The position numbers and the translations under genes are program-made. The notes under the pieces are model-generated. The model ran no database searches, was not told where the DNA came from, and was given only the letters and a program-made list of their open reading frames with translations. This document shows positions 1 to 64,000 of a stretch of DNA of 64,000 bases, piece by piece (position 1 is the stretch's first letter; each line of letters opens with the position of its first letter). The stretch comes from Lysobacterales bacterium. Its GTDB lineage: Bacteria > Pseudomonadota > Gammaproteobacteria > Xanthomonadales > Marinicellaceae. The stretch spans positions 62,001-126,000 of the forward strand of contig JAMOMK010000032.1 of the NCBI GenBank assembly GCA_027067055.1, read 5' to 3'.

Positions 1-864
1 TTCTTCATAAAAAACCTCATTGTTTTTAATCGATTCTATACTATTATCCAAAGCCGCTATAGCATCATCAGCCACTATTTCTATTTGTTTGTTTTGCAAG
101 GACTCAATAAGTTTTTTTAACTTATCAACACCATGCGATTGATGAATATAAACTTTATCCAAGGCATTACAGACACTAATTCGCGTTTTTCCATCAAGAA
201 TTATCTTGATAGCCATATCAAAATCAGCACTCTCATCAATATACATAAAGTTATTACCACGCCCTGAAATTATCATAGGAATGTCAGTATTTTCACGGAT
301 AGAATTGATTAATTGCTCACCTCCTCGCGGAATTATAATGTCAATTTTTGTCTTTCTGCTTTGAATGAGTTCTTGCGTTTGTTTTCGGTCATAATCAAGA
401 TATTTTACAAAATTCTTATCTTGCCCATTTTTTTCTAAGGCTTGTTGCCACAAGTTGGTTAACACTAAGTTACTATTTCGTGCTTCTTTACCACCCTTTA
501 GCAAAATTTTATTCCCTGCTTTAAATGCCGTTATGGCAGCTTCTATGGTGACATCGGGTCGAGATTCGTAAATAATTAATATCGTTCCAAATGGTACAAC
601 ACGATTTTCAATCAATAAATCAGTCTCCTTTTGGTGACTATACAATACCTGACCTTCAGGGTCGCTCATTTGTTTGACTTTTAATACTGATAGTTGCATA
701 CCCTTTATTTTGGCATTATTTACCTTGAGACGATCGTAAAGTGCTTCATCGTCTTGTGAGCAGCAGGCTAAATCTTTTTGGTTCGCCGTTAAAATTGCAT
801 CGGTATTTAGAATAATTAACTCTGATAAATCTTGTAGAACTTTATTCTTTATTTCAGTAATCAT
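1..864 (-). CDS. proA: Gamma-glutamyl phosphate reductase, 5' part (cut by window edge)
   Basis: NADPH-dependent reduction of gamma-glutamyl phosphate to glutamate semialdehyde, the second step of proline synthesis, in the cytoplasm. The frame is open from an ATG at 864 to the left edge, giving 288 residues of a family usually near 415, so roughly the last third lies outside. Family motifs seen: 'GTILIIYESRPDVTIEAA', 'LKGGKEARNSN', 'DIIIPRGGEQLI', and 'SVCNALDKV' with the expected catalytic cysteine near residue 232. It is transcribed away from the efflux genes, sharing the 865-1018 intergenic region with them. Family assignment is secure; the C-terminus cannot be judged. Confidence 0.93.
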   Translation of the reverse strand, partial: MITEIKNKVLQDLSELIILNTDAILTANQKDLACCSQDDEALYDRLKVNNAKIKGMQLSVLKVKQMSDPEGQVLYSHQKETDLLIENRVVPFGTILIIYESRPDVTIEAAITAFKAGNKILLKGGKEARNSNLVLTNLWQQALEKNGQDKNFVKYLDYDRKQTQELIQSRKTKIDIIIPRGGEQLINSIRENTDIPMIISGRGNNFMYIDESADFDMAIKIILDGKTRISVCNALDKVYIHQSHGVDKLKKLIESLQNKQIEIVADDAIAALDNSIESIKNNEVFYEE

Positions 865-975
865 GTGTCTATTTAGTTTGTTATCACATTAAATTCTCTA
901 TCCTACAACAATTTTAATAATTTTCTATAAATTTTAAGCTTATGTTACAATCTGCTTGAAATTTATTTAAAAATA

Positions 976-1001
976 GTTATATTAGCATCTTCTAATATAA
1001 C
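976..1001. promoter_or_regulatory. Perfect 10-bp dyad before the efflux operon
   Basis: GTTATATTAG, six bases, CTAATATAAC: a perfect inverted repeat ending 17 bp before the membrane fusion protein start. No T-run follows, so it is not an obvious terminator. Its position at the 5' end of the operon suits a repressor operator (TetR or MarR type) or a 5'-UTR hairpin. No regulator gene sits alongside. The rest of 865-1018 is AT-rich and shows nothing else. Confidence 0.5.
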
Positions 1002-1018
1002 ACTCACAAGAGTATGCT

Positions 1019-2005
1019 ATGAAAACACTAACACTATTAGTTTTAACACTAGTTCAAACAACATCTTTTGCTCAATGGTACCAAACTAAAATTGAGATTA
1101 TTGATAGTTACAGACAACTTAATGGTGAAGTCGAGGCAGTAAATAAAGCCACGGTATCAGCACAAACTGCAGGACGTGTAGAAAAATTACATTATGATGT
1201 GGATGACTTTGTTGCCAAAGGCTCAGTAATTGTAGAGTTTACCAATACAGAACAAAAAGCCGCATTAAACCAAGCTCTATCAAATGCCAAGGCAGCTAAA
1301 ATCGCCTTTCAACAGGCCGTTACTGATTATGAACGCGTTAAAGATATTTTTGCTAAAAAATTGGTTGCTAAAAGCCAGTTAGACCAAGCATTGTCAAATA
1401 AGAATTCTTTACAAGCCCGATATAAAGCAGCACAATCTGCGGTTGTCTCTGCTCAAAAACAGCAAGAATACACCATTATTCGAGCTCCTTATGATGGCAT
1501 TGTTACCAAACGATTCGTAGAGCAAGGCGAAGTAGTTAATCCTGGCACTCCGATTATGGAAGGTTTAAGTTTAAACAAATTACGTGTTGTTACTTACATA
1601 CCCGAAAAAATAATTAATCAAGCCAAAGCAAATCCGCAAGCTAAAGTTATCATAAATGGTAAGCAGTTCAACCCAAAAAACATTACCGTATTCCCTTATG
1701 CTGACCGAATGTCTCGCACGTTCAAAACACGTATCGATTTAGAGACTGGTGATACCTCCCTATTTCCTGGTATGACGGTTAAAGTCGCATTTAAAGTAGG
1801 TGAAAAAGCAGCTATCGTAATTCCACATAATGCAGTTATTCACCGCAGTGAACTCACCATGGTTTATGTTAAAAGTGGTGAAAATCAATTATTACGCCAT
1901 ATAAAATTAGGAACAAGCCACGGTGATAATATTGAAGTTATTTCAGGATTGTCAGAAAATGAGGAAATCTTAATCAACCCACTATCACAAAAAACAGGGG
2001 GCTAA
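1019..2005 (+). CDS. RND efflux periplasmic adaptor (membrane fusion protein)
   Basis: Periplasmic adaptor that would link the inner-membrane RND pump encoded next to an outer-membrane channel. The 328-residue protein starts with a cleavable-looking signal peptide ('TLLVLTLVQTTSFA') without a lipobox cysteine. Two lipoyl half-motifs ('SAQTAGRVEKLHYDVDD' near 45-65 and 'IRAPYDGIVTKRFVEQGE' near 155-175) flank an Ala/Gln-rich helical hairpin, followed by beta-barrel and membrane-proximal regions. It stops 2 bp before the pump gene, so they form an operon. No TolC-like gene is present, so the outer-membrane partner must be elsewhere. Substrate unknown. Confidence 0.9.
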   Translation: MKTLTLLVLTLVQTTSFAQWYQTKIEIIDSYRQLNGEVEAVNKATVSAQTAGRVEKLHYDVDDFVAKGSVIVEFTNTEQKAALNQALSNAKAAKIAFQQAVTDYERVKDIFAKKLVAKSQLDQALSNKNSLQARYKAAQSAVVSAQKQQEYTIIRAPYDGIVTKRFVEQGEVVNPGTPIMEGLSLNKLRVVTYIPEKIINQAKANPQAKVIINGKQFNPKNITVFPYADRMSRTFKTRIDLETGDTSLFPGMTVKVAFKVGEKAAIVIPHNAVIHRSELTMVYVKSGENQLLRHIKLGTSHGDNIEVISGLSENEEILINPLSQKTGG

Positions 2006-2007
2006 TC

Positions 2008-5000
2008 ATGAAATTTTCAATTTCAGGAAGATTAGCTGATAAATTTCAGAACAATCCAATAACGCCTTTGATAGCTTTAGTTGCTGTTTTATTAGGTGTA
2101 TTTGCTATTTTCATCACCCCACGCGAGGAAGAGCCTCAAATTGATGTAACATTTGCCAATGTCTATATCGCTTTGCCAGGAGCCAGTGCTAAAGAGGTAG
2201 AGAATTTAATTTCTTATCCCGCTGAGCAAGTTTTGGACTCTATTGAAAACATCAAGCATGTCTACTCTGTTTCTCGACCAGGCCTGTCAATTGTTAGCGT
2301 ACAATTTAAAGTGGGTGTCAAAAGAAAGGATGCTATTGTTGCTCTTTACAATGAAATTCAGTCCAATAGTGACTGGCTACCCTATTCACTTGGTGCATCT
2401 CAACCCTTAATCAAACCTATGGGCATTGATGATGTACCTATTGTAACGGCAACCTTATGGAGTGAAAACCCTGACAAAGGAAGCTACGAACTACAACAAG
2501 TGGCTCATGCACTTGAAGCGGAAATCAAACGTATTCCAAATACAAGAATTGTCGAAACAACCGGTGGACCAAATCATGTTGTACATATTGTATTAAACCC
2601 TGAAGATTTATCTGCTTATAATTTAGACTTTAACGCTATAGAAAATGCCTTAAAAATGAATAATATAGCAACTCATTCTGGCTTCATTACCCAAAATAAT
2701 AAAACCTCCCCTGTTGAAACAGGTGCATTACTTGCCAACGTAGATGATATTAAAGAACTCGTTGTTGCCGTACGCAATGGCTTACCTGTTTACTTAACCG
2801 ATATTGCTACAATTACCGATGGTCCTGACACACCAGAAACTTACGTATGGATGACAGCTGGACAAGCGTGGAAAGGTGACAAACACCCTGATTTTACTCC
2901 AGCAGTTACCATAGCCGTTGGTAAAAAAGCAGGCACCAATGCTGTAGATATAGCCAATGCTGTCATCAATGCAGGAGAACAACTCAAAGCCAGCCATATT
3001 CCTGCGGATGTACACGTAGAAATCACCCGAAATTACGGTGCAACCGCAGATGCTAAGGCTAAAAAACTCATGACCAAACTAGTTTTTGCCACTGCTTCTG
3101 TAGTGTTGTTAATTATGTTCTTCTTAGGATGGAAAGAAGCCATCGTTGTTGGGCTAGCTGTTTCTATAACCTTAGCGGTAACATTGTTTGCCTCATGGGC
3201 ATATGGGTTTACCTTAAATCGAGTATCTCTATTTGCTCTGATTTTCTCTATCGGTATTTTGGTTGATGATGCAGTAGTAATTGTAGAAAACATTCACCGT
3301 CATTTAAGCCAAGGCAAGAAAAAACTATCCGAAATTATCCCAATTGCAGTTGATGAAGTTGGCGGACCAACAATATTGGCAACATTTACCGTGATAGCAG
3401 CCTTAATGCCAATGGCGTTTGTCACTGGATTGATGGGACCTTATATGAGCCCTATTCCAATCAATGCCTCTATGGGAATGCTACTGTCATTAATCATTGC
3501 ATTGATTGTCACGCCTTGGTTATTTAGAAAAATTATTGGTGATAAGATTCACCACAGTGAAGGAAATGCTGATAAAAAAAGTATTTTCAACAAACTTATG
3601 ACACCTTTTTTAGGCAACAACAAAAAAGGTAAACTAAATCGTTATTTACTAGTTGGTGGCGTGGTGTTTTTAATGTTTATCTCGGTCATGTTAGTACCAA
3701 GTCAAAATGTTATTTTAAAAATGCTACCATTTGACAACAAATCAGAAATTCAAATTGTAATCGATAGCAAAGAAGGCACAACATTAGAAACCACCAATCA
3801 AATCATGATTGAAATCAGCCAATACCTCAAAAGTATTCCTGAAATCGAACACATGGTGGCTTATGCAGGAACAGCCTCGCCAATAAATTTTAATGGTTTG
3901 GTTCGTCAATATTTCCTTAGACAAGACCCAAACATGGGCGATATACAAATCACCTTGGTGGATAAACACGACCGCAAACGAAAATCACATGAAGTGGCTG
4001 TCGCAATTCGTGATAAAATTACCGCTATTGCCAACAAACACAATGCCTTAGCCAAAATCATTGAAGTACCACCAGGCCCCCCAGTACAGTCTCCATTGGT
4101 TGCAGAAATTTATGGGCAAACCGATGAAGCACGAAAACAAACCGCTTTAGCTGTTGAAAAAGCTTTTTATAAAGCCGATGGAATTGTCGATATTGATACC
4201 TCAATAGAAAGCTCTGCTCCACGCCAAATCATTGTTATTGATAGAGCCAAAGCCAGTCAACTAGGTATTTCTCAAGCACAAATTGCTAAAACTATTCAAA
4301 CCGCATTAAGTGGAAATGATATCAGTTACCTGCATAACCCCAATAACAAATACAGTGTTCCTATTCGCATGGAAATCCCTGCCAACCGGCAAAATGATTG
4401 GCAAACTATTTTAAACATTCCTATTCAAACTATAAATGGTGGACGTGTTATTTTGGATGAAGTAGTTGACATTCAACAAGCTGACTGGCAACAAACCATT
4501 TACCACAAAGACTTATTGCCTGTTACTTTTGTTACTGCCGACATGTCAGGCTTCCAAGACTCACCACTTTATGGCATGTTTGAATTAGTAGACATCATAG
4601 AAGAAGATGGCAAAGTAGAACAACTATTTATCAACCCACCACAATTTGTCACCAAACCCAGTCTAAAATGGGATGGTGAATGGCAAATCACCTATGAAAC
4701 CTTCCGCGATATGGGTATTGCTTACGGCATAGGATTAATTTTGATTTACCTATTGATTGTTGCACAGTTCAGCTCCTACTTCGTACCATTGATTATCATG
4801 GCACCAATTCCACTTACTATTATCGGTGTTATGCCAGGTCACTGGGTAGCAGGAGCACAATTTACAGCCACCTCTATGATTGGCATGATAGCCTTAGCCG
4901 GAATTATTGTACGGAACTCTATTCTGTTGGTTGACTTCATTAAAATTCAAGTCACTGCTGGCACACCTTTGCGTGAAGCAGTAATTAATTCAGCAAAAGT

Positions 5001-5190
5001 TCGTGCCAAACCAATTATATTAACAGGCGTTGCTGCCATGATGGGTGCATTCTTTATCCTAGATGATCCCATATTTAACGGCTTAGCAGTATCATTAATC
5101 AGTGGCATACTGGTTTCAACTGCTTTGACATTGATATTGATACCCGTCTTATACTTTTGGTATCTATCGCGATTTCCGATTAAGAGTTGA
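2008..5190 (+). CDS. RND family efflux transporter, inner-membrane pump
   Basis: Proton-driven efflux pump of the HAE1/AcrB-like class, 1060 residues (AcrB is 1049). The first membrane helix is at about 20-37; the large periplasmic loops lie between TM1-2 and TM7-8; a helix block around 365-510 contains 'GILVDDAVVIVENIHRH' near 413-430, whose paired aspartates match the proton-relay pair of the family; a second block around 910-1055 carries 'GIALAGIIVRNSILLVDFIK'. No truncation is seen. It follows its adaptor by 2 bp. The pump is intact, but substrate (drug, metal or other) cannot be read from sequence. Confidence 0.93.
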   Translation: MKFSISGRLADKFQNNPITPLIALVAVLLGVFAIFITPREEEPQIDVTFANVYIALPGASAKEVENLISYPAEQVLDSIENIKHVYSVSRPGLSIVSVQFKVGVKRKDAIVALYNEIQSNSDWLPYSLGASQPLIKPMGIDDVPIVTATLWSENPDKGSYELQQVAHALEAEIKRIPNTRIVETTGGPNHVVHIVLNPEDLSAYNLDFNAIENALKMNNIATHSGFITQNNKTSPVETGALLANVDDIKELVVAVRNGLPVYLTDIATITDGPDTPETYVWMTAGQAWKGDKHPDFTPAVTIAVGKKAGTNAVDIANAVINAGEQLKASHIPADVHVEITRNYGATADAKAKKLMTKLVFATASVVLLIMFFLGWKEAIVVGLAVSITLAVTLFASWAYGFTLNRVSLFALIFSIGILVDDAVVIVENIHRHLSQGKKKLSEIIPIAVDEVGGPTILATFTVIAALMPMAFVTGLMGPYMSPIPINASMGMLLSLIIALIVTPWLFRKIIGDKIHHSEGNADKKSIFNKLMTPFLGNNKKGKLNRYLLVGGVVFLMFISVMLVPSQNVILKMLPFDNKSEIQIVIDSKEGTTLETTNQIMIEISQYLKSIPEIEHMVAYAGTASPINFNGLVRQYFLRQDPNMGDIQITLVDKHDRKRKSHEVAVAIRDKITAIANKHNALAKIIEVPPGPPVQSPLVAEIYGQTDEARKQTALAVEKAFYKADGIVDIDTSIESSAPRQIIVIDRAKASQLGISQAQIAKTIQTALSGNDISYLHNPNNKYSVPIRMEIPANRQNDWQTILNIPIQTINGGRVILDEVVDIQQADWQQTIYHKDLLPVTFVTADMSGFQDSPLYGMFELVDIIEEDGKVEQLFINPPQFVTKPSLKWDGEWQITYETFRDMGIAYGIGLILIYLLIVAQFSSYFVPLIIMAPIPLTIIGVMPGHWVAGAQFTATSMIGMIALAGIIVRNSILLVDFIKIQVTAGTPLREAVINSAKVRAKPIILTGVAAMMGAFFILDDPIFNGLAVSLISGILVSTALTLILIPVLYFWYLSRFPIKS

Positions 5191-5496
5191 TTACTAAAAT
5201 GTATTGAGCTATTTCACATAGAACCGAAACTTTATAGCGAGCCGATATTACCAAAGGTTTCTAAGCTGCGTTTGCGGCAGTTAATTGAGCCTGATTTACC
5301 TGCTGATGGTAATTATTTTTCTAAGCTGCTTGCGGCAGTGAATACCTCACATGAGCCTAATTGTTACCAACAATGCAAAAATGAGCCACATCAACAGTTG
5401 AAAAGTGAGCCAGTTATATAACAATGGTACTTTTTAATTAAAGTGCCTATGATTACAACTGAAGAACTCATGAAAATAAAGATATTATATAAACAA
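5191..5496. other. Gene-free stretch between efflux operon and CRISPR array
   Basis: No supported gene. It contains the two I-F-like repeats and, after them, recurring TGAGCC motifs at 5286, 5352, 5382 and 5406 (the last two as AATGAGCCAC and AGTGAGCCAG). Such clustered short repeats resemble terminal repeats of some IS21-type elements, but no transposase follows, so this is only a possibility. The stretch runs up to the leader-distal end of the I-C array. Confidence 0.45.
5258..5343. CRISPR. Relic of a type I-F-like CRISPR array (two decayed repeats)
   Basis: Two sequences beginning TTTCTAAGCTGC and continuing with GCGGCAG start at 5258 and 5318, exactly 60 bp apart. That is the 28 + 32 bp unit of type I-F arrays, and the sequence matches the reverse complement of the gammaproteobacterial I-F repeat, which ends GCGGCAGTGAAC. 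The first copy is 28 nt with changes in the loop and end; the second is 26 nt, lacking two bases in the loop. No I-F cas genes (cas1, cas2-3, csy1-4) occur in the window. I infer a dead two-repeat remnant beside the active-looking I-C array. Confidence 0.72.
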
Positions 5497-7521
5497 GTTT
5501 CAATCCACGCGCTCGTGAAGAGCGCGACTTGAATAAATGAACTGCTTGTTTCTTGATAAATTGTTTCAATCCACGCGCTCGTGAAGAGCGCGACCAATTA
5601 CAAGGAACGAAGAAAATTCAGCTGGTTATGTTTCAATCCACGCGCTCGTGAAGAGCGCGACCTGAAAAGGAGGGGACAGATGATCAAACGATTAAAGTTT
5701 CAATCCACGCGCTCGTGAAGAGCGCGACTGGAATATGTCATGACTGCATCACCCGAATGGTTTGTTTCAATCCACGCGCTCGTGAAGAGCGCGACTTATA
5801 GCCTACCTATACACCAAGCCAGATGGATGGTTTCAATCCACGCGCTCGTGAAGAGCGCGACATTGCAAGTCCGACATCTTTTGGACTGGGTTGAGTTTCA
5901 ATCCACGCGCTCGTGAAGAGCGCGACTGAGATATAAAAGCATCAATCTTGATTATAATATTAGTTTCAATCCACGCGCTCGTGAAGAGCGCGACTTTAAA
6001 ATCCATGCAGGCGGTGCGTAATTTTGGTGTTTCAATCCACGCGCTCGTGAAGAGCGCGACAATAAAGGTTGCACCATCTTTTGATTTTATTGGAGTTTCA
6101 ATCCACGCGCTCGTGAAGAGCGCGACCCTGCAACTGTTCCTGCTAATGCTGGATTGTCATGTTTCAATCCACGCGCTCGTGAAGAGCGCGACAAAGCTCC
6201 TATTTTATTTTAGATAATCTTTTAGAGTTTCAATCCACGCGCTCGTGAAGAGCGCGACAATCAAGCAAGGCATTGACAGCTTGTCAAATCGTGTTTCAAT
6301 CCACGCGCTCGTGAAGAGCGCGACTAAGTGCAATAGTTAAAGTCAACTTTGCATGGTGGGTTTCAATCCACGCGCTCGTGAAGAGCGCGACTTAGATAAG
6401 TTTAAGCCTTTGTTTTCGGGCAAGGTTTCAATCCACGCGCTCGTGAAGAGCGCGACAGACTTTATATGTACTTACAAGCCTAAATCGGAAATGTTTCAAT
6501 CCACGCGCTCGTGAAGAGCGCGACCTAGCAACTAATCACAACAATGGAGAATAATTATGTTTCAATCCACGCGCTCGTGAAGAGCGCGACACAGTATTAA
6601 TCCCAGCGGTGTTCATAATACCTAGTTTCAATCCACGCGCTCGTGAAGAGCGCGACGAAAACTGGAGCTTTGACGATGAGTAAACTATTGCAGTTTCAAT
6701 CCACGCGCTCGTGAAGAGCGCGACATGGAGTCCAAGTAATCACGAACTATAGATACTCAGTTTCAATCCACGCGCTCGTGAAGAGCGCGACTTACACAAT
6801 TTGTAGAGTTGCAGCCATTGGTGCAGTTTCAATCCACGCGCTCGTGAAGAGCGCGACGCTAGGCATAACTAAAACCATTAATGATGCGTTTAGTTTCAAT
6901 CCACGCGCTCGTGAAGAGCGCGACTTTTAATTAAAAGTAAAAATAACTTTAAATTAAGGTTTCAATCCACGCGCTCGTGAAGAGCGCGACACAGGTTCAG
7001 GGCTGTATGTGGGTTACTGGTCGCGTTTCAATCCACGCGCTCGTGAAGAGCGCGACAGAATTGTTGCGCGGTTATGCTAGATGTATCTTAGTTTCAATCC
7101 ACGCGCTCGTGAAGAGCGCGACAAAGTTTTAATCACGGTGATGATATAAATAAACTTGTTTCAATCCACGCGCTCGTGAAGAGCGCGACTTCCGTGGTAA
7201 ACTAAATAGAGTGATTTCTTGTGATGTTTCAATCCACGCGCTCGTGAAGAGCGCGACCCATAGTAATTAATAACACATCAGGGATGATGTGTTTCAATCC
7301 ACGCGCTCGTGAAGAGCGCGACATTATGATGGAAATTTAATAATTCGTCATTTTAGAGTTTCAATCCACGCGCTCGTGAAGAGCGCGACTTTGATTATAG
7401 CGTGTACGTACACGCTTTTCAAGTTTCAATCCACGCGCTCGTGAAGAGCGCGACTTTTATTTTATTTAAAAGCTCCACTTCAAAACGTTGTTTCAATCCA
7501 CGCGCTCGTGAAGAGCGCGAC
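5497..7521 (-). CRISPR. Type I-C CRISPR array, 31 repeats, 30 spacers
   Basis: A 32-bp repeat (plus strand begins GTTTCAATCCACGCGC and ends GAAGAGCGCGAC) occurs 31 times, apparently without a mismatch. Starts run from 5497 to 7490 with a period of 65-68 bp, giving 30 spacers of about 33-36 bp, all different. Read on the minus strand the repeat begins GTCGCGCTC and ends GTGGATTGAAAC, the usual type I-C form, so the array is transcribed leftward from a leader beside cas2. The newest spacer is therefore at 7457-7489 and the oldest at 5529-5562. The oldest terminal repeat is not degenerate, which is slightly unusual. Confidence 0.98.
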
Positions 7522-7705
7522 TGCTCAATCATAACTTATTGATATATAATAGGCAATAACGATTTTTCCGCTAACCTATAATAATAAAATCAAAAATAAT
7601 TAATCTAAATTGACAGGTTTACGAATTTCTTTTAAATTCAAATTGTTAATGAGCCGCTAACCTAAGGAGTTTTCGTGAGTGCTTTAGGGTAGCGATTGTA
7701 ATTTT
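7522..7705 (-). promoter_or_regulatory. CRISPR leader between array and cas2
   Basis: A 184-bp AT-rich gene-free segment between the first (newest) repeat and the end of cas2, where a leader belongs in this family. It should hold the pre-crRNA promoter and signals for spacer integration. An 11-bp direct repeat CCGCTAACCTA occurs at 7568-7578 and 7654-7664. A small perfect hairpin (ATTGTAA, four T, TTACAAT) at 7695-7712 overlaps the cas2 stop codon and might weakly end the cas transcript. Function of these elements is inferred from position. Confidence 0.75.
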
Positions 7706-7999
7706 TTACAATATTAAAGGATCTTTATCTACATCCAACACCTTCTTAGCACCGTGATGTTCTACATTATTTCGTCCTTTCTTTCCTAGGTGATAAAAAC
7801 GCAAGCTATCAGTTTCTGGTTGATAAATATCTAACAATTTATTTTTAAGCTGTAAATATTTAGCTGGTTCTATCTCACATTCAAAGACTGAGTTTTGTAC
7901 TCGCACACCATAATCTAAGCATGTTTTGGCAATTTGCCTGAGTCTTTTTGCGCCACCATCAACAATAACACTCACATCATAGGTAATAAGTATAAGCAT
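7706..7999 (-). CDS. cas2: CRISPR-associated endonuclease Cas2 (type I-C)
   Basis: Structural partner of Cas1 in the spacer integration complex. The 97 residues fit the family (85-105). The N-terminus 'MLILITYDVS' has the conserved aspartate at the end of the first beta strand, followed by a ferredoxin-like fold pattern ('KRLRQIAKTCLDYGVRVQNSVF' region) and 'LDIYQPETDSLRFYHLG'. It is the last gene of the cas operon, one base after the cas1 stop, and borders the leader. Length, motif and position agree, so confidence is high. Confidence 0.96.
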   Translation of the reverse strand: MLILITYDVSVIVDGGAKRLRQIAKTCLDYGVRVQNSVFECEIEPAKYLQLKNKLLDIYQPETDSLRFYHLGKKGRNNVEHHGAKKVLDVDKDPLIL

Positions 8000-8000
8000 T

Positions 8001-9017
8001 TTATTTCACCAAAAAAGGAGGGTAATATTTGGTATCTCCTCTTAAGTGCCTTGCTAACAATAAAGCTTGTACATGTGGCAACATACCAATTGGTACTTTT
8101 TCATTAAGATATGGATGCATAATTTCCACCTGTTTTCTTTCTTGCCATGCAGTTAAAAAGACTTTTCGCCCTTTGTCGGTTAATCGAACCGCACCGCTAC
8201 TTTGTACATCAAAATCTTTTTTATTGAGTTGCTTTCTATTCAGTAGTGTCAAAACAAACCTATCTGCCCACCATGAGCGAAACTCTTCCAATAAATCTAA
8301 AGACAATGATTGCCGCCCTGGGCGGTCTTGGTGTAAAAAACCAACATAAGAATCTATGCCTACACCTTGCAATGCTGAACTGCACTCATGCGTTATTAAT
8401 GTATAGGCAAATGATAACAGTGCATTGACTTCATCGGTTGCTGGCCTGCGGTTTCTTGTTTTGAAAGTGAAATCATCATTACGTAATAAATCATTGAATA
8501 CAGCAAAATAGGTGCTGGCTGCATCGCCTTCAACGCCTAGAATATCAGGGATTGCTTGCTTGGCTTTAATCTGTCTTAGATTGACTGCTAATTTTTTTAT
8601 AGCTAGTTCTATCGTTTCACTTTTACCATGATTTCTTAACTCTCGCATCAATACTGAACGTGAATTTGCTATTTTGGCCGCTATGATTAATTTGGCAATT
8701 GATACAGATTTTTCAGTATCATCTGCCCAACGATATTGGGTACGCCGTAAAACAACATTACCAGTTTGTTTGCCCTGAACTCGGGCTAAAAACTTACCAT
8801 ATTGGGTGTAAAAAGCCAATCCCACGCCGTTTTCACCACAATGCCCCATTAAAAAAGGTGAAATAGAAACATTACCAAAACAGAAAATATTAGAAATATT
8901 GATAATAGGGAATTGACCAATTTTTTCTTTGCCATTTTTAATGACTATAGTTTCTCGCTCTTTATGCAAATAGGTTTCTTGTTTGGTTATATATAGTGTG
9001 TTGAGCATTTTTTTCAT
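8001..9017 (-). CDS. cas1: CRISPR-associated integrase Cas1 (type I-C)
   Basis: Metal-dependent integrase that inserts new spacers at the leader-proximal repeat together with Cas2. Its 338 residues match I-C Cas1 proteins. The N-terminal beta domain ('LYITKQETYLHKERETIVI') precedes the helical catalytic domain with the expected Glu ('GVEGDAAS'), His ('THECSSALQGVGID') and Asp/Glu ('LSLDLLEEFR') motifs. The start overlaps the end of cas4 by 4 bp, indicating coupling; a second ATG lies three codons further in and could be the true start. Catalytic motifs are all present, so acquisition should be possible. Confidence 0.97.
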   Translation of the reverse strand: MKKMLNTLYITKQETYLHKERETIVIKNGKEKIGQFPIINISNIFCFGNVSISPFLMGHCGENGVGLAFYTQYGKFLARVQGKQTGNVVLRRTQYRWADDTEKSVSIAKLIIAAKIANSRSVLMRELRNHGKSETIELAIKKLAVNLRQIKAKQAIPDILGVEGDAASTYFAVFNDLLRNDDFTFKTRNRRPATDEVNALLSFAYTLITHECSSALQGVGIDSYVGFLHQDRPGRQSLSLDLLEEFRSWWADRFVLTLLNRKQLNKKDFDVQSSGAVRLTDKGRKVFLTAWQERKQVEIMHPYLNEKVPIGMLPHVQALLLARHLRGDTKYYPPFLVK

Positions 9018-9658
9018 GGGATGTCCTCAAATAGGCTATTGATGTATTTTTCTGAATTATCGGTTCTCATCACATCTGGTTCACATAGATCATTAAGAGA
9101 GCAAGCTTTACATCTACTTTTTATTGGTGTTGGTGCTGGAGTAAATGAGTTAGCTAAAATCTCATGAGATTTTTGGATGAAGTCAATGGTTTTAGTACGT
9201 AAGTCATTATCCATCTCAACTACTAATCGTCGCCTAGTTGCCCAATAAAATAATGCGGCTTGTTGTATTTGTGTGTCTTTCATTTCTTCAATACACAATA
9301 CTTGAGCACACAATTGCACCTTGTCCCAATCTTCCTTTTTTGGTTTGCCACGTTTGTATTCAACAGGATAATACTTGATTGGCTTGCCATCTTGTAAATG
9401 AATTTCCAACAAATCCATTTTGCCTGTTAACTTATACTTTTCAGATTTTAAAGATACGCTACGTTCAAATCGCATATCCTTTCGGGTTTCTGATTCTTTG
9501 CTATCAACCCGCTCATGCAACAATTGCCCATGAGCGGTAAAATAGTTTTCTTCCCAAGCTTGTTCAACATGTATTAGTGCGAATTGTCGTGGACAATAGG
9601 CGTAATGCTGTAGGGCTGATATGTAGAGGTAGCGGTCGTCAAGCATTTTATCAACCAA
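9014..9658 (-). CDS. cas4: CRISPR-associated exonuclease Cas4 (type I-C)
   Basis: RecB-like nuclease with an iron-sulfur cluster, known to trim prespacers and select PAM-bearing ends for Cas1-Cas2. 214 residues. The first cluster cysteine is in '[10 protein letters not shown]' (near 22) and the rest in the C-terminal '[12 protein letters not shown]'. Nuclease motifs appear as the HERV histidine region, '[10 protein letters not shown]' (Asp) and '[12 protein letters not shown]' (Glu-x-Lys). It overlaps cas7 by 8 bp and cas1 by 4 bp. The full motif set indicates an active enzyme. Confidence 0.96.
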
Positions 9659-10505
9659 TTTTTCTGATTAGATTAACACCATCAGGCATTGAGTTATCAA
9701 TACTGACCTCATAATCATTAAAACTACGTGCGACATCAACCTCGTCTTTGCGTTGAACCTTGATTTTATCAAACAAATCTGTGGCTGAGGCGTTACCAAG
9801 CATTGAATCATGTTTAAAAATATACAAACCTCTGGCACTCATTTCACCACGACTAGCAGAACGATCATGGTCAAACATTTGTTGTAGTGATTGCCAAAAT
9901 AATTCTAAGTCATCTTCTTTGAAACCAGTTTGTTGGGCTAAATGTGCTGACACAAAACCGTGACAGCGGTAGAGACCATATGGTACGGTGAATTTTCTAC
10001 CCATTGTTCGATTTTGACCGTCTTGGCTTTCTGCTTCTTTTTCAGTTGTAACAGCCATTCGGGTAATACTGTGTTCGGATGCAATAATTGGGTCAACTGA
10101 ACGTGAAAATGTTAATTGAACAGGGCCACGCACTTGTCCTGCATTTTTACCTGTACTCATTACTGCTCCAAATGTACGTACATCGTAATAATTTTCACAC
10201 ATCCATTGCCTAGCTGCTTCAATTTTATCCCCCTTGGTTTTTTCTTTTACAGAGTCTTGCTCATGTGACGCATCTATCATATTATTCAGGACACCTTTTT
10301 CTTTAATAAATATCTTTTTATTGGTATCGGTTTGTGTCATTTGGATAAAATTTCTGACTTTTCTTTTTAAACATACATCTGTGACTAAACCCATACCAGT
10401 CTCAGCATCCATACGTGGTAAATTACCAGCATCTGGATCGCCGTTAGGGTTGCCGTCTTTTACATCGAATAATAATACAAATTCATAACGATTATTTAAG
10501 TTCAT
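9651..10505 (-). CDS. cas7: Type I-C Cascade backbone subunit Cas7 (Csd2)
   Basis: RAMP-fold protein that polymerises along the crRNA to form the I-C effector backbone. 284 residues, normal for Csd2. The start '[20 protein letters not shown]' and following '[12 protein letters not shown]' are the family signature; further matches are 'VKRKVRNFI'-type basic helix and '[12 protein letters not shown]'. The gene overlaps cas8c by 4 bp upstream and cas4 by 8 bp downstream. Together with Cas5 and Cas8c it gives a complete minimal Cascade. Confidence 0.96.
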
Positions 10506-12250
10506 TTTTCTTCTCCTTCTTTAGTTTTTTTAGTGTAAAAATCTTGTTTTTGGTGATAGTAACCAATAGCAAAAAGCCCTTGATTTTCTAGGTTCAAGTG
10601 CGATGGAAATTCAGGGATTTGAGAGAATATTTCACCAATTCTCTTTTCTGTATTTATTTTCCAACTTTGTTCTTTTAGTTTTTTAAGGTGATGTTTTGAT
10701 AATCTCATTAATGTACCAAATACAGATTTTGGTGTACAACTGGCACTACTGTAATATCTATCACCTATTGTGGCATTAATTCCTGGGTGTGAGTCTTGTT
10801 GTAATTTCTCAAGAACTGCAAATAATCTCCCAAGACTATAACCAATGCGTTTTTCTTCTTTATTTAAAGACATAGTTAATTTCCTCTGGTTGGGTTTCTG
10901 AATTTGATTTTTTCTGTTTATACAGGCTTTAATTGTACAGGCTCGGTAATAATCTACTTTTCCGAGTTCTGCCTTGATTCTTCTCAATGTAGCTTGTAAA
11001 AACGTATCAGGTAACATTGTATTTGTTAAAATAGCACGAACAACACTTGGTGCTAAGTTTGGTGGCACGTTGTCATCTTTGAATTGTAAAGCGGTATGCC
11101 TTAATAATTTCTTTAAGGATGGATAACCATAATGGTCTTGGCCTACAATCAATAAATCATCGAACCATTTTGCTATATTTTCAGCAAACTCTTTGACTGT
11201 CCCTTTTTTCCAATATGACACAACTACACGGGCAGAATTTGGAGTTAGACCAAGAACATAAAACTGTGTTTGTCCATCACTATCTATGTAAGCACCATTG
11301 TGAATGGAGTTAAAAAGAGCTTTTATTTCTCTTGTGCCTTTTTCTGGGTTATCAGGATTATCTGTGAAAATAGAGGTAAAGGTACTTTCTAATACATTCT
11401 CTTTTTCTGACCAACACATATAAGATGTTGCACCAATTCTAAATTTTGTTGCAGAATTTTTTCTCAACAAATGGTTGATTGCAGTAGTGTAATAAAAAGA
11501 AGATTCTCGACTTACAGGAAAATTAAAACCTTTATCTTTGCCATATGAGTTGTAGGCTTTATCATTGATTGATGCCAGTGGTGCTGGTTTTTGGGCTACA
11601 CCTGAGATATTATCATGCAACCTTGTTATACTAGTTTGTTCCCCTGTAATCAAGCAAATTCCATGTTTAACATCACTAGCTGGAATAGGTTGGTTTTTGA
11701 CCCATTCAATCACTTGTGGTGATTGGCAAACTAGATAAGATTTCCCTGCTAACTTAAATGCTAAGTTTGTACCATTCTTTTTTATACATTCTTGCCAATC
11801 ATCATGATTCTTAAGATTTTCAATTTCTTCAAGAGAATTTAGGAATAATGAAACAGCCTTGACTCCACTATCATTTGGTATATCATGACTAAGTATTTCA
11901 ACTAAGGATTTAAAACTTTCATACTGACGTTTTGCCGTTAATATGTCTTTTTCTGTAGGTTCTGCATCTGGCTTTGCTAATTTTGGTTGTGTTGTTATAT
12001 AGCCATAATGATCCCAAAGAATGTTAGCTGTTTCATATGATTTCCCTCCACTTCTTCCTTTTGTTTTTGGTACTCTTGCTACTTTGACAATTTTTTTCTT
12101 ATCTTCAATAGTTATATTGTGTTCTAGGTTGATAAATCTTCCATTCGAATCAATAACAATAGTATAGGGAATCCCTTTTTCCTCAAATCCAAAAGCAGGC
12201 AATTCATCCTTTTTACGGTGATAGTATTCACATAAGGCTTGTAATATCAT
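10502..12250 (-). CDS. cas8c: Type I-C Cascade large subunit Cas8c (Csd1)
   Basis: Large subunit of the I-C effector, known in the family to recognise the PAM and, through an internal product in studied systems, to supply small subunits. 582 residues fit the usual 570-620. The N-terminus '[22 protein letters not shown]' region is typical of Csd1, and a mid-protein '[22 protein letters not shown]' block and a C-terminal '[16 protein letters not shown]' end are also characteristic. ATGA overlaps connect it to cas5 and cas7. Its sequence is divergent, as is common, but context leaves little doubt. Confidence 0.95.
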
Positions 12251-12906
12251 CCTCGCACCTCCTGAGAGTTTCTTTTTGGCACTTCAATCACGCCATCTGA
12301 CATTGTGGCATTGTAAAACAATGGTTTAATATCGGATTTGTCGCTATAATCCATGTCATAAAGCATCCAGCCCAGTTCTTTGCTTACTGCAATAGGTGTT
12401 TTATTGTTGTTTTCATCTTCAATCAACTTAAAATCACAGGAAAACTCACGGCAGCCTAAGTAAGGTTGATTAAAACATTGTCCTTTTTTTGCTCGTCTTT
12501 TAAACATTTCGGCAAATTTACCTGCCGTTTCATTTACTCCTGCTTTTTCCGTCATGCTAAAACTGGCATACAAACGATAAGCTACATCTTTTAAAAATAA
12601 ACCAGCTCGTTGTTGTCGTTCTTTTTCGATAATTAAACTGGGTAATGCCCCTCCTTTCATCGCCGCACTAATATTGCGTGTAGAGAGAACCGCTCCCACT
12701 TCATTGCGGCGAATATTGACCCAATTGAATGGTTTTAATACTTCAATTTTATGAATATGCCATTGGATGGCTGGTTTCCATAAAATGGCTTCAAAAATTG
12801 CCCTAGCAGCTGACGGCGTAATGACATCATAACTTACCCGTTCAACTTTCATTTCTGGTCGGGTGAAACAAGCATAATCACCACTTACTTCTATACAAAA
12901 TCCCAT
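12247..12906 (-). CDS. cas5: Type I-C Cas5 (Cas5c/Cas5d), pre-crRNA endoribonuclease
   Basis: In type I-C, which lacks Cas6, Cas5 cuts the repeat RNA to make crRNAs and stays at the 5' handle of Cascade. 219 residues with the family opening 'IEVSGDYACFTRPEMKVERVSYDVITPSAARAI' region (motif around 5-36) and a basic stretch 'RRNEVGAVLSTRNI'. No cas6 gene is found nearby, agreeing with this role. It lies 12 bp after cas3 and overlaps cas8c by 4 bp. Confidence 0.95.
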   Translation of the reverse strand: MGFCIEVSGDYACFTRPEMKVERVSYDVITPSAARAIFEAILWKPAIQWHIHKIEVLKPFNWVNIRRNEVGAVLSTRNISAAMKGGALPSLIIEKERQQRAGLFLKDVAYRLYASFSMTEKAGVNETAGKFAEMFKRRAKKGQCFNQPYLGCREFSCDFKLIEDENNNKTPIAVSKELGWMLYDMDYSDKSDIKPLFYNATMSDGVIEVPKRNSQEVRG

Positions 12907-12918
12907 AATTCCTCCTGT

Positions 12919-15183
12919 TTAATAAACACTTTCTTGTGCGGTTAATAGTTTATCTGGTGTCTCCATTCCAAATAATTCACTATAATAACAATCTAACAGG
13001 ACAAACAGCCCTGCTTTCACATCAATACAACCATTTGCATGGCATATTTTTACTACACTTTCTGATAGGCTAATTGTGTATCGTTGTAATTTTTTATAAA
13101 CCCATTTTTGTAACGGATCTTTTTCTAATATATCCAACCATCGTTGAACTGGACTTTCTTCTTTACCCAATGGAATAAATGGTACAATTATGGATGTTCC
13201 ATTATTATCAATTAACCTGAATTTTTTTGCTGCTTCTCGAAATTGAATAGCCAAAGGTGCATCTGGACTACTTTGAGCTTTTAGTAAATCATTAATACCA
13301 TGTCTATCTTGATTGCCTTTGCTATTTAGTAGTGTGAAATATTGTCTAAAACTTTCAGGCGACAGAGGTTCTTTTAGTTTATTTGTTTCAATAAGCTCGA
13401 TGGTAATGTCTTCGCCTTGTTTTAAAAATCCAATGGTGGATGCCTGTTCAGGCTTAAACACAATGACTTTGCCGATTTTTAACTTACCTTCTCGATTACA
13501 CCTACCTGCGGATTGAGCAATAGAATCTAACCCTGCCATTGCACGATATACTACAGGGAAATCGACATCAACTCCTGCTTCGACCAATTGAGTACTGACA
13601 ACTCTAAGTGGACGTTTGTCACCTTTTCGCCTTTGCTCAAGTCTGTATTTTATTTTCTGAATAACTTCTGTGCGATGTTGGGCACACATGTTGGCAGATA
13701 AATGCAAATTATTATCGTCATCAATGAGTAATTCAAATAAATTCCTGGCATGCTTTCTGGTATTGACTATGACCAATACACAATCTTCAGTGGATATTTT
13801 CCTTGATAAATTTTCCCAAGATAATTTTGGTTCTGCATTATTCGGTAAATGCACTTTAACCCTTTTTAAGTCCATTGATAGTTGTGATGGATTGCTTACA
13901 ATTTCTCTAACATTGCTTAATCCCTTTAATAATAACTGACCAAATGTATCTTTGGATTTGGTTAATACTGGTTGTGTTGCTGTGCATAATACCCAAGTAA
14001 CACCAAAATAATCACTCATGTGTTGCATCATTTGGGTAATAGGTGCTTGGAAATCTCTCGGTATTTGTTGAGCTTCATCCAAAATAATGACACTGTTGAC
14101 AATATTGTGTAGCTTTCGGCATCTACTAGTTCGCGAGGCAAAGAGTGATTCAAATAATTGTACATTTGTGGTGACAATTAATGATGAATCCCAGTTTTCT
14201 GTCGCTAATCGTGCTTTGACATCTTCTTTTTTTGGGTCAACATCAAAATTACTGTGGTGTTCTAATACAACATCATCACCGACAAATTTTCTAAATACAT
14301 CTGCATTTTGTTCAATAATACTAGTAAAAGGTATTGCATAAATAATTCGGTCTTTATTTTGGACTCTTGCATGTTCCAATGCAAAAGCCAAGCTGGACAA
14401 TGTTTTTCCACCACCAGTTGGTACTGTTAAACTAAACATCCCTGATTTTTGTTTGGCAGCAGTTAAACACTCACTATATATTGTGTTGCGGATTTTATTA
14501 ATATCAGTTGATTGGCTACCTTTTCGCAATCTTGCCATTTCATTATTAAATCTTTCTTGAATGACAGCTAGGCTGATTGGCTTTTTTCTATACTTAGATT
14601 TTTTTTGGTTCATGTAGCTTTCAGTATCTAAAAAATCTGCATCAACTAAGCATGAAAACAATAATCGCATCCACAATGAAATGGCATCACTATTTCGGGA
14701 AATTTCAGGTAAGTCAGGGCATTTTGCATCTAATATTTCTTGTGGAATGTTTTCTCTAAGTGCTTCTTCATATTCTGCAACTCCTTCTTTTAGCCTATAA
14801 CTTAATGCTCCCCTGCCATTAACCCAATCAGGCAAACCTGCATGATGCCCTGCAATTAAATATGCAACAATATGCCCATACACAGGATTCAGTTTGTTAA
14901 TTGCAAGAATTGCACCAGCAGTTGAATGTGGTGCTCTTGTTCCGTTTTCTATATGAGCATTTTCTTTTTCATAACCAGATTGAATACGGATATAATCTTG
15001 AAATCTTTTCCGATATTTCCCTAAATCATGCCATTTACCAGTAATTTCTGCCCAATCTTCACCTATCAACCGTGCAAAACCTTTAGAAAGCTGTGCCGTT
15101 TTCATGAGATGTTCTGATAATTCGTGAACTTCTTCCCATTCGCCAGAATTATTGTTACGTGTTACATGTGCAATATATTTCAT
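12919..15183 (-). CDS. cas3: CRISPR-associated helicase-nuclease Cas3 (type I-C)
   Basis: Recruited by target-bound Cascade to unwind and degrade DNA. 754 residues with an N-terminal HD nuclease domain ('KWHDLGKYRKRF', HD at 52-53; further histidines in 'IAGHHAGLPDW') fused to an SF2 helicase: Walker A 'VPTGGGKTLSS' near 255, DEAQ box 'ILDEAQQIP' near 366, and motif VI 'IAQSAGRCNREG'. A strong ribosome site, GGAGG, lies 8-9 bases before the ATG at 15183, fixing the start. Nuclease and helicase motifs are intact. Its start overlaps the upstream unknown gene by 4 bp. Confidence 0.97.
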   Translation of the reverse strand: MKYIAHVTRNNNSGEWEEVHELSEHLMKTAQLSKGFARLIGEDWAEITGKWHDLGKYRKRFQDYIRIQSGYEKENAHIENGTRAPHSTAGAILAINKLNPVYGHIVAYLIAGHHAGLPDWVNGRGALSYRLKEGVAEYEEALRENIPQEILDAKCPDLPEISRNSDAISLWMRLLFSCLVDADFLDTESYMNQKKSKYRKKPISLAVIQERFNNEMARLRKGSQSTDINKIRNTIYSECLTAAKQKSGMFSLTVPTGGGKTLSSLAFALEHARVQNKDRIIYAIPFTSIIEQNADVFRKFVGDDVVLEHHSNFDVDPKKEDVKARLATENWDSSLIVTTNVQLFESLFASRTSRCRKLHNIVNSVIILDEAQQIPRDFQAPITQMMQHMSDYFGVTWVLCTATQPVLTKSKDTFGQLLLKGLSNVREIVSNPSQLSMDLKRVKVHLPNNAEPKLSWENLSRKISTEDCVLVIVNTRKHARNLFELLIDDDNNLHLSANMCAQHRTEVIQKIKYRLEQRRKGDKRPLRVVSTQLVEAGVDVDFPVVYRAMAGLDSIAQSAGRCNREGKLKIGKVIVFKPEQASTIGFLKQGEDITIELIETNKLKEPLSPESFRQYFTLLNSKGNQDRHGINDLLKAQSSPDAPLAIQFREAAKKFRLIDNNGTSIIVPFIPLGKEESPVQRWLDILEKDPLQKWVYKKLQRYTISLSESVVKICHANGCIDVKAGLFVLLDCYYSELFGMETPDKLLTAQESVY

Positions 15184-15764
15184 ATTAATTTACCTCCAAA
15201 ATATTTGACACAATTGCGAAACAACTTGTTTCGTAATTGGGCAACAGCTTGTTGCCCAATTTGGCTACAACTCGTTGCCAAATTATCCTGTACTGGTGGA
15301 CAAAATACATACCATTGTTTGACAACTCTCAGAATTTTATTAGGGAATCCATGAATTAAATCTGTGTTGAATTTAAGTTTAATTATCCTGTTTTTGCACT
15401 TCAACATATTTTTAACTATGGCATATTCGCCACAATAAGAACCACCAGTTAAACAGATCGAATTCGACCTGTTTGAAATAATTGTTTTTATTATTAACTG
15501 AAATGTTTTTAGATTTAAACTGTTATAAAAAACTGAATAGTAAAGAATATTTGCTCTGTTAGAGGTAAATATATTGCTAAAAACGAATGGGATGGAGATG
15601 ATCGTTGAATTATTTTTTTCTATTAAATGCAGCTTAATAGTAATTCTATTGAGTAAGTTTAAGAGGGAAAAATAAGCAACGAGGGTTACATTACCATCGT
15701 TTTTAGTAATGTATTTACCTCTACCTCTGTGGAGTATATGTTTTAAGTCAGTTATCGCTTCCAT
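15180..15764 (-). CDS. Unknown protein translationally linked to cas3
   Basis: I do not recognise this 194-residue protein. The frame is open further to a TTG at 15803, but the ATG at 15764 ('MEAITDLKHILHRGRG') looks more natural; no clear ribosome site is seen. It is rich in Ile, Asn, Ser and Leu, has several cysteines ('SICLTGGSYCGEYAIVKN' near 115), and no signal peptide or obvious helix bundle. Its TGA stop overlaps the cas3 ATG. Its last 35 codons are built from three 23-bp palindromic units, so the C-terminus may be an extension caused by repeat insertion. Such a long open frame in AT-rich DNA is unlikely by chance, but expression is unproven. Confidence 0.45.
   Translation of the reverse strand: MEAITDLKHILHRGRGKYITKNDGNVTLVAYFSLLNLLNRITIKLHLIEKNNSTIISIPFVFSNIFTSNRANILYYSVFYNSLNLKTFQLIIKTIISNRSNSICLTGGSYCGEYAIVKNMLKCKNRIIKLKFNTDLIHGFPNKILRVVKQWYVFCPPVQDNLATSCSQIGQQAVAQLRNKLFRNCVKYFGGKLI
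15212..15284. repeat. Three tandem overlapping 27-nt palindromes upstream of cas3
   Basis: Perfect or near-perfect palindromes at 15212-15238, 15235-15261 and 15258-15284 share their AATT ends, giving a 23-bp period. Centres read CAACTTGTT, CAGCTTGTTG and CAACTCGTTG. The second, arms TTGGGCAACA and TGTTGCCCAA, is perfect. Arm bases change in pairs between units, so the stems are kept. They lie 29-101 bp before the cas3 start codon on the coding strand. A diverged single relative occurs at 38976-39004. Confidence 0.8.
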
Positions 15765-15839
15765 TTTGCTAGTTTTATTTGTTAGTGGCTTGCAGTTTAA
15801 CAATGGTCATTCTCAAAACTTGAGAATGATAATTTTAAT

Positions 15840-15918
15840 TTGCGTATTTATTATAACATGGATGCACGGTTAAGTTGTTGTGCTACAATCGAATTTTCTA
15901 TATTGGGGTTCTGGTAAT
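15840..15918. mobile_element. Decayed end of a MITE copy
   Basis: GTGCTACAATCGAATTTTC followed by TATATTGGGGTTCTGG corresponds, with changes, to the right end of the complete MITE that follows (GTGCTATCATCGTACTTTC, TATATCGGGATTTGGG). The upstream GGATGCACGGTTAAG also aligns with its interior. The left half is absent or too diverged to see. It adjoins the complete copy, suggesting repeated insertion at this site. Confidence 0.5.
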
Positions 15919-15958
15919 AATAATTTTGAACTCTTTTTTAGGTCTAAATTTAAATAAA

Positions 15959-16121
15959 CCCAAATCCCGATATAGAAATGCGTTTGAGAGTGCAAGTAAC
16001 TGATGTGCATAGGAAATCAAGAAAAACTAAAGTCATCTCATTGGTGATGAAGCTTTTTCTGGGTTTTCTAGGTGCATCAAGGGCTTGTGCTATCATCGTA
16101 CTTTCTATATCGGGATTTGGG
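15959..16121 (+). mobile_element. MITE-like hairpin element, copy A (163 bp)
   Basis: Bounded by perfect 20-bp inverted repeats CCCAAATCCCGATATAGAAA. The interior is itself an imperfect palindrome, with GATGTGCATAGGAAATCAAG on one arm matching GATGCACCTAGAAAACCCAG on the other, so nearly the whole element can fold into one hairpin. Flanks are ATAAA and GTAAA, compatible with a worn 5-bp target duplication. A 160/163-identical copy lies inverted at 27819-27981. It carries no transposase, so it must be moved by an enzyme encoded elsewhere. Confidence 0.85.
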
Positions 16122-16139
16122 GTAAATGAGGTAATTATC

Positions 16140-16706
16140 ATGAAATTAATTAGTCGTTCTACACTAATGCAGGCACATGCTTTTTTGGCTGCTTTTATTT
16201 TGCCTGTTGCAATTTTATTTTTTGTGACGGGTGCTCTTTATACTTGGGGTATAAAGGGCAATTATGATGTGGCTACTCATGAATTACATCTTAGTGAGCC
16301 TATCCAAGATGACTTGGTGGAGCTTGTTACTTTAGCAAAAACAGAGTTGATTAAACAAGATAAAGGTGTGCCATCGGGTCAGGCTAAGGTTAAAAGAATT
16401 GGTTCCTCTTTTAGGCTAGAATGGACTGGTGCAAGTATGGATGTTATTTTGGAGCCAACATCACAGCCTTTGGTTGCTAAATTAGAAATCAAGCAAACAA
16501 ATTGGCATCGACAATTTGTACAATTACATAAAGCAAAAGGTGGTGATATATTTAAGGTATATGCTACGGTGTTTGCTATAGCGTTGTTGTTGTTGCTTGT
16601 TACTGGTTTTATTATGGCATGGCAAATGCCAAAGTTACGTAAGCTAACGCTAGTTTCAACATTGTTGGGCATAGCTGTGTTTATTGTCGTTGTTGCATAT
16701 AGTTAA
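16140..16706 (+). CDS. PepSY-associated inner-membrane protein
   Basis: 188 residues: one membrane helix at about 12-34 ('AFLAAFILPVAILFFVTGAL'), a periplasmic PepSY-like stretch, then two more helices at about 145-188. 'NWHRQFVQLHKAKGG' before the second helix is typical of the PepSY-associated membrane family, which often accompanies siderophore or metal uptake or respiratory functions; no such partner is adjacent. The frame is open upstream to 15978, but that part is the MITE; GAGG sits eight bases before the ATG at 16140, which I take as the start. Precise role unknown. Confidence 0.82.
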   Translation: MKLISRSTLMQAHAFLAAFILPVAILFFVTGALYTWGIKGNYDVATHELHLSEPIQDDLVELVTLAKTELIKQDKGVPSGQAKVKRIGSSFRLEWTGASMDVILEPTSQPLVAKLEIKQTNWHRQFVQLHKAKGGDIFKVYATVFAIALLLLLVTGFIMAWQMPKLRKLTLVSTLLGIAVFIVVVAYS

Positions 16707-16761
16707 TGCTGTTTTGTTGGCAAAAAGACACTGTTTATTCTTCTGAGTTTATTTGGTTAGG

Positions 16762-16838
16762 TTCCTGCCTTCGCAGGAATGACGGAGCTGTGTGGAATGA
16801 TGGAGCTGTGTGGAATGATGGAGTTGTGTGGGAATGAC
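16762..16838. repeat. REP-like hairpin with tandem 18-bp repeats (left of GIY-YIG gene)
   Basis: The hairpin TTCCTGC-CTTC-GCAGGAA at 16762-16779 is followed by three repeats of about 18 bp (units such as GGAATGATGGAGCTGTGT) ending GGAATGAC. A matching hairpin plus tandem block lies at 17229-17329 in the same orientation. This is the dispersed 'CTTCGCAGGAATGAC' REP-like family of many proteobacteria. The remainder of 16707-16926 holds only the inverted hairpin at 16880-16907. Confidence 0.8.
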
Positions 16839-16879
16839 TTTAGTGGAAAAAATATTGCATTATATGATTATAAACAAAT

Positions 16880-17256
16880 CCCGTCTTTCCTGCGTAGGCA
16901 GGAATCTCCTTGGGAGTCGCAGTTCATTATAAAATATCTTCGTATAAATCTTTCCAGTCAGGGTTTAGTTCTTCTATAAGTCTTATTTTCCAATTCCGTT
17001 TCCATACTTTTAATTGTTTTTCTCTTAATATTGCATCTTCCATAGTTTCATGGACTTCAAAGTAAACCAATTGATGACAGTTATACTTTCTAGAAAACCC
17101 TTCAACAGATTTTTCTTTATGTTGCCAAATTCGTTGTTGTAGATGACTTGTTACGCCGATGTACAATACTCCATTTGGTTTGTTTGTGATAATGTAAATT
17201 GCTGGTTTTTTCATGGTTTTATTTTGTTAGATTCCTGCCTTCGCAGGAATGACGGG
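16880..17256. mobile_element. GIY-YIG gene enclosed by 28-bp inverted REP-like ends
   Basis: The left end at 16880-16907 and the right end at 17229-17256 are inverted copies that agree at 26 of 28 positions. Each contains a TTCCTGC/GCAGGAA hairpin and has CCCGTC at its outer edge. Between them lies only the GIY-YIG gene. The layout resembles a compact mobile unit, comparable in form to REP elements flanking a RAYT transposase gene but with a different nuclease. Mobility is inferred; a target duplication was not found. Confidence 0.55.
16927..17214 (-). CDS. GIY-YIG family nuclease (small, UvrC-like domain only)
   Basis: 95-residue stand-alone GIY-YIG domain of the UPF0213/YhbQ-like group. 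'AIYIITNKPNGVLYIGVTS' supplies the two Tyr motifs (here YII and YIG), followed by the conserved Arg ('LQQRIWQHK') and Glu ('MEDAILREKQLKVWKR'). Such domains cut DNA with one metal ion, but the role of these stand-alone proteins is poorly known. The gene sits alone within inverted REP-like ends, and its 3' end is 20 bp from the left end. Active-site residues look intact. Confidence 0.9.
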   Translation of the reverse strand: MKKPAIYIITNKPNGVLYIGVTSHLQQRIWQHKEKSVEGFSRKYNCHQLVYFEVHETMEDAILREKQLKVWKRNWKIRLIEELNPDWKDLYEDIL

Positions 17257-17329
17257 ATTGTGTGGGAATGACGGGATTGTGTGGGAATGACGGAGCTGTG
17301 TGGGAGTGACGGGGTTGTTTTGGCATGAC
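17229..17329. repeat. REP-like hairpin with tandem 19-bp repeats (right of GIY-YIG gene)
   Basis: The hairpin TTCCTGC-CTTC-GCAGGAA at 17232-17249 is followed by about four repeats of GGAATGACGGGATTGTGTG, the last two diverged, ending GGCATGAC. It fills the gap between the GIY-YIG gene and the oxidoreductase stop. Same family and direction as the block at 16762-16838. Confidence 0.8.
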
Positions 17330-17332
17330 AAT

Positions 17333-19471
17333 CTAAACCTTCTCTATCCTCACCGGAACTCCAGACAAGACTGCGTTGCCTGAGATTTCGTCGATTTGGT
17401 TTTCGTCCATGAGGATATTAATATTAACACCGGCATTGGCTTGGGCGGTGCTGATTTTCATATCGGCAAATGTGTGTCCCCAGCCGTGTGGGATGCTGAT
17501 GATGCCTTGTTTGATGTCATCGGTTATCTTCACTGGTATGGTGATAGTTGCAGTTGCGGAGGTGACGGTGATTTCATCTGCATTTTGGAGTTTATGAATT
17601 TCTGCATCTGCTGTGTTGATTAAGGCAAGGCATCGGGCTTTGCCTTTGATGAGGCGGTAGGAGTTGTGCATCCACGAGTTGTTGGTGCGTGGATCACGTC
17701 TGCCAATAAGCTGCATGGGATAAGCTGAATCTTGATGGTTTTGTTTAAATACTGATTTCACTCGCGCTATGTCGGCTTTTATTTCTTCGGGCAATAAATG
17801 AATTTGTTGGTCTTTGTTTAATAAACGTTCTGGCATACATGGTTGCAATGCACCTAAGTCGATGCCGTGTTTGGATTGGATGACTTTTTCGAGACCAAGG
17901 TTTTTGTAAGGTCCATGTTTTAGTCCATCATCAATTATGCCACGTTCGCCTTTTTTGTTGATGTGGCGTTTGGTTAGCCATGTTTTGATTTGGCTTTTGA
18001 TGCCTTTTGGTTGCATTCGCGCCCATAGTTCGACAAAGATTTCTCTGTCACTGCGTTGTTCTTTGCTGGGTGCAAATAAGGTTTCGCTGTATTTGACGGT
18101 GTTTTGTATTGCCAGTGTGTGAAATGCCACGTTGTAGTGGTCACGCTCTAGGCTTGAGGTGGGTGGCAAGATGATATTGGCATGGCGTGAGGATTCGTTG
18201 ATGTAAAAGTCGATAGAAACCATGTAATCAAGGCTGGCTAAGGCTTTATCCATTTTATTGCCATTGGGTGTGCTTAGCACTGGATTACCTGAGTTGATTA
18301 TCAGCATTTTTATTTGCCCTTCGCCTTGTGTCATTATTTCGTCGGCTAAGACACTTACTGGCAGTTCGCCTGCGAAACTGGGTAGTCCTTTAAGACGTGA
18401 ATGGTATTTGCCAAAGGTTTTGCGATTTTTCTGTTTGCGGGCAGGTTCGATAATGTCAAATGCGGGTTTGGTGAACATAACACCACCTGCTTTATCAAAA
18501 TTACCTGTGACCATGTTGAATATATTGCCCAGCCATTGAGTGAATGTGCCAAATTTTTGGGTGGATGCACCAAAACGGGTGTAACAACAGGCTGTTTTGG
18601 CTGTACAAAAATCAAGGGCAAGTTGCTGGGTGACTTCGGCTTTTATGCCTGTTATTTTTGCAACAGACTTTGGTGTGTAGTCTTTTACCAACTCTTTTAT
18701 GTCGGCTAATCCATGGGTAAAATCTTTGACATGCCCCAGTGTTTCGCGGTTATTTTTGAATACTTCATTGAGCATCGCCAATAACAAATACACATCGGCT
18801 GCTGGGTTAATGTAAATATGTTGGTCAGCCAGTTTGGAGGTTTCGGTAAATCGAGGATCAACATTAATGACCTGCCCTCCTCTTTTTTGTATGTCTTTTA
18901 GTCGTTGTGCCACTTTTGGTGCGGTCATCATTGAACCATTGGAAACCACTGGATTAGCTCCGATTATTAACACACAATCAGTTCTATCCAAATCAGGTAC
19001 CGGCACCAGTAATTGATGCCCATACAGCAATTGTGCCGCTAATTGATCAGCGAGTTGGTCAACTGAGGTGGCACTGTAACGGTTTTTGCTTTTCAGGGTG
19101 CGTGAAAACAGCGGCATAAATAGCATTGCGCCCATATTGTGTACACCTGGGTTGCCTGAATATGTCGCCACGGCATCTTTGCCGTGTTGTTTTTGGATGC
19201 GCTTGATATTGTCTGTTACTTCATCAAAAGCTTGCTTCCATGAGATGGTTTGCCACCCTTCTTTGGTCTTTTTTTGCGGTTGTTTAAGGCGTTCTTTATC
19301 GTAATAGACATCTTGCAATGCGACACCTTTTGGACAGATATGCCCTTTGCTTAATGGATCTTTTTTATCGCCTTTTATGGAGAGTATTTTGTTGCCTTGG
19401 TATTTTATTTCGAGTCCGCAAGTGGCTTCGCAAACATTGCATGCGCGGTAATGAGTTTTGGTTTCTGTCAT
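17333..19471 (-). CDS. Molybdopterin-dependent oxidoreductase with 4Fe-4S site
   Basis: DMSO-reductase/formate-dehydrogenase superfamily enzyme, 712 residues. The 4Fe-4S domain is at the N-terminus with cysteines at 11, 14, 18 and 46 ('ACNVCEATC', 'GHICPKG'). Molybdopterin domains follow ('VLIIGANPVVSNGSMMTAP', 'QVINVDPRFTETSKLADQHI'), and a C-terminal cofactor-binding domain has 'GRRDPRTNNSWMHNSYRLIKG'. There is no Tat signal, so it should be cytoplasmic. No electron-transfer or membrane subunits are adjacent. The actual substrate is unknown. It lies 26 bp after a hydrolase gene on the same strand; the window's moa genes would serve its cofactor. Confidence 0.88.
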   Translation of the reverse strand: MTETKTHYRACNVCEATCGLEIKYQGNKILSIKGDKKDPLSKGHICPKGVALQDVYYDKERLKQPQKKTKEGWQTISWKQAFDEVTDNIKRIQKQHGKDAVATYSGNPGVHNMGAMLFMPLFSRTLKSKNRYSATSVDQLADQLAAQLLYGHQLLVPVPDLDRTDCVLIIGANPVVSNGSMMTAPKVAQRLKDIQKRGGQVINVDPRFTETSKLADQHIYINPAADVYLLLAMLNEVFKNNRETLGHVKDFTHGLADIKELVKDYTPKSVAKITGIKAEVTQQLALDFCTAKTACCYTRFGASTQKFGTFTQWLGNIFNMVTGNFDKAGGVMFTKPAFDIIEPARKQKNRKTFGKYHSRLKGLPSFAGELPVSVLADEIMTQGEGQIKMLIINSGNPVLSTPNGNKMDKALASLDYMVSIDFYINESSRHANIILPPTSSLERDHYNVAFHTLAIQNTVKYSETLFAPSKEQRSDREIFVELWARMQPKGIKSQIKTWLTKRHINKKGERGIIDDGLKHGPYKNLGLEKVIQSKHGIDLGALQPCMPERLLNKDQQIHLLPEEIKADIARVKSVFKQNHQDSAYPMQLIGRRDPRTNNSWMHNSYRLIKGKARCLALINTADAEIHKLQNADEITVTSATATITIPVKITDDIKQGIISIPHGWGHTFADMKISTAQANAGVNINILMDENQIDEISGNAVLSGVPVRIEKV

Positions 19472-19497
19472 GTTATATTTCTATTGTTGTTTTTGCA

Positions 19498-20247
19498 TCA
19501 GATAAACTTTTGAACCCACGCATCAATGATACTTGTTGCGTATTTAATGTCAGAATTTCGTGACAATAAATGATTGGCATCATCAAGGCTTACAAAACTC
19601 TTGGGATGTTGTGCTTTGGTGTATATTTTTTCGGCTTCTTCAATATCCACACCGCCATCTTTTGGTGAGTGCATGACCAATAAAGCTTTATTCAATTTAC
19701 GAATGTGGACGGTGTTTTGGTTAGTCAAATCATCGATAAATTGTTTTTTAATAATGAAATCACGACCAGCTAGTTGGATTTTCGCTTGACCTTTTGACTG
19801 GATTTCATCCATAGATGATGAAAACAGATGAGTAATATGCTCGGTATGAGCCGGTGATGACAAGCACACAACCGCTTTGGATTCTGCTATGGCTGATGCA
19901 GCTTTTAAAATGGCAGTTCCACCTAATGAGTGCCCGATTAGTAACTGTGGAGCTTGAAAATTATCACGCATAAACCCAGCAGCCGCAATCAAGTCTGCGA
20001 CATTTGTACTAAAGTTTGTATCAGAAAAATCACCTTCACTTTCCCCTAGTCCTGTGTAATCAAAGCGAAAAACAGCATAGCCTAGTTTGACCATTTCTCG
20101 TGATATTCGAGAAGATGCGGTGAAGTTTTTACCGCAGGTAAAACAGTGAGCATAAAGCACATAAGCTTTTGGTTTGTCTTTTGGCAATGCTAAAACACCC
20201 GACAAATCATTTTTATGCCCTTTAAAACTATATTTTTTTTTCATCAT
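19498..20247 (-). CDS. Alpha/beta hydrolase
   Basis: 249-residue serine hydrolase of the YitV/serine-aminopeptidase-like group. 'LYAHCFTCGKNFTASSRIS' forms the oxyanion region, 'LLIGHSLGGTAILKAA' carries the nucleophile serine near 107, and Asp ('SPKDGGVD') and His ('DDANHLLSRN') complete a plausible triad. No signal peptide, so cytoplasmic. It is 26 bp upstream of the molybdopterin oxidoreductase and probably co-transcribed; such hydrolases are often fused to OsmC domains, but none is present here. Natural substrate unknown. Confidence 0.85.
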   Translation of the reverse strand: MMKKKYSFKGHKNDLSGVLALPKDKPKAYVLYAHCFTCGKNFTASSRISREMVKLGYAVFRFDYTGLGESEGDFSDTNFSTNVADLIAAAGFMRDNFQAPQLLIGHSLGGTAILKAASAIAESKAVVCLSSPAHTEHITHLFSSSMDEIQSKGQAKIQLAGRDFIIKKQFIDDLTNQNTVHIRKLNKALLVMHSPKDGGVDIEEAEKIYTKAQHPKSFVSLDDANHLLSRNSDIKYATSIIDAWVQKFI

Positions 20248-20328
20248 TTATCTCATCTTTATTAGAACAATTTTTAGTCTAATTTATTAAAATTTTTTTA
20301 ACTCAATCCATGGACTGTGCAAAAGTTT

Positions 20329-22263
20329 CTAGTATCCTGCATTAAGTAGTCTATCAATAAATATTTCCCAGTCAATAAATTTTCTAAACCCAATAATATT
20401 TATGCTTGGTATACCACGTCCTTGTATTAAGGTGTAGTTGTCTTGTTTATTATCAACACCACTCATTTGGCATATTGAGTTACGTAATTTACAACCAAAA
20501 CCAATTTTCTTATACCTAAAATAATCAAAAAACCGCAAAAAACTACGCGATAACGCACCTTGTATGCCACCAATGGAAGAAATATTATCAATGGCTCGTT
20601 GCGAAATGGTTTGTTTAACTCCTTTTGTTTTGACGGATTCTATATGGGCATCGAGTCTATCGGCTTTCCAGTTGGTAATTCGCAGACCTTTTACATAGCC
20701 ATTAATAAGCCCTGTTATTTCTCCAAAATCATAAGTGCTGGTTATTTGTTGCAAATTGAGATTGTTGAAAACAATGTTTCCTGCCATAACCGGTGCAATA
20801 CCAAACAAGCGTTCTATTGATAGGTTTTCCACTTGCATTTGTCCATCAAACACATCTATGTCTAACACACCATCAAAAGTGATACTGTGTCCAACCTTTT
20901 TCATTCCAGGTATCAACCCTGACAGGGTTCCATTCATGCTAGGCCATCCCATTTTTTCTGTGATTAAAGCTATTGAAATGGGTTTAATTTCGCCACTAAA
21001 GTCTATTGAAATCTCAGGTTCAAATATTTTATCTAACACCAGTTTATTGATTAATAAACTGCCATCAAATAGCGGTATTGCTGTCTTATCTTCTATCCAT
21101 AATTGCTGTCCTTGAGTGTATAATTCCAACTCCGAGGTTTGGATTGGCATTCCTGCTAACAGTAATTCATCCCATTGAAATTTTGATAAGAGCTTTTCTC
21201 CATCTTTTTGCCAATGCAGCTGTGTGTTCAAGTCACTAATGTTTATCTTTTTTGACTCGATTGCCATAAAGACTTCAGACAAATTCAATTCAAGTGCCGT
21301 AATGGATTGCTTATCCAATGTTATTGAACCTCGGGCTTGCCCTATTACCTCCAAATCTTCAATGCCAAGTATTTCTAAATAAGAAGCTAAAAATCCTTGA
21401 TGCAAAGTTTTAATTTCTTTTATTAAGAAGTTCATAGTGATATTTTCAAAATCATCATCAGGGCTTATCAAATCAATAAACACTTCATTTTTTGAAGATA
21501 TATTTGCTTTAATATTATGCACTTCAAAATTATTATCAATGTCGAATTGACTTCTAATAGTGACAGGATAGTCATCAAATAAGACATAGATATCTTGTGC
21601 CAGGGCTTCACCGCGACTTATTGAGCTTGAGTTGTTTACGCTAAAACCCTCACTCATCTGAGCAAGAGAAAGAGTTCCTGTAATATCAGCCTCAGCCATA
21701 ACATAGTCTCCCACAAGACCTTCGTAATTTACTGATGAAAGTTGATAGTTTGTTGTCACTAAAAGTCGATGACTAAAATCGACTGTAATTTGGGCATTTA
21801 CTATTGTTGACAACTCTCCATTTAAATCCATAATCACGGGCAAAGTATTGGACAGTTCTTTGAAATCTATATCCTTTAATGTAATTTCCAGACTGTCTTT
21901 TTGTACAGAATTTGAATGGATGAAAATGTTTTTATTGGTATTCACCAATATTAGATTCCATTGCTGTTGAGATAAATTCACCCATCCAGAAATCCCATAG
22001 CTATAATTTTTACCATCGACTGTTGCTGTTATAACACCCTGCTTACACTGATGGACTGGATATATCTCTGTTGATGATTTGCACTGGTAGTTGATATTTT
22101 TAATCGGGCTTTCAAAAAATGGTGTTTTGAGTGTTTCCACCATAATTTGTAACACTTTATTTTCTTGTGTAATTGACAAATCTTGTACCTGCCACTGTTG
22201 TGCACACAACGAAAAAGGCAATGCCAATAAAATAACAAGTAAAATGAATGAATTAAAACGCAT
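20329..22263 (-). CDS. AsmA/YdbH-like periplasmic protein
   Basis: 644 residues with an N-terminal signal peptide ('FILLVILLALPFSLCAQQ'). The body is rich in beta strands and in repeating short amphipathic segments, and the C-terminal half ('FDGSLLINKL', 'GVLDIDVFDGQMQVENL', 'INGYVKGLRITNWKADRLDAHIES') resembles the YdbH/dicarboxylate-transport domain of the AsmA-like superfamily. Known relatives (YdbH, TamB, YhdP) form bridges for phospholipid movement between membranes. I infer an envelope-lipid role, not demonstrated. It reads divergently from the REC-HPt gene. Confidence 0.65.
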   Translation of the reverse strand: MRFNSFILLVILLALPFSLCAQQWQVQDLSITQENKVLQIMVETLKTPFFESPIKNINYQCKSSTEIYPVHQCKQGVITATVDGKNYSYGISGWVNLSQQQWNLILVNTNKNIFIHSNSVQKDSLEITLKDIDFKELSNTLPVIMDLNGELSTIVNAQITVDFSHRLLVTTNYQLSSVNYEGLVGDYVMAEADITGTLSLAQMSEGFSVNNSSSISRGEALAQDIYVLFDDYPVTIRSQFDIDNNFEVHNIKANISSKNEVFIDLISPDDDFENITMNFLIKEIKTLHQGFLASYLEILGIEDLEVIGQARGSITLDKQSITALELNLSEVFMAIESKKINISDLNTQLHWQKDGEKLLSKFQWDELLLAGMPIQTSELELYTQGQQLWIEDKTAIPLFDGSLLINKLVLDKIFEPEISIDFSGEIKPISIALITEKMGWPSMNGTLSGLIPGMKKVGHSITFDGVLDIDVFDGQMQVENLSIERLFGIAPVMAGNIVFNNLNLQQITSTYDFGEITGLINGYVKGLRITNWKADRLDAHIESVKTKGVKQTISQRAIDNISSIGGIQGALSRSFLRFFDYFRYKKIGFGCKLRNSICQMSGVDNKQDNYTLIQGRGIPSINIIGFRKFIDWEIFIDRLLNAGY

Positions 22264-22334
22264 CTTTTGAATTTTAACTCAATTAGCGTTAAAATTTAGT
22301 AATTAATATTTTTAAATTGCAAAGGATGCACAAA

Positions 22335-23021
22335 ATGGCCAATAAACTCTTAATCTTAGTTGTTGATGATAATATTATTAATCGTCAGTATTTTTCCATG
22401 TCTTTAAAAAAGTCAGGTTTTGATGTCATCGCTGTTGAAAGTGGTCAACTAGCGATTGAACAGGCAATGACTAAAAAGTTCGATGTTATATTAATGGACA
22501 TTCGCATGCCTGAAATGGATGGGTATGAATGCACACGGCGCATCCGAAATATTCCATTACAAGATAAAACACCTATTTATGCGACCTCTGCTGAAGAACT
22601 ATTTAAAGAATATTCAGATTTATTTACTGGTTTTTTATTAAAACCGATAAGCCCGAAACAACTCAACGACACGGTGAGTCAACATATTCAAGATAAAGCT
22701 ATGGTTTTCAACCAAGAAAAGGCTTTGAAATTTGCTTACAATGACAACGAAATCGTTAAGACATTAGCTAATCTATTCATTAATGAGCTTCCAAAACAGC
22801 TTCAATCATTATCTGAATTTTCTGACAATAATGAAGTTCAAAAGTGTCTAGATTTAGTACATAAAATAAAGGGGTCATGCAAAGCCTGTGGCGCACAACA
22901 AATTGAAGGATTATTAGATGGCTTTTCCACTCTTTGTCATGCCAAAGAGTCAAATGCGTTACACCTTAAACTGGACGAATTGCAAGTGGCACTTAACACT
23001 TATAAAAACTCTATTTTATGA
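22335..23021 (+). CDS. Response regulator with C-terminal HPt domain
   Basis: 228 residues. The REC domain spans about 3-120 with 'VDDNIINRQYF' (acidic pair), the phospho-acceptor Asp in 'VILMDIRMPEMDGYECTRRI', Thr/Ser in 'IYATSAEE' and Lys in 'GFLLKPISPKQ'. A C-terminal HPt module has the phospho-histidine in 'VHKIKGSCKACGA'. There is no DNA-binding domain, so it would work as a phosphorelay intermediate, like the tail of a hybrid kinase. Of three in-frame starts I chose the ATG at 22335, eight bases after AAAGGA. It converges on the PP2C gene with an 11-bp overlap of their 3' ends. Confidence 0.88.
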   Translation: MANKLLILVVDDNIINRQYFSMSLKKSGFDVIAVESGQLAIEQAMTKKFDVILMDIRMPEMDGYECTRRIRNIPLQDKTPIYATSAEELFKEYSDLFTGFLLKPISPKQLNDTVSQHIQDKAMVFNQEKALKFAYNDNEIVKTLANLFINELPKQLQSLSEFSDNNEVQKCLDLVHKIKGSCKACGAQQIEGLLDGFSTLCHAKESNALHLKLDELQVALNTYKNSIL

Positions 23022-24018
23022 GTGAAGCAAGAATCACTGCAAGGAAGGCAATCAGGACAAACATGAACCAATATGTTTTAGGTATCTTTGAAGGTGCTTT
23101 TGGTATTTTCTTTAATCTTTTTGTTGCCGCTACATCTAACAAGCTTCTGTCATCATGACTCATGTCTTTAAAAGTAGTTTGATCAATGAGTTCGGTATCT
23201 GTTTCTTGTGGACCAGCGACAATCGAATTTAGTTTTGTAGGTGAAGCTCCAACCACAGCGCCTGTTTGAGAATCAAAGCTTCGATAAATTTTTGGTTTTA
23301 TAACATCTTCAGAAGTAAATTCTTCAATCGAAGGAGCCAGAGTCATTAAAGTAATATTATCAGAGCCTCCTTTATCAACTGCACGTTGAACAAGATTATT
23401 GGTTAATTCTTCCAATGATTGATGGTTTTGCAACTGCTTAATAAGGCCTTTTTCTTTAATAACCCCAAATAAGCCATCTGTGCAAATCAGTAGCTGCTGA
23501 TTCTTTTGAATGGTTCCTTTATTACTATGAATTTCTATGTCTTTTCGCACTATTCCTAATGCTTGAGAAATAACATTCCTATCAGGGTGTGTGTCCAAGT
23601 CTTCTAACGATATATGACCATTGTCAAATAATATTTCAACATAAGAGTCATCCCTAGTAAGCAAATGTAACTGTCCATCCCATAAATAGACACGAGAATC
23701 TCCAACCCAGGCAATTTCATAATTCTCATCTTCAAACAACACCGCAACAATAGTCGTTGCCATGCCTTTTTTCTTATCATCTATTTTAACTTCATCAATA
23801 AGCGCTTGATGAGCTAGGTGAATTGCTGATTGCAAGGATGCACCTGATTGAATGGCACGAAGAATTGATTTACAAGCCAATTGACTGGCAACTTCTCCCT
23901 TTTCTAATCCGCCAACACCATCAGCCACGACATAAAGACCAAGCTGGCTATCAACAAGATAGCTGTCTTCGTTTATTTTCCTTTTACCAATGTGGGTTTG
24001 TGTAAAAAAATTAATCAT
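23011..24018 (-). CDS. PP2C-family Ser/Thr phosphatase with C-terminal membrane anchor
   Basis: 335 residues. The PP2C fold occupies about 1-240: 'GKRKINEDSYLVDS', metal site 'VVADGVGGLEKGEVAS', 'IAWVGDSRVYLWDG', 'LLICTDGLFGV' and 'GGSDNITLMTL'. A proline-poor linker of some 80 residues leads to a single C-terminal helix ('YWFMFVLIAFLAVILASLI'), so the enzyme is tail-anchored facing the cytoplasm. This form resembles the Stp phosphatases of type VI secretion or kinase signalling, but no kinase or T6SS gene is here. A good CRP-type site lies about 65-80 bp upstream of its start. Confidence 0.9.
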   Translation of the reverse strand: MINFFTQTHIGKRKINEDSYLVDSQLGLYVVADGVGGLEKGEVASQLACKSILRAIQSGASLQSAIHLAHQALIDEVKIDDKKKGMATTIVAVLFEDENYEIAWVGDSRVYLWDGQLHLLTRDDSYVEILFDNGHISLEDLDTHPDRNVISQALGIVRKDIEIHSNKGTIQKNQQLLICTDGLFGVIKEKGLIKQLQNHQSLEELTNNLVQRAVDKGGSDNITLMTLAPSIEEFTSEDVIKPKIYRSFDSQTGAVVGASPTKLNSIVAGPQETDTELIDQTTFKDMSHDDRSLLDVAATKRLKKIPKAPSKIPKTYWFMFVLIAFLAVILASLIK

Positions 24019-24082
24019 AATTTATTAATTTTAGTTGAGTCACAACCTTTCACCTAGTAAATTAAGCATATTAACTTTTTTT

Positions 24083-24098
24083 TGTGAGATTCATCACA
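24083..24098. promoter_or_regulatory. CRP-type binding site upstream of the PP2C gene
   Basis: TGTGA-GATTCA-TCACA, a perfect match to the TGTGA-N6-TCACA CRP consensus; the symmetry extends to TTTGTGA and TCACAAA. It lies about 65 bp upstream of the phosphatase ATG and inside the short gap after the M20 gene. Binding by a CRP homologue is inferred. Confidence 0.6.
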
Positions 24099-24126
24099 AA
24101 TTCTTGATCTCGCAACTTGCGCAAGG

Positions 24127-25392
24127 CTATTTATAATCATTAACCAATTGAACAAAAGCCTTAACTCCATTGATTAAATTTGTTTCATCAACATAAAACA
24201 ACGGCGAATGATTGGTCGGAGCTGTTTTAGCATTAACCTCTGGTGGGGTCACTCCCATGAAAAAGAAAAAACCAGGGACTTCTTGAGCAAAATAAGAGAA
24301 ATCTTCAGCTCCAGTAATCATGCCCATATCAATCACTTTTCCATCTCCAAATACTTTTCTTAAACTTGGGAGCATTTGTTCCACAAGCTCAGGGTTATTG
24401 ACTGTTACAGGATAACCTGAATGGATAACCAAATCCGCAGTTGCTCCGGATGCTTTGGCTGTGTTTTCAACCACTTGATGTAAGTTTTGATGGATAATAT
24501 CACGGATTCCCATATCAAAATTTCTTATTGTACCTACCATTTCCACTTTATCTGGGATAATATTACTGCGAATACCACCTTTGATTGCACCAAAAGACAC
24601 CACTGCCGCTGCTTTAGTGACATCCACTTTACGTGAAACAATGGTTTGTACAGCATTAATTATTTGCGCAGATGCCACAATCGGATCAACTCCTCCCCAC
24701 GGACGCGAACCGTGAGTTTGCTTACCATTTACGGTTAAATCAAAAGTATCTACAGCTGCCATAGCAGGGCCTGCATGATAACCTAACACACCACTAGGAA
24801 TGCTTGAAGTCACATGAATGCCAAAAACCACCTCTGGTTTGTATTGTTTAAAAACACCTTCAGCCAACATCATTTCGGCTCCACCTTGCTCTCCTAGTGG
24901 AGCGCCCTCTTCTGCTGGTTGAAACAAAAATAAAATTGAACCTTTAAGTGTGTCTTTATTTTTTGCGAACACTTCGGCAGCTCCCATTAACATCGCCACA
25001 TGTGTATCGTGACCACAAGCATGCATTACGCCCACTGTTTCGCCCCTGTATTCGGTCGTTACTTTTGATGCAAAAGGAACATCCACCTTTTCGGTTACAG
25101 GCAGTGCATCCATGTCAGCACGCAATGCAATGATTGGGCCTGGTAAATCTCCTTTTAAAAAACCCACAACTCCAGTATGAGCCACACCTGTTTTTACTTC
25201 CATTCCTAGTGACTTGAGATGGTCAGAAATCACTTTACTGGTTCTAAATTCTCGATTGGATAATTCGGGATGAGCATGAAGGTCTCTACGCCAGTCAATA
25301 ACTTTAGATTCAACATCCGCTATGTCTTGATTAAGTTCTGCTATTGATGCAAATGAAAACAGTAAAAGTGCTGTTACTAAAATAGATTTCAT
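24127..25392 (-). CDS. M20-family amidohydrolase (secreted)
   Basis: 421 residues with a signal peptide ('ILVTALLLFSFASIAE'). The M20D amidohydrolase/aminoacylase pattern is clear: 'DLHAHPELSNREFRTS', 'ALRADMDALPVTE', 'GVMHACGHDTHVAMLMGAA' (metal-binding Asp and His), 'FLFQPAEEGAPLGEQGG' (catalytic Glu pair) and 'GAEDFSYFAQEVPGF'. Relatives hydrolyse N-acyl amino acids or hippurate. A periplasmic place suggests processing of external acyl-amino acids or peptides. It is about 110 bp before the PP2C gene, probably separately transcribed given the intervening CRP-type site. Confidence 0.92.
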   Translation of the reverse strand: MKSILVTALLLFSFASIAELNQDIADVESKVIDWRRDLHAHPELSNREFRTSKVISDHLKSLGMEVKTGVAHTGVVGFLKGDLPGPIIALRADMDALPVTEKVDVPFASKVTTEYRGETVGVMHACGHDTHVAMLMGAAEVFAKNKDTLKGSILFLFQPAEEGAPLGEQGGAEMMLAEGVFKQYKPEVVFGIHVTSSIPSGVLGYHAGPAMAAVDTFDLTVNGKQTHGSRPWGGVDPIVASAQIINAVQTIVSRKVDVTKAAAVVSFGAIKGGIRSNIIPDKVEMVGTIRNFDMGIRDIIHQNLHQVVENTAKASGATADLVIHSGYPVTVNNPELVEQMLPSLRKVFGDGKVIDMGMITGAEDFSYFAQEVPGFFFFMGVTPPEVNAKTAPTNHSPLFYVDETNLINGVKAFVQLVNDYK

Positions 25393-25480
25393 CTTTGTTT
25401 CGCCTATTAAAAATAATTATTGTCCCATACACCCCCCCCATAAACAATTAATAAATGCTAGCAGAGATAATAGTTATCAT

Positions 25481-27751
25481 TTATTGAGGTAAGACTTTAG
25501 CTTTTAATAAGCCTAGGTATTGCTCATCTTTAATCTCCCAAAATTCATTAGCATTATTTTTACATTCATTAGCCAAATCTAATGCAATTAATGTATTGCC
25601 TAGTTTATTATTCGCTTTAGATTTTAGTAATAAATAGGGATAAGGCAAAGGGGTATAACTTAAGGATTCTTCAAGAATTTTCAATCCATTTTTCGCTTGG
25701 TTATTGGCAATGTAATATTCTGAAATCAAATTATTGATTGCAATAATAATTTCGCCATCTTTAGTCAATATGGCTGTTGTTTTTGCTTTGAGTAATAGCT
25801 GAATAGCTAAATCATCTTGTTTTGATAATAGGTAGTACCTCCCTAAAGATTTATCTATCCTTGGTTGTAATCTAATTTCATCTGTTTCATCAATATATTT
25901 TTGTACCTGACTAATTTTTTCTAAAGCTTTTTCTAATTTTTTTTCATCTAAGTATAACTCTATCGACAGCATATGGTTTTTTAGTAAAGCTCTTTTATTA
26001 TTTGAATTTTTTGCAGATTGCAGATGTTCTTTTAATAACATTTCAGATTTAATCCAATTCTTTTGAGCTCTAGCAATATCAATAGCATATTGTTTACTAA
26101 TTTGTAACATAGCACTATAGTCAATCTCAATAGCAATCTCTCGCATTTCCTGATTGGCCTGCCATGCTTTGGTAAAATTCCCTTGCACCATCAACAAATA
26201 AATCAACTCATTCAAAGTAGCTCCAATACCAAGTTTAAAATTTAACGTTTTAGAAATTAATAACGCTTTTTCAAGATGCATGACAGATTCTTTATATTTA
26301 GATTGGTGTGTTGTTATCCTTGCAAATGTTGAATAGGCTTTGGCCTCGCCTAACAAATCTTCTAATCTATTGTAGAGTTTTATGGCTTTTTTTATTGTAG
26401 TTTCTGCTTCACCTGTTTTTCCTAACGTTTGAAGAATACTGGATTTTTTTTGCAATACATTGGCTAAAAAATCATAATTTAAAGATTTGGTTGCTTCTTT
26501 TTCAAGAATATTTAATTGCTCAAGTGCTTTTTGGTATTCGGTAAGTTTTGCATAGGTATGGCTAAGGTTATAACGAATTTCATTAGTTTGATAGGTTTCT
26601 GCATCATTATATTTACCTAGGGTTTGTAAATAGAGTTTTTTAGCCTGTTCATATTTACCCTGGGTGTCATAAATATCTCCGCGCATTGTTTCAACCTGAA
26701 TCTTCAATTGTGAAAAACCATCTATTTCTGAAAGCGTAGTAAGTATCGCCAAACTCTCCTCTAATTTACCTTCAGCTACTTTTACCTGTGCAAGCTGAAG
26801 CCTTGCTAAATAAAAGTCTGGTTTTTCTTTTAAAGAAAGCTTAAAAGAATATTCTGCTTTTTCAAATTCGCCTTTTCCAAGGCTAGCCAATCCATGCATA
26901 TAGAGTTCTATCGTATAAGAATCATCAGGAATAAGTGAATTAATCGCATTAATAGAACTAGAGTTATCAACAGAATCAGCAATCCAACGACTAGCTGATT
27001 TCATTGCTAAACCTAAATTCTGATTTGAGAATGTTTGTGACTCCTGAGATTGCGACTTATCAATCAACGACAATTTAATAGTATAAATGCCGCCTTTTTG
27101 AGTAATACTAATCTGGGCAACTTTTAGGTTGGGCGACAGTTTCCACTGATTATTTATGTATTGTTGTTTATTGAGATATCTAGGCTTTTTTTCTAAGTCT
27201 TTTATATAACCAACGTTTACAGAACTAAAAAGCTGATCCATAAATTGAACAGATGAATCCGCAAGCCAATTATCTTTTATTGTAGTGTCATTTTCAGAAA
27301 CAAAAATCAATGGGATTTTATTTTTAGGTTTACCTGTGTGATCTAAAGCATTGAAAACCAAAACAATACTAATTATGCCAATAATCAATAGAGTAGTCAT
27401 TACTCTTTTTTTTCTTGAGGATTTACTTGCTTTATCTTTTACACCTCCAATCTTTACTTTTGGGACAAACATTAACCCTTTGCCATAAACTGTCTTAATG
27501 TATACATCTTCTTTTGCTGAATTAAGAACTTTGCGTAGTTTTGAGATAATTTGGTCAATTGAATTTTCAGTAACATGTCTACCTTTCCAAACATTGTCAA
27601 TAAGCTGGTTCTTAGTAAACATAACACCAGAATTTTCAATTAAATACAGCAACAATTCGTATTGACCTTTTGTTAATTCCAAAATTTCATTATTGTTATA
27701 CAGTTCTTTTGTATCTGTATCTAAAGTAAATTGTAAAAAATTATATCTCAT
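25481..27751 (-). CDS. CadC-like membrane regulator with TPR sensor region
   Basis: 756 residues. An OmpR-type winged helix occupies about 1-98 ('LELTKGQYELLLYLIENSG', 'NSIDQIISKLRKVL', 'IKTVYGKGLMFVP'). A single membrane helix follows a basic stretch at about 118-137 ('VMTTLLIIGIISIVLVFNAL'), and the rest is periplasmic with many TPR-like helical pairs from about 250 to 730. In CadC-type proteins the periplasmic part senses a signal and the cytoplasmic domain activates genes directly. It diverges from the BspA gene cluster across a MITE copy, making those genes plausible but unproven targets. Confidence 0.85.
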   Translation of the reverse strand: MRYNFLQFTLDTDTKELYNNNEILELTKGQYELLLYLIENSGVMFTKNQLIDNVWKGRHVTENSIDQIISKLRKVLNSAKEDVYIKTVYGKGLMFVPKVKIGGVKDKASKSSRKKRVMTTLLIIGIISIVLVFNALDHTGKPKNKIPLIFVSENDTTIKDNWLADSSVQFMDQLFSSVNVGYIKDLEKKPRYLNKQQYINNQWKLSPNLKVAQISITQKGGIYTIKLSLIDKSQSQESQTFSNQNLGLAMKSASRWIADSVDNSSSINAINSLIPDDSYTIELYMHGLASLGKGEFEKAEYSFKLSLKEKPDFYLARLQLAQVKVAEGKLEESLAILTTLSEIDGFSQLKIQVETMRGDIYDTQGKYEQAKKLYLQTLGKYNDAETYQTNEIRYNLSHTYAKLTEYQKALEQLNILEKEATKSLNYDFLANVLQKKSSILQTLGKTGEAETTIKKAIKLYNRLEDLLGEAKAYSTFARITTHQSKYKESVMHLEKALLISKTLNFKLGIGATLNELIYLLMVQGNFTKAWQANQEMREIAIEIDYSAMLQISKQYAIDIARAQKNWIKSEMLLKEHLQSAKNSNNKRALLKNHMLSIELYLDEKKLEKALEKISQVQKYIDETDEIRLQPRIDKSLGRYYLLSKQDDLAIQLLLKAKTTAILTKDGEIIIAINNLISEYYIANNQAKNGLKILEESLSYTPLPYPYLLLKSKANNKLGNTLIALDLANECKNNANEFWEIKDEQYLGLLKAKVLPQ

Positions 27752-27818
27752 ATATTTATGGATTATACAGTGTTTAACAATCAGTTTAAATTAGATTATT
27801 ATGAAATTTCTGCAATAA

Positions 27819-27981
27819 CCCAAATCCCGATATAGAAAGTACGATGATAGCACAAGTCCTTGATGCACCTAGAAAACCCAGAAAAAGCTTCATCACCAAT
27901 GAGGTGACTTTAGTTTTTCTTGATTTCCTATGCACATCAGTTACTTGCACCCTCAAACGCATTTCTATATCGGGATTTGGG
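27819..27981 (-). mobile_element. MITE-like hairpin element, copy B (163 bp)
   Basis: Reverse-complement copy of the element at 15959-16121, differing at three positions. The same perfect 20-bp inverted repeats bound it, and it is flanked directly by AATAA on both sides, a likely 5-bp target duplication. It fills half of the 326-bp gap 27752-28077 between the CadC-like regulator and the first BspA gene, ending 96 bp before the latter. The rest of the gap is AT-rich and shows no gene. Confidence 0.85.
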
Positions 27982-28077
27982 AATAATCAGAAACTATTCA
28001 GTGTTTCGACAGAATCTTTTGCAAGTAATTTTCTATACTTTTCTTTTCAATAGTAATTTAAAAAATAAAGGAAACCA

Positions 28078-31000
28078 ATGATGAAATTTATAACACTATT
28101 AACTTCGCTGCTCATAACAATACTAGTTCATGCAACACCATCGGATGATTTTGTGATAACAGTAAAAACAGATAATCCAGGTCTGTCAGGTAATAGTGCA
28201 TTTACTATACCAACAAGACCAGCATTAACTTATAAATACGATGTGGATTGTAATGATGATGGTACATACGAAGTCTTAGATGCCAACAGTGATTACACCT
28301 GTGATTATTCAGGATTAGGTGGACCTGGTACTTATACTCTTCGGGTAAAATCAGATGTCACTGATAGCTTTCCTGCCATTCATTTTAATGACTCAGGTGA
28401 TAAAGATAAAATTCTGACTGTACAACAATGGGGGAAAAATCCTTGGTTAGTTATGGATAGTGCCTTTCAAGGTGCGTCAAACTTGACAATTACCGCTACT
28501 GATGCACCAGATCTATCTGCTGTATCATCAACATTTGAAATGTTCAAAGATGCCGTATCAGTGGATACTGATTTGGCGGGCTGGGATGTTACCAATATTA
28601 ATGTCATGAATGGGATGTTTTCAGGTGTGACCTTATCAAGGGCTAATTACGATGCCATATTGATTAGTTTTAACAATCAAAATGTAATAGACGGTGTTCC
28701 ATTTGATGCAGGCAACTCTAAATATTGTGCCATACTAGCACGACAAAACCTTGTCGATAATGCTGCACATAATTGGGATATTCTCGATGGAGGTCAAGGC
28801 TTAGGGTGTCCAGACCCAACTGATGATTTTGTTATTACTGTAAAAACTGACAATCCAGGTGTTTCTACCAATACTCAATTTAGAATCCATACAAATTCTT
28901 TAGAAACATACGACTATAGTGTTGACTGTGATAATAATAGCATCTATGAAATTGCTAGTGCTACGGGGGATTACACTTGCCAATACCCAAGTTCAGGGAC
29001 TTATACTTTAAGAATAAAATATAACCGAGTGACTAATGCAGGTTTCCCCAGTATAAGTTTTTTCGGAGTAGCCGATGCTGATAAATTATTAACCATTGAA
29101 CAATGGGGAACAAACCCGTGGACAACTATGAATAGTGCTTTTAGAAATGCCAATAATTTACTTACAACAGCAACAGACATTCCTGATTTCTCAAATTTAA
29201 ATTCTTTAAATCACATGTTTCGAGACGCAGGTTTAGTAAATCCTAATACCAGTAATTGGGATACTTCTTCAATTGAAACTATGGAATCAATGTTTAATGG
29301 TGCTACTTCTGCCAATCCAGATACCAGTAATTGGGACACTTCTTCAGTTACAACAATGTTTTCCATGTTTAGAGGAGCAACCTCTGCAAATCCAGATACA
29401 AGTAGTTGGAATACTTCCTTAGTTGAAAATATGGTCTCAATGTTTAATGGTGCTATTTCTGCAAATCCAGATACCAGTAACTGGAACATTGAAAATGTAG
29501 GATTTATGCTTGGTATGTTTAGTGGTGTGACACTCCCTTCACTTGATTATGATGCAATATTAATTGGCTTTAGCCAACAAAATGTCAAACAAAATGTATT
29601 CTTTTCCGGTGGGAATTCAAAATATTGTACTCAAAGTGCCCATGATATATTAGCTGTGGATAATAATTGGAACATTAATGATGATGGCATTGATACAAAT
29701 TGTAATTCATTTGATGATTTCGTCATAACCGTAAAAACTGACAATCCAGGTTTCACCATACCTGAAATGTTTCGCATACCAACCAAGCCAGGTTTAACTT
29801 ATAATTATAATGTGGATTGTAATGACGATGGTATCAATGAAGCAACTGCACAGACAGGAGATTATTTTTGTGATTATTCTGTAGGTGGATTAAATTTAGG
29901 TGCTGGAACATACACCATCCGCATAAAAGACAACACAGGTACAGGTGATGGCTTTCCAAGTATAAACTTTAATAACACTTTTGACCGCTTAAAAATTATA
30001 ACTGTTGAAAAATGGGGAACAGGCAAATGGACAAATATGCAACGTGCCTTTTATGGTGCTGAAAATCTTACCTTTTCTACCATAGAAGGGAATCCTGATT
30101 TTTCTAGTGTAACAACGATGGAAGGCATGTTTTGGAAAGCCACTTTAGCTAATCCAAAAACAACAAACTGGGACACATCATCAGTAACAGATATGCGCAG
30201 TCTCTTTAATCAAGCAGAAAATGCCCAACCTGATACCAGCTTGTGGGATACTCACTTGGTTGAGGATATGTCCTTTATGTTTCGCCAAGCCTTTTTAGCC
30301 AACCCAGATACAAGCTTATGGGATACTTCCAAAGTTTTGAGTATGAGCTCAATGTTTAACCAAGCAAGTATTGCCACACCTGATACCAGTAGTTGGGATA
30401 CAGCAATGGTCAATAACATGAGTTTTATGTTTAGGTTGGCATTAGTTGCCGAACCAGATGTAAGCAGTTGGAATGTCGAGCAAGTGGGTGATTTTGACAA
30501 TATGTTTATTGGCACAACACTTTCTACAACAACCTACGACAATTTATTAATAACATTTGATGCCCAAAACGTACAAGCAAACAAATTGTTCCACGGTGGC
30601 AACTCTAAATATTGTGCTATTGCTGCGCACGATAATTTAGATATGGGTGATAATTGGACAATTACCGATGGTGGTATGGATACCAACTGCCCTAGCCCAT
30701 TAGATGACTTTGTTATCACCGTAAAAACTGACCACCTAGGGACTTCTGCTGATAATGAATTTACCATTCCTACAAATCTTGGACAAGCCTACGACTACAG
30801 TGTTGATTGTGATAATGATGGCATCAATGATATTTTAGGAGCAACTGGAGATTCTACTTGTATATACCCAAGTGCTGGAACATATACAATTAGAATTAAA
30901 TACAACCAAGCGACCAATGCAGGCTTTCCACGAATATATTTTAATGGTAATGGAGATACACAGAAATTATTAACCATAGAGCAATGGGGAACAAACCCTT

Positions 31001-31737
31001 GGGCAAGTATGAGTAGCGCCTTTGAAGGAGCAAGCCACTTAACAACAACAGCATTAGATGTTCCAGATTTTTCTAACATGACATTTATGTTTCAAATGTT
31101 TAAAAATGCAACCTTAGTAACTCCCAATACCAGTAATTGGAATACTTCCTCTATTGTAACAATGTTTGAAATGTTCAGGGGAGCAACATCGGCCAATCCT
31201 GATACCAGTAACTGGAATATAGAAAATGTTACAACAATGAATCGTATGTTTTTAGGGGTTACGCTTCCAACTGCAAGTTACGATGCAATATTGATAAACT
31301 TTAGCCAGCAAATTGTGAAACAGAATATAAATTTTCATGGTGGCAGTTCAAAATATTGTGCTTTAATTGCTCATGATATTTTAGATATAAATAATGGCTG
31401 GACAATAATAGATGGAGGTTTAGACACAAACTGCCCTCCTCTAGTTGAAGATGTTTTCTCCAACGGTTTTGAGGATGTGATTATCTTCAAATCTACCGAA
31501 GCACAATTTGTTTATGATTTTTCCCAAGTTTCAGTTAAAGATTTAGACGAAAACCCATTACTAATAGCTAAAGGAATAAATAATCAACATCAGCCTACTC
31601 TACTGATATATTTGCGTAATGACTTGGGTCAATTACAAATAAGGCAAGATTTTATTGATGATGAAAACCAATGGGTTCAAGGGTCATGGGAATCAATTGA
31701 AAACAATAAAAATACGTTAATCCATTGGAGTAAATAA
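28078..31737 (+). CDS. Secreted BspA/DUF285 repeat protein
   Basis: 1219 residues with a signal peptide ('ITLLTSLLITILVHA'). It consists of four large modules, each opening 'DDFVITVKTD', then a 'YNVDCNDDG' and 'GTYTIRIK' beta part, 'LLTIEQWGTNPW', and a run of about 25-residue DUF285 repeats ('NTSNWDTSSVTTM', 'MFRGATSANPD'), closed by 'YDAILI' and a Cys-bearing 'NSKYC' segment. The C-terminal 110 residues ('VEDVFSNGFEDVIIFKS') are almost the same in the next gene. The ATG at 28078 has AAAGGA five bases upstream; a second ATG follows directly. BspA-type proteins are commonly surface-bound adhesins; that role here is inferred. Confidence 0.88.
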   Translation: MMKFITLLTSLLITILVHATPSDDFVITVKTDNPGLSGNSAFTIPTRPALTYKYDVDCNDDGTYEVLDANSDYTCDYSGLGGPGTYTLRVKSDVTDSFPAIHFNDSGDKDKILTVQQWGKNPWLVMDSAFQGASNLTITATDAPDLSAVSSTFEMFKDAVSVDTDLAGWDVTNINVMNGMFSGVTLSRANYDAILISFNNQNVIDGVPFDAGNSKYCAILARQNLVDNAAHNWDILDGGQGLGCPDPTDDFVITVKTDNPGVSTNTQFRIHTNSLETYDYSVDCDNNSIYEIASATGDYTCQYPSSGTYTLRIKYNRVTNAGFPSISFFGVADADKLLTIEQWGTNPWTTMNSAFRNANNLLTTATDIPDFSNLNSLNHMFRDAGLVNPNTSNWDTSSIETMESMFNGATSANPDTSNWDTSSVTTMFSMFRGATSANPDTSSWNTSLVENMVSMFNGAISANPDTSNWNIENVGFMLGMFSGVTLPSLDYDAILIGFSQQNVKQNVFFSGGNSKYCTQSAHDILAVDNNWNINDDGIDTNCNSFDDFVITVKTDNPGFTIPEMFRIPTKPGLTYNYNVDCNDDGINEATAQTGDYFCDYSVGGLNLGAGTYTIRIKDNTGTGDGFPSINFNNTFDRLKIITVEKWGTGKWTNMQRAFYGAENLTFSTIEGNPDFSSVTTMEGMFWKATLANPKTTNWDTSSVTDMRSLFNQAENAQPDTSLWDTHLVEDMSFMFRQAFLANPDTSLWDTSKVLSMSSMFNQASIATPDTSSWDTAMVNNMSFMFRLALVAEPDVSSWNVEQVGDFDNMFIGTTLSTTTYDNLLITFDAQNVQANKLFHGGNSKYCAIAAHDNLDMGDNWTITDGGMDTNCPSPLDDFVITVKTDHLGTSADNEFTIPTNLGQAYDYSVDCDNDGINDILGATGDSTCIYPSAGTYTIRIKYNQATNAGFPRIYFNGNGDTQKLLTIEQWGTNPWASMSSAFEGASHLTTTALDVPDFSNMTFMFQMFKNATLVTPNTSNWNTSSIVTMFEMFRGATSANPDTSNWNIENVTTMNRMFLGVTLPTASYDAILINFSQQIVKQNINFHGGSSKYCALIAHDILDINNGWTIIDGGLDTNCPPLVEDVFSNGFEDVIIFKSTEAQFVYDFSQVSVKDLDENPLLIAKGINNQHQPTLLIYLRNDLGQLQIRQDFIDDENQWVQGSWESIENNKNTLIHWSK

Positions 31738-31738
31738 A

Positions 31739-34700
31739 ATGAATACGCATTTGAAAAAATTATTGTTGCCACTTGCCTTGTTTATTAACCCAGCACAAAG
31801 TGCCATACAAGATGATTTTGTTATCACCGTAAAGACCAATAACTCAGGCACTTCTACTGATGTACAGTTCAATATCCCAACAAATCCGGGAGATACTTAC
31901 AACTACAATGTCGATTGTAATAATGATGGAATCGATGAAGTAACTGGGGCAACAAGTAATTATTTGTGTAACTATGCCAGTTCAGGAACTTACATCATAA
32001 GAATCAAAGATAATACAGGTACTGGGGATGGCTTTCCAAGGGTTCATTTTAACAGCCAAGATGATAAAGATAAATTACTCACCATTCAACAGTGGGGCTC
32101 AGGCAAATGGACAAGCATGAAAGCAGCCTTTAAAGGCACATCAAATTTACAAGTGACAGCAGCAGACTCACCAGATTTAAATCTAGTCATTGATATGTCT
32201 CAAATGTTTATGGATGCAACAAACATGAATGGTGATATAAGTCAGTGGCAACCTGAATTTGTAGAAGATTTTAGTCAAATGTTTTCAGGTGCATCCTCAT
32301 TTAATCAAAATATAGGAGGATGGCAGCTTGGAGAAGCATCTACATTTTTTGAAATGTTTAAAAATGCCACCTCTTTTGACCAAGATATAAGTAATTGGGA
32401 TTTAGGAAACATGCTTGAGTTATCAGGGATGTTTTCAGGTGCAACTTTGTCTGTTGCTAATTATGATACTTTATTAGTCGGGTGGAATGCTCAAAATCCA
32501 CAAGCAAATTTAACTTTCGATGGCGGCTTTTCAAAATATTGTGCCATAACAGAGCATGATAATTTAACTTCAAATTTAGGGCATAAGTGGACGATAACAG
32601 ATGGTGGTATTGACACCAATTGCCCAAGTCCATTAAATGATTTTATTATTACAGTCAAAACTGACAACAACGGTACATCTACAGATTTACAGTTTGAGAT
32701 ACCTACAAATGGCAGCACTTACAATTACAATGTTGATTGCGACAATGATGGCATTGATGAAATCACAGGAGCAACCGGCAATTATCTATGCGAATATGCC
32801 AGTGCAGGAACTTATACCATCAGGATAAAAGATAATTCAGGTGTAAAAACAGGATTCCCTAGGATTTATTTTAATAATCGTTTTGATAAAGAGAAAATTA
32901 TTGCCGTAGAACAATGGGGAACAGGTATCTGGTCAAGTATGTATCATGCTTTCTATGGAGCAAAAAGCTTATTAACAACAGCAGCAGATCAACCTGATTT
33001 TTCTCAATTAATAGATTTAACCGGTATGTTTAGAAACGCATTCTTGGTAAATCCAAATACAGGTAATTGGGATGTTTCAAATGTAAAGTATATGAAAGAT
33101 ATGTTTAAAGGGGCAAGATCGGCATTGCCTAATACAAGTAATTGGGTAACTTCAAACGTCACTAGAATGAGCGGAATGTTTGATTTCGCATCTATAGCAA
33201 ATCCTGATACGAGTAACTGGGATACATCGCAAGTCACCAGTATGAGTTATATGTTTCGGGCAGCACCATTAGCTACTCCAAATACCAGTGGGTGGGATAC
33301 TGGAAAAGTAACAGGTATGAGGGATATGTTTAACTCAGCTGACAAAGCCAACCCTGATACCAGTAACTGGGATACTTCAAAGGTAAGATCAATGAATAGT
33401 ATGTTTTTTAGTGCGGATATAGCAACTCCAGATACCAGCAATTGGGATACATCTTTAGTAGAAGACATGGGACAACTATTTCGTATTGCTAAAATGGCTA
33501 ACCCAAATACAAGTAGTTGGAATACTTCAAATGTGGTTTATATGGATCGTATGTTTGATGATGCGGATTTAGCAACGCCAGATACCAGTGGATGGAACAC
33601 CTCAAAAGTAACTAATATGAGAGGGATGTTTAGTGGAGCTTTACTTGCAAACCCCAATACCAGTAATTGGGATACTTCAAAAGTAATCGATATAAGTTCA
33701 ATGTTCTCATATGCACGTTTAGCCAGTCCAGATACTACTAATTGGGATACTTCAAAAGTAATTAGGATGAATCGTATGTTTTTGAATGCCGATAAAGCTA
33801 AACCTAATACCAGTAACTGGGATACTTCATCAGTTACAACAATGGAAAATATGTTTAACTCAGCTGATATAGCAAATCCTGACACAAGTAACTGGGATAC
33901 ATCGCAAGTCATCAGTATGAGTAATATGTTTCGGTCAGCACAATTAGCTAACCCTAACACAAATGGATGGGACACCTCCTCAGTTACCAATATGAACCAG
34001 ATGTTTTATAAAGCTTACTCTTCTAACCCCAACACTGAAAATTGGAATATTTCAAAAGTAACTGAAATGGATGATATGTTTTATGATGTTACTCTAGCAA
34101 CTATTACTTATGACCATATTTTAATAGATTTTAACAATACGGCCTTTGAAACAGGTATTGTATTTAATGGTGGTAATAGTAAGTACTGTAGTGCCGAAGC
34201 ACAATCTGCTAGAGAAAACCTCATTAATAACTATAACTGGACAATTACTGATGGTGGGCTATGTCTTGATTCAAACATTTTTGATGACTTTGTGATTAAA
34301 GTTACAACTGATAATAGTGGTGTCACTAATGATTTGAGCTTTAAAATTCCCGCAAAATCTGATTTAATTTATAACTATAATGTAGATTGTGATAACGATG
34401 GAAACAATGAAGCAACAGGACTAGATAGCTCATATATTTGTCAATATGCAGATGCAGGTACCTATGTTATAAGGATTAAAGACAATACGGGTTTAGGCAA
34501 TGGCTACCCTAGTAGTTACAGCCAATTTCATGAAGACAAAAAGAAAATGGTTTCAGTACTTCAATGGGGTACGGGAAAATGGCAAACAATGGAAAGAGCC
34601 TTTGGTGATGCTGAAAATGTACATATAGTAGCCAAAGATAGTCCTGATATATCACATGTAAGTAGTTTTTCCTCTATGTTTGAGAATGCTTTTGTATCTA

Positions 34701-36046
34701 ACCCAGATGTTAGTGATTGGGATGTAACAACTATCACTGATATGACTGATATGTTTAATGGGATAACACTATCATCTGATGTTTATGATGACTTATTGTT
34801 AAGTTTTAATGCTCAAAACTTACAAATCGGCATTGATTTTAATGGAGGAAATTCAACTTATTGTGCGATTGATGCCCATGATAACTTAACAAATATTGCC
34901 ACTGGTCATGGGTGGTTGATTGCAGATGATGGTGTCGGTGCAAACTGTGCCCAAAGTGATGACTATTTTATCTTTAGTGTTGATACTAACACAACTGGAG
35001 TGGGTACTTCATCGTCAACACAATTTACTATACCGACACTAGGTAGTGGCTATAACTATGATGTAATCTGTGATGTTGATAACCCTCAAACAAGCACCGC
35101 TAGATCTCTTACGGCAAATTATACATGTAACTACCCGATGGCAGGAACCTATACTATAAAAATTTCGTCCAATGTAGATAATGCAATATTTGGAGGGGGT
35201 TTTCCTCGAATTTATTTTAATAACGAAGGTGACAAGCTAAAAATAACTGAAATTAGCCAATGGGGTAGCGGGGTATGGAAAAGTATGGAATCAGCCTTTA
35301 GAGGCACAAGCAACATGATTGTAACGGCAACCGATACACCAAATTTAACACAAGTTACTGACATGAGTCAGATGTTTAGGTTTGCCTCTTTGGCAAATCC
35401 AAATGTGAGTTTGTGGGACACTTCAAATGTCACAACTATGGAGCTAATGTTTAATGGAGCCTTAGCGGCGACTCCCAATATAAGCAATTGGGATGTTAGT
35501 AATGTAGATAACATGGACAATATGTTGTTAGGACTAACTCTACCAACAACAACCTATGATGCCACATTAATCAACTTTAATTTACAAAACTTACAATCTG
35601 GTGTCAATTTCCATGCAGGAGACTCGAAATATTGTGCTGTAACAGCACATGACAATTTAACCAATATAACCACAGGGTTTGGATGGACAATTACCGACGG
35701 TGCTTTAGATACAAATTGCCCTCCTTTAGTTGAAGATGTTTTTACTAACGGATTTGAGGATGTGGTTATTTTCAAATCTGCCGAAGCACAATTTGTTTTT
35801 GATTTTTTCCAAGTTTCAGTTAAAGATTTAGACAAAAACTCATTACTAATAGCTAAAGGGTTAAATAATCACCATCAGCCTACTCTATTGATATATTTGC
35901 GTAATGATTTAGGACAATTGCAAATAAGAAAAGATTTTATTGATGAAGAGAATCAATGGATTCAAGGACCGTGGGAATCCATTGAAAACAACAATAATAC
36001 GTTAATCCATTGGAATAAAACAAGGTTTTCTCAACAGATAAAATAA
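31739..36046 (+). CDS. Secreted BspA/DUF285 repeat protein, larger paralogue
   Basis: 1435 residues, signal peptide 'KLLLPLALFINPAQSA'. Same plan as its upstream neighbour: four modules beginning with a DDFVITVKT-like motif, each with DUF285 repeats. The second module is greatly expanded, with 14 consecutive 25-residue units. The last module is preceded by a more divergent 'DDYFIFSVDTNTTG' opening. The C-terminal region 'VEDVFTNGFEDVVIFKS' onward is nearly identical to the neighbour, indicating duplication or gene conversion. The start is one base after the neighbour's stop, so the two are co-transcribed, and a good terminator follows. Likely exported and surface-associated; ligand unknown. 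Confidence 0.88.
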   Translation: MNTHLKKLLLPLALFINPAQSAIQDDFVITVKTNNSGTSTDVQFNIPTNPGDTYNYNVDCNNDGIDEVTGATSNYLCNYASSGTYIIRIKDNTGTGDGFPRVHFNSQDDKDKLLTIQQWGSGKWTSMKAAFKGTSNLQVTAADSPDLNLVIDMSQMFMDATNMNGDISQWQPEFVEDFSQMFSGASSFNQNIGGWQLGEASTFFEMFKNATSFDQDISNWDLGNMLELSGMFSGATLSVANYDTLLVGWNAQNPQANLTFDGGFSKYCAITEHDNLTSNLGHKWTITDGGIDTNCPSPLNDFIITVKTDNNGTSTDLQFEIPTNGSTYNYNVDCDNDGIDEITGATGNYLCEYASAGTYTIRIKDNSGVKTGFPRIYFNNRFDKEKIIAVEQWGTGIWSSMYHAFYGAKSLLTTAADQPDFSQLIDLTGMFRNAFLVNPNTGNWDVSNVKYMKDMFKGARSALPNTSNWVTSNVTRMSGMFDFASIANPDTSNWDTSQVTSMSYMFRAAPLATPNTSGWDTGKVTGMRDMFNSADKANPDTSNWDTSKVRSMNSMFFSADIATPDTSNWDTSLVEDMGQLFRIAKMANPNTSSWNTSNVVYMDRMFDDADLATPDTSGWNTSKVTNMRGMFSGALLANPNTSNWDTSKVIDISSMFSYARLASPDTTNWDTSKVIRMNRMFLNADKAKPNTSNWDTSSVTTMENMFNSADIANPDTSNWDTSQVISMSNMFRSAQLANPNTNGWDTSSVTNMNQMFYKAYSSNPNTENWNISKVTEMDDMFYDVTLATITYDHILIDFNNTAFETGIVFNGGNSKYCSAEAQSARENLINNYNWTITDGGLCLDSNIFDDFVIKVTTDNSGVTNDLSFKIPAKSDLIYNYNVDCDNDGNNEATGLDSSYICQYADAGTYVIRIKDNTGLGNGYPSSYSQFHEDKKKMVSVLQWGTGKWQTMERAFGDAENVHIVAKDSPDISHVSSFSSMFENAFVSNPDVSDWDVTTITDMTDMFNGITLSSDVYDDLLLSFNAQNLQIGIDFNGGNSTYCAIDAHDNLTNIATGHGWLIADDGVGANCAQSDDYFIFSVDTNTTGVGTSSSTQFTIPTLGSGYNYDVICDVDNPQTSTARSLTANYTCNYPMAGTYTIKISSNVDNAIFGGGFPRIYFNNEGDKLKITEISQWGSGVWKSMESAFRGTSNMIVTATDTPNLTQVTDMSQMFRFASLANPNVSLWDTSNVTTMELMFNGALAATPNISNWDVSNVDNMDNMLLGLTLPTTTYDATLINFNLQNLQSGVNFHAGDSKYCAVTAHDNLTNITTGFGWTITDGALDTNCPPLVEDVFTNGFEDVVIFKSAEAQFVFDFFQVSVKDLDKNSLLIAKGLNNHHQPTLLIYLRNDLGQLQIRKDFIDEENQWIQGPWESIENNNNTLIHWNKTRFSQQIK
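33056..34093 (+). repeat. Tandem 75-bp repeats (DUF285) within the larger BspA gene
   Basis: Fourteen consecutive 25-codon units, each of the form N/D-T-S-N-W-D-T-S-x-V-x-x-M-x-x-M-F, then about eight variable residues ending in Pro. All but the ends keep exact 75-bp spacing. Codons differ between units, so it is an old or diversifying array and not a fresh expansion. This region could readily gain or lose units by recombination. Confidence 0.85.
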
Positions 36047-36081
36047 GCAAGGTTACACTGGAAATATTGGGGGAAATAGAA

Positions 36082-36132
36082 CCACAAGTTATATGATTAT
36101 TATAATACTTAACTTGTGGCTTTATTTATCTT
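36082..36132 (+). terminator. Rho-independent terminator after the BspA pair
   Basis: Perfect 10-bp stem CCACAAGTTA / TAACTTGTGG with an 18-base loop, followed by CTTTATTTATCTTTT. It ends transcription of the two BspA genes. The remaining gap up to 36270 presumably holds the typA promoter; no other feature seen. Confidence 0.75.
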
Positions 36133-36270
36133 TTAAGCAGCTTATCCTTAGTAGTTGGCTTTGTTTACCGTTTTAAGCCCCTATTCACTGCCAAAGTGCT
36201 AATAATACTAGGGTTTATGAGCAAATCGAGTATAATCGCGACCTTGAAATTTTAAGCTTAAGGAAACACT

Positions 36271-38109
36271 GTGACTACACATATACGTAACATTGCCATC
36301 ATCGCTCACGTTGATCATGGAAAAACAACCCTCGTTGATGAACTCATCAAACAATCAGGCACACTTGGCGATAGAGCCGATGATCCAAACCGTATGATGG
36401 ACTCTAACGAATTGGAAAAAGAAAGAGGTATCACTATTCTTTCAAAAACAACTTCAATTCAATATACCGATAAACGTGATGGTAAAGAATACAAAATCAA
36501 TATTGTTGACACTCCGGGCCATGCTGATTTTGGTGGAGAGGTTGAACGTGTATTGAGTATGGTTGATTCTGTATTGTTATTAGTTGATGCCGTTGATGGT
36601 CCAATGCCACAGACTCGTTTTGTGACATCTAAAGCTTTTGAAATGGGTTTTAAACCGATTGTTGTTATTAACAAGGTTGACCGCGATGGTGCTCGTCTTG
36701 ATACAGTCATGGAACAAACTTTTGATTTGTTTGATTCATTGGGTGCTACTGATGATCAACTGGATTTTCCAATTGTTTATGCTTCCGCGATTAATGGTTA
36801 TGCCAATATGGACGAAGAAAGTCGTGATGGTGATATGACAGCTTTATTTGAAACCATCATTGATAAAGTTGATGCTCCAGATGTTGAAGTTGATAAACCT
36901 TTTCAAATGCAAATTACTACCTTAAATTACAACAGCTTTTTAGGCTTAATTGGTATTGGGCGTATCAAACGTGGTTCAATTAGTACCAATACTCCTGTGA
37001 CTGTTATTGATGAAGGTGGTAAAGTAAGAAATGGACGTGTATTAAAAGTATTCGGTTTTAAAGGATTAGAACGGATTGAAGTTAAAGAAGCATCTGCTGG
37101 TGATATTGTTGCAATTTCTGGCGTGGATAAAATCAGTATCTCTGATACGGTTTGTCAAAGAGACAAGGCTGAATCGATTAAACCATTATCAGTTGATAGA
37201 CCAACCATTTCTATGTTGTTTTGTGTAAACAACTCACCTTTTGCTGGGCAAGATGGTAAATACCTGACTTCTCGTCAAATTAAAGACCGTTTAGAATTAG
37301 AAGCAACATACAACGTTGCATTGCGTGTAGAAGCTACCGACGATGCAGACAAATATAAGGTCTCTGGGCGTGGCGAATTGCATTTATCAGTATTGATTGA
37401 AACCATGCGTCGTGAAGGCTATGAGTTGGCTATTTCACGCCCTGAGGTTATCTTCAGAGAAATTGATGGCAAAATCTGTGAACCTATTGAAGATTTAATG
37501 GTTGATGTTGAAACTGCACATCAAGGTGCGGTAATGGAAAAACTATTAGAACGCAAAGCATCGATGAAAGACATGATGCCTGACTCAACAGGTCGTGTGC
37601 GCATGCACTTTCATGCCCCAGCGCGAGGCTTGATTGGTTTTCAATCAGAATTCAAAACATTAACCTCTGGTTCAGGCATCATGACTCATGTATTTGATCA
37701 TTACGCTCCTAAATTTGAGAATTTAATGAACGGCAGAAAAAATGGCGTTCTTGTTTCAAACTCTCAAGGCAAAGCATTAGCGTTTGCTTTATTTAATCTA
37801 CAAAACAGCGGGCGTTTATTGGTTGCAACCAATGCACCAGTTTATGAAGGTCAAGTGATCGGTTTAAATTCACGTAACAATGATTTAACTGTAAACCCAA
37901 CCAAAGGAAAACAATTAAATAACATTCGTGCTTCTGGTAAAGATGAGTCTATTATTATATCTCCACCAATCATTCTATCTTTAGAGCAAGCGATGGAATT
38001 TATTGAAGACGATGAATTGGTTGAAGTAACACCTGAGTCTATCCGTGTTCGTAAGAAAATATTAACAGAAAGTGAACGAAAACGCGCAGGACGTCCGCCA
38101 AGAAGATAA
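36271..38109 (+). CDS. typA: Ribosome-associated GTPase TypA/BipA
   Basis: Translational GTPase involved in ribosome assembly and stress adaptation, 612 residues (E. coli 607). G-domain motifs: '[16 protein letters not shown]' (G1, near 10-25), '[12 protein letters not shown]' (G2), '[13 protein letters not shown]' (G3), '[12 protein letters not shown]' (G4). The EF-G-like domains and a C-terminal domain rich in Arg/Lys follow, ending 'KRAGRPPRR'. The start is GTG with AAGGAAA about six bases before. Single-gene unit bounded by terminators on both sides. Assignment is secure. Confidence 0.97.
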
Positions 38110-38132
38110 ATATATCTTCACAAGCATATAAA

Positions 38133-38161
38133 AAAAGAGCTACAATGTTAGCTCTTTTTTT
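38133..38161 (+). terminator. Rho-independent terminator after typA
   Basis: A-rich lead, stem GAGCTA...TAGCTC with a short loop, then seven or more T. It ends immediately before the first ATG of the acetyltransferase gene, so either that gene starts later or its leader is very short. Confidence 0.85.
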
Positions 38162-38758
38162 ATGCCTGATATTTCTATGTCAAAAAACACTTCACCAAAA
38201 ACAGAACAACACGTTATAGATTTAATAAATCATTTAGGGTTAGAAACTCAACGCCTTAAGTTAAAGAAATTTATTGAGAAAGATGTTGAGTTTAATGTTG
38301 AACATGCAATGAATCCTAAAATCATGCGTTATATCAAAGACCCACAAACAATTGAAGAAACTCGCAAAATAACTCTTCAAATTGCTCAAGATTGGATAGG
38401 CAGTGAAGGTGACTGGGTTTTATTTGCAACAACACTCAAGGACACAGGGCAATACATCGGCATGGTCTGTTTTCGTTATGAATCCATTGAAAATGACACA
38501 GTAGAAATAGGTTGGCGTCTAGGCTTGGAGTACCATGGCAAAGGCTATGCAACTGAAGCTGCCCAAGCATTACTGGATTTTATTAAACAAAAAATTAAAC
38601 CGCATAAAGTTGTGGCTTACTGTGTCGCCGAGCATACAGGTTCATCTAATATCATGATAAAACTCGGCATGCAACACGAAGCGACTTTGCGTGAATTTAG
38701 CAAGCTCGGTGGCAAGTGGTTTGATGAAGCTATCTATGGATTAATTCTCAACTCATAA
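38162..38758 (+). CDS. GNAT acetyltransferase (RimJ/RimL-like)
   Basis: 198 residues. 'LETQRLKLKKFIEKDVEFN' is the typical first strand and helix, 'YIGMVCFRYE' the central strand, 'GWRLGLEYHGKGYATEAAQALLDF' the acetyl-CoA loop, and 'VVAYCVAEHTGSSNIMIKLGM' the C-terminal core. This group acetylates protein N-termini or small metabolites; the substrate is unknown. The first ATG directly abuts the typA terminator T-run; an ATG at 38177 is a credible alternative start. No ribosome site is evident for either. Confidence 0.85.
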   Translation: MPDISMSKNTSPKTEQHVIDLINHLGLETQRLKLKKFIEKDVEFNVEHAMNPKIMRYIKDPQTIEETRKITLQIAQDWIGSEGDWVLFATTLKDTGQYIGMVCFRYESIENDTVEIGWRLGLEYHGKGYATEAAQALLDFIKQKIKPHKVVAYCVAEHTGSSNIMIKLGMQHEATLREFSKLGGKWFDEAIYGLILNS

Positions 38759-39014
38759 CCCCTAGGAGGGTGTAAACTAAACTGTATGCACAGCTATGCT
38801 CTTCATTGCTTGACGCTTTAAAGCTTTTGATATCAAACCTCTTTTAATTCTCAAAATTAGAACCATTATCTCCAACACTAATTAAAATACCTATATACTA
38901 ATCCCAATTGATTAATATATAGATATTCTCTCTCTCCTTCGCAGGTAAATGAGCAACCGTGGGATTGCTTACTCATTTAACTTATTAACAGCTCGTTGTC
39001 AAATAATATAAACC
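38759..39014. other. Gene-free stretch with two dyads
   Basis: No coding sequence supported. An inverted repeat TAAATGAG / CTCATTTA (38946-38979, 18-base loop) and a near-palindrome centred on AACAGCTCGTT (38976-39004), related to the palindromes before cas3, lie just beyond the stop of the small secreted protein. Either could act on the 3' end of that transcript, but no T-run follows on the minus strand. Confidence 0.45.
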
Positions 39015-39266
39015 CTAGCCTTTGGTAATTATGCAGCTGACAATCTTTTGTGCATCTGCTGTACAAACTTGGATATAACCATTACCGAGTTGTGTGACAC
39101 CAATAGAGCCTGTTCCTACTGCAGATATACCAGAACCTCCAGTGCCAACTGCAGATATCCCATTATTCCCAGTGCCTACTGCAGATATACCCGAACCTCC
39201 AGTTCCAACAGCCGCATTTACATTGATTGTCATTAGAAGTATTAGTGCTATTATTACTTTTTTCAT
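39015..39266 (-). CDS. Small secreted Gly-rich repeat protein
   Basis: 83 residues. A clear signal peptide ('KVIIALILLMTINVNA') is followed by four copies of a ten-residue unit, 'GISAVGTGGS' and variants, then 'GVTQLGNGYIQVC' and a tail with two cysteines. No known family is certain. The start overlaps the stop of the upstream DUF6502-like regulator as ATGA, so translation is coupled. The Gly/Ser/Thr-rich repeats recall the linker-like start of DUF5666 proteins, which I recall near DUF6502 genes; that comparison is tentative. Exported; function unknown. Confidence 0.7.
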   Translation of the reverse strand: MKKVIIALILLMTINVNAAVGTGGSGISAVGTGNNGISAVGTGGSGISAVGTGSIGVTQLGNGYIQVCTADAQKIVSCIITKG

Positions 39267-40075
39267 TTTATTTCTCTTGTATTATCGTTATCATTAAATT
39301 CAAAAACCGATACTCCGTATGCTGGATAAGTATCAGGTTTGACATCACTTTCATGTTTTTCTAGAAGCTCTATTAAGTTATTAAAATTATCTCGTAACTG
39401 CAATCTAATCTCTCGCTTCAATTTTTTAATATTCTCTGGTGGAATTTGAGTTGAAACTGTTGACATTTCATAATTTTTATCATCAATAGAAATTTCCTGT
39501 AAATTATGTAACACCGTATTTGCAAATCTATTTAATAAATTTGTTGAAATGTCAAAGTATTGAAGATTAACATTTACATCAGTCTCCTGAGCAAACACTA
39601 ACTCAACTTTTTCACCATGGTCAATTACACTACCAATCCTCACTAGTTCAGTCAGAATCGCTTGGTAGGTCAACATCCCTGGAGTCCATTGTTCACAGAT
39701 GCTTTGAAAGCTGGCAAACGGTCCTTTTTTTGGTAATTTCTTACCACCCTCATAATACTTATTGAGTGTCCATTTCATGTCACTGAGTATCAAAGTGAGC
39801 TTGTTTGACTTAATATTTGGCATATCCCCTTTGAGGTAATCTCTTATGTAACGTCTGTTTATTCCTGTTCTTACCGAGATTTCAACAATTGTTGCCTTTG
39901 GATTTTGCCTCTGTGCTTCTATTACCAGTTGTTCATTGAGGTAGTGGTTATAATCGTTTTTATTCAGATTAAACTTTAATATTAGTTTGGCAATCGCTTT
40001 AGAAAAAAGCCGGACTAATCTTTTTGGAATAGGGTTTAAATGCCCTATTGGATTTGTTTGATTGGTGTTTTGCAT
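39263..40075 (-). CDS. DUF6502-like helix-turn-helix protein
   Basis: 270 residues without a signal peptide. The N-terminal third ('RLFSKAIAKLILKFNL', 'TIVEISVRTGINRRYIRDYLKG' region near 60-85) looks like the helix-turn-helix part of the DUF6502 family; the middle has 'ICEQWTPGMLTYQAIL', and the C-terminus is helical and charged. Function of the family is not established; a regulatory role is inferred. It is followed, with ATGA overlap, by a tiny secreted repeat protein, and preceded about 30 bp upstream by a 12-bp inverted repeat that might be its own operator. Confidence 0.65.
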   Translation of the reverse strand: MQNTNQTNPIGHLNPIPKRLVRLFSKAIAKLILKFNLNKNDYNHYLNEQLVIEAQRQNPKATIVEISVRTGINRRYIRDYLKGDMPNIKSNKLTLILSDMKWTLNKYYEGGKKLPKKGPFASFQSICEQWTPGMLTYQAILTELVRIGSVIDHGEKVELVFAQETDVNVNLQYFDISTNLLNRFANTVLHNLQEISIDDKNYEMSTVSTQIPPENIKKLKREIRLQLRDNFNNLIELLEKHESDVKPDTYPAYGVSVFEFNDNDNTREIK

Positions 40076-40104
40076 AAAATATAATCAACCTATAGTGAGA
40101 ACAG

Positions 40105-40196
40105 GCTTATTCTAATATAAATTTCATACAATAACTAAATTTTTTGTGTATTTTTGCACATTTATATTTAAAACAGTGTATTTAATTAGAATAAGC
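40105..40196. promoter_or_regulatory. 12-bp inverted repeats upstream of the DUF6502-like gene
   Basis: GCTTATTCTAAT at 40105-40116 and its exact complement ATTAGAATAAGC at 40185-40196, with further similarity on both sides (ACAG and TAAAT). The near arm is 30 bp before the gene's ATG. Two operator half-sites flanking the promoter, or a DNA loop, would fit autoregulation. Function inferred from position only. Confidence 0.5.
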
Positions 40197-40244
40197 TGTA
40201 AATATAAAATTAAAACAAACATATTTCACAAGCTTGATATACTA

Positions 40245-40385
40245 CCAAGTCCCGATATAGAAACGCGAAATAGAGTGCAATCGCTTGGTGCGTATAGCGA
40301 ATATAAAAAACACGTTGCCACCTTATTGCTGATTAAGCATTTTTTGAATTTGCTAGGCGAATCAAGGGCTGTGCTGAATGGTTTT
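40245..40385 (+). mobile_element. Diverged, right-truncated MITE relative (copy C)
   Basis: Begins CCAAGTCCCGATATAGAAA, the left end of the MITE with two changes, and aligns through GAGTGCAA, a central AAGCATTTTTTGAATTTGCTAGG and CAAGGGCTGTGCT with copies A and B. The right terminal repeat is missing; the sequence drifts off about 50 bp before the ISL3 element. It lies in the 359-bp gene-free stretch 40076-40434 together with the inverted repeats noted above. Confidence 0.65.
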
Positions 40386-40434
40386 TACTTAAGAGTTAAC
40401 TTATTGAATATTATCACAATTATTCCAAAAGAGT

Positions 40435-41789
40435 GGCTCTTCACCGCTTAGGTGAGTAAAAAAGGATGCTGAGCATAGAACATTGACGAGTCATCTTTTA
40501 AAGATGACTGTCTAATTTTAAGCTTAAAATATTCAGTATCTTGAATTCCCCTAGCTCTTTTTCTAATCATTCCAATGGCAATGTTTCCTGCTTCAATAAT
40601 TGCACTGGTTAATTTATGTTTAGCATAGTTTGCAATGCCAATACTGTGTTTCTTTAATGAGTCAGCAAATTTTTTAAGGTAGTGCATATTGGTTTCATAT
40701 GCTAATTCACACCATGCTTTAATGCCATCTGACATCTCGTCGAATGTTGGTAGGTGCCACAGTTCTTGTAGTTGTTCTTTGAGGATATATAGCGTATTGA
40801 GATTACTGTTGTTGGAAAGTAAATTCTCTAGCCTTGTAGTGTGTTTTGGTTTAAGTTTATCAGCATTTTTCAGCAATAAGTAATGACAACCTTTGAATAA
40901 TTTCTTCCCTGTGATATCTGCCTTTCTAAACTCCACTCTTCTTTGGTTGCTAATGGCTTTAGAATAATTTTGCATTACATGGAACCTATCAAAAACAACA
41001 TCAGCATGGGGTAAGTTCTCTCTTACTGATTTTTGATAAGATGGCCCCATATCCATTGCCACAGCTTTAATTCCAAGGACGGTCTCTTTAGGCAATTGTT
41101 TTAGGAAACTTGAAAATACATCAGCAGTACGGCCTGTTCCAACCCAGATTAAGTGTCCTTCTTGCATATCATAAACCAGTGTCATGTAATCATGTCCTTT
41201 GGCTCGGGCAACCTCATCAACACCAATATATTTTAAATTTGTTAGGATACTCGGATCTAGTGCCGGTAAGGTTTCGTGTAAATAGCGTTTATCAATGTTT
41301 TTAATGGTTTCCCACCTGATGCCGAGGTGTTTGGATACGGCTGAAATACTCATATGACGACACAATCCGCTGATTAAACGACAGAATCGTTTAGAGTGAC
41401 GACAACCTAAATCAACAAAGGCGTTGTCTTCAACAAGACGATAACCATCATGAGTGTTAACTTCAGCCAGTTCTATTTTAACCAAACAAGGGCGACCAAG
41501 TAATGGTAAATCTTTTATCGTTCGATGGATGTATAAATTAATACTTGTCTTGAGTTTTGAGACTGGATCAATCACCTTAGTGCGTTTATCACGGCTGCAA
41601 GTTATTACTATTTCACCTAAGTTTTGTTGTTGAATAGAGTTGACTACTTGGCCGCTTATACCTAAAATATTCACTGGGATGCTTGTACTCATTTATCTAC
41701 CTGTATATTAAGTTGTTAGAAACCTTATAATACAACAAGTTAGGTTTGAACTTGCATCCTTTTTTTACTCACCTAAGCGGTGAAGAGCC
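40435..41789. mobile_element. ISL3-family insertion sequence, complete
   Basis: 1355 bp bounded by perfect 35-bp inverted repeats whose outer part is GGCTCTTCACCGCTTAGG. It contains one intact transposase gene on the minus strand whose last codons run into the left repeat. The family makes 8-bp target duplications, but the flanks AAAAGAGT and TGTCAGGC differ, so the present junctions probably come from recombination or deletion between two insertions and not from one simple insertion. Confidence 0.93.
40448..41692 (-). CDS. ISL3-family transposase
   Basis: 414-residue DDE transposase (IS204/IS1001/IS1096/IS1165 type). An N-terminal zinc-finger-like part with 'VDLGCRHSKRFCRLISGLC' and an HTH ('MSISAVSKHLGIRWETIKNI') precede the catalytic core: 'YIGVDEVARAKGHDYMTLVY' (first Asp), 'VAMDMGPSYQKSV' (second Asp), 'VVFDRFHVMQNYSKA', and a C-terminal 'AIIEAGNIAIGMIRKRARG' segment. 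The frame is intact and full length, so the element may still be active. Confidence 0.95.
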   Translation of the reverse strand: MSTSIPVNILGISGQVVNSIQQQNLGEIVITCSRDKRTKVIDPVSKLKTSINLYIHRTIKDLPLLGRPCLVKIELAEVNTHDGYRLVEDNAFVDLGCRHSKRFCRLISGLCRHMSISAVSKHLGIRWETIKNIDKRYLHETLPALDPSILTNLKYIGVDEVARAKGHDYMTLVYDMQEGHLIWVGTGRTADVFSSFLKQLPKETVLGIKAVAMDMGPSYQKSVRENLPHADVVFDRFHVMQNYSKAISNQRRVEFRKADITGKKLFKGCHYLLLKNADKLKPKHTTRLENLLSNNSNLNTLYILKEQLQELWHLPTFDEMSDGIKAWCELAYETNMHYLKKFADSLKKHSIGIANYAKHKLTSAIIEAGNIAIGMIRKRARGIQDTEYFKLKIRQSSLKDDSSMFYAQHPFLLT

Positions 41790-42648
41790 TGTCAGGCAGT
41801 GTGGCTTTGAGTGCTCCCTCTGCTCCCCATAAGGTCTTGCCTAATGGTAAAGCAGGCATACGCACACCTTTTTCATTAAAGCCACCTGCCAGTAGTTTTT
41901 CTTCCATTGAAGATAAATTAAGCTTAGTATTATGCATACCTGCTTTATTGAATATAAATTCTTGGAGTAATTTCTGATAAGTTTTTTTATAAACGCGCTC
42001 TAAAATATGAGCTACCATGTTTGTGCCTAAATTTGAATAAAGAAATTGTGTTCCTGGTTCTTGTTCTATGACAATTTCTTTCAGGTCTTGAAAAAATTTT
42101 GTTTTAGTGTAGTTTTTTTCAGCCAGGTGTAATCTATTCCACAATAAACCATCATCGTTATTAAAGGGTACCGCTTCAAAATCTTTGTGATTAGCTGGCA
42201 AACCTGAGGTATGGGTAATTAGATGTCTAATTTTTATGGGTTTATCCTTGAAAGCTAAGTTGGGGTAATCTTTTTCTAAATATTTTCTGATGTCATCATC
42301 AACGCTAAATTTGCCATCTAAAACGGCTTGAGCAACAAGTGTTCCTGTGAAGGACTTTGTCACTGAAGCAATTTCAAAAAAGGTTTTGTCATTGGCTTTT
42401 TTGCCTTTTTCTAATTCACCAAAATAACCAGTATAAGCTTTTCCATCTTTGTATATGCCAATGGATAAAGAACGGAATACCGGGTCTTTTAGCAGTTGTA
42501 AAGCGTGTTTTTGTGTATTTTTCTTTAAAAATTCAATTGTAGTGTTAGCCTGTTCTTTTGCACTAACATTAAAGCTTAATAAGCTGAATATGATTATTGA
42601 AAAATGTTTTCTTACTGAGAATTTGATTTTTAGTTTTTTATTATTCAT
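41773..42648 (-). pseudogene. Serine hydrolase (beta-lactamase family), 3' end removed by the IS
   Basis: Exported class-C beta-lactamase-like protein; signal/anchor region about 10-31. The SxxK motif is in 'EIASVTKSFTGTLVAQ', and the Tyr-x-Asn-type motif in 'QFLYSNLGTNMVAHIL'. The gene-derived frame runs to 'GALKATLPD', after which the last five codons (RLFTA) and the TAG stop come from the ISL3 inverted repeat. Family members continue for 100 or more residues, including the third active-site motif, so the product is probably non-functional. The missing part is not found on the other side of the element. It overlaps the S41 peptidase gene by 8 bp. Confidence 0.85.
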
Positions 42649-43945
42649 ATTTATTTAATTCCATAGGCGTTTCTAAACCGATAAGTTTGATTACTTTATT
42701 TTTCTTATTCCATACGAATTGAATGCGTTCTTTTATAGGGTCAACTACGAATATATGATTATCTGTTGGTAACAGTTTAAATGTTCCCTTACCTATCATT
42801 GTGGCGTAGAGTTGTGAACTTTTAAGTTTTACATGTATTTCAATCGAATCGGATTTGTATTTCCCAACATAGGGTTTTAAATCAATTGTTGAACTACTGA
42901 TTATTTTATTAAGGTTAATTAATTGATCATAATTTTCAGAATGAATAGAATCTGACTTTTTTAACTGATGCAAAGCTAGATCATAGGCTTTTTGAAAAGC
43001 CTTTTCACTTTCTATTGCAAATGTAGGAATAACACCAACGCCTTCAAAACTAGTCTTTGTAACCGCATTAATTGTTTCTTCTGAAGAGATGGTAATACTG
43101 AATTTATCATTGATTTTATAGGTCATTGCACCATGTCCTGCACCTGCCGTGACTTCTCCAACAACCTCACTGCGCTTAAGGTGTTTTAAAATATAAGCCA
43201 GTGATTCTCCTGCGGATGCAGTATTTCCATTGGTCAGAACATAGACTGGAATATTAGGCAACTTAGTATTTGTTGGTTTTTCAGTTGTCCAAATACTTTT
43301 TTTAGAATCATCGAAACGAACATAATAATCAGAAAGTTTAATGGATTCCCCTGCTATTAGATAACTAATAAAATAGGCAACAATATCTTCATAACCACCA
43401 CTGTTATCTCGAACATCTAGGATGAGTGCTTTTGAGTTTCTAAGCATATTGAATAGAGAATCAATAGATTCTTTTGCATTCGTAAAATTCCCCCAGTTAC
43501 TAAAGTGGCTAATCTTTACGTAACCAATGTTACCATCTAAGTGTTTTATTTCTTGATAGCCATAATTTGTCCATAAGCCTTTTTTATCAAGAAGCTTATT
43601 CTCAAAAACATTTGAAACTGAGGATTTAGATTTTTGAGGTCGATAATTTATATTGAGATGTTGGTCATTATTTATTGAACGTATATCCAGTGTTAATCGA
43701 TGTGCAAATTCGTAGGGACTAGAAATTTTATTGTATTGTCCGGATTTTTGATTACCCAATAATACTTGTGTGATTGTTTTTGCAGTGTTGGCTGAAACAT
43801 AATACTTATTCAAAAGTTTGACAACTATTTGAATAACATTTTTGACTTCTTGTTGAGAGAGTTGAATAGGGTTGTTTTCTTTGTTCAACGCAGTATTGGA
43901 AAATAGTAATAAAAAGACTAATAAACATTTTAGGTAGGTATGCAT
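42641..43945 (-). CDS. S41-family peptidase (C-terminal processing peptidase-like), exported
   Basis: 434 residues with an N-terminal hydrophobic signal ('LKCLLVFLLLFSNTAL'). The tail-specific protease core is clear: 'NIGYVKISHFSNWG', 'ALILDVRDNSGGYEDIVAYF' and the nucleophile serine in 'LTNGNTASAGESLAYIL', followed by 'VVGEVTAGAGHGAMTY'. There is no PDZ domain of usual form, as in the IRBP-like S41 group. It is co-transcribed with, and overlaps, the truncated serine hydrolase, implying a joint periplasmic function now lost or reduced. Substrate unknown. Confidence 0.87.
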   Translation of the reverse strand: MHTYLKCLLVFLLLFSNTALNKENNPIQLSQQEVKNVIQIVVKLLNKYYVSANTAKTITQVLLGNQKSGQYNKISSPYEFAHRLTLDIRSINNDQHLNINYRPQKSKSSVSNVFENKLLDKKGLWTNYGYQEIKHLDGNIGYVKISHFSNWGNFTNAKESIDSLFNMLRNSKALILDVRDNSGGYEDIVAYFISYLIAGESIKLSDYYVRFDDSKKSIWTTEKPTNTKLPNIPVYVLTNGNTASAGESLAYILKHLKRSEVVGEVTAGAGHGAMTYKINDKFSITISSEETINAVTKTSFEGVGVIPTFAIESEKAFQKAYDLALHQLKKSDSIHSENYDQLINLNKIISSSTIDLKPYVGKYKSDSIEIHVKLKSSQLYATMIGKGTFKLLPTDNHIFVVDPIKERIQFVWNKKNKVIKLIGLETPMELNKYE

Positions 43946-44040
43946 AAATTAATGACCATGAAATATATTGAACAAACCATATTAGTTAAAACTGCGAAAG
44001 TTTCTTATTGATACTGAAGATTATCTTGTCGATTATGAAT

Positions 44041-45081
44041 TTACTTTAAATTTTGTCTATATTCAGAAGGTGTGATGCCTTGTATAGCTTTAAATGCACG
44101 ATTAAATGGTGATAAGGAATTAAAACCATGTTGCATGGCGATAGTGAGAATTGGGATGTGTGCATTGTCACTATTTGAAAAGGCTTCTTTAATGGCTTGG
44201 ATTCTAAATGCATTAATGTAAGTACTAAAATTTTCATGACCTAAGGTTTGGTTAATGAAATCTCTTAGTCTATGTGGACTCACACCAAGTTTATTGGCTA
44301 AGGTGGAAATGGTAAGTCCATTTTTTAAATAAGCTTTATTTTCAATTATTTCAGTTTCGAGTTTTTTTAGCAGAAGTGAATCGCGAGCACTTAGCTCTTG
44401 TTTACTTGATTTATTAAATTCATCAAAAGAAAACTTGTGGGAATTAATACTAAACAACCAAAAACATAACCATATTATAGCAGGCCAAATAGCGATTAAT
44501 TTAATTGTTGGTAATGATAAATTCCAATTATTGATAACACTTAAAAACTCAACAAGTGCTGATGTTATGCCAATAAAAGCTATTAATAAGATAAAATAGA
44601 TGCGTGATTTTCTGCGACTTTCTAATAAGTCATCTCCTCGCCCTTTGAGGGTAACAACAATCATATGCAACATTAAAACCACGGAAAAAAATTGAATCAC
44701 AATAACCCACCATGAAGGTAAGTAACTGACAAAACCAAATTGTACTAACCGAACATAAAGTATGGAGGCACTGTATAAAATCCCAAATAAAAGATATGAT
44801 TTTTTTAATTTAAAATCTTTTTGAAATAAAGAAAGGGCAAACAACCAAACAAAAATTAAATGCGGAACATCCATAAATCTAAAAACAATTCTAGTGGCAC
44901 TTGGGAGTTGCAAATATTCTGGTGTAAACCCTAAAAAGAGTGCACTTAGGCTTAGGCATGAAAGTAATAAGTAAAGTGTGCTTTTTGAATGACGCAAATC
45001 ACGAATAAGTACAATAACGACAAATAACAGTAAAGTTATTGCTGAAAATCGAAAAAATGCGTCAATTATCATGGTATTCAA
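44041..45081 (-). CDS. AraC-type regulator with N-terminal membrane domain
   Basis: 346 residues. Six or seven hydrophobic helices cover about 1-215 ('AITLLLFVVIVLIRDL', 'LIFVWLFALSLFQK', 'YFILLIAFIGITSALVEFL', 'PAIIWLCFWLFSI'), followed by a C-terminal AraC HTH pair at about 240-345 ('LTISTLANKLGVSPHRLRDF', 'ILTIAMQHGFNSLSPFNRAF'). Such proteins sense a signal at the membrane and regulate nearby genes. It lies upstream of the S41 peptidase/hydrolase pair on the same strand, a likely target, and diverges from the DUF924 gene. Confidence 0.9.
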   Translation of the reverse strand: MNTMIIDAFFRFSAITLLLFVVIVLIRDLRHSKSTLYLLLSCLSLSALFLGFTPEYLQLPSATRIVFRFMDVPHLIFVWLFALSLFQKDFKLKKSYLLFGILYSASILYVRLVQFGFVSYLPSWWVIVIQFFSVVLMLHMIVVTLKGRGDDLLESRRKSRIYFILLIAFIGITSALVEFLSVINNWNLSLPTIKLIAIWPAIIWLCFWLFSINSHKFSFDEFNKSSKQELSARDSLLLKKLETEIIENKAYLKNGLTISTLANKLGVSPHRLRDFINQTLGHENFSTYINAFRIQAIKEAFSNSDNAHIPILTIAMQHGFNSLSPFNRAFKAIQGITPSEYRQNLK

Positions 45082-45178
45082 TTTGTAAATTCATATTTTA
45101 GTAATTTAGAGGTATATCCTGTTTGTAATGATATTATACCCAAGTTAAATCCTAATTAATAAAATACTGAGGAATATT

Positions 45179-45718
45179 ATGGATTATCAAGAAATACTAA
45201 AGTTTTGGTTTGAAGAAATAAAGCCTGCACAAATTTGGATTAAAGATAAAAACTTTGATCAACTTATTATCGATAGATTTTCAGCTGTTTACCAACAAGC
45301 ATGTCAATGTGAGTTGTACCAATGGCGAGAAACTGCCGATGGTCGATTAGCAGAAATCATTGTATTAGATCAATTCTCTCGCAATATGTTTCGTGACTCT
45401 GCCAAAGCTTTTGCTTATGACTCCTTAGTGTTATCATTAAGCCAACAAGCTTTATCAATCGGAGCAGATAAAGAAATTGATAAAAACAAAAGAAGTTTTA
45501 TGTATCTGCCATTTATGCACAGTGAGTCAAAAACAATTCACAAACAAGCCTTAGAAATCTACCAAAATCATGGTGTCCAAAGTTCGCTCGATTTTGAGAT
45601 AAAACACAAAGCTATTATAGATAGATTTGGTCGTTATCCACATAGAAATAAAGTACTGAGTCGTGAGTCAACAACGCAGGAACTTGAATTTCTTAAAGGA
45701 CCAAATTCAGGGTTTTAA
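45179..45718 (+). CDS. DUF924 family protein
   Basis: 179 residues, cytoplasmic, helical. The family is marked by 'ILKFWFEEIKPAQIW' at the start, 'ADGRLAEIIVLDQFSRNMFR' in the middle, 'FMYLPFMHSESKTIH' and 'IDRFGRYPHRNKVLGRES'-like ending (here LSRES). TPR-like fold is known from structures; biochemical role is not. The ribosome site GAGGAA precedes the ATG by six bases. Its 3' end overlaps the convergent lipoprotein hydrolase gene by 12 bp. Confidence 0.92.
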   Translation: MDYQEILKFWFEEIKPAQIWIKDKNFDQLIIDRFSAVYQQACQCELYQWRETADGRLAEIIVLDQFSRNMFRDSAKAFAYDSLVLSLSQQALSIGADKEIDKNKRSFMYLPFMHSESKTIHKQALEIYQNHGVQSSLDFEIKHKAIIDRFGRYPHRNKVLSRESTTQELEFLKGPNSGF

Positions 45719-47368
45719 AATTGCTAGCAATAAATAGTTCCCAATAATTTCATCACTTTGAAAATGGGCATAGGGTTGGCTGTAAGCAGTAGCTGTGATA
45801 ACAATAACCACACCGATGTCTTTGAAAATCATAATTTTATTGCCGCCATTACCACTGGCATAATAACTTTCGATTTGTTGGTCATTAACATTGTAGATTT
45901 TATTCCAAAGTAAGTAACCATAATATTCGTTTTCACGTTTGGGTATAGCTACGTGTTTTGTAAGGCTTTTTTTAACCCATGATTTAGGTATAATTTGTTG
46001 TCCATTAAATATGCCATTATCAATGTATAATTGTCCCCAGCGGGCATTATCAAGTGCATTCATTTGGAAACCACCAGCGGTATTGGCTACATTGGTTGGC
46101 GTATATTGCCACTTGTATTGGTTTATACCTAATGGTTTTAATAATTCACTATCTGCATATTTATCTAAACCACCAGGAACTGTTTTATTAAGAATATCAC
46201 CCAAAACAACTGCGCCAGCGGTAAAGTAATCCCAGTTGTTACCTAAGGTTTTATTATTATCCATAGGTAAGTCTAATGCAAATTTCACCCAGTCAGATGT
46301 CGGGTACATGTTTTCCTCATTTCCAGCAGAGTCAGGATTCATGTCAGTGGCATCAAATCCAGAACTCATGGTCAGTAAGCTTTTTAAGGTGACCTGTTCT
46401 TTTCTTTTGGAATGGTTTTGGTAGGATTTTAAGTCATAAAAATCTTTTAAAGTTTGTTTGTCATCTTTTATATAACCATCATTAATGGCTATTCCCATCA
46501 TAGTTGAAGCCATTGTTTTCCCTACCGAACGCATATCGTGCAAACTGTTTCGATTTGCACCATTAAAGTATTCTTCAATTAGAAGTTCACCATGTTTGAT
46601 AACTGTGATACTGGTGATGTTTTTGAAATAATTTTGTGCTATCTTTGTGTTGAGTTTTCTAATCAATTCTTTGTTATAACTATCTTTAGATATTGTCCAT
46701 TTTTGTGTTTTTGCAATGGGTTGAACGGCTATTTGTTCTTCATCTACTTCTTGTTTTTTTATGATAAGCCTAACCTCTCCTTGAGCAATAATATCACCCA
46801 CTTTAAATTGCTCGTGTTCAATATAAGCACGAACTTCAATTTTAAACTTGTGTACATCGCTAGACAATGCCTGTTGCCCACCACCTTTTTTCATAAACTT
46901 CAACCACAAAAATCGTCCCCAATGATCTGGATTGTTTTTATTGACCAATGGAATGCCATAGACGGTTGCAGAATTTTTATAGTCACACGAGCCAGCACCT
47001 GTTTGTAGGTTGTATTGGTATACGTGCTTATTATCGACAAAAAAGGTGAGTTGAAAATTACCCTTATTGCATAATTCTCTGGTTGGTAAGCTGGGTTCTA
47101 ATTCACTCAGATAATAAGTCAATGTCTTGTCTAAAAACATTCTAATATTGAATTCAGAATTATTATTCAATGGTAATTGTGACACAAAGTCTTTTTGTTT
47201 GAAATTATCAAAGGCAATCCAATCATTCATAAAAGCGATTTTTCCGGAATTTTTTTTATGCAACTCATTCATGTATTCACCAGAGTTTAATTGCAAAGGT
47301 GTTGAGTCTTGTTCACTACAAGAAACAAGTATGAAAGTAAAAAATAAAAGTGTGATAATTTTTTTCAT
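45707..47368 (-). CDS. Lipoprotein serine hydrolase (beta-lactamase family)
   Basis: 553 residues. The lipobox 'FTFILVSC' predicts a lipoprotein with Cys near 17. An N-terminal domain of about 200 residues without recognised motif ('LTFFVDNKHVYQYNLQTG') is followed by a class-C beta-lactamase/esterase domain: SxxK in 'MRSVGKTMASTMMGIA', a Tyr motif region 'WDYFTAGAVVLGDIL', and 'ASGNGGNKIMIF' for the third box. Relatives act as esterases, peptidases or penicillin-binding enzymes; which applies is unclear. Motifs are intact. It faces the DUF924 gene tail to tail. Confidence 0.87.
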   Translation of the reverse strand: MKKIITLLFFTFILVSCSEQDSTPLQLNSGEYMNELHKKNSGKIAFMNDWIAFDNFKQKDFVSQLPLNNNSEFNIRMFLDKTLTYYLSELEPSLPTRELCNKGNFQLTFFVDNKHVYQYNLQTGAGSCDYKNSATVYGIPLVNKNNPDHWGRFLWLKFMKKGGGQQALSSDVHKFKIEVRAYIEHEQFKVGDIIAQGEVRLIIKKQEVDEEQIAVQPIAKTQKWTISKDSYNKELIRKLNTKIAQNYFKNITSITVIKHGELLIEEYFNGANRNSLHDMRSVGKTMASTMMGIAINDGYIKDDKQTLKDFYDLKSYQNHSKRKEQVTLKSLLTMSSGFDATDMNPDSAGNEENMYPTSDWVKFALDLPMDNNKTLGNNWDYFTAGAVVLGDILNKTVPGGLDKYADSELLKPLGINQYKWQYTPTNVANTAGGFQMNALDNARWGQLYIDNGIFNGQQIIPKSWVKKSLTKHVAIPKRENEYYGYLLWNKIYNVNDQQIESYYASGNGGNKIMIFKDIGVVIVITATAYSQPYAHFQSDEIIGNYLLLAILKP

Positions 47369-47460
47369 TTGTATTCCAAGGTTAATAGATACTCAGTATA
47401 GTTAGTTTAAATTTTTGTTAATTGTATAAATTTAACATCTTCAATAAATTCTAATAAGTA

Positions 47461-47559
47461 ACGTCATTTTTGCGAAAGTGGGAATCTATATAATTTCCCA
47501 TGTTATTATTTAAATTATGGTGTTCACAAAGGAATTCCTGCCTTCGCAGGAATGACGGT
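47461..47559. repeat. REPIN-like pair of inverted REP hairpins
   Basis: A worn REP in one direction (CGTCATTTTTGCGAAAGTGG, from 47462) and a perfect one in the other (TTCCTGC-CTTC-GCAGGAA at 47535-47552, then TGACGG) lie about 70 bp apart. The second belongs to the family flanking the GIY-YIG gene at 16.8-17.3 kb. It forms the 3' end of the AraC gene. Confidence 0.7.
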
Positions 47560-48382
47560 GAGACACCAATACTTCGCCAGGTGTCTTTTTATATATCCGT
47601 TTAAAATCACGGATAAAATGGCTTTGATCATAAAAGCCACATTCGTAACAAACATCTGTCATACTCATGGTACTGTTTAATATTAAATTAAAGGCTTTGT
47701 TTACCCGAACATAGCGAATATATTGCCCAAATGTTATACCAAAATAATGATGAAATTCTCGTGATAAATGCACTGGATGAACACCAAGTAAATCACTCAA
47801 GCTTGTTAACGAATAATTACCTCTCGTATCAGTAACCACTTCTACTAGTTTTTCTATCCAATTGATTTGTTTGTTTTTTATTTTAGTGGAATCAAGAATT
47901 AGCTGATTAAACACCGTCAACATGAGTCCATCAATACTCAATTGACTGTGTGTATCACTTATTTTTGATTCCATAAAAACCAAATTCATCAATGATTTAA
48001 CCTTTGGGTTCTCTACCAAGTGACTACCTTCTAAACTATCTTGTAAAAACCCATGTTTCTTAAACCAGTTAGCACTTAACTCCACATGAAAACCACGGGT
48101 ATATTCATCGGGCTTAGTGTTGTAATGATTATCCTGCCAGTTATGAAACAACAAAGCGCCCGAGCTTAGATAATATTCTTGTTTCTTATTGGCTTCATAC
48201 AACTTACCTTGCAGTAAATATGTAAAGTAGGGGTTCTGATGCCGGTGCCAGTCCACATGTTTATGGGTGTACTGGGTATCAGTGATGATTAAACCATCAA
48301 GCACCGACGTTTGGTAATGTGAACCAAAATATGTGCCTTTAGCGAGTTGTTGCATGGATAGAATGTTAATTAAAGAAACCAT
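47510..48382 (-). CDS. AraC-family transcriptional regulator
   Basis: 290 residues: an N-terminal cupin-like sensing domain ('HVDWHRHQNPYFTYLLQGKL', 'YYLSSGALLFHNWQDNH') and a C-terminal AraC pair of HTHs ('YSLTSLSDLLGVHPVHLSRE', 'SMTDVCYECGFYDQSHFIRD'). The family end 'YKKTPGEVL' is followed by 'VSHRHSCEGRNSFVNTII', encoded by an inserted REP repeat, so the tail was replaced. The start is uncertain: the first ATG has no clear ribosome site, and 'MQQLAKG' ten codons later is an alternative. It lies 50 bp after a serine hydrolase gene and may share its transcript. Confidence 0.9.
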   Translation of the reverse strand: MVSLINILSMQQLAKGTYFGSHYQTSVLDGLIITDTQYTHKHVDWHRHQNPYFTYLLQGKLYEANKKQEYYLSSGALLFHNWQDNHYNTKPDEYTRGFHVELSANWFKKHGFLQDSLEGSHLVENPKVKSLMNLVFMESKISDTHSQLSIDGLMLTVFNQLILDSTKIKNKQINWIEKLVEVVTDTRGNYSLTSLSDLLGVHPVHLSREFHHYFGITFGQYIRYVRVNKAFNLILNSTMSMTDVCYECGFYDQSHFIRDFKRIYKKTPGEVLVSHRHSCEGRNSFVNTII

Positions 48383-48432
48383 TTAAACATTTTCTCATTG
48401 AAAGCACATGAGTCGAAAGTCACCTTTTAGTG

Positions 48433-49929
48433 TTATTGTTTATTCATCTCAATGATTTTTTCTCCAATCTCACCAAAGTATTCTCGAATAATTTTACCCC
48501 ATACTTTTATACCATTTTCAGAATTGGTGAAAATCACTAATCCTCTTTTTGATTTAGGCAATATCAGAGCAAGAGTCTTTATACCATAGTCACCACCAGT
48601 GTGTTGTAGAGCAAATTCACCCTGACCGATATCATTAAAAATTTCCCATCCTAATCCAAAATCAATCCCCTGTTTTTCGTTGACTTGTTTGGTCATCATT
48701 TCTTGGTACAATTTTGTAGAAAGTCCTGCACCATCTAAAATATGCACCATAAACTTTGAATAATCTTCAATAGTAGTGAGTAAATTAGCAGCAGCATTAG
48801 CATATTGGTGCTTTTTAAAGTCTATTGGCTTGCCATTTTCATCGTGCTCTTGAGCATAGCGGTTTTCATCCATGTCTTTATCCCAAGTAAAGTGGGTATC
48901 GTTCATTTTCAAAGGCTTAAAGAGTAACTCTTGAGCCAATTGTTCAATGGATTTGCTAAATTTGTTTTCTAAGAATTTACGTAAAAACTCAAAACCTTCA
49001 CCAGAGTACTGGTATTTTGTACCTGGCTTAAATTCAAATTTAAGAATGTTATCTTTATCTAAATAACGCCAATTAGGAAATCCTGTTTGGTGACTTAAAA
49101 TGATACGAGGCGTTAACAGTTTGATTTCTTGCGTGTCTTTTATATCTGGATCGATATAATAGTGGTATAAAGCCTCATCCAGTTTCAATTTTCCTGATTC
49201 TATTAATTTTAATGTTACCAAAGCAATAACAGGTTTAGTTAATGAGGCGACTTTGTAAATAGTGTTGTAGCTAACAGGTGAATCCTCTTTCTTGTTGCCA
49301 AATAAACGAATTTGTTGCAGTTTCCCCTGATTAATAATGCCTATGCCAATTGAAGGGATGTGGTGTTGTTTTAATAAACTTTTGATGCCAGTATCAGTAT
49401 CGAATAAACCAATAGGATAATGGTCATTGAGTTTTTCAAATTTTGCATCAATAGTTTTATGGTCATAGCTCAAGATTCTTTTAAGTTTCCATTGTTTGTT
49501 ATCTAATACCCAAAGGTGGGTAAAACGTGCCACACCAGTTTGATAAATTTCTTTATTGGGTTCTTTCATATAAAACTCATGAATGCCTTTTTGCATAGCT
49601 GCATACAAAACGCCGTCTTTATATAACGGAAACACCTCTAAGCTATCAGGTATTAATTTACGAATAGGCTTATGATTGGGTGTTGAACAAATGTTTTCTT
49701 TCATTCCTTTTAAAAATGTACCCTGATCTGCAAAACCACCTTGGTCATGGTAAAACTCTAAATCATTAGTTACATTTTTTTTAAATGCATCAAGGTGGCA
49801 CTGATTAAAACCTTTTTCAAATAACTCTAGATCAAGTTTTTTTAAAGTAATAAATAAATCATCTGTTTGTTTGATTTGTGCCAAGCCAATTGAACTGTTC
49901 AATACAAACAGTAAGTAAATATATTTCAT
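48433..49929 (-). CDS. Secreted serine hydrolase (beta-lactamase family) with N-terminal NTF2-like domain
   Basis: 498 residues, signal peptide 'YIYLLFVLNSSIGLAQ'. Residues about 25-150 resemble an NTF2/DUF4440 domain ('NDLEFYHDQGGFADQGTFLK', 'ARFTHLWVLDNKQWKLKRIL'), followed by a class-C beta-lactamase-like domain: SxxK in 'VASLTKPVIALVTLKL', a Tyr motif 'YQYSGEGFEFLRKFL', and 'LQHTGGDYGI' as third box. All three active-site elements are present. It is the third member of this family within 8 kb. It diverges from the DUF6249/ECF sigma operon across a 136-bp gap containing a perfect dyad. Confidence 0.9.
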   Translation of the reverse strand: MKYIYLLFVLNSSIGLAQIKQTDDLFITLKKLDLELFEKGFNQCHLDAFKKNVTNDLEFYHDQGGFADQGTFLKGMKENICSTPNHKPIRKLIPDSLEVFPLYKDGVLYAAMQKGIHEFYMKEPNKEIYQTGVARFTHLWVLDNKQWKLKRILSYDHKTIDAKFEKLNDHYPIGLFDTDTGIKSLLKQHHIPSIGIGIINQGKLQQIRLFGNKKEDSPVSYNTIYKVASLTKPVIALVTLKLIESGKLKLDEALYHYYIDPDIKDTQEIKLLTPRIILSHQTGFPNWRYLDKDNILKFEFKPGTKYQYSGEGFEFLRKFLENKFSKSIEQLAQELLFKPLKMNDTHFTWDKDMDENRYAQEHDENGKPIDFKKHQYANAAANLLTTIEDYSKFMVHILDGAGLSTKLYQEMMTKQVNEKQGIDFGLGWEIFNDIGQGEFALQHTGGDYGIKTLALILPKSKRGLVIFTNSENGIKVWGKIIREYFGEIGEKIIEMNKQ

Positions 49930-49977
49930 AAATTGTTCTCTGATTAAAATGTTTAGAGGATTTAAGTTAAAGGTTTA

Positions 49978-50010
49978 GATGTAAATTCATTAATTTAATA
50001 AATTTACATC
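49978..50010. promoter_or_regulatory. Perfect 10-bp dyad between hydrolase and ECF sigma operon
   Basis: GATGTAAATT and AATTTACATC separated by 13 bases, in the divergent promoter region. A further GGATGTAAA half-site lies at 50056-50064, just before the start of the first operon gene. A repressor or activator shared by the two transcription units is a reasonable guess. Confidence 0.5.
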
Positions 50011-50065
50011 CAATTAGGTTTTAGTAAGCATCTAAGTTAGTATAGAAATTAATTTGGATGTAAAA

Positions 50066-50446
50066 ATGAACGAAATAAAACCCATAATAGTACCCTTAAC
50101 TTTGTTTGCTTTTGTTTTGACAGCAGTAATTATTGCTTTACTTTTGCTGTATAGATATTTTGATAAACGAATAAAAATCAAGGCAATACAAAACATAATT
50201 AAACACAATCAAGATTTTAAACCTGATCAAATACAAGCCATCATCTCAGAAAAAAATAACAAATCCGATATGCGAAAAGGATCTATTGGTGTTGGTTTAT
50301 CCATTGCGTTTGCCTTTTTTGCTTTGATAATGGGCAGCAGTGGCTATGCCAAAGCTCAAGCGAGTTTATTCGGAATGGCAATGTTTCCACTTATGCTCGG
50401 TTTAACTTATTTGTATTTTCATTTCTTTGAAAGTAAAAATAAGTAG
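50066..50446 (+). CDS. DUF6249-like small membrane protein
   Basis: 126 residues. One helix at about 8-30 ('VPLTLFAFVLTAVIIALLLL'), a charged cytoplasmic stretch ('FDKRIKIKAIQNIIKHNQDF'), then two helices around 75-120 ('GSIGVGLSIAFAFFALIMGS'). This layout is seen in DUF6249-type proteins often placed next to ECF sigma genes. I chose the ATG at 50066 with GGA nine bases before it over a TTG four codons upstream. It is 12 bp before the sigma factor gene. Confidence 0.72.
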   Translation: MNEIKPIIVPLTLFAFVLTAVIIALLLLYRYFDKRIKIKAIQNIIKHNQDFKPDQIQAIISEKNNKSDMRKGSIGVGLSIAFAFFALIMGSSGYAKAQASLFGMAMFPLMLGLTYLYFHFFESKNK

Positions 50447-50458
50447 CTTAATCCATTA

Positions 50459-51001
50459 ATGGCTGGTTTCAATCTTTTTAGTGATGAACAATTGGTGGTG
50501 CTTGTGCAATCCACGCAAGATGCCCCTGCTTATTCAGAATTAGTCAAACGCCATCAAATGAGCTTGTATGCTTTTTTGTACCGTTATACCGATGAAAAAT
50601 ACCTTGCAGAAGATTTGACACAAGACACATTTATCAAGGCCTTTGATAAAATATATTTATTTACTCGGAAATCTAGTTTTAAGACATGGCTATTTAGCAT
50701 AGCTTACCGTGAGTTTTTACAAGAGAAACGCAAATCGAGCCGCTTTCAGAATTTTTTCAATAAAATCAAACAAAACACCTCACAACGTTATTTAATGAAA
50801 GTTGATGACAGTATCGATCTCAATCAAGCCTTAAAACAGTTAAGCGATAATCAAAAAGCGGTGCTGTTATTATGTGATGCCAGCGGTATGTCACACACCG
50901 AAGCTGCAGTCACATTGGATATGCCTTTGGGTTCTCTTAAAACTTACATCAAACAAGCTCGATCAATTATGCAAAAGCAACTGGAAGATAATCATGACTA
51001 A
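50459..51001 (+). CDS. ECF-type RNA polymerase sigma factor
   Basis: 180 residues. Region 2 ('YSELVKRHQMSLYAFLYRYT', 'LAEDLTQDTFIKAFDKIYLF', 'SSFKTWLFSIAYREFLQ') and region 4 ('LKQLSDNQKAVLLLCDASG', 'MSHTEAAVTLDMPLGSLKTY') are complete and the length is typical. It lies between two small membrane-protein genes; the downstream one overlaps by 8 bp and occupies the usual anti-sigma position. The stress or signal it responds to cannot be told. Confidence 0.93.
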   Translation: MAGFNLFSDEQLVVLVQSTQDAPAYSELVKRHQMSLYAFLYRYTDEKYLAEDLTQDTFIKAFDKIYLFTRKSSFKTWLFSIAYREFLQEKRKSSRFQNFFNKIKQNTSQRYLMKVDDSIDLNQALKQLSDNQKAVLLLCDASGMSHTEAAVTLDMPLGSLKTYIKQARSIMQKQLEDNHD

Positions 51002-51197
51002 TAAGCCTAATCAACTTGAACAATTATTTGAAAGCAAAAATAAAAAAATGGAACAAACCATACAAAACAATTTATTGCGAAAAAATAACCGTAAAGTCAG
51101 ATTTAAATCCTTATCCAAAACAACTGTTTTAATCATTGTTGCATTAATTGGAGCGATAATATTTTCTCTAAATCTATTTAATTTGTTGTTGAATTGA
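50994..51197 (+). CDS. Short single-pass membrane protein, possible anti-sigma factor
   Basis: 67 residues from the ATG at 50994, inside the end of the sigma gene. A charged, Asn/Lys-rich N-terminal 40 residues ('LEQLFESKNKKMEQTIQNNL') leads to one helix ('TVLIIVALIGAIIFSLNLFN'). It lacks a zinc-binding anti-sigma motif, but the size, topology and overlap with the ECF gene suit a small membrane partner or inhibitor. This role is inferred from position. Confidence 0.65.
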   Translation: MTNKPNQLEQLFESKNKKMEQTIQNNLLRKNNRKVRFKSLSKTTVLIIVALIGAIIFSLNLFNLLLN

Positions 51198-51200
51198 ATA

Positions 51201-51235
51201 TTCTTTCATGGCTAAGCGGTGAAGAGCCTTCTTTC
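51201..51235. mobile_element. Possible ISL3 excision scar
   Basis: A 21-bp piece ending GCTAAGCGGTGAAGAGCC, which is the outer end of the ISL3 inverted repeat found at 40435-41789, lies between two TTCTTTC direct repeats. It may be what remains of an ISL3 insertion after imprecise excision or deletion. The direct repeat is 7 bp, whereas the family usually gives 8. Confidence 0.5.
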
Positions 51236-51323
51236 TTTTACATTTAATTGATTTGTCAGATTGCTAAATGGTTGGAAAATTCTGTTATAATTTGTATACA
51301 TTCATCAAAATTGGTTATTGAAA

Positions 51324-52739
51324 ATGCAACATTTATCTGGGCTTGATTCATCATTTTTATATTTAGAAACGCCTTCCACACCTATGCACGTTGCCTCATT
51401 GAATGTCTACGAAGGCAGTTTAACTTTTGAAGAATTTAAAGAATTTTTAGGAGCACGGCTGCATTTAGCTCCACGGTTACTCAAAAAATTAGTCACTGTG
51501 CCGATGGGGTTAGGTAATCCTTACTGGATAGATGACCCTGATTTTGATCTTGACTTGCATATCGTCCATACCGCATTACCAAAACCTGGTAACTGGAAAA
51601 CACTGCGCAAGTTAGCATCTCAAGTATTTACCCAACAATTGGATAGAAGCAGGCCTCTGTTCGAATTCACTTTTATTGAAGGTTTAAATAATATACCGCA
51701 AGTACCCAAAGGTTCTGTAGCTATTATTATGAAAATTCATCATTGTGCCATTGATGGTGCATCGGGTGCTGAAATAATGGGGATTTTATTCGATACTACC
51801 AAAAAACCATGTAAAGTTTCTCCAGCTCCCAAACAGCATTTTGAACAAGAACCTGGTAGCATTAATTTATTAGCCAGAAGTTATTTCAACCTGATAAAAA
51901 GTCCATTTAAAATACCAAGCTTACTGCTCCAAACAGCAAAAACTTCATTGCAAATGGGTAAGCTATCCCGAATAGAGACTACCGATGTGCCACGCACACT
52001 GTTGAATGCACCAGATACAATTTTCAACCAAAAACTTTCTTCAAGGCGCATGTGGAATTCTGCCCTTTTATCTCTTGATCGAGTCAAAACCTTAAGAAAA
52101 GTGGTTGATGGTTGCACATTAAATGATGTTATTCTAACCATTTGCACTGGAGCTTTAAGACGCTATTTATCTGAAAAAAACCAATTACCCGATAAACCAT
52201 TGGTTGCCATGATACCAGTCAACACACGAGCAACAGATGCAAAAGAAGACATGGGAAATCAAGTTTCTGCTATGTTGATACAATTGCCAACCGATGTGGA
52301 AGACCCAATTGAACAACTCGAAAAACTGTATGAAAACACCACAAGAGGAAAAGCTTACCAAAATGCTATCGGTGCAAAACAAATGACGGACTATGCAGAG
52401 TTTATTCCTTTTGCCATTGGTGATGTCGCATCAAAACTTTATACCCGAATGAATTTAGGCAACCACACAAAACCCATTATTAATTTAGTTATTACCAATG
52501 TGCCAGGTCCACAAGTACCACTTTATATGAATGGCAATTTGATGTTAGCGAATATGGGACTAGGTCCAATTTTTGATGGTGTTGGTTTAATTATACCCAT
52601 TTTAAGCTATAATGGTGCTCTTTCTATTAGCCCAACATCAACCCATAATATTATGCCAGATATTGATGTTTTCACCCGATATATACGAGAATCAGCAAAC
52701 ACTTTAGAACAATGCGTTAATGAGTTAGACAATGAATAA
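51324..52739 (+). CDS. Wax ester synthase / diacylglycerol acyltransferase (WS/DGAT)
   Basis: Acyl-CoA-dependent bifunctional enzyme making storage wax esters or triacylglycerol at the inner membrane. 471 residues (family 450-480). 'MQHLSGLDSSFLYLETP' is the typical start, the catalytic HHxxxDG is in 'MKIHHCAIDGASGAEI' near 140, and 'PLVAMIPVNTRATDAKEDMGN' and 'NLVITNVPGPQVPLYMNG' are also characteristic. I chose the ATG at 51324 over a TTG two codons before. It overlaps the next gene, an alpha/beta hydrolase, by 8 bp. Confidence 0.95.
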   Translation: MQHLSGLDSSFLYLETPSTPMHVASLNVYEGSLTFEEFKEFLGARLHLAPRLLKKLVTVPMGLGNPYWIDDPDFDLDLHIVHTALPKPGNWKTLRKLASQVFTQQLDRSRPLFEFTFIEGLNNIPQVPKGSVAIIMKIHHCAIDGASGAEIMGILFDTTKKPCKVSPAPKQHFEQEPGSINLLARSYFNLIKSPFKIPSLLLQTAKTSLQMGKLSRIETTDVPRTLLNAPDTIFNQKLSSRRMWNSALLSLDRVKTLRKVVDGCTLNDVILTICTGALRRYLSEKNQLPDKPLVAMIPVNTRATDAKEDMGNQVSAMLIQLPTDVEDPIEQLEKLYENTTRGKAYQNAIGAKQMTDYAEFIPFAIGDVASKLYTRMNLGNHTKPIINLVITNVPGPQVPLYMNGNLMLANMGLGPIFDGVGLIIPILSYNGALSISPTSTHNIMPDIDVFTRYIRESANTLEQCVNELDNE

Positions 52740-53508
52740 ATCAAAAAAAATTAAATCACCCAATATTTTAAAAGTTATGTTAGAAGGCAGATCGCTTTTT
52801 GAAGCTGGCTCTTTCTTTATGAGTTATCCTTTGCTCAAAAAAGCACCCAAAGGTGATGGTCATCCTGTATTAGTATTACCAGGCTATTTGGCAGGAGATG
52901 CATCAACCAAGCTTATTCGCATGTTTCTCAGAGGACAAAATTATATACCTTATCGCTGGAAATTGGGAATAAATTTAGGCAAACAAAGCCATCCAGAAAC
53001 AGGTTGTGGGCAAGGTATTATAGATAGGCTTGATGAAATTTATAAAAAACATGGTCAAAAGGTTACCGTAATCGGTTGGAGTTTAGGAGGTATTTATGCC
53101 CGAGAGCTTGCTCGTGTGAGTCCTGACAAAGTTCGACAAGTCATTTCATTAGGCAGTCCTTTTGCAGGACACTTAAGAGCCAGTCATGCCAGTTATTTAT
53201 TTGAAAAAACCAGTGGCTATTGTCTAACACAAATGGGTAAACACTTACATGATGTGATGCCTCATGCACCACCGGTGCCCTGCACGGCTATTTACACTAA
53301 GACAGATGGCGTAACTGCCTGGCAATGTTGCCTTGAAAAATCAAGTAAAACAACACAAAACATCGAAGTCATAAGCAGTCATTGCGGTTTAGGTCATCAC
53401 CCAGTTGTGATGTGGGTTATTGCTGATAGACTCGCACAAAAGGAAAACCATTGGAGTCACTTTGTACCCAGAGGTCGATTGGAAAAGTTGATATACACAT
53501 TGGCATAA
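52732..53508 (+). CDS. Alpha/beta hydrolase, lipase-like
   Basis: 258 residues without a signal peptide. 'VLVLPGYLAGDASTKLIRMF' is the oxyanion loop, 'VTVIGWSLGGIYARELAR' has the nucleophile serine (G-W-S-L-G), and 'SSHCGLGHHPVVMWVIADRL' may hold the His. The cofactor-free fold and coupling to WS/DGAT (8-bp overlap) suggest turnover or supply of acyl chains for neutral lipids; this is inferred from context. Similar pairs occur in other lipid-storing bacteria. Confidence 0.85.
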   Translation: MNKSKKIKSPNILKVMLEGRSLFEAGSFFMSYPLLKKAPKGDGHPVLVLPGYLAGDASTKLIRMFLRGQNYIPYRWKLGINLGKQSHPETGCGQGIIDRLDEIYKKHGQKVTVIGWSLGGIYARELARVSPDKVRQVISLGSPFAGHLRASHASYLFEKTSGYCLTQMGKHLHDVMPHAPPVPCTAIYTKTDGVTAWQCCLEKSSKTTQNIEVISSHCGLGHHPVVMWVIADRLAQKENHWSHFVPRGRLEKLIYTLA

Positions 53509-53526
53509 TCGACTCTTTAAAAAATT

Positions 53527-54219
53527 CTAGATTTTACTATATATAGCATTCATATTGGCATCTATGGCTTTACCGTGAAGTTTAATACGGTTTTTCAATA
53601 CAGCTTCAAATTTAGCACCAGATTTTATTGCCACTCTTTGACTGGCTTGATTTTGTGTCGCTACAATAATTTCGATTCGGATTAAATTAAGCGATTTCAT
53701 AGTATTTTCGACTAATGATTTTACCGCTTGTGTGCAATAGCCCCTGCAACAATACTGTGTATTCATCCAATACCCAATACTGGCAACACCATTGAGTTTA
53801 TCGTATATATGAAGACCGATTGTGCCCAAAAATGTCCCTTGCTTATCTCGAATGGCAAAAGTATATTCTAAATTTTCACTCCAATTATTCATCTGTAGTA
53901 TAATAAATTCTTTAGCGGCAATTAAGTCGTAATCTAGTGTCAACCAGCTCATCCATGGCGATATTTCATTGTATGATTGTTTTATTGCAGATAATAAATC
54001 ATCGGCATCACCCAAGGAATAACGCTGTAAAATCAGTTCATCACTAGTTAATTTATCTATCATAGTACTTGACCGAGAAAGTATTCGTAGCGAGGGAGAG
54101 TCTGGTTTTAGGCAACAATCCCTCATTATTTGAGGAAAATAGCTGGCTATTTGACGAGGATAAGGAGGGATTTTGACAAAATCCAGCTCTTCCGCAGTAG
54201 AATATTCTTTTTCGGTCAA
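53527..54219 (-). CDS. GNAT acetyltransferase
   Basis: 230 residues from a TTG at 54219, which has GAGGTG seven bases upstream overlapping the radA stop, so translation is coupled. The GNAT core begins about residue 53 ('MIDKLTSDELILQRYSLGD'); 'IGYWMNTQYCCRGYCTQAV' is the acetyl-CoA loop and 'RIEIIVATQNQASQRVAIKS' the C-terminal core, as in RimJ/RimL-type enzymes. If translation begins at the ATG 54063 the protein is a normal 178 residues; the 52-residue extension is otherwise unexplained. Substrate unknown. Confidence 0.8.
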   Translation of the reverse strand: MTEKEYSTAEELDFVKIPPYPRQIASYFPQIMRDCCLKPDSPSLRILSRSSTMIDKLTSDELILQRYSLGDADDLLSAIKQSYNEISPWMSWLTLDYDLIAAKEFIILQMNNWSENLEYTFAIRDKQGTFLGTIGLHIYDKLNGVASIGYWMNTQYCCRGYCTQAVKSLVENTMKSLNLIRIEIIVATQNQASQRVAIKSGAKFEAVLKNRIKLHGKAIDANMNAIYSKI

Positions 54220-54230
54220 GCACTATCACC

Positions 54231-55604
54231 TCAAATATAGTCCAAAATTTGGTTAATATTATCCACTCCTGTGACTTTTATATCCAATCCTTTTGTCCAA
54301 GCACCAATATTGCCTTTGGGAACAATTGCATGTTTAAAGCCGTGATTGGCTGCTTCTTTAAGCCTATCTTCACCATTAAAGACTGGACGAATTTCACCCG
54401 TCAAGCCAACTTCACCAAAGACTATCGTACCTTTGGGCAAATAACGGTTTCTAAAACTTGAAACTACTGCCATAACAATAGCCAAATCAGCGGCTGTTTC
54501 GGTGATTTTCATGCCACCAACAACATTCATAAATATATCGTGGTCATGAATAGCAAGCTGACAACCATTATGCAAAACAGCTAATAACATCGCCAGACGG
54601 TTGTGGTCTAAACCCACAGTTAAACGGCGTGGATTGCCAAGCGGGCTTTGGTCTGCCAATGCTTGAACCTCAACCAATAGTGGACGAGTGCCTTCACGTG
54701 TAACCATTACCACACTACCTGCTTGTGGTTCGCTGTGCTCAGATAAAAAGATAGCAGAAGGATTTTCCACTTCTTGTACACCCTTTTCAGTCATGGCAAA
54801 AACACCGATTTCATTGACTGCTCCAAAGCGATTTTTCAACGCACGTAAGACACGATAACGGCTATTACCATCGCTTTCAAAATACAACACAGTATCTACC
54901 ATGTGTTCCAAAACACGAGGGCCCGCAATGCCGCCCTCTTTTGTGACATGACCAACAAATATAATTGAGGTATTATTTTGTTTGGCAAAACGCACCAATT
55001 GTGCCGCACATTCTTTGACTTGAGAAATAGAGCCAGGAATTGAGGTTAAATTTTCGGTATAAAGTGTTTGAATAGAATCAATCACCATTAAATTGGGTTT
55101 ATGCACCAAGGCTGAGGCAATAATGGCTTCAACAGAAGTTTCTGCCATGCATTCCAAGTCATCTGCTGCCAGTTCTAAGCGTTGTGCGCGCATGGATATT
55201 TGTGATAGAGACTCTTCACCTGTCACATACAATGTTTTAATATTATCTGGCATTGTAGCGGTCACTTGCAACATTAAAGTTGATTTGCCAATACCAGGAT
55301 CACCACCAATTAACACCACCGAGCCAGTTACTAAACCACCACCCAAAACACGGTCTAATTCTTTGATTTTGGTCGATGTGCGGATGTTTTTCTGAAACTT
55401 GATATTGCCGAGTTTTTGGATTTTTTGACCGCCAACATCACCTGCATATGTTGAAAAACGTGAAGATTTTTGTGCTGGAACAGCAGCTTGCACCACCGAC
55501 TCCTCCAAACAGTTCCATTGCCCGCAGTCACCACACTGCCCTGCCCATTTATTATGAACTGCTGCACATTGCGTACAAGTGTATTGTAATTTTATTTTTG
55601 CCAT
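54231..55604 (-). CDS. radA: DNA repair protein RadA (Sms)
   Basis: Branch-migration helicase assisting recombination. 457 residues (E. coli 460). A zinc finger with cysteines 10, 13, 24 and 27, a RecA-like core with Walker A 'GGDPGIGKST' near 100, the RadA-specific 'ALKNRFGAVNEIGVF' motif, and a C-terminal Lon-like domain ('ADLAIVMAVVSSFRNR', 'GEVGLTGEIRPV'). Every expected element is present. It is followed by a coupled GNAT gene. Confidence 0.97.
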   Translation of the reverse strand: MAKIKLQYTCTQCAAVHNKWAGQCGDCGQWNCLEESVVQAAVPAQKSSRFSTYAGDVGGQKIQKLGNIKFQKNIRTSTKIKELDRVLGGGLVTGSVVLIGGDPGIGKSTLMLQVTATMPDNIKTLYVTGEESLSQISMRAQRLELAADDLECMAETSVEAIIASALVHKPNLMVIDSIQTLYTENLTSIPGSISQVKECAAQLVRFAKQNNTSIIFVGHVTKEGGIAGPRVLEHMVDTVLYFESDGNSRYRVLRALKNRFGAVNEIGVFAMTEKGVQEVENPSAIFLSEHSEPQAGSVVMVTREGTRPLLVEVQALADQSPLGNPRRLTVGLDHNRLAMLLAVLHNGCQLAIHDHDIFMNVVGGMKITETAADLAIVMAVVSSFRNRYLPKGTIVFGEVGLTGEIRPVFNGEDRLKEAANHGFKHAIVPKGNIGAWTKGLDIKVTGVDNINQILDYI

Positions 55605-55692
55605 TGCTTTATTTTATCCATAGATGGAACAGATTACACCGATTATTTTATGATTCTTGATTTAAGCATATTTTTAACTCCGACAAATGCTC

Positions 55693-56538
55693 TCAAACCA
55701 ACTTCTCTATTGCCTCAAACATCTGTTGCCACACAGCTTTTTTATCACTGCGAAAATAACCGAAGTGTCCAATTGATTTAAGGTTAAAATCTTGTGGTAT
55801 TAAGTGTATACGAGTCACTTGTGCTTTTTTATAGCGTTGGCTAATCCAATCGACTACATTTTGAGGAGCGAATTTATCATCCTCGGCACTAAAAGAATAA
55901 AGAGGTGTATTAATTTGGTTAAATTTTTCATCAGCGGCATCAACCTTATCAAATAAATAATTCGGGCTTTTGCACCAACTTTGCCACTCTACTGCCATAT
56001 TTTTGGGTAAATCCTCAGACGAACCCAATAATTTACCCGGAAAATATCCCTTTATTTTGATGGATAATGGCATCGCTACATACCATAAAAATGCCATAGC
56101 GTATTTTTGTAACCCTTTCCACATCTTCCAATATCCCATTTGTGAGGCGACTAAAACTATGCCATCAATCTTAGAATTAGATGGGACAAGGCCCAACAAC
56201 TGCCCGCCAATACTATGACCTAATGCCACTAATGGTATGTCCGAATGTTTGGTTTTTATCATCTTCAAAATAGATTCAATATCGTTATTTGCCCATTGAC
56301 TTGCAGAGATATTAAAACGTCTTAATGAATCAGGCTTGGACTGACCAATTCCTGCATAATCAAAAGTATAAACAATATAACCTTGAGTTGCTAAAAATTG
56401 AGAAAATTTATAATAAAGTGATTGTTTCACACCTGTAGCTGAACAAATCATTATCGCTGCTTTGGCTGACTCTTTAGGTTCGAAAGCACTCACACTTAAA
56501 GAGTGCCCTAAAGGTGTTGATAATTTATATTCATGCAT
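55693..56538 (-). CDS. Alpha/beta hydrolase
   Basis: 281 residues, no signal peptide. 'AAIMICSATGVKQSLYYKFS' forms the oxyanion side, 'YIVYTFDYAGIGQS' the next strand, 'IPLVALGHSIGGQLLG' the nucleophile elbow (G-H-S-I-G), 'YSFSAEDDKFAPQNVVDW' the acid and 'IGHFGYFRSDKK' the His. This matches a group of uncharacterised serine-aminopeptidase-like hydrolases. Substrate unknown. It ends 88 bp downstream of radA's start and is preceded by a GNAT gene 14 bp upstream on the same strand. Confidence 0.85.
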   Translation of the reverse strand: MHEYKLSTPLGHSLSVSAFEPKESAKAAIMICSATGVKQSLYYKFSQFLATQGYIVYTFDYAGIGQSKPDSLRRFNISASQWANNDIESILKMIKTKHSDIPLVALGHSIGGQLLGLVPSNSKIDGIVLVASQMGYWKMWKGLQKYAMAFLWYVAMPLSIKIKGYFPGKLLGSSEDLPKNMAVEWQSWCKSPNYLFDKVDAADEKFNQINTPLYSFSAEDDKFAPQNVVDWISQRYKKAQVTRIHLIPQDFNLKSIGHFGYFRSDKKAVWQQMFEAIEKLV

Positions 56539-56552
56539 AAAAGCCTACCGAT

Positions 56553-57038
56553 TTAGTTTAATACCATCTCATGCCAAGCCATACCACCGTGATCCGAGTC
56601 GGACTCACCGATATAGGCAAAACCATGCGATGCATACATATTTACTAGATGTGTTTGGCAAATAAGGTGAATGGATTTTTTATTCAATTGTTTCATGCGT
56701 TTGATAAATTCTTTCATCAATAAAGTAGCATAACCTTTACCTTGAAAATCAGGATGAACAACCACCGACATTATGACGATATTTTCACCTAATTCATCGT
56801 GACCAATAAGTTCTTTAAACTCCTCATCAGATAAAACCACTTCATGACAAGCACCTGAATTGATAAAACCAGCAATCACAGCATCAACTTCCAAAACAAT
56901 AAAACCTTGCGGGTAGGTTTGGATACGTTTTAATATTTTTTCTTTACTTGCAGCTTCATCGCCCTGGTAAGAAACAGTCTCAATTTCAAAACAACGTTCT
57001 AAATCAGCAGAGACAGCTTTACGAAAATTAACTCCCAT
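56553..57038 (-). CDS. GNAT acetyltransferase
   Basis: 161 residues from the ATG at 57038, which overlaps the last 11 bases of pyrE; the frame is open 20 codons further into pyrE, but '[20 protein letters not shown]' is the natural GNAT opening. '[20 protein letters not shown]' is the acetyl-CoA loop, and '[19 protein letters not shown]' the end of the fold. It resembles arylalkylamine or polyamine N-acetyltransferase-like proteins. Part of a pyrE-GNAT-hydrolase run on the minus strand. Confidence 0.87.
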
Positions 57039-57657
57039 ACTGCTCTTTATAAGCTTTAACCAAAGCCAATTTATCTTCATCATCAGCCAAAGAAACAATT
57101 AAATCATCCAAACCCGCAATGGCAACAGTTTGTAAACCGTATTGTTTTTGCAACTCACCAATGGCAGATAACTCGCCTTGACCTTTTTCTTGCCTATCCA
57201 ATGCCACGCTAATACCAGCAACCACCGCATTATTGTCTTGAATCATCTCAATCGACTCACGCACCGAAGTACCCGCCGAAACCACATCATCAATAATCAG
57301 CACCCTGCCTTGTAACGGCGCACCAATCAAAACCCCACCCTCTCCGTGGTCTTTGGCCTCCTTTCGGTTAAATGCCACCGGAATATTACGGTCATACAAT
57401 TTATAAAAAGCCACCGAAACCGCCGTAGCAATTGGTATACCTTTGTAAGCAGGACCATAAAGCATATCAAATTCAAGACCACTGTCATGCAAAGTTTGTG
57501 CATAATATTCGCCAAGCAAGGTTAATGATTGACCGTCTTCAAATAAACCCGCATTAAAGAAATAAGGCGAAATTCGCCCCGATTTCAAAGTAAACTCACC
57601 AAATTTCAAAACCTGTTTTTGTAAAGCGAGCTGAATAAATTTTTGTGCTGTGTTCAT
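57028..57657 (-). CDS. pyrE: Orotate phosphoribosyltransferase
   Basis: Converts orotate and PRPP to OMP in pyrimidine synthesis. 209 residues (E. coli 213). '[19 protein letters not shown]' and '[20 protein letters not shown]' bind the orotate, '[12 protein letters not shown]' is the flexible catalytic loop, and '[17 protein letters not shown]' is the PRPP motif. It lies 2 bp after the site-2 protease gene and overlaps the GNAT gene, so the three are probably co-transcribed. Assignment is secure. Confidence 0.97.
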
Positions 57658-57659
57658 AA

Positions 57660-58313
57660 TTAACCCAAAATAAATTTAAAGACGATATTGTAAAAGAACA
57701 TAATCGGTGGTGAAATTATTTTAGAAATCAACCCTGTTGCTAATAAACCAACCACAATAAACATGCCATAGCGTTCAGTAATGGCAAATTTATCACCTAA
57801 TTCTCGTGGTAGTAAACCATGTAAAACTCGACCACCATCCAATGGTAACATCGGTAATAAATTAAAAATCATTAACACCAAGTTGATAATCACACCTTTT
57901 TGAGCCACACCGATTAAAAACTGAAAACTGGTTGAGTCTAAAGCAATGGTTGCAATAAATATCTTAGCCATTATTGCCCAAAAAATCACCATCAATAAAT
58001 TTGCTCCAGGTCCTGCTAAAGCTACCCAAATCATATCGGTACGCGGGTTACGCAACCGATTAAACATCACAGGCACAGGTTTTGCCCAGCCAAACAAAAA
58101 AGGTGAACCTGATAACATTAACATACCAGGTACCAGTAAAGTACCGATTGGGTCGACGTGACTAATTGGGTTTAAAGTTAATCGGCCCATTTGTTTTGCT
58201 GTTGGGTCACCTAATTTATAAGCCATCCAACCATGTGCAACCTCATGTAAGATAATTGCCAAAGATAAAGGCACAATCCACATTAGGATATTCGTTATTA
58301 ATTGTTGATCCAT
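57660..58313 (-). CDS. Site-2 protease (M50 family)
   Basis: Membrane zinc metalloprotease, 217 residues, probably five or six helices. The HExxH motif is in '[18 protein letters not shown]' near 19-25, and the second zinc ligand region in '[17 protein letters not shown]' (NPxDG-like, here LPLDG). It belongs to the short YwhC-like group without PDZ domain. Family members cut membrane-bound regulators; the substrate is unknown. Followed after 2 bp by pyrE, a common neighbour only by chance. Confidence 0.92.
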
Positions 58314-58468
58314 AGTTATTCTCTAAAAAGTTATTGGAATTTTATCATAAGCCAAAAAACAAACGTATAATATGATTGATATTACCAAAATCAATTGTTT
58401 CTATATTTGAATAAAATAAATATAATGATAAACTATGATTTCAAAGCAGTTAAAAACAAGAGAACAAA

Positions 58469-58687
58469 ATGCCAGCAACATTACAATTAAAGAGAATGTC
58501 TTTTTCAGAAAAAATTCAAACAATGGAATTGTTGTGGGATGATATATGTAAAGAACCTCATAAACTTGAATCTCCCTTATGGCATTTAGATGAATTAAAC
58601 CACCGCCAGAATCTAATACAAGATGGAAAGGCAGAATATTTTGATTGGGAAGATGTCAAAAAAAATATTAGAAAAGAAATTGAATGA
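58469..58687 (+). CDS. Antitoxin of ParE/RelE-type addiction module
   Basis: 72 residues, matching the 'putative addiction module component' family: 'LKRMSFSEKIQTMELLWDDI', then 'SPLWHLDELNHRQNLIQDGK' and 'YFDWEDVKKNIRKE'. The C-terminal 'EYFDWEDVK' motif is the hallmark. Its stop overlaps the toxin start by 4 bp, as usual for such pairs. The antitoxin looks complete, while the toxin partner is decayed. Confidence 0.88.
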   Translation: MPATLQLKRMSFSEKIQTMELLWDDICKEPHKLESPLWHLDELNHRQNLIQDGKAEYFDWEDVKKNIRKEIE

Positions 58688-58884
58688 AAATAAGGCTTCA
58701 TTCTGCTGCAAAACAAGATTTAATTGAAGGTTATCATTTTTATGAAAATCAACAACAAACTATCGGTCAGTACTTTCTCGATTCTTTAGTGATATCAGCA
58801 GGAACCCATCAAAAATCACATAAGCAATTGTATAGAATGGATAGAATAATAAAACCTCTGCGTAACTCTGCGATTCCTCTGTGA
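58684..58884 (+). pseudogene. Decayed ParE/RelE-type toxin
   Basis: 66 residues instead of the usual 95-100. The first 35 match the family ('IRLHSAAKQDLIEGYHFYEN', 'IGQYFLDSL'), then about six residues seem deleted before 'AGTHQKSHKQLYRM', and the usual 'RFPFAIYY' strand and C-terminal end are missing. The frame instead runs into a short repeat sequence (CTCTGCGTAACTCTGCG). Probably inactive, leaving the antitoxin alone. Confidence 0.78.
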
Positions 58885-58922
58885 ATCTCCGCGTTCCTTA
58901 AACAAACAATAAAATAAAAACT

Positions 58923-59687
58923 ATGAAAATAACATCTGTAAACACTAACGGTATCCGAGCTGCGGCTAAGAAAGGATTTTTTGAATGGCTTCAACGCGAA
59001 TCGCTTGATGTGGTTTGTATCCAAGAAACTAAAGCACAAGAACACCAATTAACAGCTGATACCTTTCATCCAGAAGGTTATCATGTCTATTTTCATGATG
59101 CGGTCAAAAAGGGTTATTCAGGTACGGCGGTTTATACCAAGATTGAACCAAAATCGGTTAAATACGGCATTGGAGAAGAAGTTTTTGATAACGAAGGCCG
59201 TTGGCTTGAGGTCGATTTAGGCGATTTAATTGTGATTTCACTGTATTTACCATCAGGTTCTGCCAAGGAAGAACGCCAAAACTTTAAATACCAATGCATG
59301 GATCGATTAGAACAAGAGTTTGACCGTTTAAAATCTACGGGTAAGGACTTTGTTATTTGTGGTGATTGGAATATCGTACACAAAGAAATTGACATAAAAA
59401 ACTGGAAAGCCAATCAAAAAAATTCAGGCTGTTTACCACAAGAACGCGAATGGTTAACCAAGTTATTTGATGAACAAGATTTGGTCGATGCTTACCGCGA
59501 AGTTGAAAAAGGTCCACACAATTACACCTGGTGGTCAAACCGTGGACAAGCCTATGCCAATAATGTTGGTTGGCGCATTGATTATCATATTACATCGCCA
59601 TCACTAGCCAAAAAAGCACAATCGGCAGAAATTTATAAAGAGGAAAAATTTTCTGATCATGCACCTTTGACATTAACTTATAAATGA
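58923..59687 (+). CDS. xth: Exodeoxyribonuclease III
   Basis: AP endonuclease/3'-exonuclease of base excision repair, 254 residues. '[19 protein letters not shown]', '[15 protein letters not shown]' (metal-binding Glu), 'YSGTAVYTK', '[16 protein letters not shown]' (catalytic Asp-Asn) and '[12 protein letters not shown]', '[11 protein letters not shown]' (Asp-His) show all active-site motifs. It overlaps the next gene by 4 bp. Whether it is ExoA- or Xth-like in detail cannot be decided, but it is a full-length family member. Confidence 0.94.
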
Positions 59688-60118
59688 TTTTTATCGACGC
59701 CGATGCCTGCCCGAATGTGATTAAAAGCATTATATTTCGGGCAAGTGACCGAACCAAAACCGAAGTATTGTTGGTGGCTAATCAATACATGGCAACGCCC
59801 GCTTCAAAATTAATTACGGCTATTCAAGTGCATCAAGGTTTTGATGTGGCTGATGATGAAATTGTAAAACGCGTTAAGACTGGTGATATTGTTATTACCT
59901 CAGATATTCCACTGGCATCGGATGTAATCGACAAAGGCGCTACGGCTTTAAATCCGCGCGGTGAACTTTATACAACAGATAATATCAAAGCACGTCTGCA
60001 AATGCGTAACTTTATGGAAACGCTTCGTAACTCAGGAGTTGATACAGGAGGACCTGCTGCATTAAACCAAAAAGACCGTGAGAATTTTGCTAATCAGTTA
60101 AACAAATTACTTGGCTAA
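59684..60118 (+). CDS. UPF0178/DUF188 protein (YaiI family)
   Basis: 144 residues with the family opening '[20 protein letters not shown]' (PIN-like Asp residues), '[19 protein letters not shown]', '[17 protein letters not shown]' and '[18 protein letters not shown]'. The fold suggests a PIN-type nuclease, but the function is unknown. ATGA overlap with xth indicates co-expression. Its end overlaps the convergent heptosyltransferase gene by 12 bp. Confidence 0.93.
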
Positions 60119-61159
60119 CACTTCATCAATTTTTTCTTTAACCGCATCAACGGTAATTAAATCCATCACACCCTCGGCAATTATCTGACCACCCCACCTG
60201 ATGTCATCAGCTGGCTTTTTGAGTATTTCTTTTGCAGCTTGTTCAAAACAATCCACGGCTAAATGTTGAAAACTATAAGCACCGCTGCGCTTAGTTGTGG
60301 TTGCGCCATGTAATCCTATAACAGGCGTTTGCGCTGCATTGGCAATATGCATAGGGCCCGAATCAGGTGAAATAACCAAATCAGCGGCTTGCATCATGGC
60401 AAATAACTGTTTGAGTGTGTCTTTTCCTGCGATATTTGTCACGGGGTGTTTGGCGAGCTTTTCTATCTGTTGTGCTGTTTGTTTTTCAAACGGGTTTGGA
60501 CTGCCACATAGAATCACCTGTGCACCGTATTTTTCAATGACATAATCACAGATGCTGGCGTAATTTTTATTTGACCAATTACGTAACTTATTACTCGAAC
60601 ATGGACTGATAATCACATTTGTTTTATCTTTGTCTATAACACCTGCTGCAAATGCCTTGTCTTTATCGGATGTAGTGATATTCCATTGGTAGGCTTTTTC
60701 CTTAATGCCAAGAGCAATGGCAAACTCCATAAAACCATCCAAAACATGTTGTTTTTCAAACGCTTGTATGCGTTTATTAATGCGTAATCCATGCAGTTCG
60801 CGCGAACGTTGTTTATCAAACCCTATACGTGTTTTGGCTTTAATCATCCAAGCAGCTATGTTGCCGCGAAATGAATACTGCATATGCAACAAGGCATCAA
60901 AAGTAATGTGTTTAAGCTGTTTTCTTAAGGCTAGATAGCCTTTAAAGCCTTTTTTCTTATCGTAAATAACAAAATCTACACCTTCCAACCCTTGCATTAA
61001 TTTATACTCTAGCGTGCCAATTACCCAGGTAATTTTGGCATTAGGATAGTTCTTTTGCAAGGTGGCAATAACCGGTAAAACATGCGTAGCATCGCCAATC
61101 GCTGAAAGCCGTACAATGCAAATGGAGTTGATTTTATTGCTCATCTTTTTTATTTTCAT
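60107..61159 (-). CDS. Glycosyltransferase family 9 (heptosyltransferase I-like)
   Basis: Probably adds heptose to the Kdo of the lipopolysaccharide inner core at the cytoplasmic face. 350 residues: '[19 protein letters not shown]' is the GT9 acceptor motif, '[19 protein letters not shown]'-like helix (here LLHM), '[20 protein letters not shown]' binds ADP-heptose, and '[20 protein letters not shown]' is the donor motif. The ATG at 61144 is an alternative start; neither shows a clear ribosome site. It overlaps a 46-residue membrane protein gene upstream. WaaC, WaaF or a related core transferase cannot be separated by eye. Confidence 0.87.
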
Positions 61160-61274
61160 TGGAGTTATTGTCTTCTGATTCTTTAAACTTCTTTTTCAAG
61201 TAAAGATGTGCAGCCAGTAATTTAAGCACAATGATGCCAACGACAACTGCGATAATTATATTTTTATTCTCCAC
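61134..61274 (-). CDS. 46-residue single-pass membrane protein
   Basis: A GTG start at 61274 with GGAG five bases before it opens a 46-codon frame. One helix ('IIIAVVVGIIVLKLLAAHLY') at about 6-26 is followed by a basic then acidic polar tail ('[20 protein letters not shown]'). It overlaps the heptosyltransferase start by 11-26 bp depending on which start is used there, so the two would be coupled. No family recognised; the helix, charged tail and ribosome site make it credible. Confidence 0.55.
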   Translation of the reverse strand: MENKNIIIAVVVGIIVLKLLAAHLYLKKKFKESEDNNSNENKKDEQ

Positions 61275-61379
61275 GTACGCTCCAGATTGGAATTTAACGC
61301 GCTTATATTAACATCTTATCATTTTTGAATTCAGTAAAACATGCTAAGATACGCCACTTTATTTTCATCCTTTAGTCCT

Positions 61380-62105
61380 ATGTCGCAAACCAGTGTTTCA
61401 GAACACAACAATTGCTGGATTCTTACTAATCAAGCATACAAAAGCAAAATAGACTGCGAATGGTTTAGTGATACCTATTGGCTCAATCAAGGGCGCTTAT
61501 TGGGCGCTAGTAGTGGCAGAGGATCTGCATGGATGGTCAAATCTGATCAAGAAAAAATGATGCTGCGTCATTATTATCGCGGTGGTATTCCTGCAAAATT
61601 TAACAAAGATAAATATTTATGGACGGGTTTAAATAAATCCCGCAGTTTTAGAGAGTTTTATCTGCTAGAAAAAATGCACAAAATGGGTTTACCTGTACCC
61701 GAACCAATAGCTGCACAGACCTGCAAAGTCGGATTGTTTTATCAAGCCAACATATTGATTAAATACATTCCTCATCAGTCTACATTTGCCGCATTTCTCA
61801 ACAAAGAGTCAGATAAAAGCACCTGGCAAAAAGTGGGTCAAATCATTGCCCTATTTCATCGACAAGGCATTAACCATGCTGATTTAAATGCCAACAACAT
61901 TTTGATTGATGAAAATAAAGTCTATTTAATTGATTTTGATAATTCAGGTCAACAAACACCAAAATCAACTTGGCAACAAAACAACCTCAAACGCCTCAAA
62001 CGTTCTATTGATAAATTAACCAACCAACCCTATACACATATTAACAACACAAAATGGCAACAGTTAATCGAAGCGTACCAGCAGGAAATGAAGCAAACTA
62101 AATGA
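61380..62105 (+). CDS. kdkA: 3-deoxy-D-manno-octulosonic acid kinase
   Basis: Phosphorylates Kdo of lipid A in bacteria with single-Kdo cores. From the ATG at 61380 the protein has 241 residues, the length of the H. influenzae enzyme; an ATG 13 codons earlier is less likely. The kinase fold shows 'GRGSAWMVKSDQEKMMLRHY' (nucleotide loop and Lys), 'GLPVPEPIAAQTCK', the catalytic 'GINHADLNANNILID' and 'VYLIDFDNSG' (metal Asp). It diverges from the heptosyltransferase, and overlaps moaA by 4 bp, which is an unusual partner. Confidence 0.88.
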   Translation: MSQTSVSEHNNCWILTNQAYKSKIDCEWFSDTYWLNQGRLLGASSGRGSAWMVKSDQEKMMLRHYYRGGIPAKFNKDKYLWTGLNKSRSFREFYLLEKMHKMGLPVPEPIAAQTCKVGLFYQANILIKYIPHQSTFAAFLNKESDKSTWQKVGQIIALFHRQGINHADLNANNILIDENKVYLIDFDNSGQQTPKSTWQQNNLKRLKRSIDKLTNQPYTHINNTKWQQLIEAYQQEMKQTK

Positions 62106-63109
62106 ATAAGATCACGGACAAACTAAACCGCCCAATCAAAGATTTGCGCATTTCTGTTATGGATACCTGCAATTACCGTTGTCCCTATTGCATGCCTGCT
62201 GATAAATTTGATGACGATTATCAGTTCCTCAAAAAAGAGCAACGCTTAGGATTTTCTGAAATTGAAAAAGTCGTTAAGGTATTTGCTGGTTTCGGAGTCA
62301 ACAAAATCCGCTTAACCGGTGGCGAACCCCTATTACGCAGGGATTTAGATAGATTGATTATGTTCCTCAAGCGAATTGATGGCATAACAGATATTGCATT
62401 AACAACCAATGGACAGTTATTACAAAGGCAATTACCAATACTCATAGCCGCAGGGCTTGACCGAATCAATATATCATTGGATACCATTGACGAAGACTTG
62501 TATTACAAAATGAGTGGTGAGCGCGGAAAACTATCCGTAGTACTGGATGCGATTGATGCTGCCAGTGCATCATCTCTCAAAAGTGTCAAGATTAATTGCG
62601 TCATTCAAAAAGGCATAAACGATGACCAAATCATACCCTTGCTTGAGCGTTACCAAGACACCAATGTTGTGGTGAGATTTATCGAATTCATGGATGTTGG
62701 CACGAAAAACGGATGGACAAAAGAAGAGGTAATTAACTTTAATGATATTGTTCAAATTATTGAAAACAAATGGAAAATATCACCAATAGAACCAAATTAC
62801 ACCGGTGAAGTCGCTAGTCGATACAAATACGATAATCACAAAGGCGAAGTTGGCTTTATTACCTCAATATCCAAGCCTTTTTGCCGTACCTGCTCGCGAG
62901 CTCGACTTTCAACTGATGGAAAATTATACACCTGCTTGTTTGCTCACCAAGAACACGATTTAATGTCATTAATTCGCAGCAACAAAGATGAAGAACTCAC
63001 CCAAATGATTGCATCCATCTGGCAAAACCGCGATGACAGGTATTCAGAAATCAGAAACCAAAGCAAAGACAATAAAGAACGCATTGAAATGTACGTGATT
63101 GGAGGATAA
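62102..63109 (+). CDS. moaA: GTP 3',8-cyclase, molybdenum cofactor synthesis
   Basis: Radical-SAM enzyme making the first intermediate of molybdopterin from GTP. 335 residues. The radical-SAM cluster cysteines are 23, 27 and 30 ('MDTCNYRCPYCMPAD'), 'KIRLTGGEPLLRRDL' binds SAM, and the second cluster is in 'FCRTCSRARLSTDGKLYTC'. Its ATG overlaps the kdkA stop, so it is transcribed through from the LPS gene. First of the moaA-C-D-E run, which ends beyond the window. Confidence 0.96.
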   Translation: MNKITDKLNRPIKDLRISVMDTCNYRCPYCMPADKFDDDYQFLKKEQRLGFSEIEKVVKVFAGFGVNKIRLTGGEPLLRRDLDRLIMFLKRIDGITDIALTTNGQLLQRQLPILIAAGLDRINISLDTIDEDLYYKMSGERGKLSVVLDAIDAASASSLKSVKINCVIQKGINDDQIIPLLERYQDTNVVVRFIEFMDVGTKNGWTKEEVINFNDIVQIIENKWKISPIEPNYTGEVASRYKYDNHKGEVGFITSISKPFCRTCSRARLSTDGKLYTCLFAHQEHDLMSLIRSNKDEELTQMIASIWQNRDDRYSEIRNQSKDNKERIEMYVIGG

Positions 63110-63111
63110 GC

Positions 63112-63585
63112 ATGAATGATTTAACCCATATCGATCAACAGAACAACCCTACAATGGTTGATGTTAGTGCCAAGAAAATCACCAAAAGAACAGCAACGGC
63201 TACCTCAACAGTCATTTTCCCTGAAGAAGTCAAAAGCTATTTTCAAGGCAATGAATTAGTGACCAAAAAAGGCCCTGTTTACCACACGGCAATAATCGCA
63301 GGTGTTATGGCTGCCAAAAAAACACATGAGCTGATTCCTTTTTGCCACCCAATCGCCATAGAAAACTGCAAAATTAATATCATAACAAACCAGCAAGGCA
63401 ATGCCGAAATCACCTGCACCGTTAGTTTGCACCACAAAACTGGTGTGGAAATGGAAGCCTTAACAGGCGCATCGATTGCTGCCTTAACCATCTACGACAT
63501 GTGCAAAGCCTTATCCCATGATATAGAAATAACAGCAACTAAATTAATTAAGAAAACTGGTGGAAAATCAGACATAAACTTATGA
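63112..63585 (+). CDS. moaC: Cyclic pyranopterin monophosphate synthase
   Basis: Converts the MoaA product to cPMP. 157 residues (E. coli 161). 'MVDVSAKKITKRTATATS' opens the family; 'LIPFCHPIAIENCKI' and 'VEMEALTGASIAALTIYDMC' contain catalytic residues, and 'IEITATKLIKKTGGKS' the conserved Lys pair. Two bases after moaA and overlapping moaD by 4 bp. Confidence 0.97.
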   Translation: MNDLTHIDQQNNPTMVDVSAKKITKRTATATSTVIFPEEVKSYFQGNELVTKKGPVYHTAIIAGVMAAKKTHELIPFCHPIAIENCKINIITNQQGNAEITCTVSLHHKTGVEMEALTGASIAALTIYDMCKALSHDIEITATKLIKKTGGKSDINL

Positions 63586-63824
63586 AAAATATCACAATAC
63601 TATTCTTTGGAAAACTCAAAGAAACATGGAAAACCTCAGAGCTCAAGCAAACAACACAGGCTCATACTATTGAAGAGCTGTATGTTGAGCTATTGAAGCT
63701 CTGTGATGAAGAACCACATAAAGCCAGTATAAAAGTCGCCATCAATGATGAGTTTGTTGCATGGGATTCAGCTATCAGCGACCATGACACTATTGCCTTT
63801 TTACCACCTGCATCGGGAGGTTAA
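63582..63824 (+). CDS. moaD: Molybdopterin synthase small subunit
   Basis: Ubiquitin-like sulfur carrier, 80 residues, ending in the Gly-Gly needed for thiocarboxylation ('IAFLPPASGG'). 'ITILFFGKLKETW' is the first strand. ATGA overlap with moaC, and moaE follows one base later, so the MPT synthase pair is co-translated. Confidence 0.95.
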   Translation: MKNITILFFGKLKETWKTSELKQTTQAHTIEELYVELLKLCDEEPHKASIKVAINDEFVAWDSAISDHDTIAFLPPASGG

Positions 63825-63825
63825 T

Positions 63826-64000
63826 ATGTTTGACATCAGTGAAGAAACAATCAACGAAAGCGAACTGCGCAAAAATACCCGAGACCCAGCCTGTGGAGGC
63901 TTTGTCTGTTTTGAAGGCTGGGTACGTGACCACAACCAAGGCAAAGACGTGCAAAAACTCGCCTACGAAGCCTACCCAAAGCTCGCTATCAAAGAAGGCA
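63826..64000 (+). CDS. moaE: Molybdopterin synthase large subunit, 5' part (cut by window edge)
   Basis: Catalytic subunit of MPT synthase. The visible 58 codons read 'MFDISEETINESEL', then 'CGGFVCFEGWVRDHNQGKDV' and 'LAYEAYPKLAIKEG', the conserved N-terminal part of MoaE with the Glu-Gly-x-Val-Arg-x-x-Asn pattern. GGAGG lies a few bases before the ATG at the end of moaD. The remainder is beyond the window. Confidence 0.94.
   Translation, partial: MFDISEETINESELRKNTRDPACGGFVCFEGWVRDHNQGKDVQKLAYEAYPKLAIKEG

Follow-up and report, generated by a model that had tools for sequence, protein, structure and literature searches.

Strand-polarised hairpins in a new MITE family of a Lysobacterales genome, with a candidate IS1380-family partner

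Two nearly identical 163-bp hairpins, inverted relative to each other, lie in a 64,000-nucleotide stretch of a Lysobacterales genome (GenBank assembly GCA_027067055.1, contig JAMOMK010000032.1, positions 62,001 to 126,000; hereafter the window, with positions counted from its first letter). They raise the questions of whether such an element belongs to a mobile family, which transposase could have moved it, and why its two arms differ from each other and yet are conserved between the copies. An earlier note on the same DNA, made from the letters alone, had proposed a new MITE family that moved recently, had left the transposase unknown, and had suggested a structured RNA or dual-use sequence.

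A non-autonomous 163-bp family and its candidate partner

Copy A occupies positions 15959 to 16121 on the plus strand and copy B positions 27819 to 27981 on the minus strand, the strand given in each case being the one that folds better, which in A is also the G-U-rich one. The pair described in the earlier note was reproduced in its coordinates and in its divergence, with 3 of 163 positions differing between the two full-length copies. Both are bounded by CCCAAATCCCGATATAGAAA and its complement, which form perfect 20-bp terminal inverted repeats (TIRs; in A, 15959 to 15978 on the plus strand and 16102 to 16121 on the minus strand). AATAA precedes and follows copy B (27814 to 27818 and 27982 to 27986), as had been noted, and A has ATAAA on the left and GTAAA on the right, a target duplication with one mismatch. 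The imperfect palindrome was likewise confirmed, each copy having 68-nt arms that are 72% complementary. The plus strand of A folds at −83.7 kcal/mol, compared with −36.0 ± 3.6 kcal/mol for 200 shuffled sequences (z = −13.3), and the minus strand at −55.5 kcal/mol (z = −8.4), so that both strands exceed the shuffles, the plus strand by more, and the hairpin of A is far beyond chance. The earlier count of two copies was correct for this pair and an underestimate for the window, in which a third, older copy on the plus strand (40244 to 40380, the end being approximate) retains a recognizable left end and arms with a decayed right end; dozens more are found elsewhere in the genome. What is probably the right end of yet another copy, now decayed, was seen by eye to the left of A (around 15866 to 15912, plus strand).

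A genome-wide search, as the earlier note had proposed, covered the genome of the window (3.42 Mb in 145 contigs). BLAST placed the family at a minimum of 40 sites, 40 of 114 candidates having been scored, and at least 31 of them are near full-length; one place is split over two rows, and several of those that are not near full-length sit at contig ends. The near full-length copies (at least 31) are 92 to 100% identical, which is better evidence for the recent movement claimed earlier than the A/B pair itself. Sequences matching the TIR with at most two mismatches occur at 119 places (61 forward and 58 reverse, insertion sequence [IS] ends included), compared with none for the reversed TIR used as a control. 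Among 60 relatives searched, the family was matched in 9 of the 10 genomes of the same genus and in none of the 50 outside it, and a covariance model recovered it in 10 of the 11 genus genomes, that of the window counted. Of 369 genomes of the class, a sample without other members of the genus, only the window's own contains the exact TIR pattern. This pattern was also found in one viral contig and in at least 78 stretches of the genome contigs searched, with Nitrospirae and Deltaproteobacteria among them. Hairpins of other sequence bounded by the same TIR pattern occur in Nitrospirae, Deltaproteobacteria, and a further bacterium. A divergent full copy with a 5-bp duplication (L097, 2226 to 2388) lies on a contig labelled Cyclobacteriaceae, for which misbinning is suspected.

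A set of 110 copies with distinct contexts, 36 of them from the window's genome, was assembled from the fetched loci. Most are 163 bp long with 20-bp TIRs, which is too short for a transposase gene. Both ends are usable in 107 copies; of these, 64 have identical 5-bp flanks and another 21 have flanks that differ at one base, compared with 3.9% identity under random pairing. The insertion target is AT-rich and near-palindromic (about TTTnnnTATTAnnnAA), with an asymmetric core (TATTA in 13 and TAATA in 7, read along the element). When the 107 joined flanks were searched against the fetched loci, four rows crossed the junction (L007/L194, L170/L096, and two of L166). The first is a clear orthologous empty site, in which a locus of the window's genome (L007) aligns with one of the relative G009 (L194) at 79% identity over 140 columns; the second (L170 versus L096) is a gapped case of the same kind. 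The earlier note had held that copies at identical sites in all relatives, with no empty sites, would speak against mobility; for the family this is not the case, G009 lacking the L007 copy at the corresponding site. For A and B, the relatives yielded no orthologous site, the flanks not being contiguous among the matches listed; about 110 bp to the left of A (15727 to 15837) match three relatives at 76 to 79% identity without further flank. Collectively, the 20-bp TIRs, 5-bp duplications, empty site, and many copies identify the element as a non-autonomous DNA transposon (MITE) of a new family.

Many single TIRs in the window's genome are close to the end of a contig, which is where collapsed repeats should leave them. 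Several of them belong to an IS with the left end CCCTAATCCCGATATAGAAA and with right ends that match the MITE TIR exactly or nearly. One complete copy of this IS, 1575 bp long, is present in the same genome (L163, 1401 to 2975). Each of its ends has one mismatch to the MITE TIR, and TAGAA flanks it on both sides, so that the one complete IS copy shares the 5-bp duplication length with the MITE. Against NCBIfam, the only match of its transposase pieces at an E value of 0.001 was the IS1380-family model NF033539 (E values of 5e-43 and 2e-45), with scores of 147 and 155 bits for these partial proteins, below the cut-off of 180; against Pfam, a piece matched PF13701 above the cut-off (E value of 1e-17). 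The reading frame of the complete copy contains one stop, and this copy may be inactive; several other transposase pieces in the genome run into contig ends. The transposase was matched in 3 of the 11 genus genomes (the window's own and two remnants), an absence elsewhere that means little because a multi-copy IS is easily lost from such assemblies. Outside the 20-bp ends, a search for homology of the MITE body to the IS gave nothing significant (p = 0.21 to 0.83), and the MITE differs from the IS in this respect and in carrying no transposase. The 1575-bp element, probably of the IS1380 family, is likely the driver of the MITE, judging from the ends and the duplication length. The transposase that had been listed as unknown thus has a good candidate, whose driving role is inferred.

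One strand of the hairpin folds better in every copy examined

The difference between the two strands of A in folding energy was the key to the analysis of polarity. The homologous strand is the better-folding one in each of the 110 copies, by a mean of 24.2 kcal/mol, and it carries 8.8 G-U pairs compared with 1.7 on the other strand. The mean absolute difference in G-U pairs is 7.1 in the MITE copies, compared with 1.6 (range, 0 to 4) in a control set of nine hairpins from other phyla that are bounded by the same TIR and whose strands differ by a mean of 7.3 kcal/mol. In an alignment (A1) of 28 divergent copies, the representatives of 65 at 93% identity, 92.8% of the cells are paired, compared with 38 to 46% when the pairing is slid. 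Covariation was found at 25 pairs that changed on both sides (144 cells versus 55.2 after shuffling, 0/500); the structure itself had been built on 27 of these 28 sequences, which favours it. Tandem U-G/G-U pairs are kept in 26 and 27 of the 28 divergent copies. A search of Rfam over positions 15500 to 28500 of the window (E values up to 1) returned no match on the element and one sub-threshold match at 20310 to 20416. A rough scan for an internal promoter found none conserved (mean best scores of 6.2 on the plus strand and 5.0 on the minus strand, 6.5 for shuffled sequences).

Changes were placed on trees of the 110 copies (FastTree and IQ-TREE) by parsimony with random tie-breaking. We counted single changes that turn a Watson-Crick pair into G-U or A-C, with pairs defined either by the RNA structure or by a strand-neutral register. 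Strand-symmetric drift would be expected to produce G-U as often as A-C. On internal branches, the inner arms gave G-U to A-C ratios of 36:6 with the RNA structure and of 33:5 or 35:6 with the neutral register (p below 1e-5 for each of the two trees and two pairings). On short tips, the ratios ranged from 10:7 to 23:13 and were not significant. Long tips gave 51:41 with RNA pairing (not significant) and 40:19 and 41:19 with neutral pairing (p = 0.009 and 0.006). Tips differed from internal branches with Fisher p values of 0.0008 (RNA pairing) and 0.02 to 0.03 (neutral), and tips in tandem gene contexts gave 26:6 with neutral pairing. The inner pairs of 30 young copies from the window's genome, compared with their consensus, hold 16 G-U and 1 A-C changes, in a per-copy count that scores a shared variant repeatedly. 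We read the tree counts as strong selection in the spreading lineages and as weaker, uncertain selection on single copies; a restriction to spreading lineages is not clean, given the G-U excess on long tips under neutral pairing, on tips in tandem contexts, and among the 30 young copies. The structured or dual-use sequence suggested by the earlier note is strongly supported by folding, covariation, and tree counts, and in a sharper form, with one particular strand favoured.

What the favoured fold may serve

The most likely mobilizing activity is that of the candidate IS1380-family transposase, on the basis of the near-identical ends, the equal duplication length, and the empty site. It would recognize the 20-bp MITE ends and place the element in AT-rich targets (about TTTnnnTATTAnnnAA), duplicating 5 bp on insertion. 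Between the ends, the hairpin would be under selection for its fold on one strand, such that changes from a Watson-Crick to a wobble (G-U) pair would be kept on the favoured strand and the mirror A-C changes lost. This effect appears clearest in lineages making new copies and weaker in single copies, according to the tree counts, in which the long tips are mixed. The strand in its folded, single-stranded state, probably as a transcript, would matter for the propagation of the element or the survival of its source copies, and probably not for the adjacent host gene. For example, by folding on itself a transcript may shield the element from read-through or translation and thereby make it tolerable. 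We give a probability of roughly 55% to this combined reading, an IS1380-moved MITE with the fold of one strand selected for the element's own propagation or survival.

The nearest element in kind is bcr1 of the Bacillus cereus group, a MITE-like repeat of similar size that makes 5-bp duplications and carries compensatory changes. It differs from the present family in sequence and host. In the accessible portions of two reports, bcr1 is tabulated at 147 and 167 bp with a conserved structure (PMC2267715) and is often placed in untranslated or intergenic parts of transcripts (PMC3446304); those portions mention no strand polarity for bcr1. The former also points out that either strand will usually fold, unless the structure depends on G-U pairs (PMC2267715). 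Drawings of bacterial MITEs usually show an RNA hairpin, and the question of whether and at which level the fold is selected is mostly left open in the literature consulted. The TIR core string CCCGATATAGAA was not found in the literature searched. No account of strand-polarised MITE hairpins was recognized in titles and abstract openings of work on IS1380 MITEs and on the structure of bacterial MITEs and repeats. Within that scope, the polarity is new among structured bacterial MITEs, hairpin MITE transcripts themselves having been described already. Here the two strands were separated by means of divergent copies, strand-neutral pairing, a TIR control, and hairpin controls from other phyla, and the signal is strongest in spreading lineages. 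Defined mutants could therefore test whether the fold matters to the transposon or to the host, in a new MITE family that comes with a candidate transposase.

The favoured strand could act as DNA, forming a single-stranded hairpin during transposition, replication, or uptake in which G-T is tolerated and A-C is not, with no RNA involved. With DNA folding parameters, the polarity persists in 109 of the 110 copies (mean, 8.5 kcal/mol), so that the polarity does not prove RNA and does not separate it from single-stranded DNA. REPINs with their RAYTs offer a precedent, since the accessible part of the report on them (PMC3116915) proposes the hairpin as an intermediate, and they share with the MITE a hairpin as the spreading unit and compensatory changes. 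In contrast to the REPIN/RAYT system, the partner that shares its ends with the MITE encodes a DDE-type transposase (PF13701), probably of the IS1380 kind, rather than a single-strand enzyme of the RAYT kind, and both make 5-bp duplications. The copies also occur in both orientations to genes, against which orientation was scored, so replication alone would probably fix no strand of the element. We regard this DNA account as unlikely, although it deserves to be kept in view.

A use by the host at the RNA level would have copies in untranslated regions serving as processing, stability, or termination signals, with the host keeping the fold. The accessible parts of two papers describe ERIC and Correia/NEMIS repeats of about 100 to 200 bp that have TIRs and whose transcripts are depicted as long stem-loops, and report effects on mRNA, which for ERIC depend on orientation (PMC2229807 and PMC10969869); TA is listed at the Correia termini (PMC2229807). 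The MITE shares with them the size class, the TIRs, and the long stem-loops, and differs in its ends, in its IS1380-type partner, and in having no sense bias to genes. With genes called by a simple 100-aa ORF rule, 79 copies lie between two genes that are each no more than 400 bp away, and among these tandem antisense contexts (24) and tandem sense contexts (21) reveal no sense bias. Gene ends do abut many of the 110 copies, with stop codons within 10 bp of the right end in 25 and of the left end in 10. Genes within 100 bp are antisense to the favoured strand in 74 cases and sense in 45, and the stop-codon excess lies on the antisense side; the asymmetric target core, with TAA on the other strand, probably accounts for both excesses. 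The G-U excess on tips in tandem contexts would fit a host role, but it is similar whether the context is sense (11:2) or antisense (15:4). Host use is, on this evidence, rather improbable.

Mutation without selection could in principle produce the wobbles through a one-strand bias toward C-to-T and A-to-G changes, with arm-to-arm copying keeping the arms alike. In two copies of genome G003 (L076 and L242), one arm seems to be a copy of the other, so that part of each element is an almost perfect palindrome. Such homogenization can add covariation without selection, yet it would not favour G-U above A-C. Many G-U pairs can also arise from a G+T-rich strand by itself, as they do in stretches around 16.2 to 18.6 kb, which are mostly coding. 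The TIR pairs, in contrast, are unbiased on internal branches (8:4 to 8:7), and unpaired columns on these branches hold 28 C-T plus A-G changes versus 23 G-A plus T-C changes, which argues against a G+T-rich strand as the cause of the excess. The occurrence of copies in both orientations to genes also speaks against a mutational origin. We therefore consider a purely mutational origin very unlikely. A coding constraint, with the element as an insertable peptide like the Rickettsia palindromic elements (105 to 146 bp, palindromic, with long stem-loops, in the accessible part of PMC2229807), has in its favour that frame 2 is often open on both strands, being so on the plus strand in 61 of the 110 copies, that 12 of the 110 overlap an ORF called by the 100-aa rule, and that 163 + 5 = 168 is a multiple of three, so that insertion plus duplication keeps the reading frame, but it is scarcely credible, as changes on internal branches (1.73, 2.61, and 1.78 per column by codon position) are not concentrated at third positions, and coding cannot favour G-U over A-C.

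A second hairpin family and neighbouring features

A copy of a second, unrelated hairpin family, with the ends GAGGTA...TACCTC, lies on the plus strand at 15558 to 15728. It folds at −74.4 kcal/mol with 10 G-U pairs on the plus strand, compared with −45.2 kcal/mol and 1 G-U pair on the minus strand. All 12 relatives fetched (L263 to L274; 8 from genome G006, 3 from G007, and 1 from G009) fold better on the corresponding strand, and G-U pairs are more numerous there in 11, with one tie. The second family is thus also strand-polarised by folding energy. Its G-U to A-C counts are 80:13 with the plus-strand structure, 13:21 with the minus-strand structure, and 13:9 for pairs in both (the window copy being entered twice), and because they depend on the strand from which the structure is taken, support for polarity comes from the energies only.

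At least two unrelated hairpin families of the same genus with the same kind of polarity allow a broader and more tentative proposal, that a MITE of a DDE transposase spreads by the fold of one strand of its body, as RNA or single-stranded DNA, and not by its ends alone. We consider this possible but rather doubtful; if it is right, such families would all need a fold of this kind to succeed in these hosts. The reading of the 163-bp MITE as an IS1380-moved element with a fold selected for its own propagation or survival is the narrower one set out above.

Several further features were recorded. In the window's genome, a hairpin at about 1540 to 1704 of L042 (contig C10, ending at 8203) is an apparent chimera, in which a half of the CCC family is joined near the apex to a half of the GAGGT family, an arrangement that would result if two hairpins were severed at the tip and then joined to each other. 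In L041 (1467 to 1613; contig C7), the octamer GTACGATG stands beside a TIR in about nine tandem repeats, and several contig ends begin with the TIR, GTACGATG, and then another repeat, which may be an IS that targets the octamer. Within the window, a strong hairpin at 54041 to 54230 (−72.3 and −64.6 kcal/mol) has four G-U pairs per strand and no G-U polarity. Two 48-nt copies (90% identity) of a repeat with CCTGCCTTCGCAGGAATGACGG lie at 16748 to 16795 and 17218 to 17265. Two very large ORFs at 28078 to 36046 contain many repeats at a spacing of 75 nt, and the first of them matches DUF285 (PF03382) in six stretches. A CRISPR array at 5489 to 7550, with 31 repeat copies listed and the unit GTTTCAATCCACGCGCTCGTGAAGAGCGCGAC, is followed by a run of minus-strand ORFs (about 8001 to 15183), of which that at 12919 to 15183 is Cas3-like.
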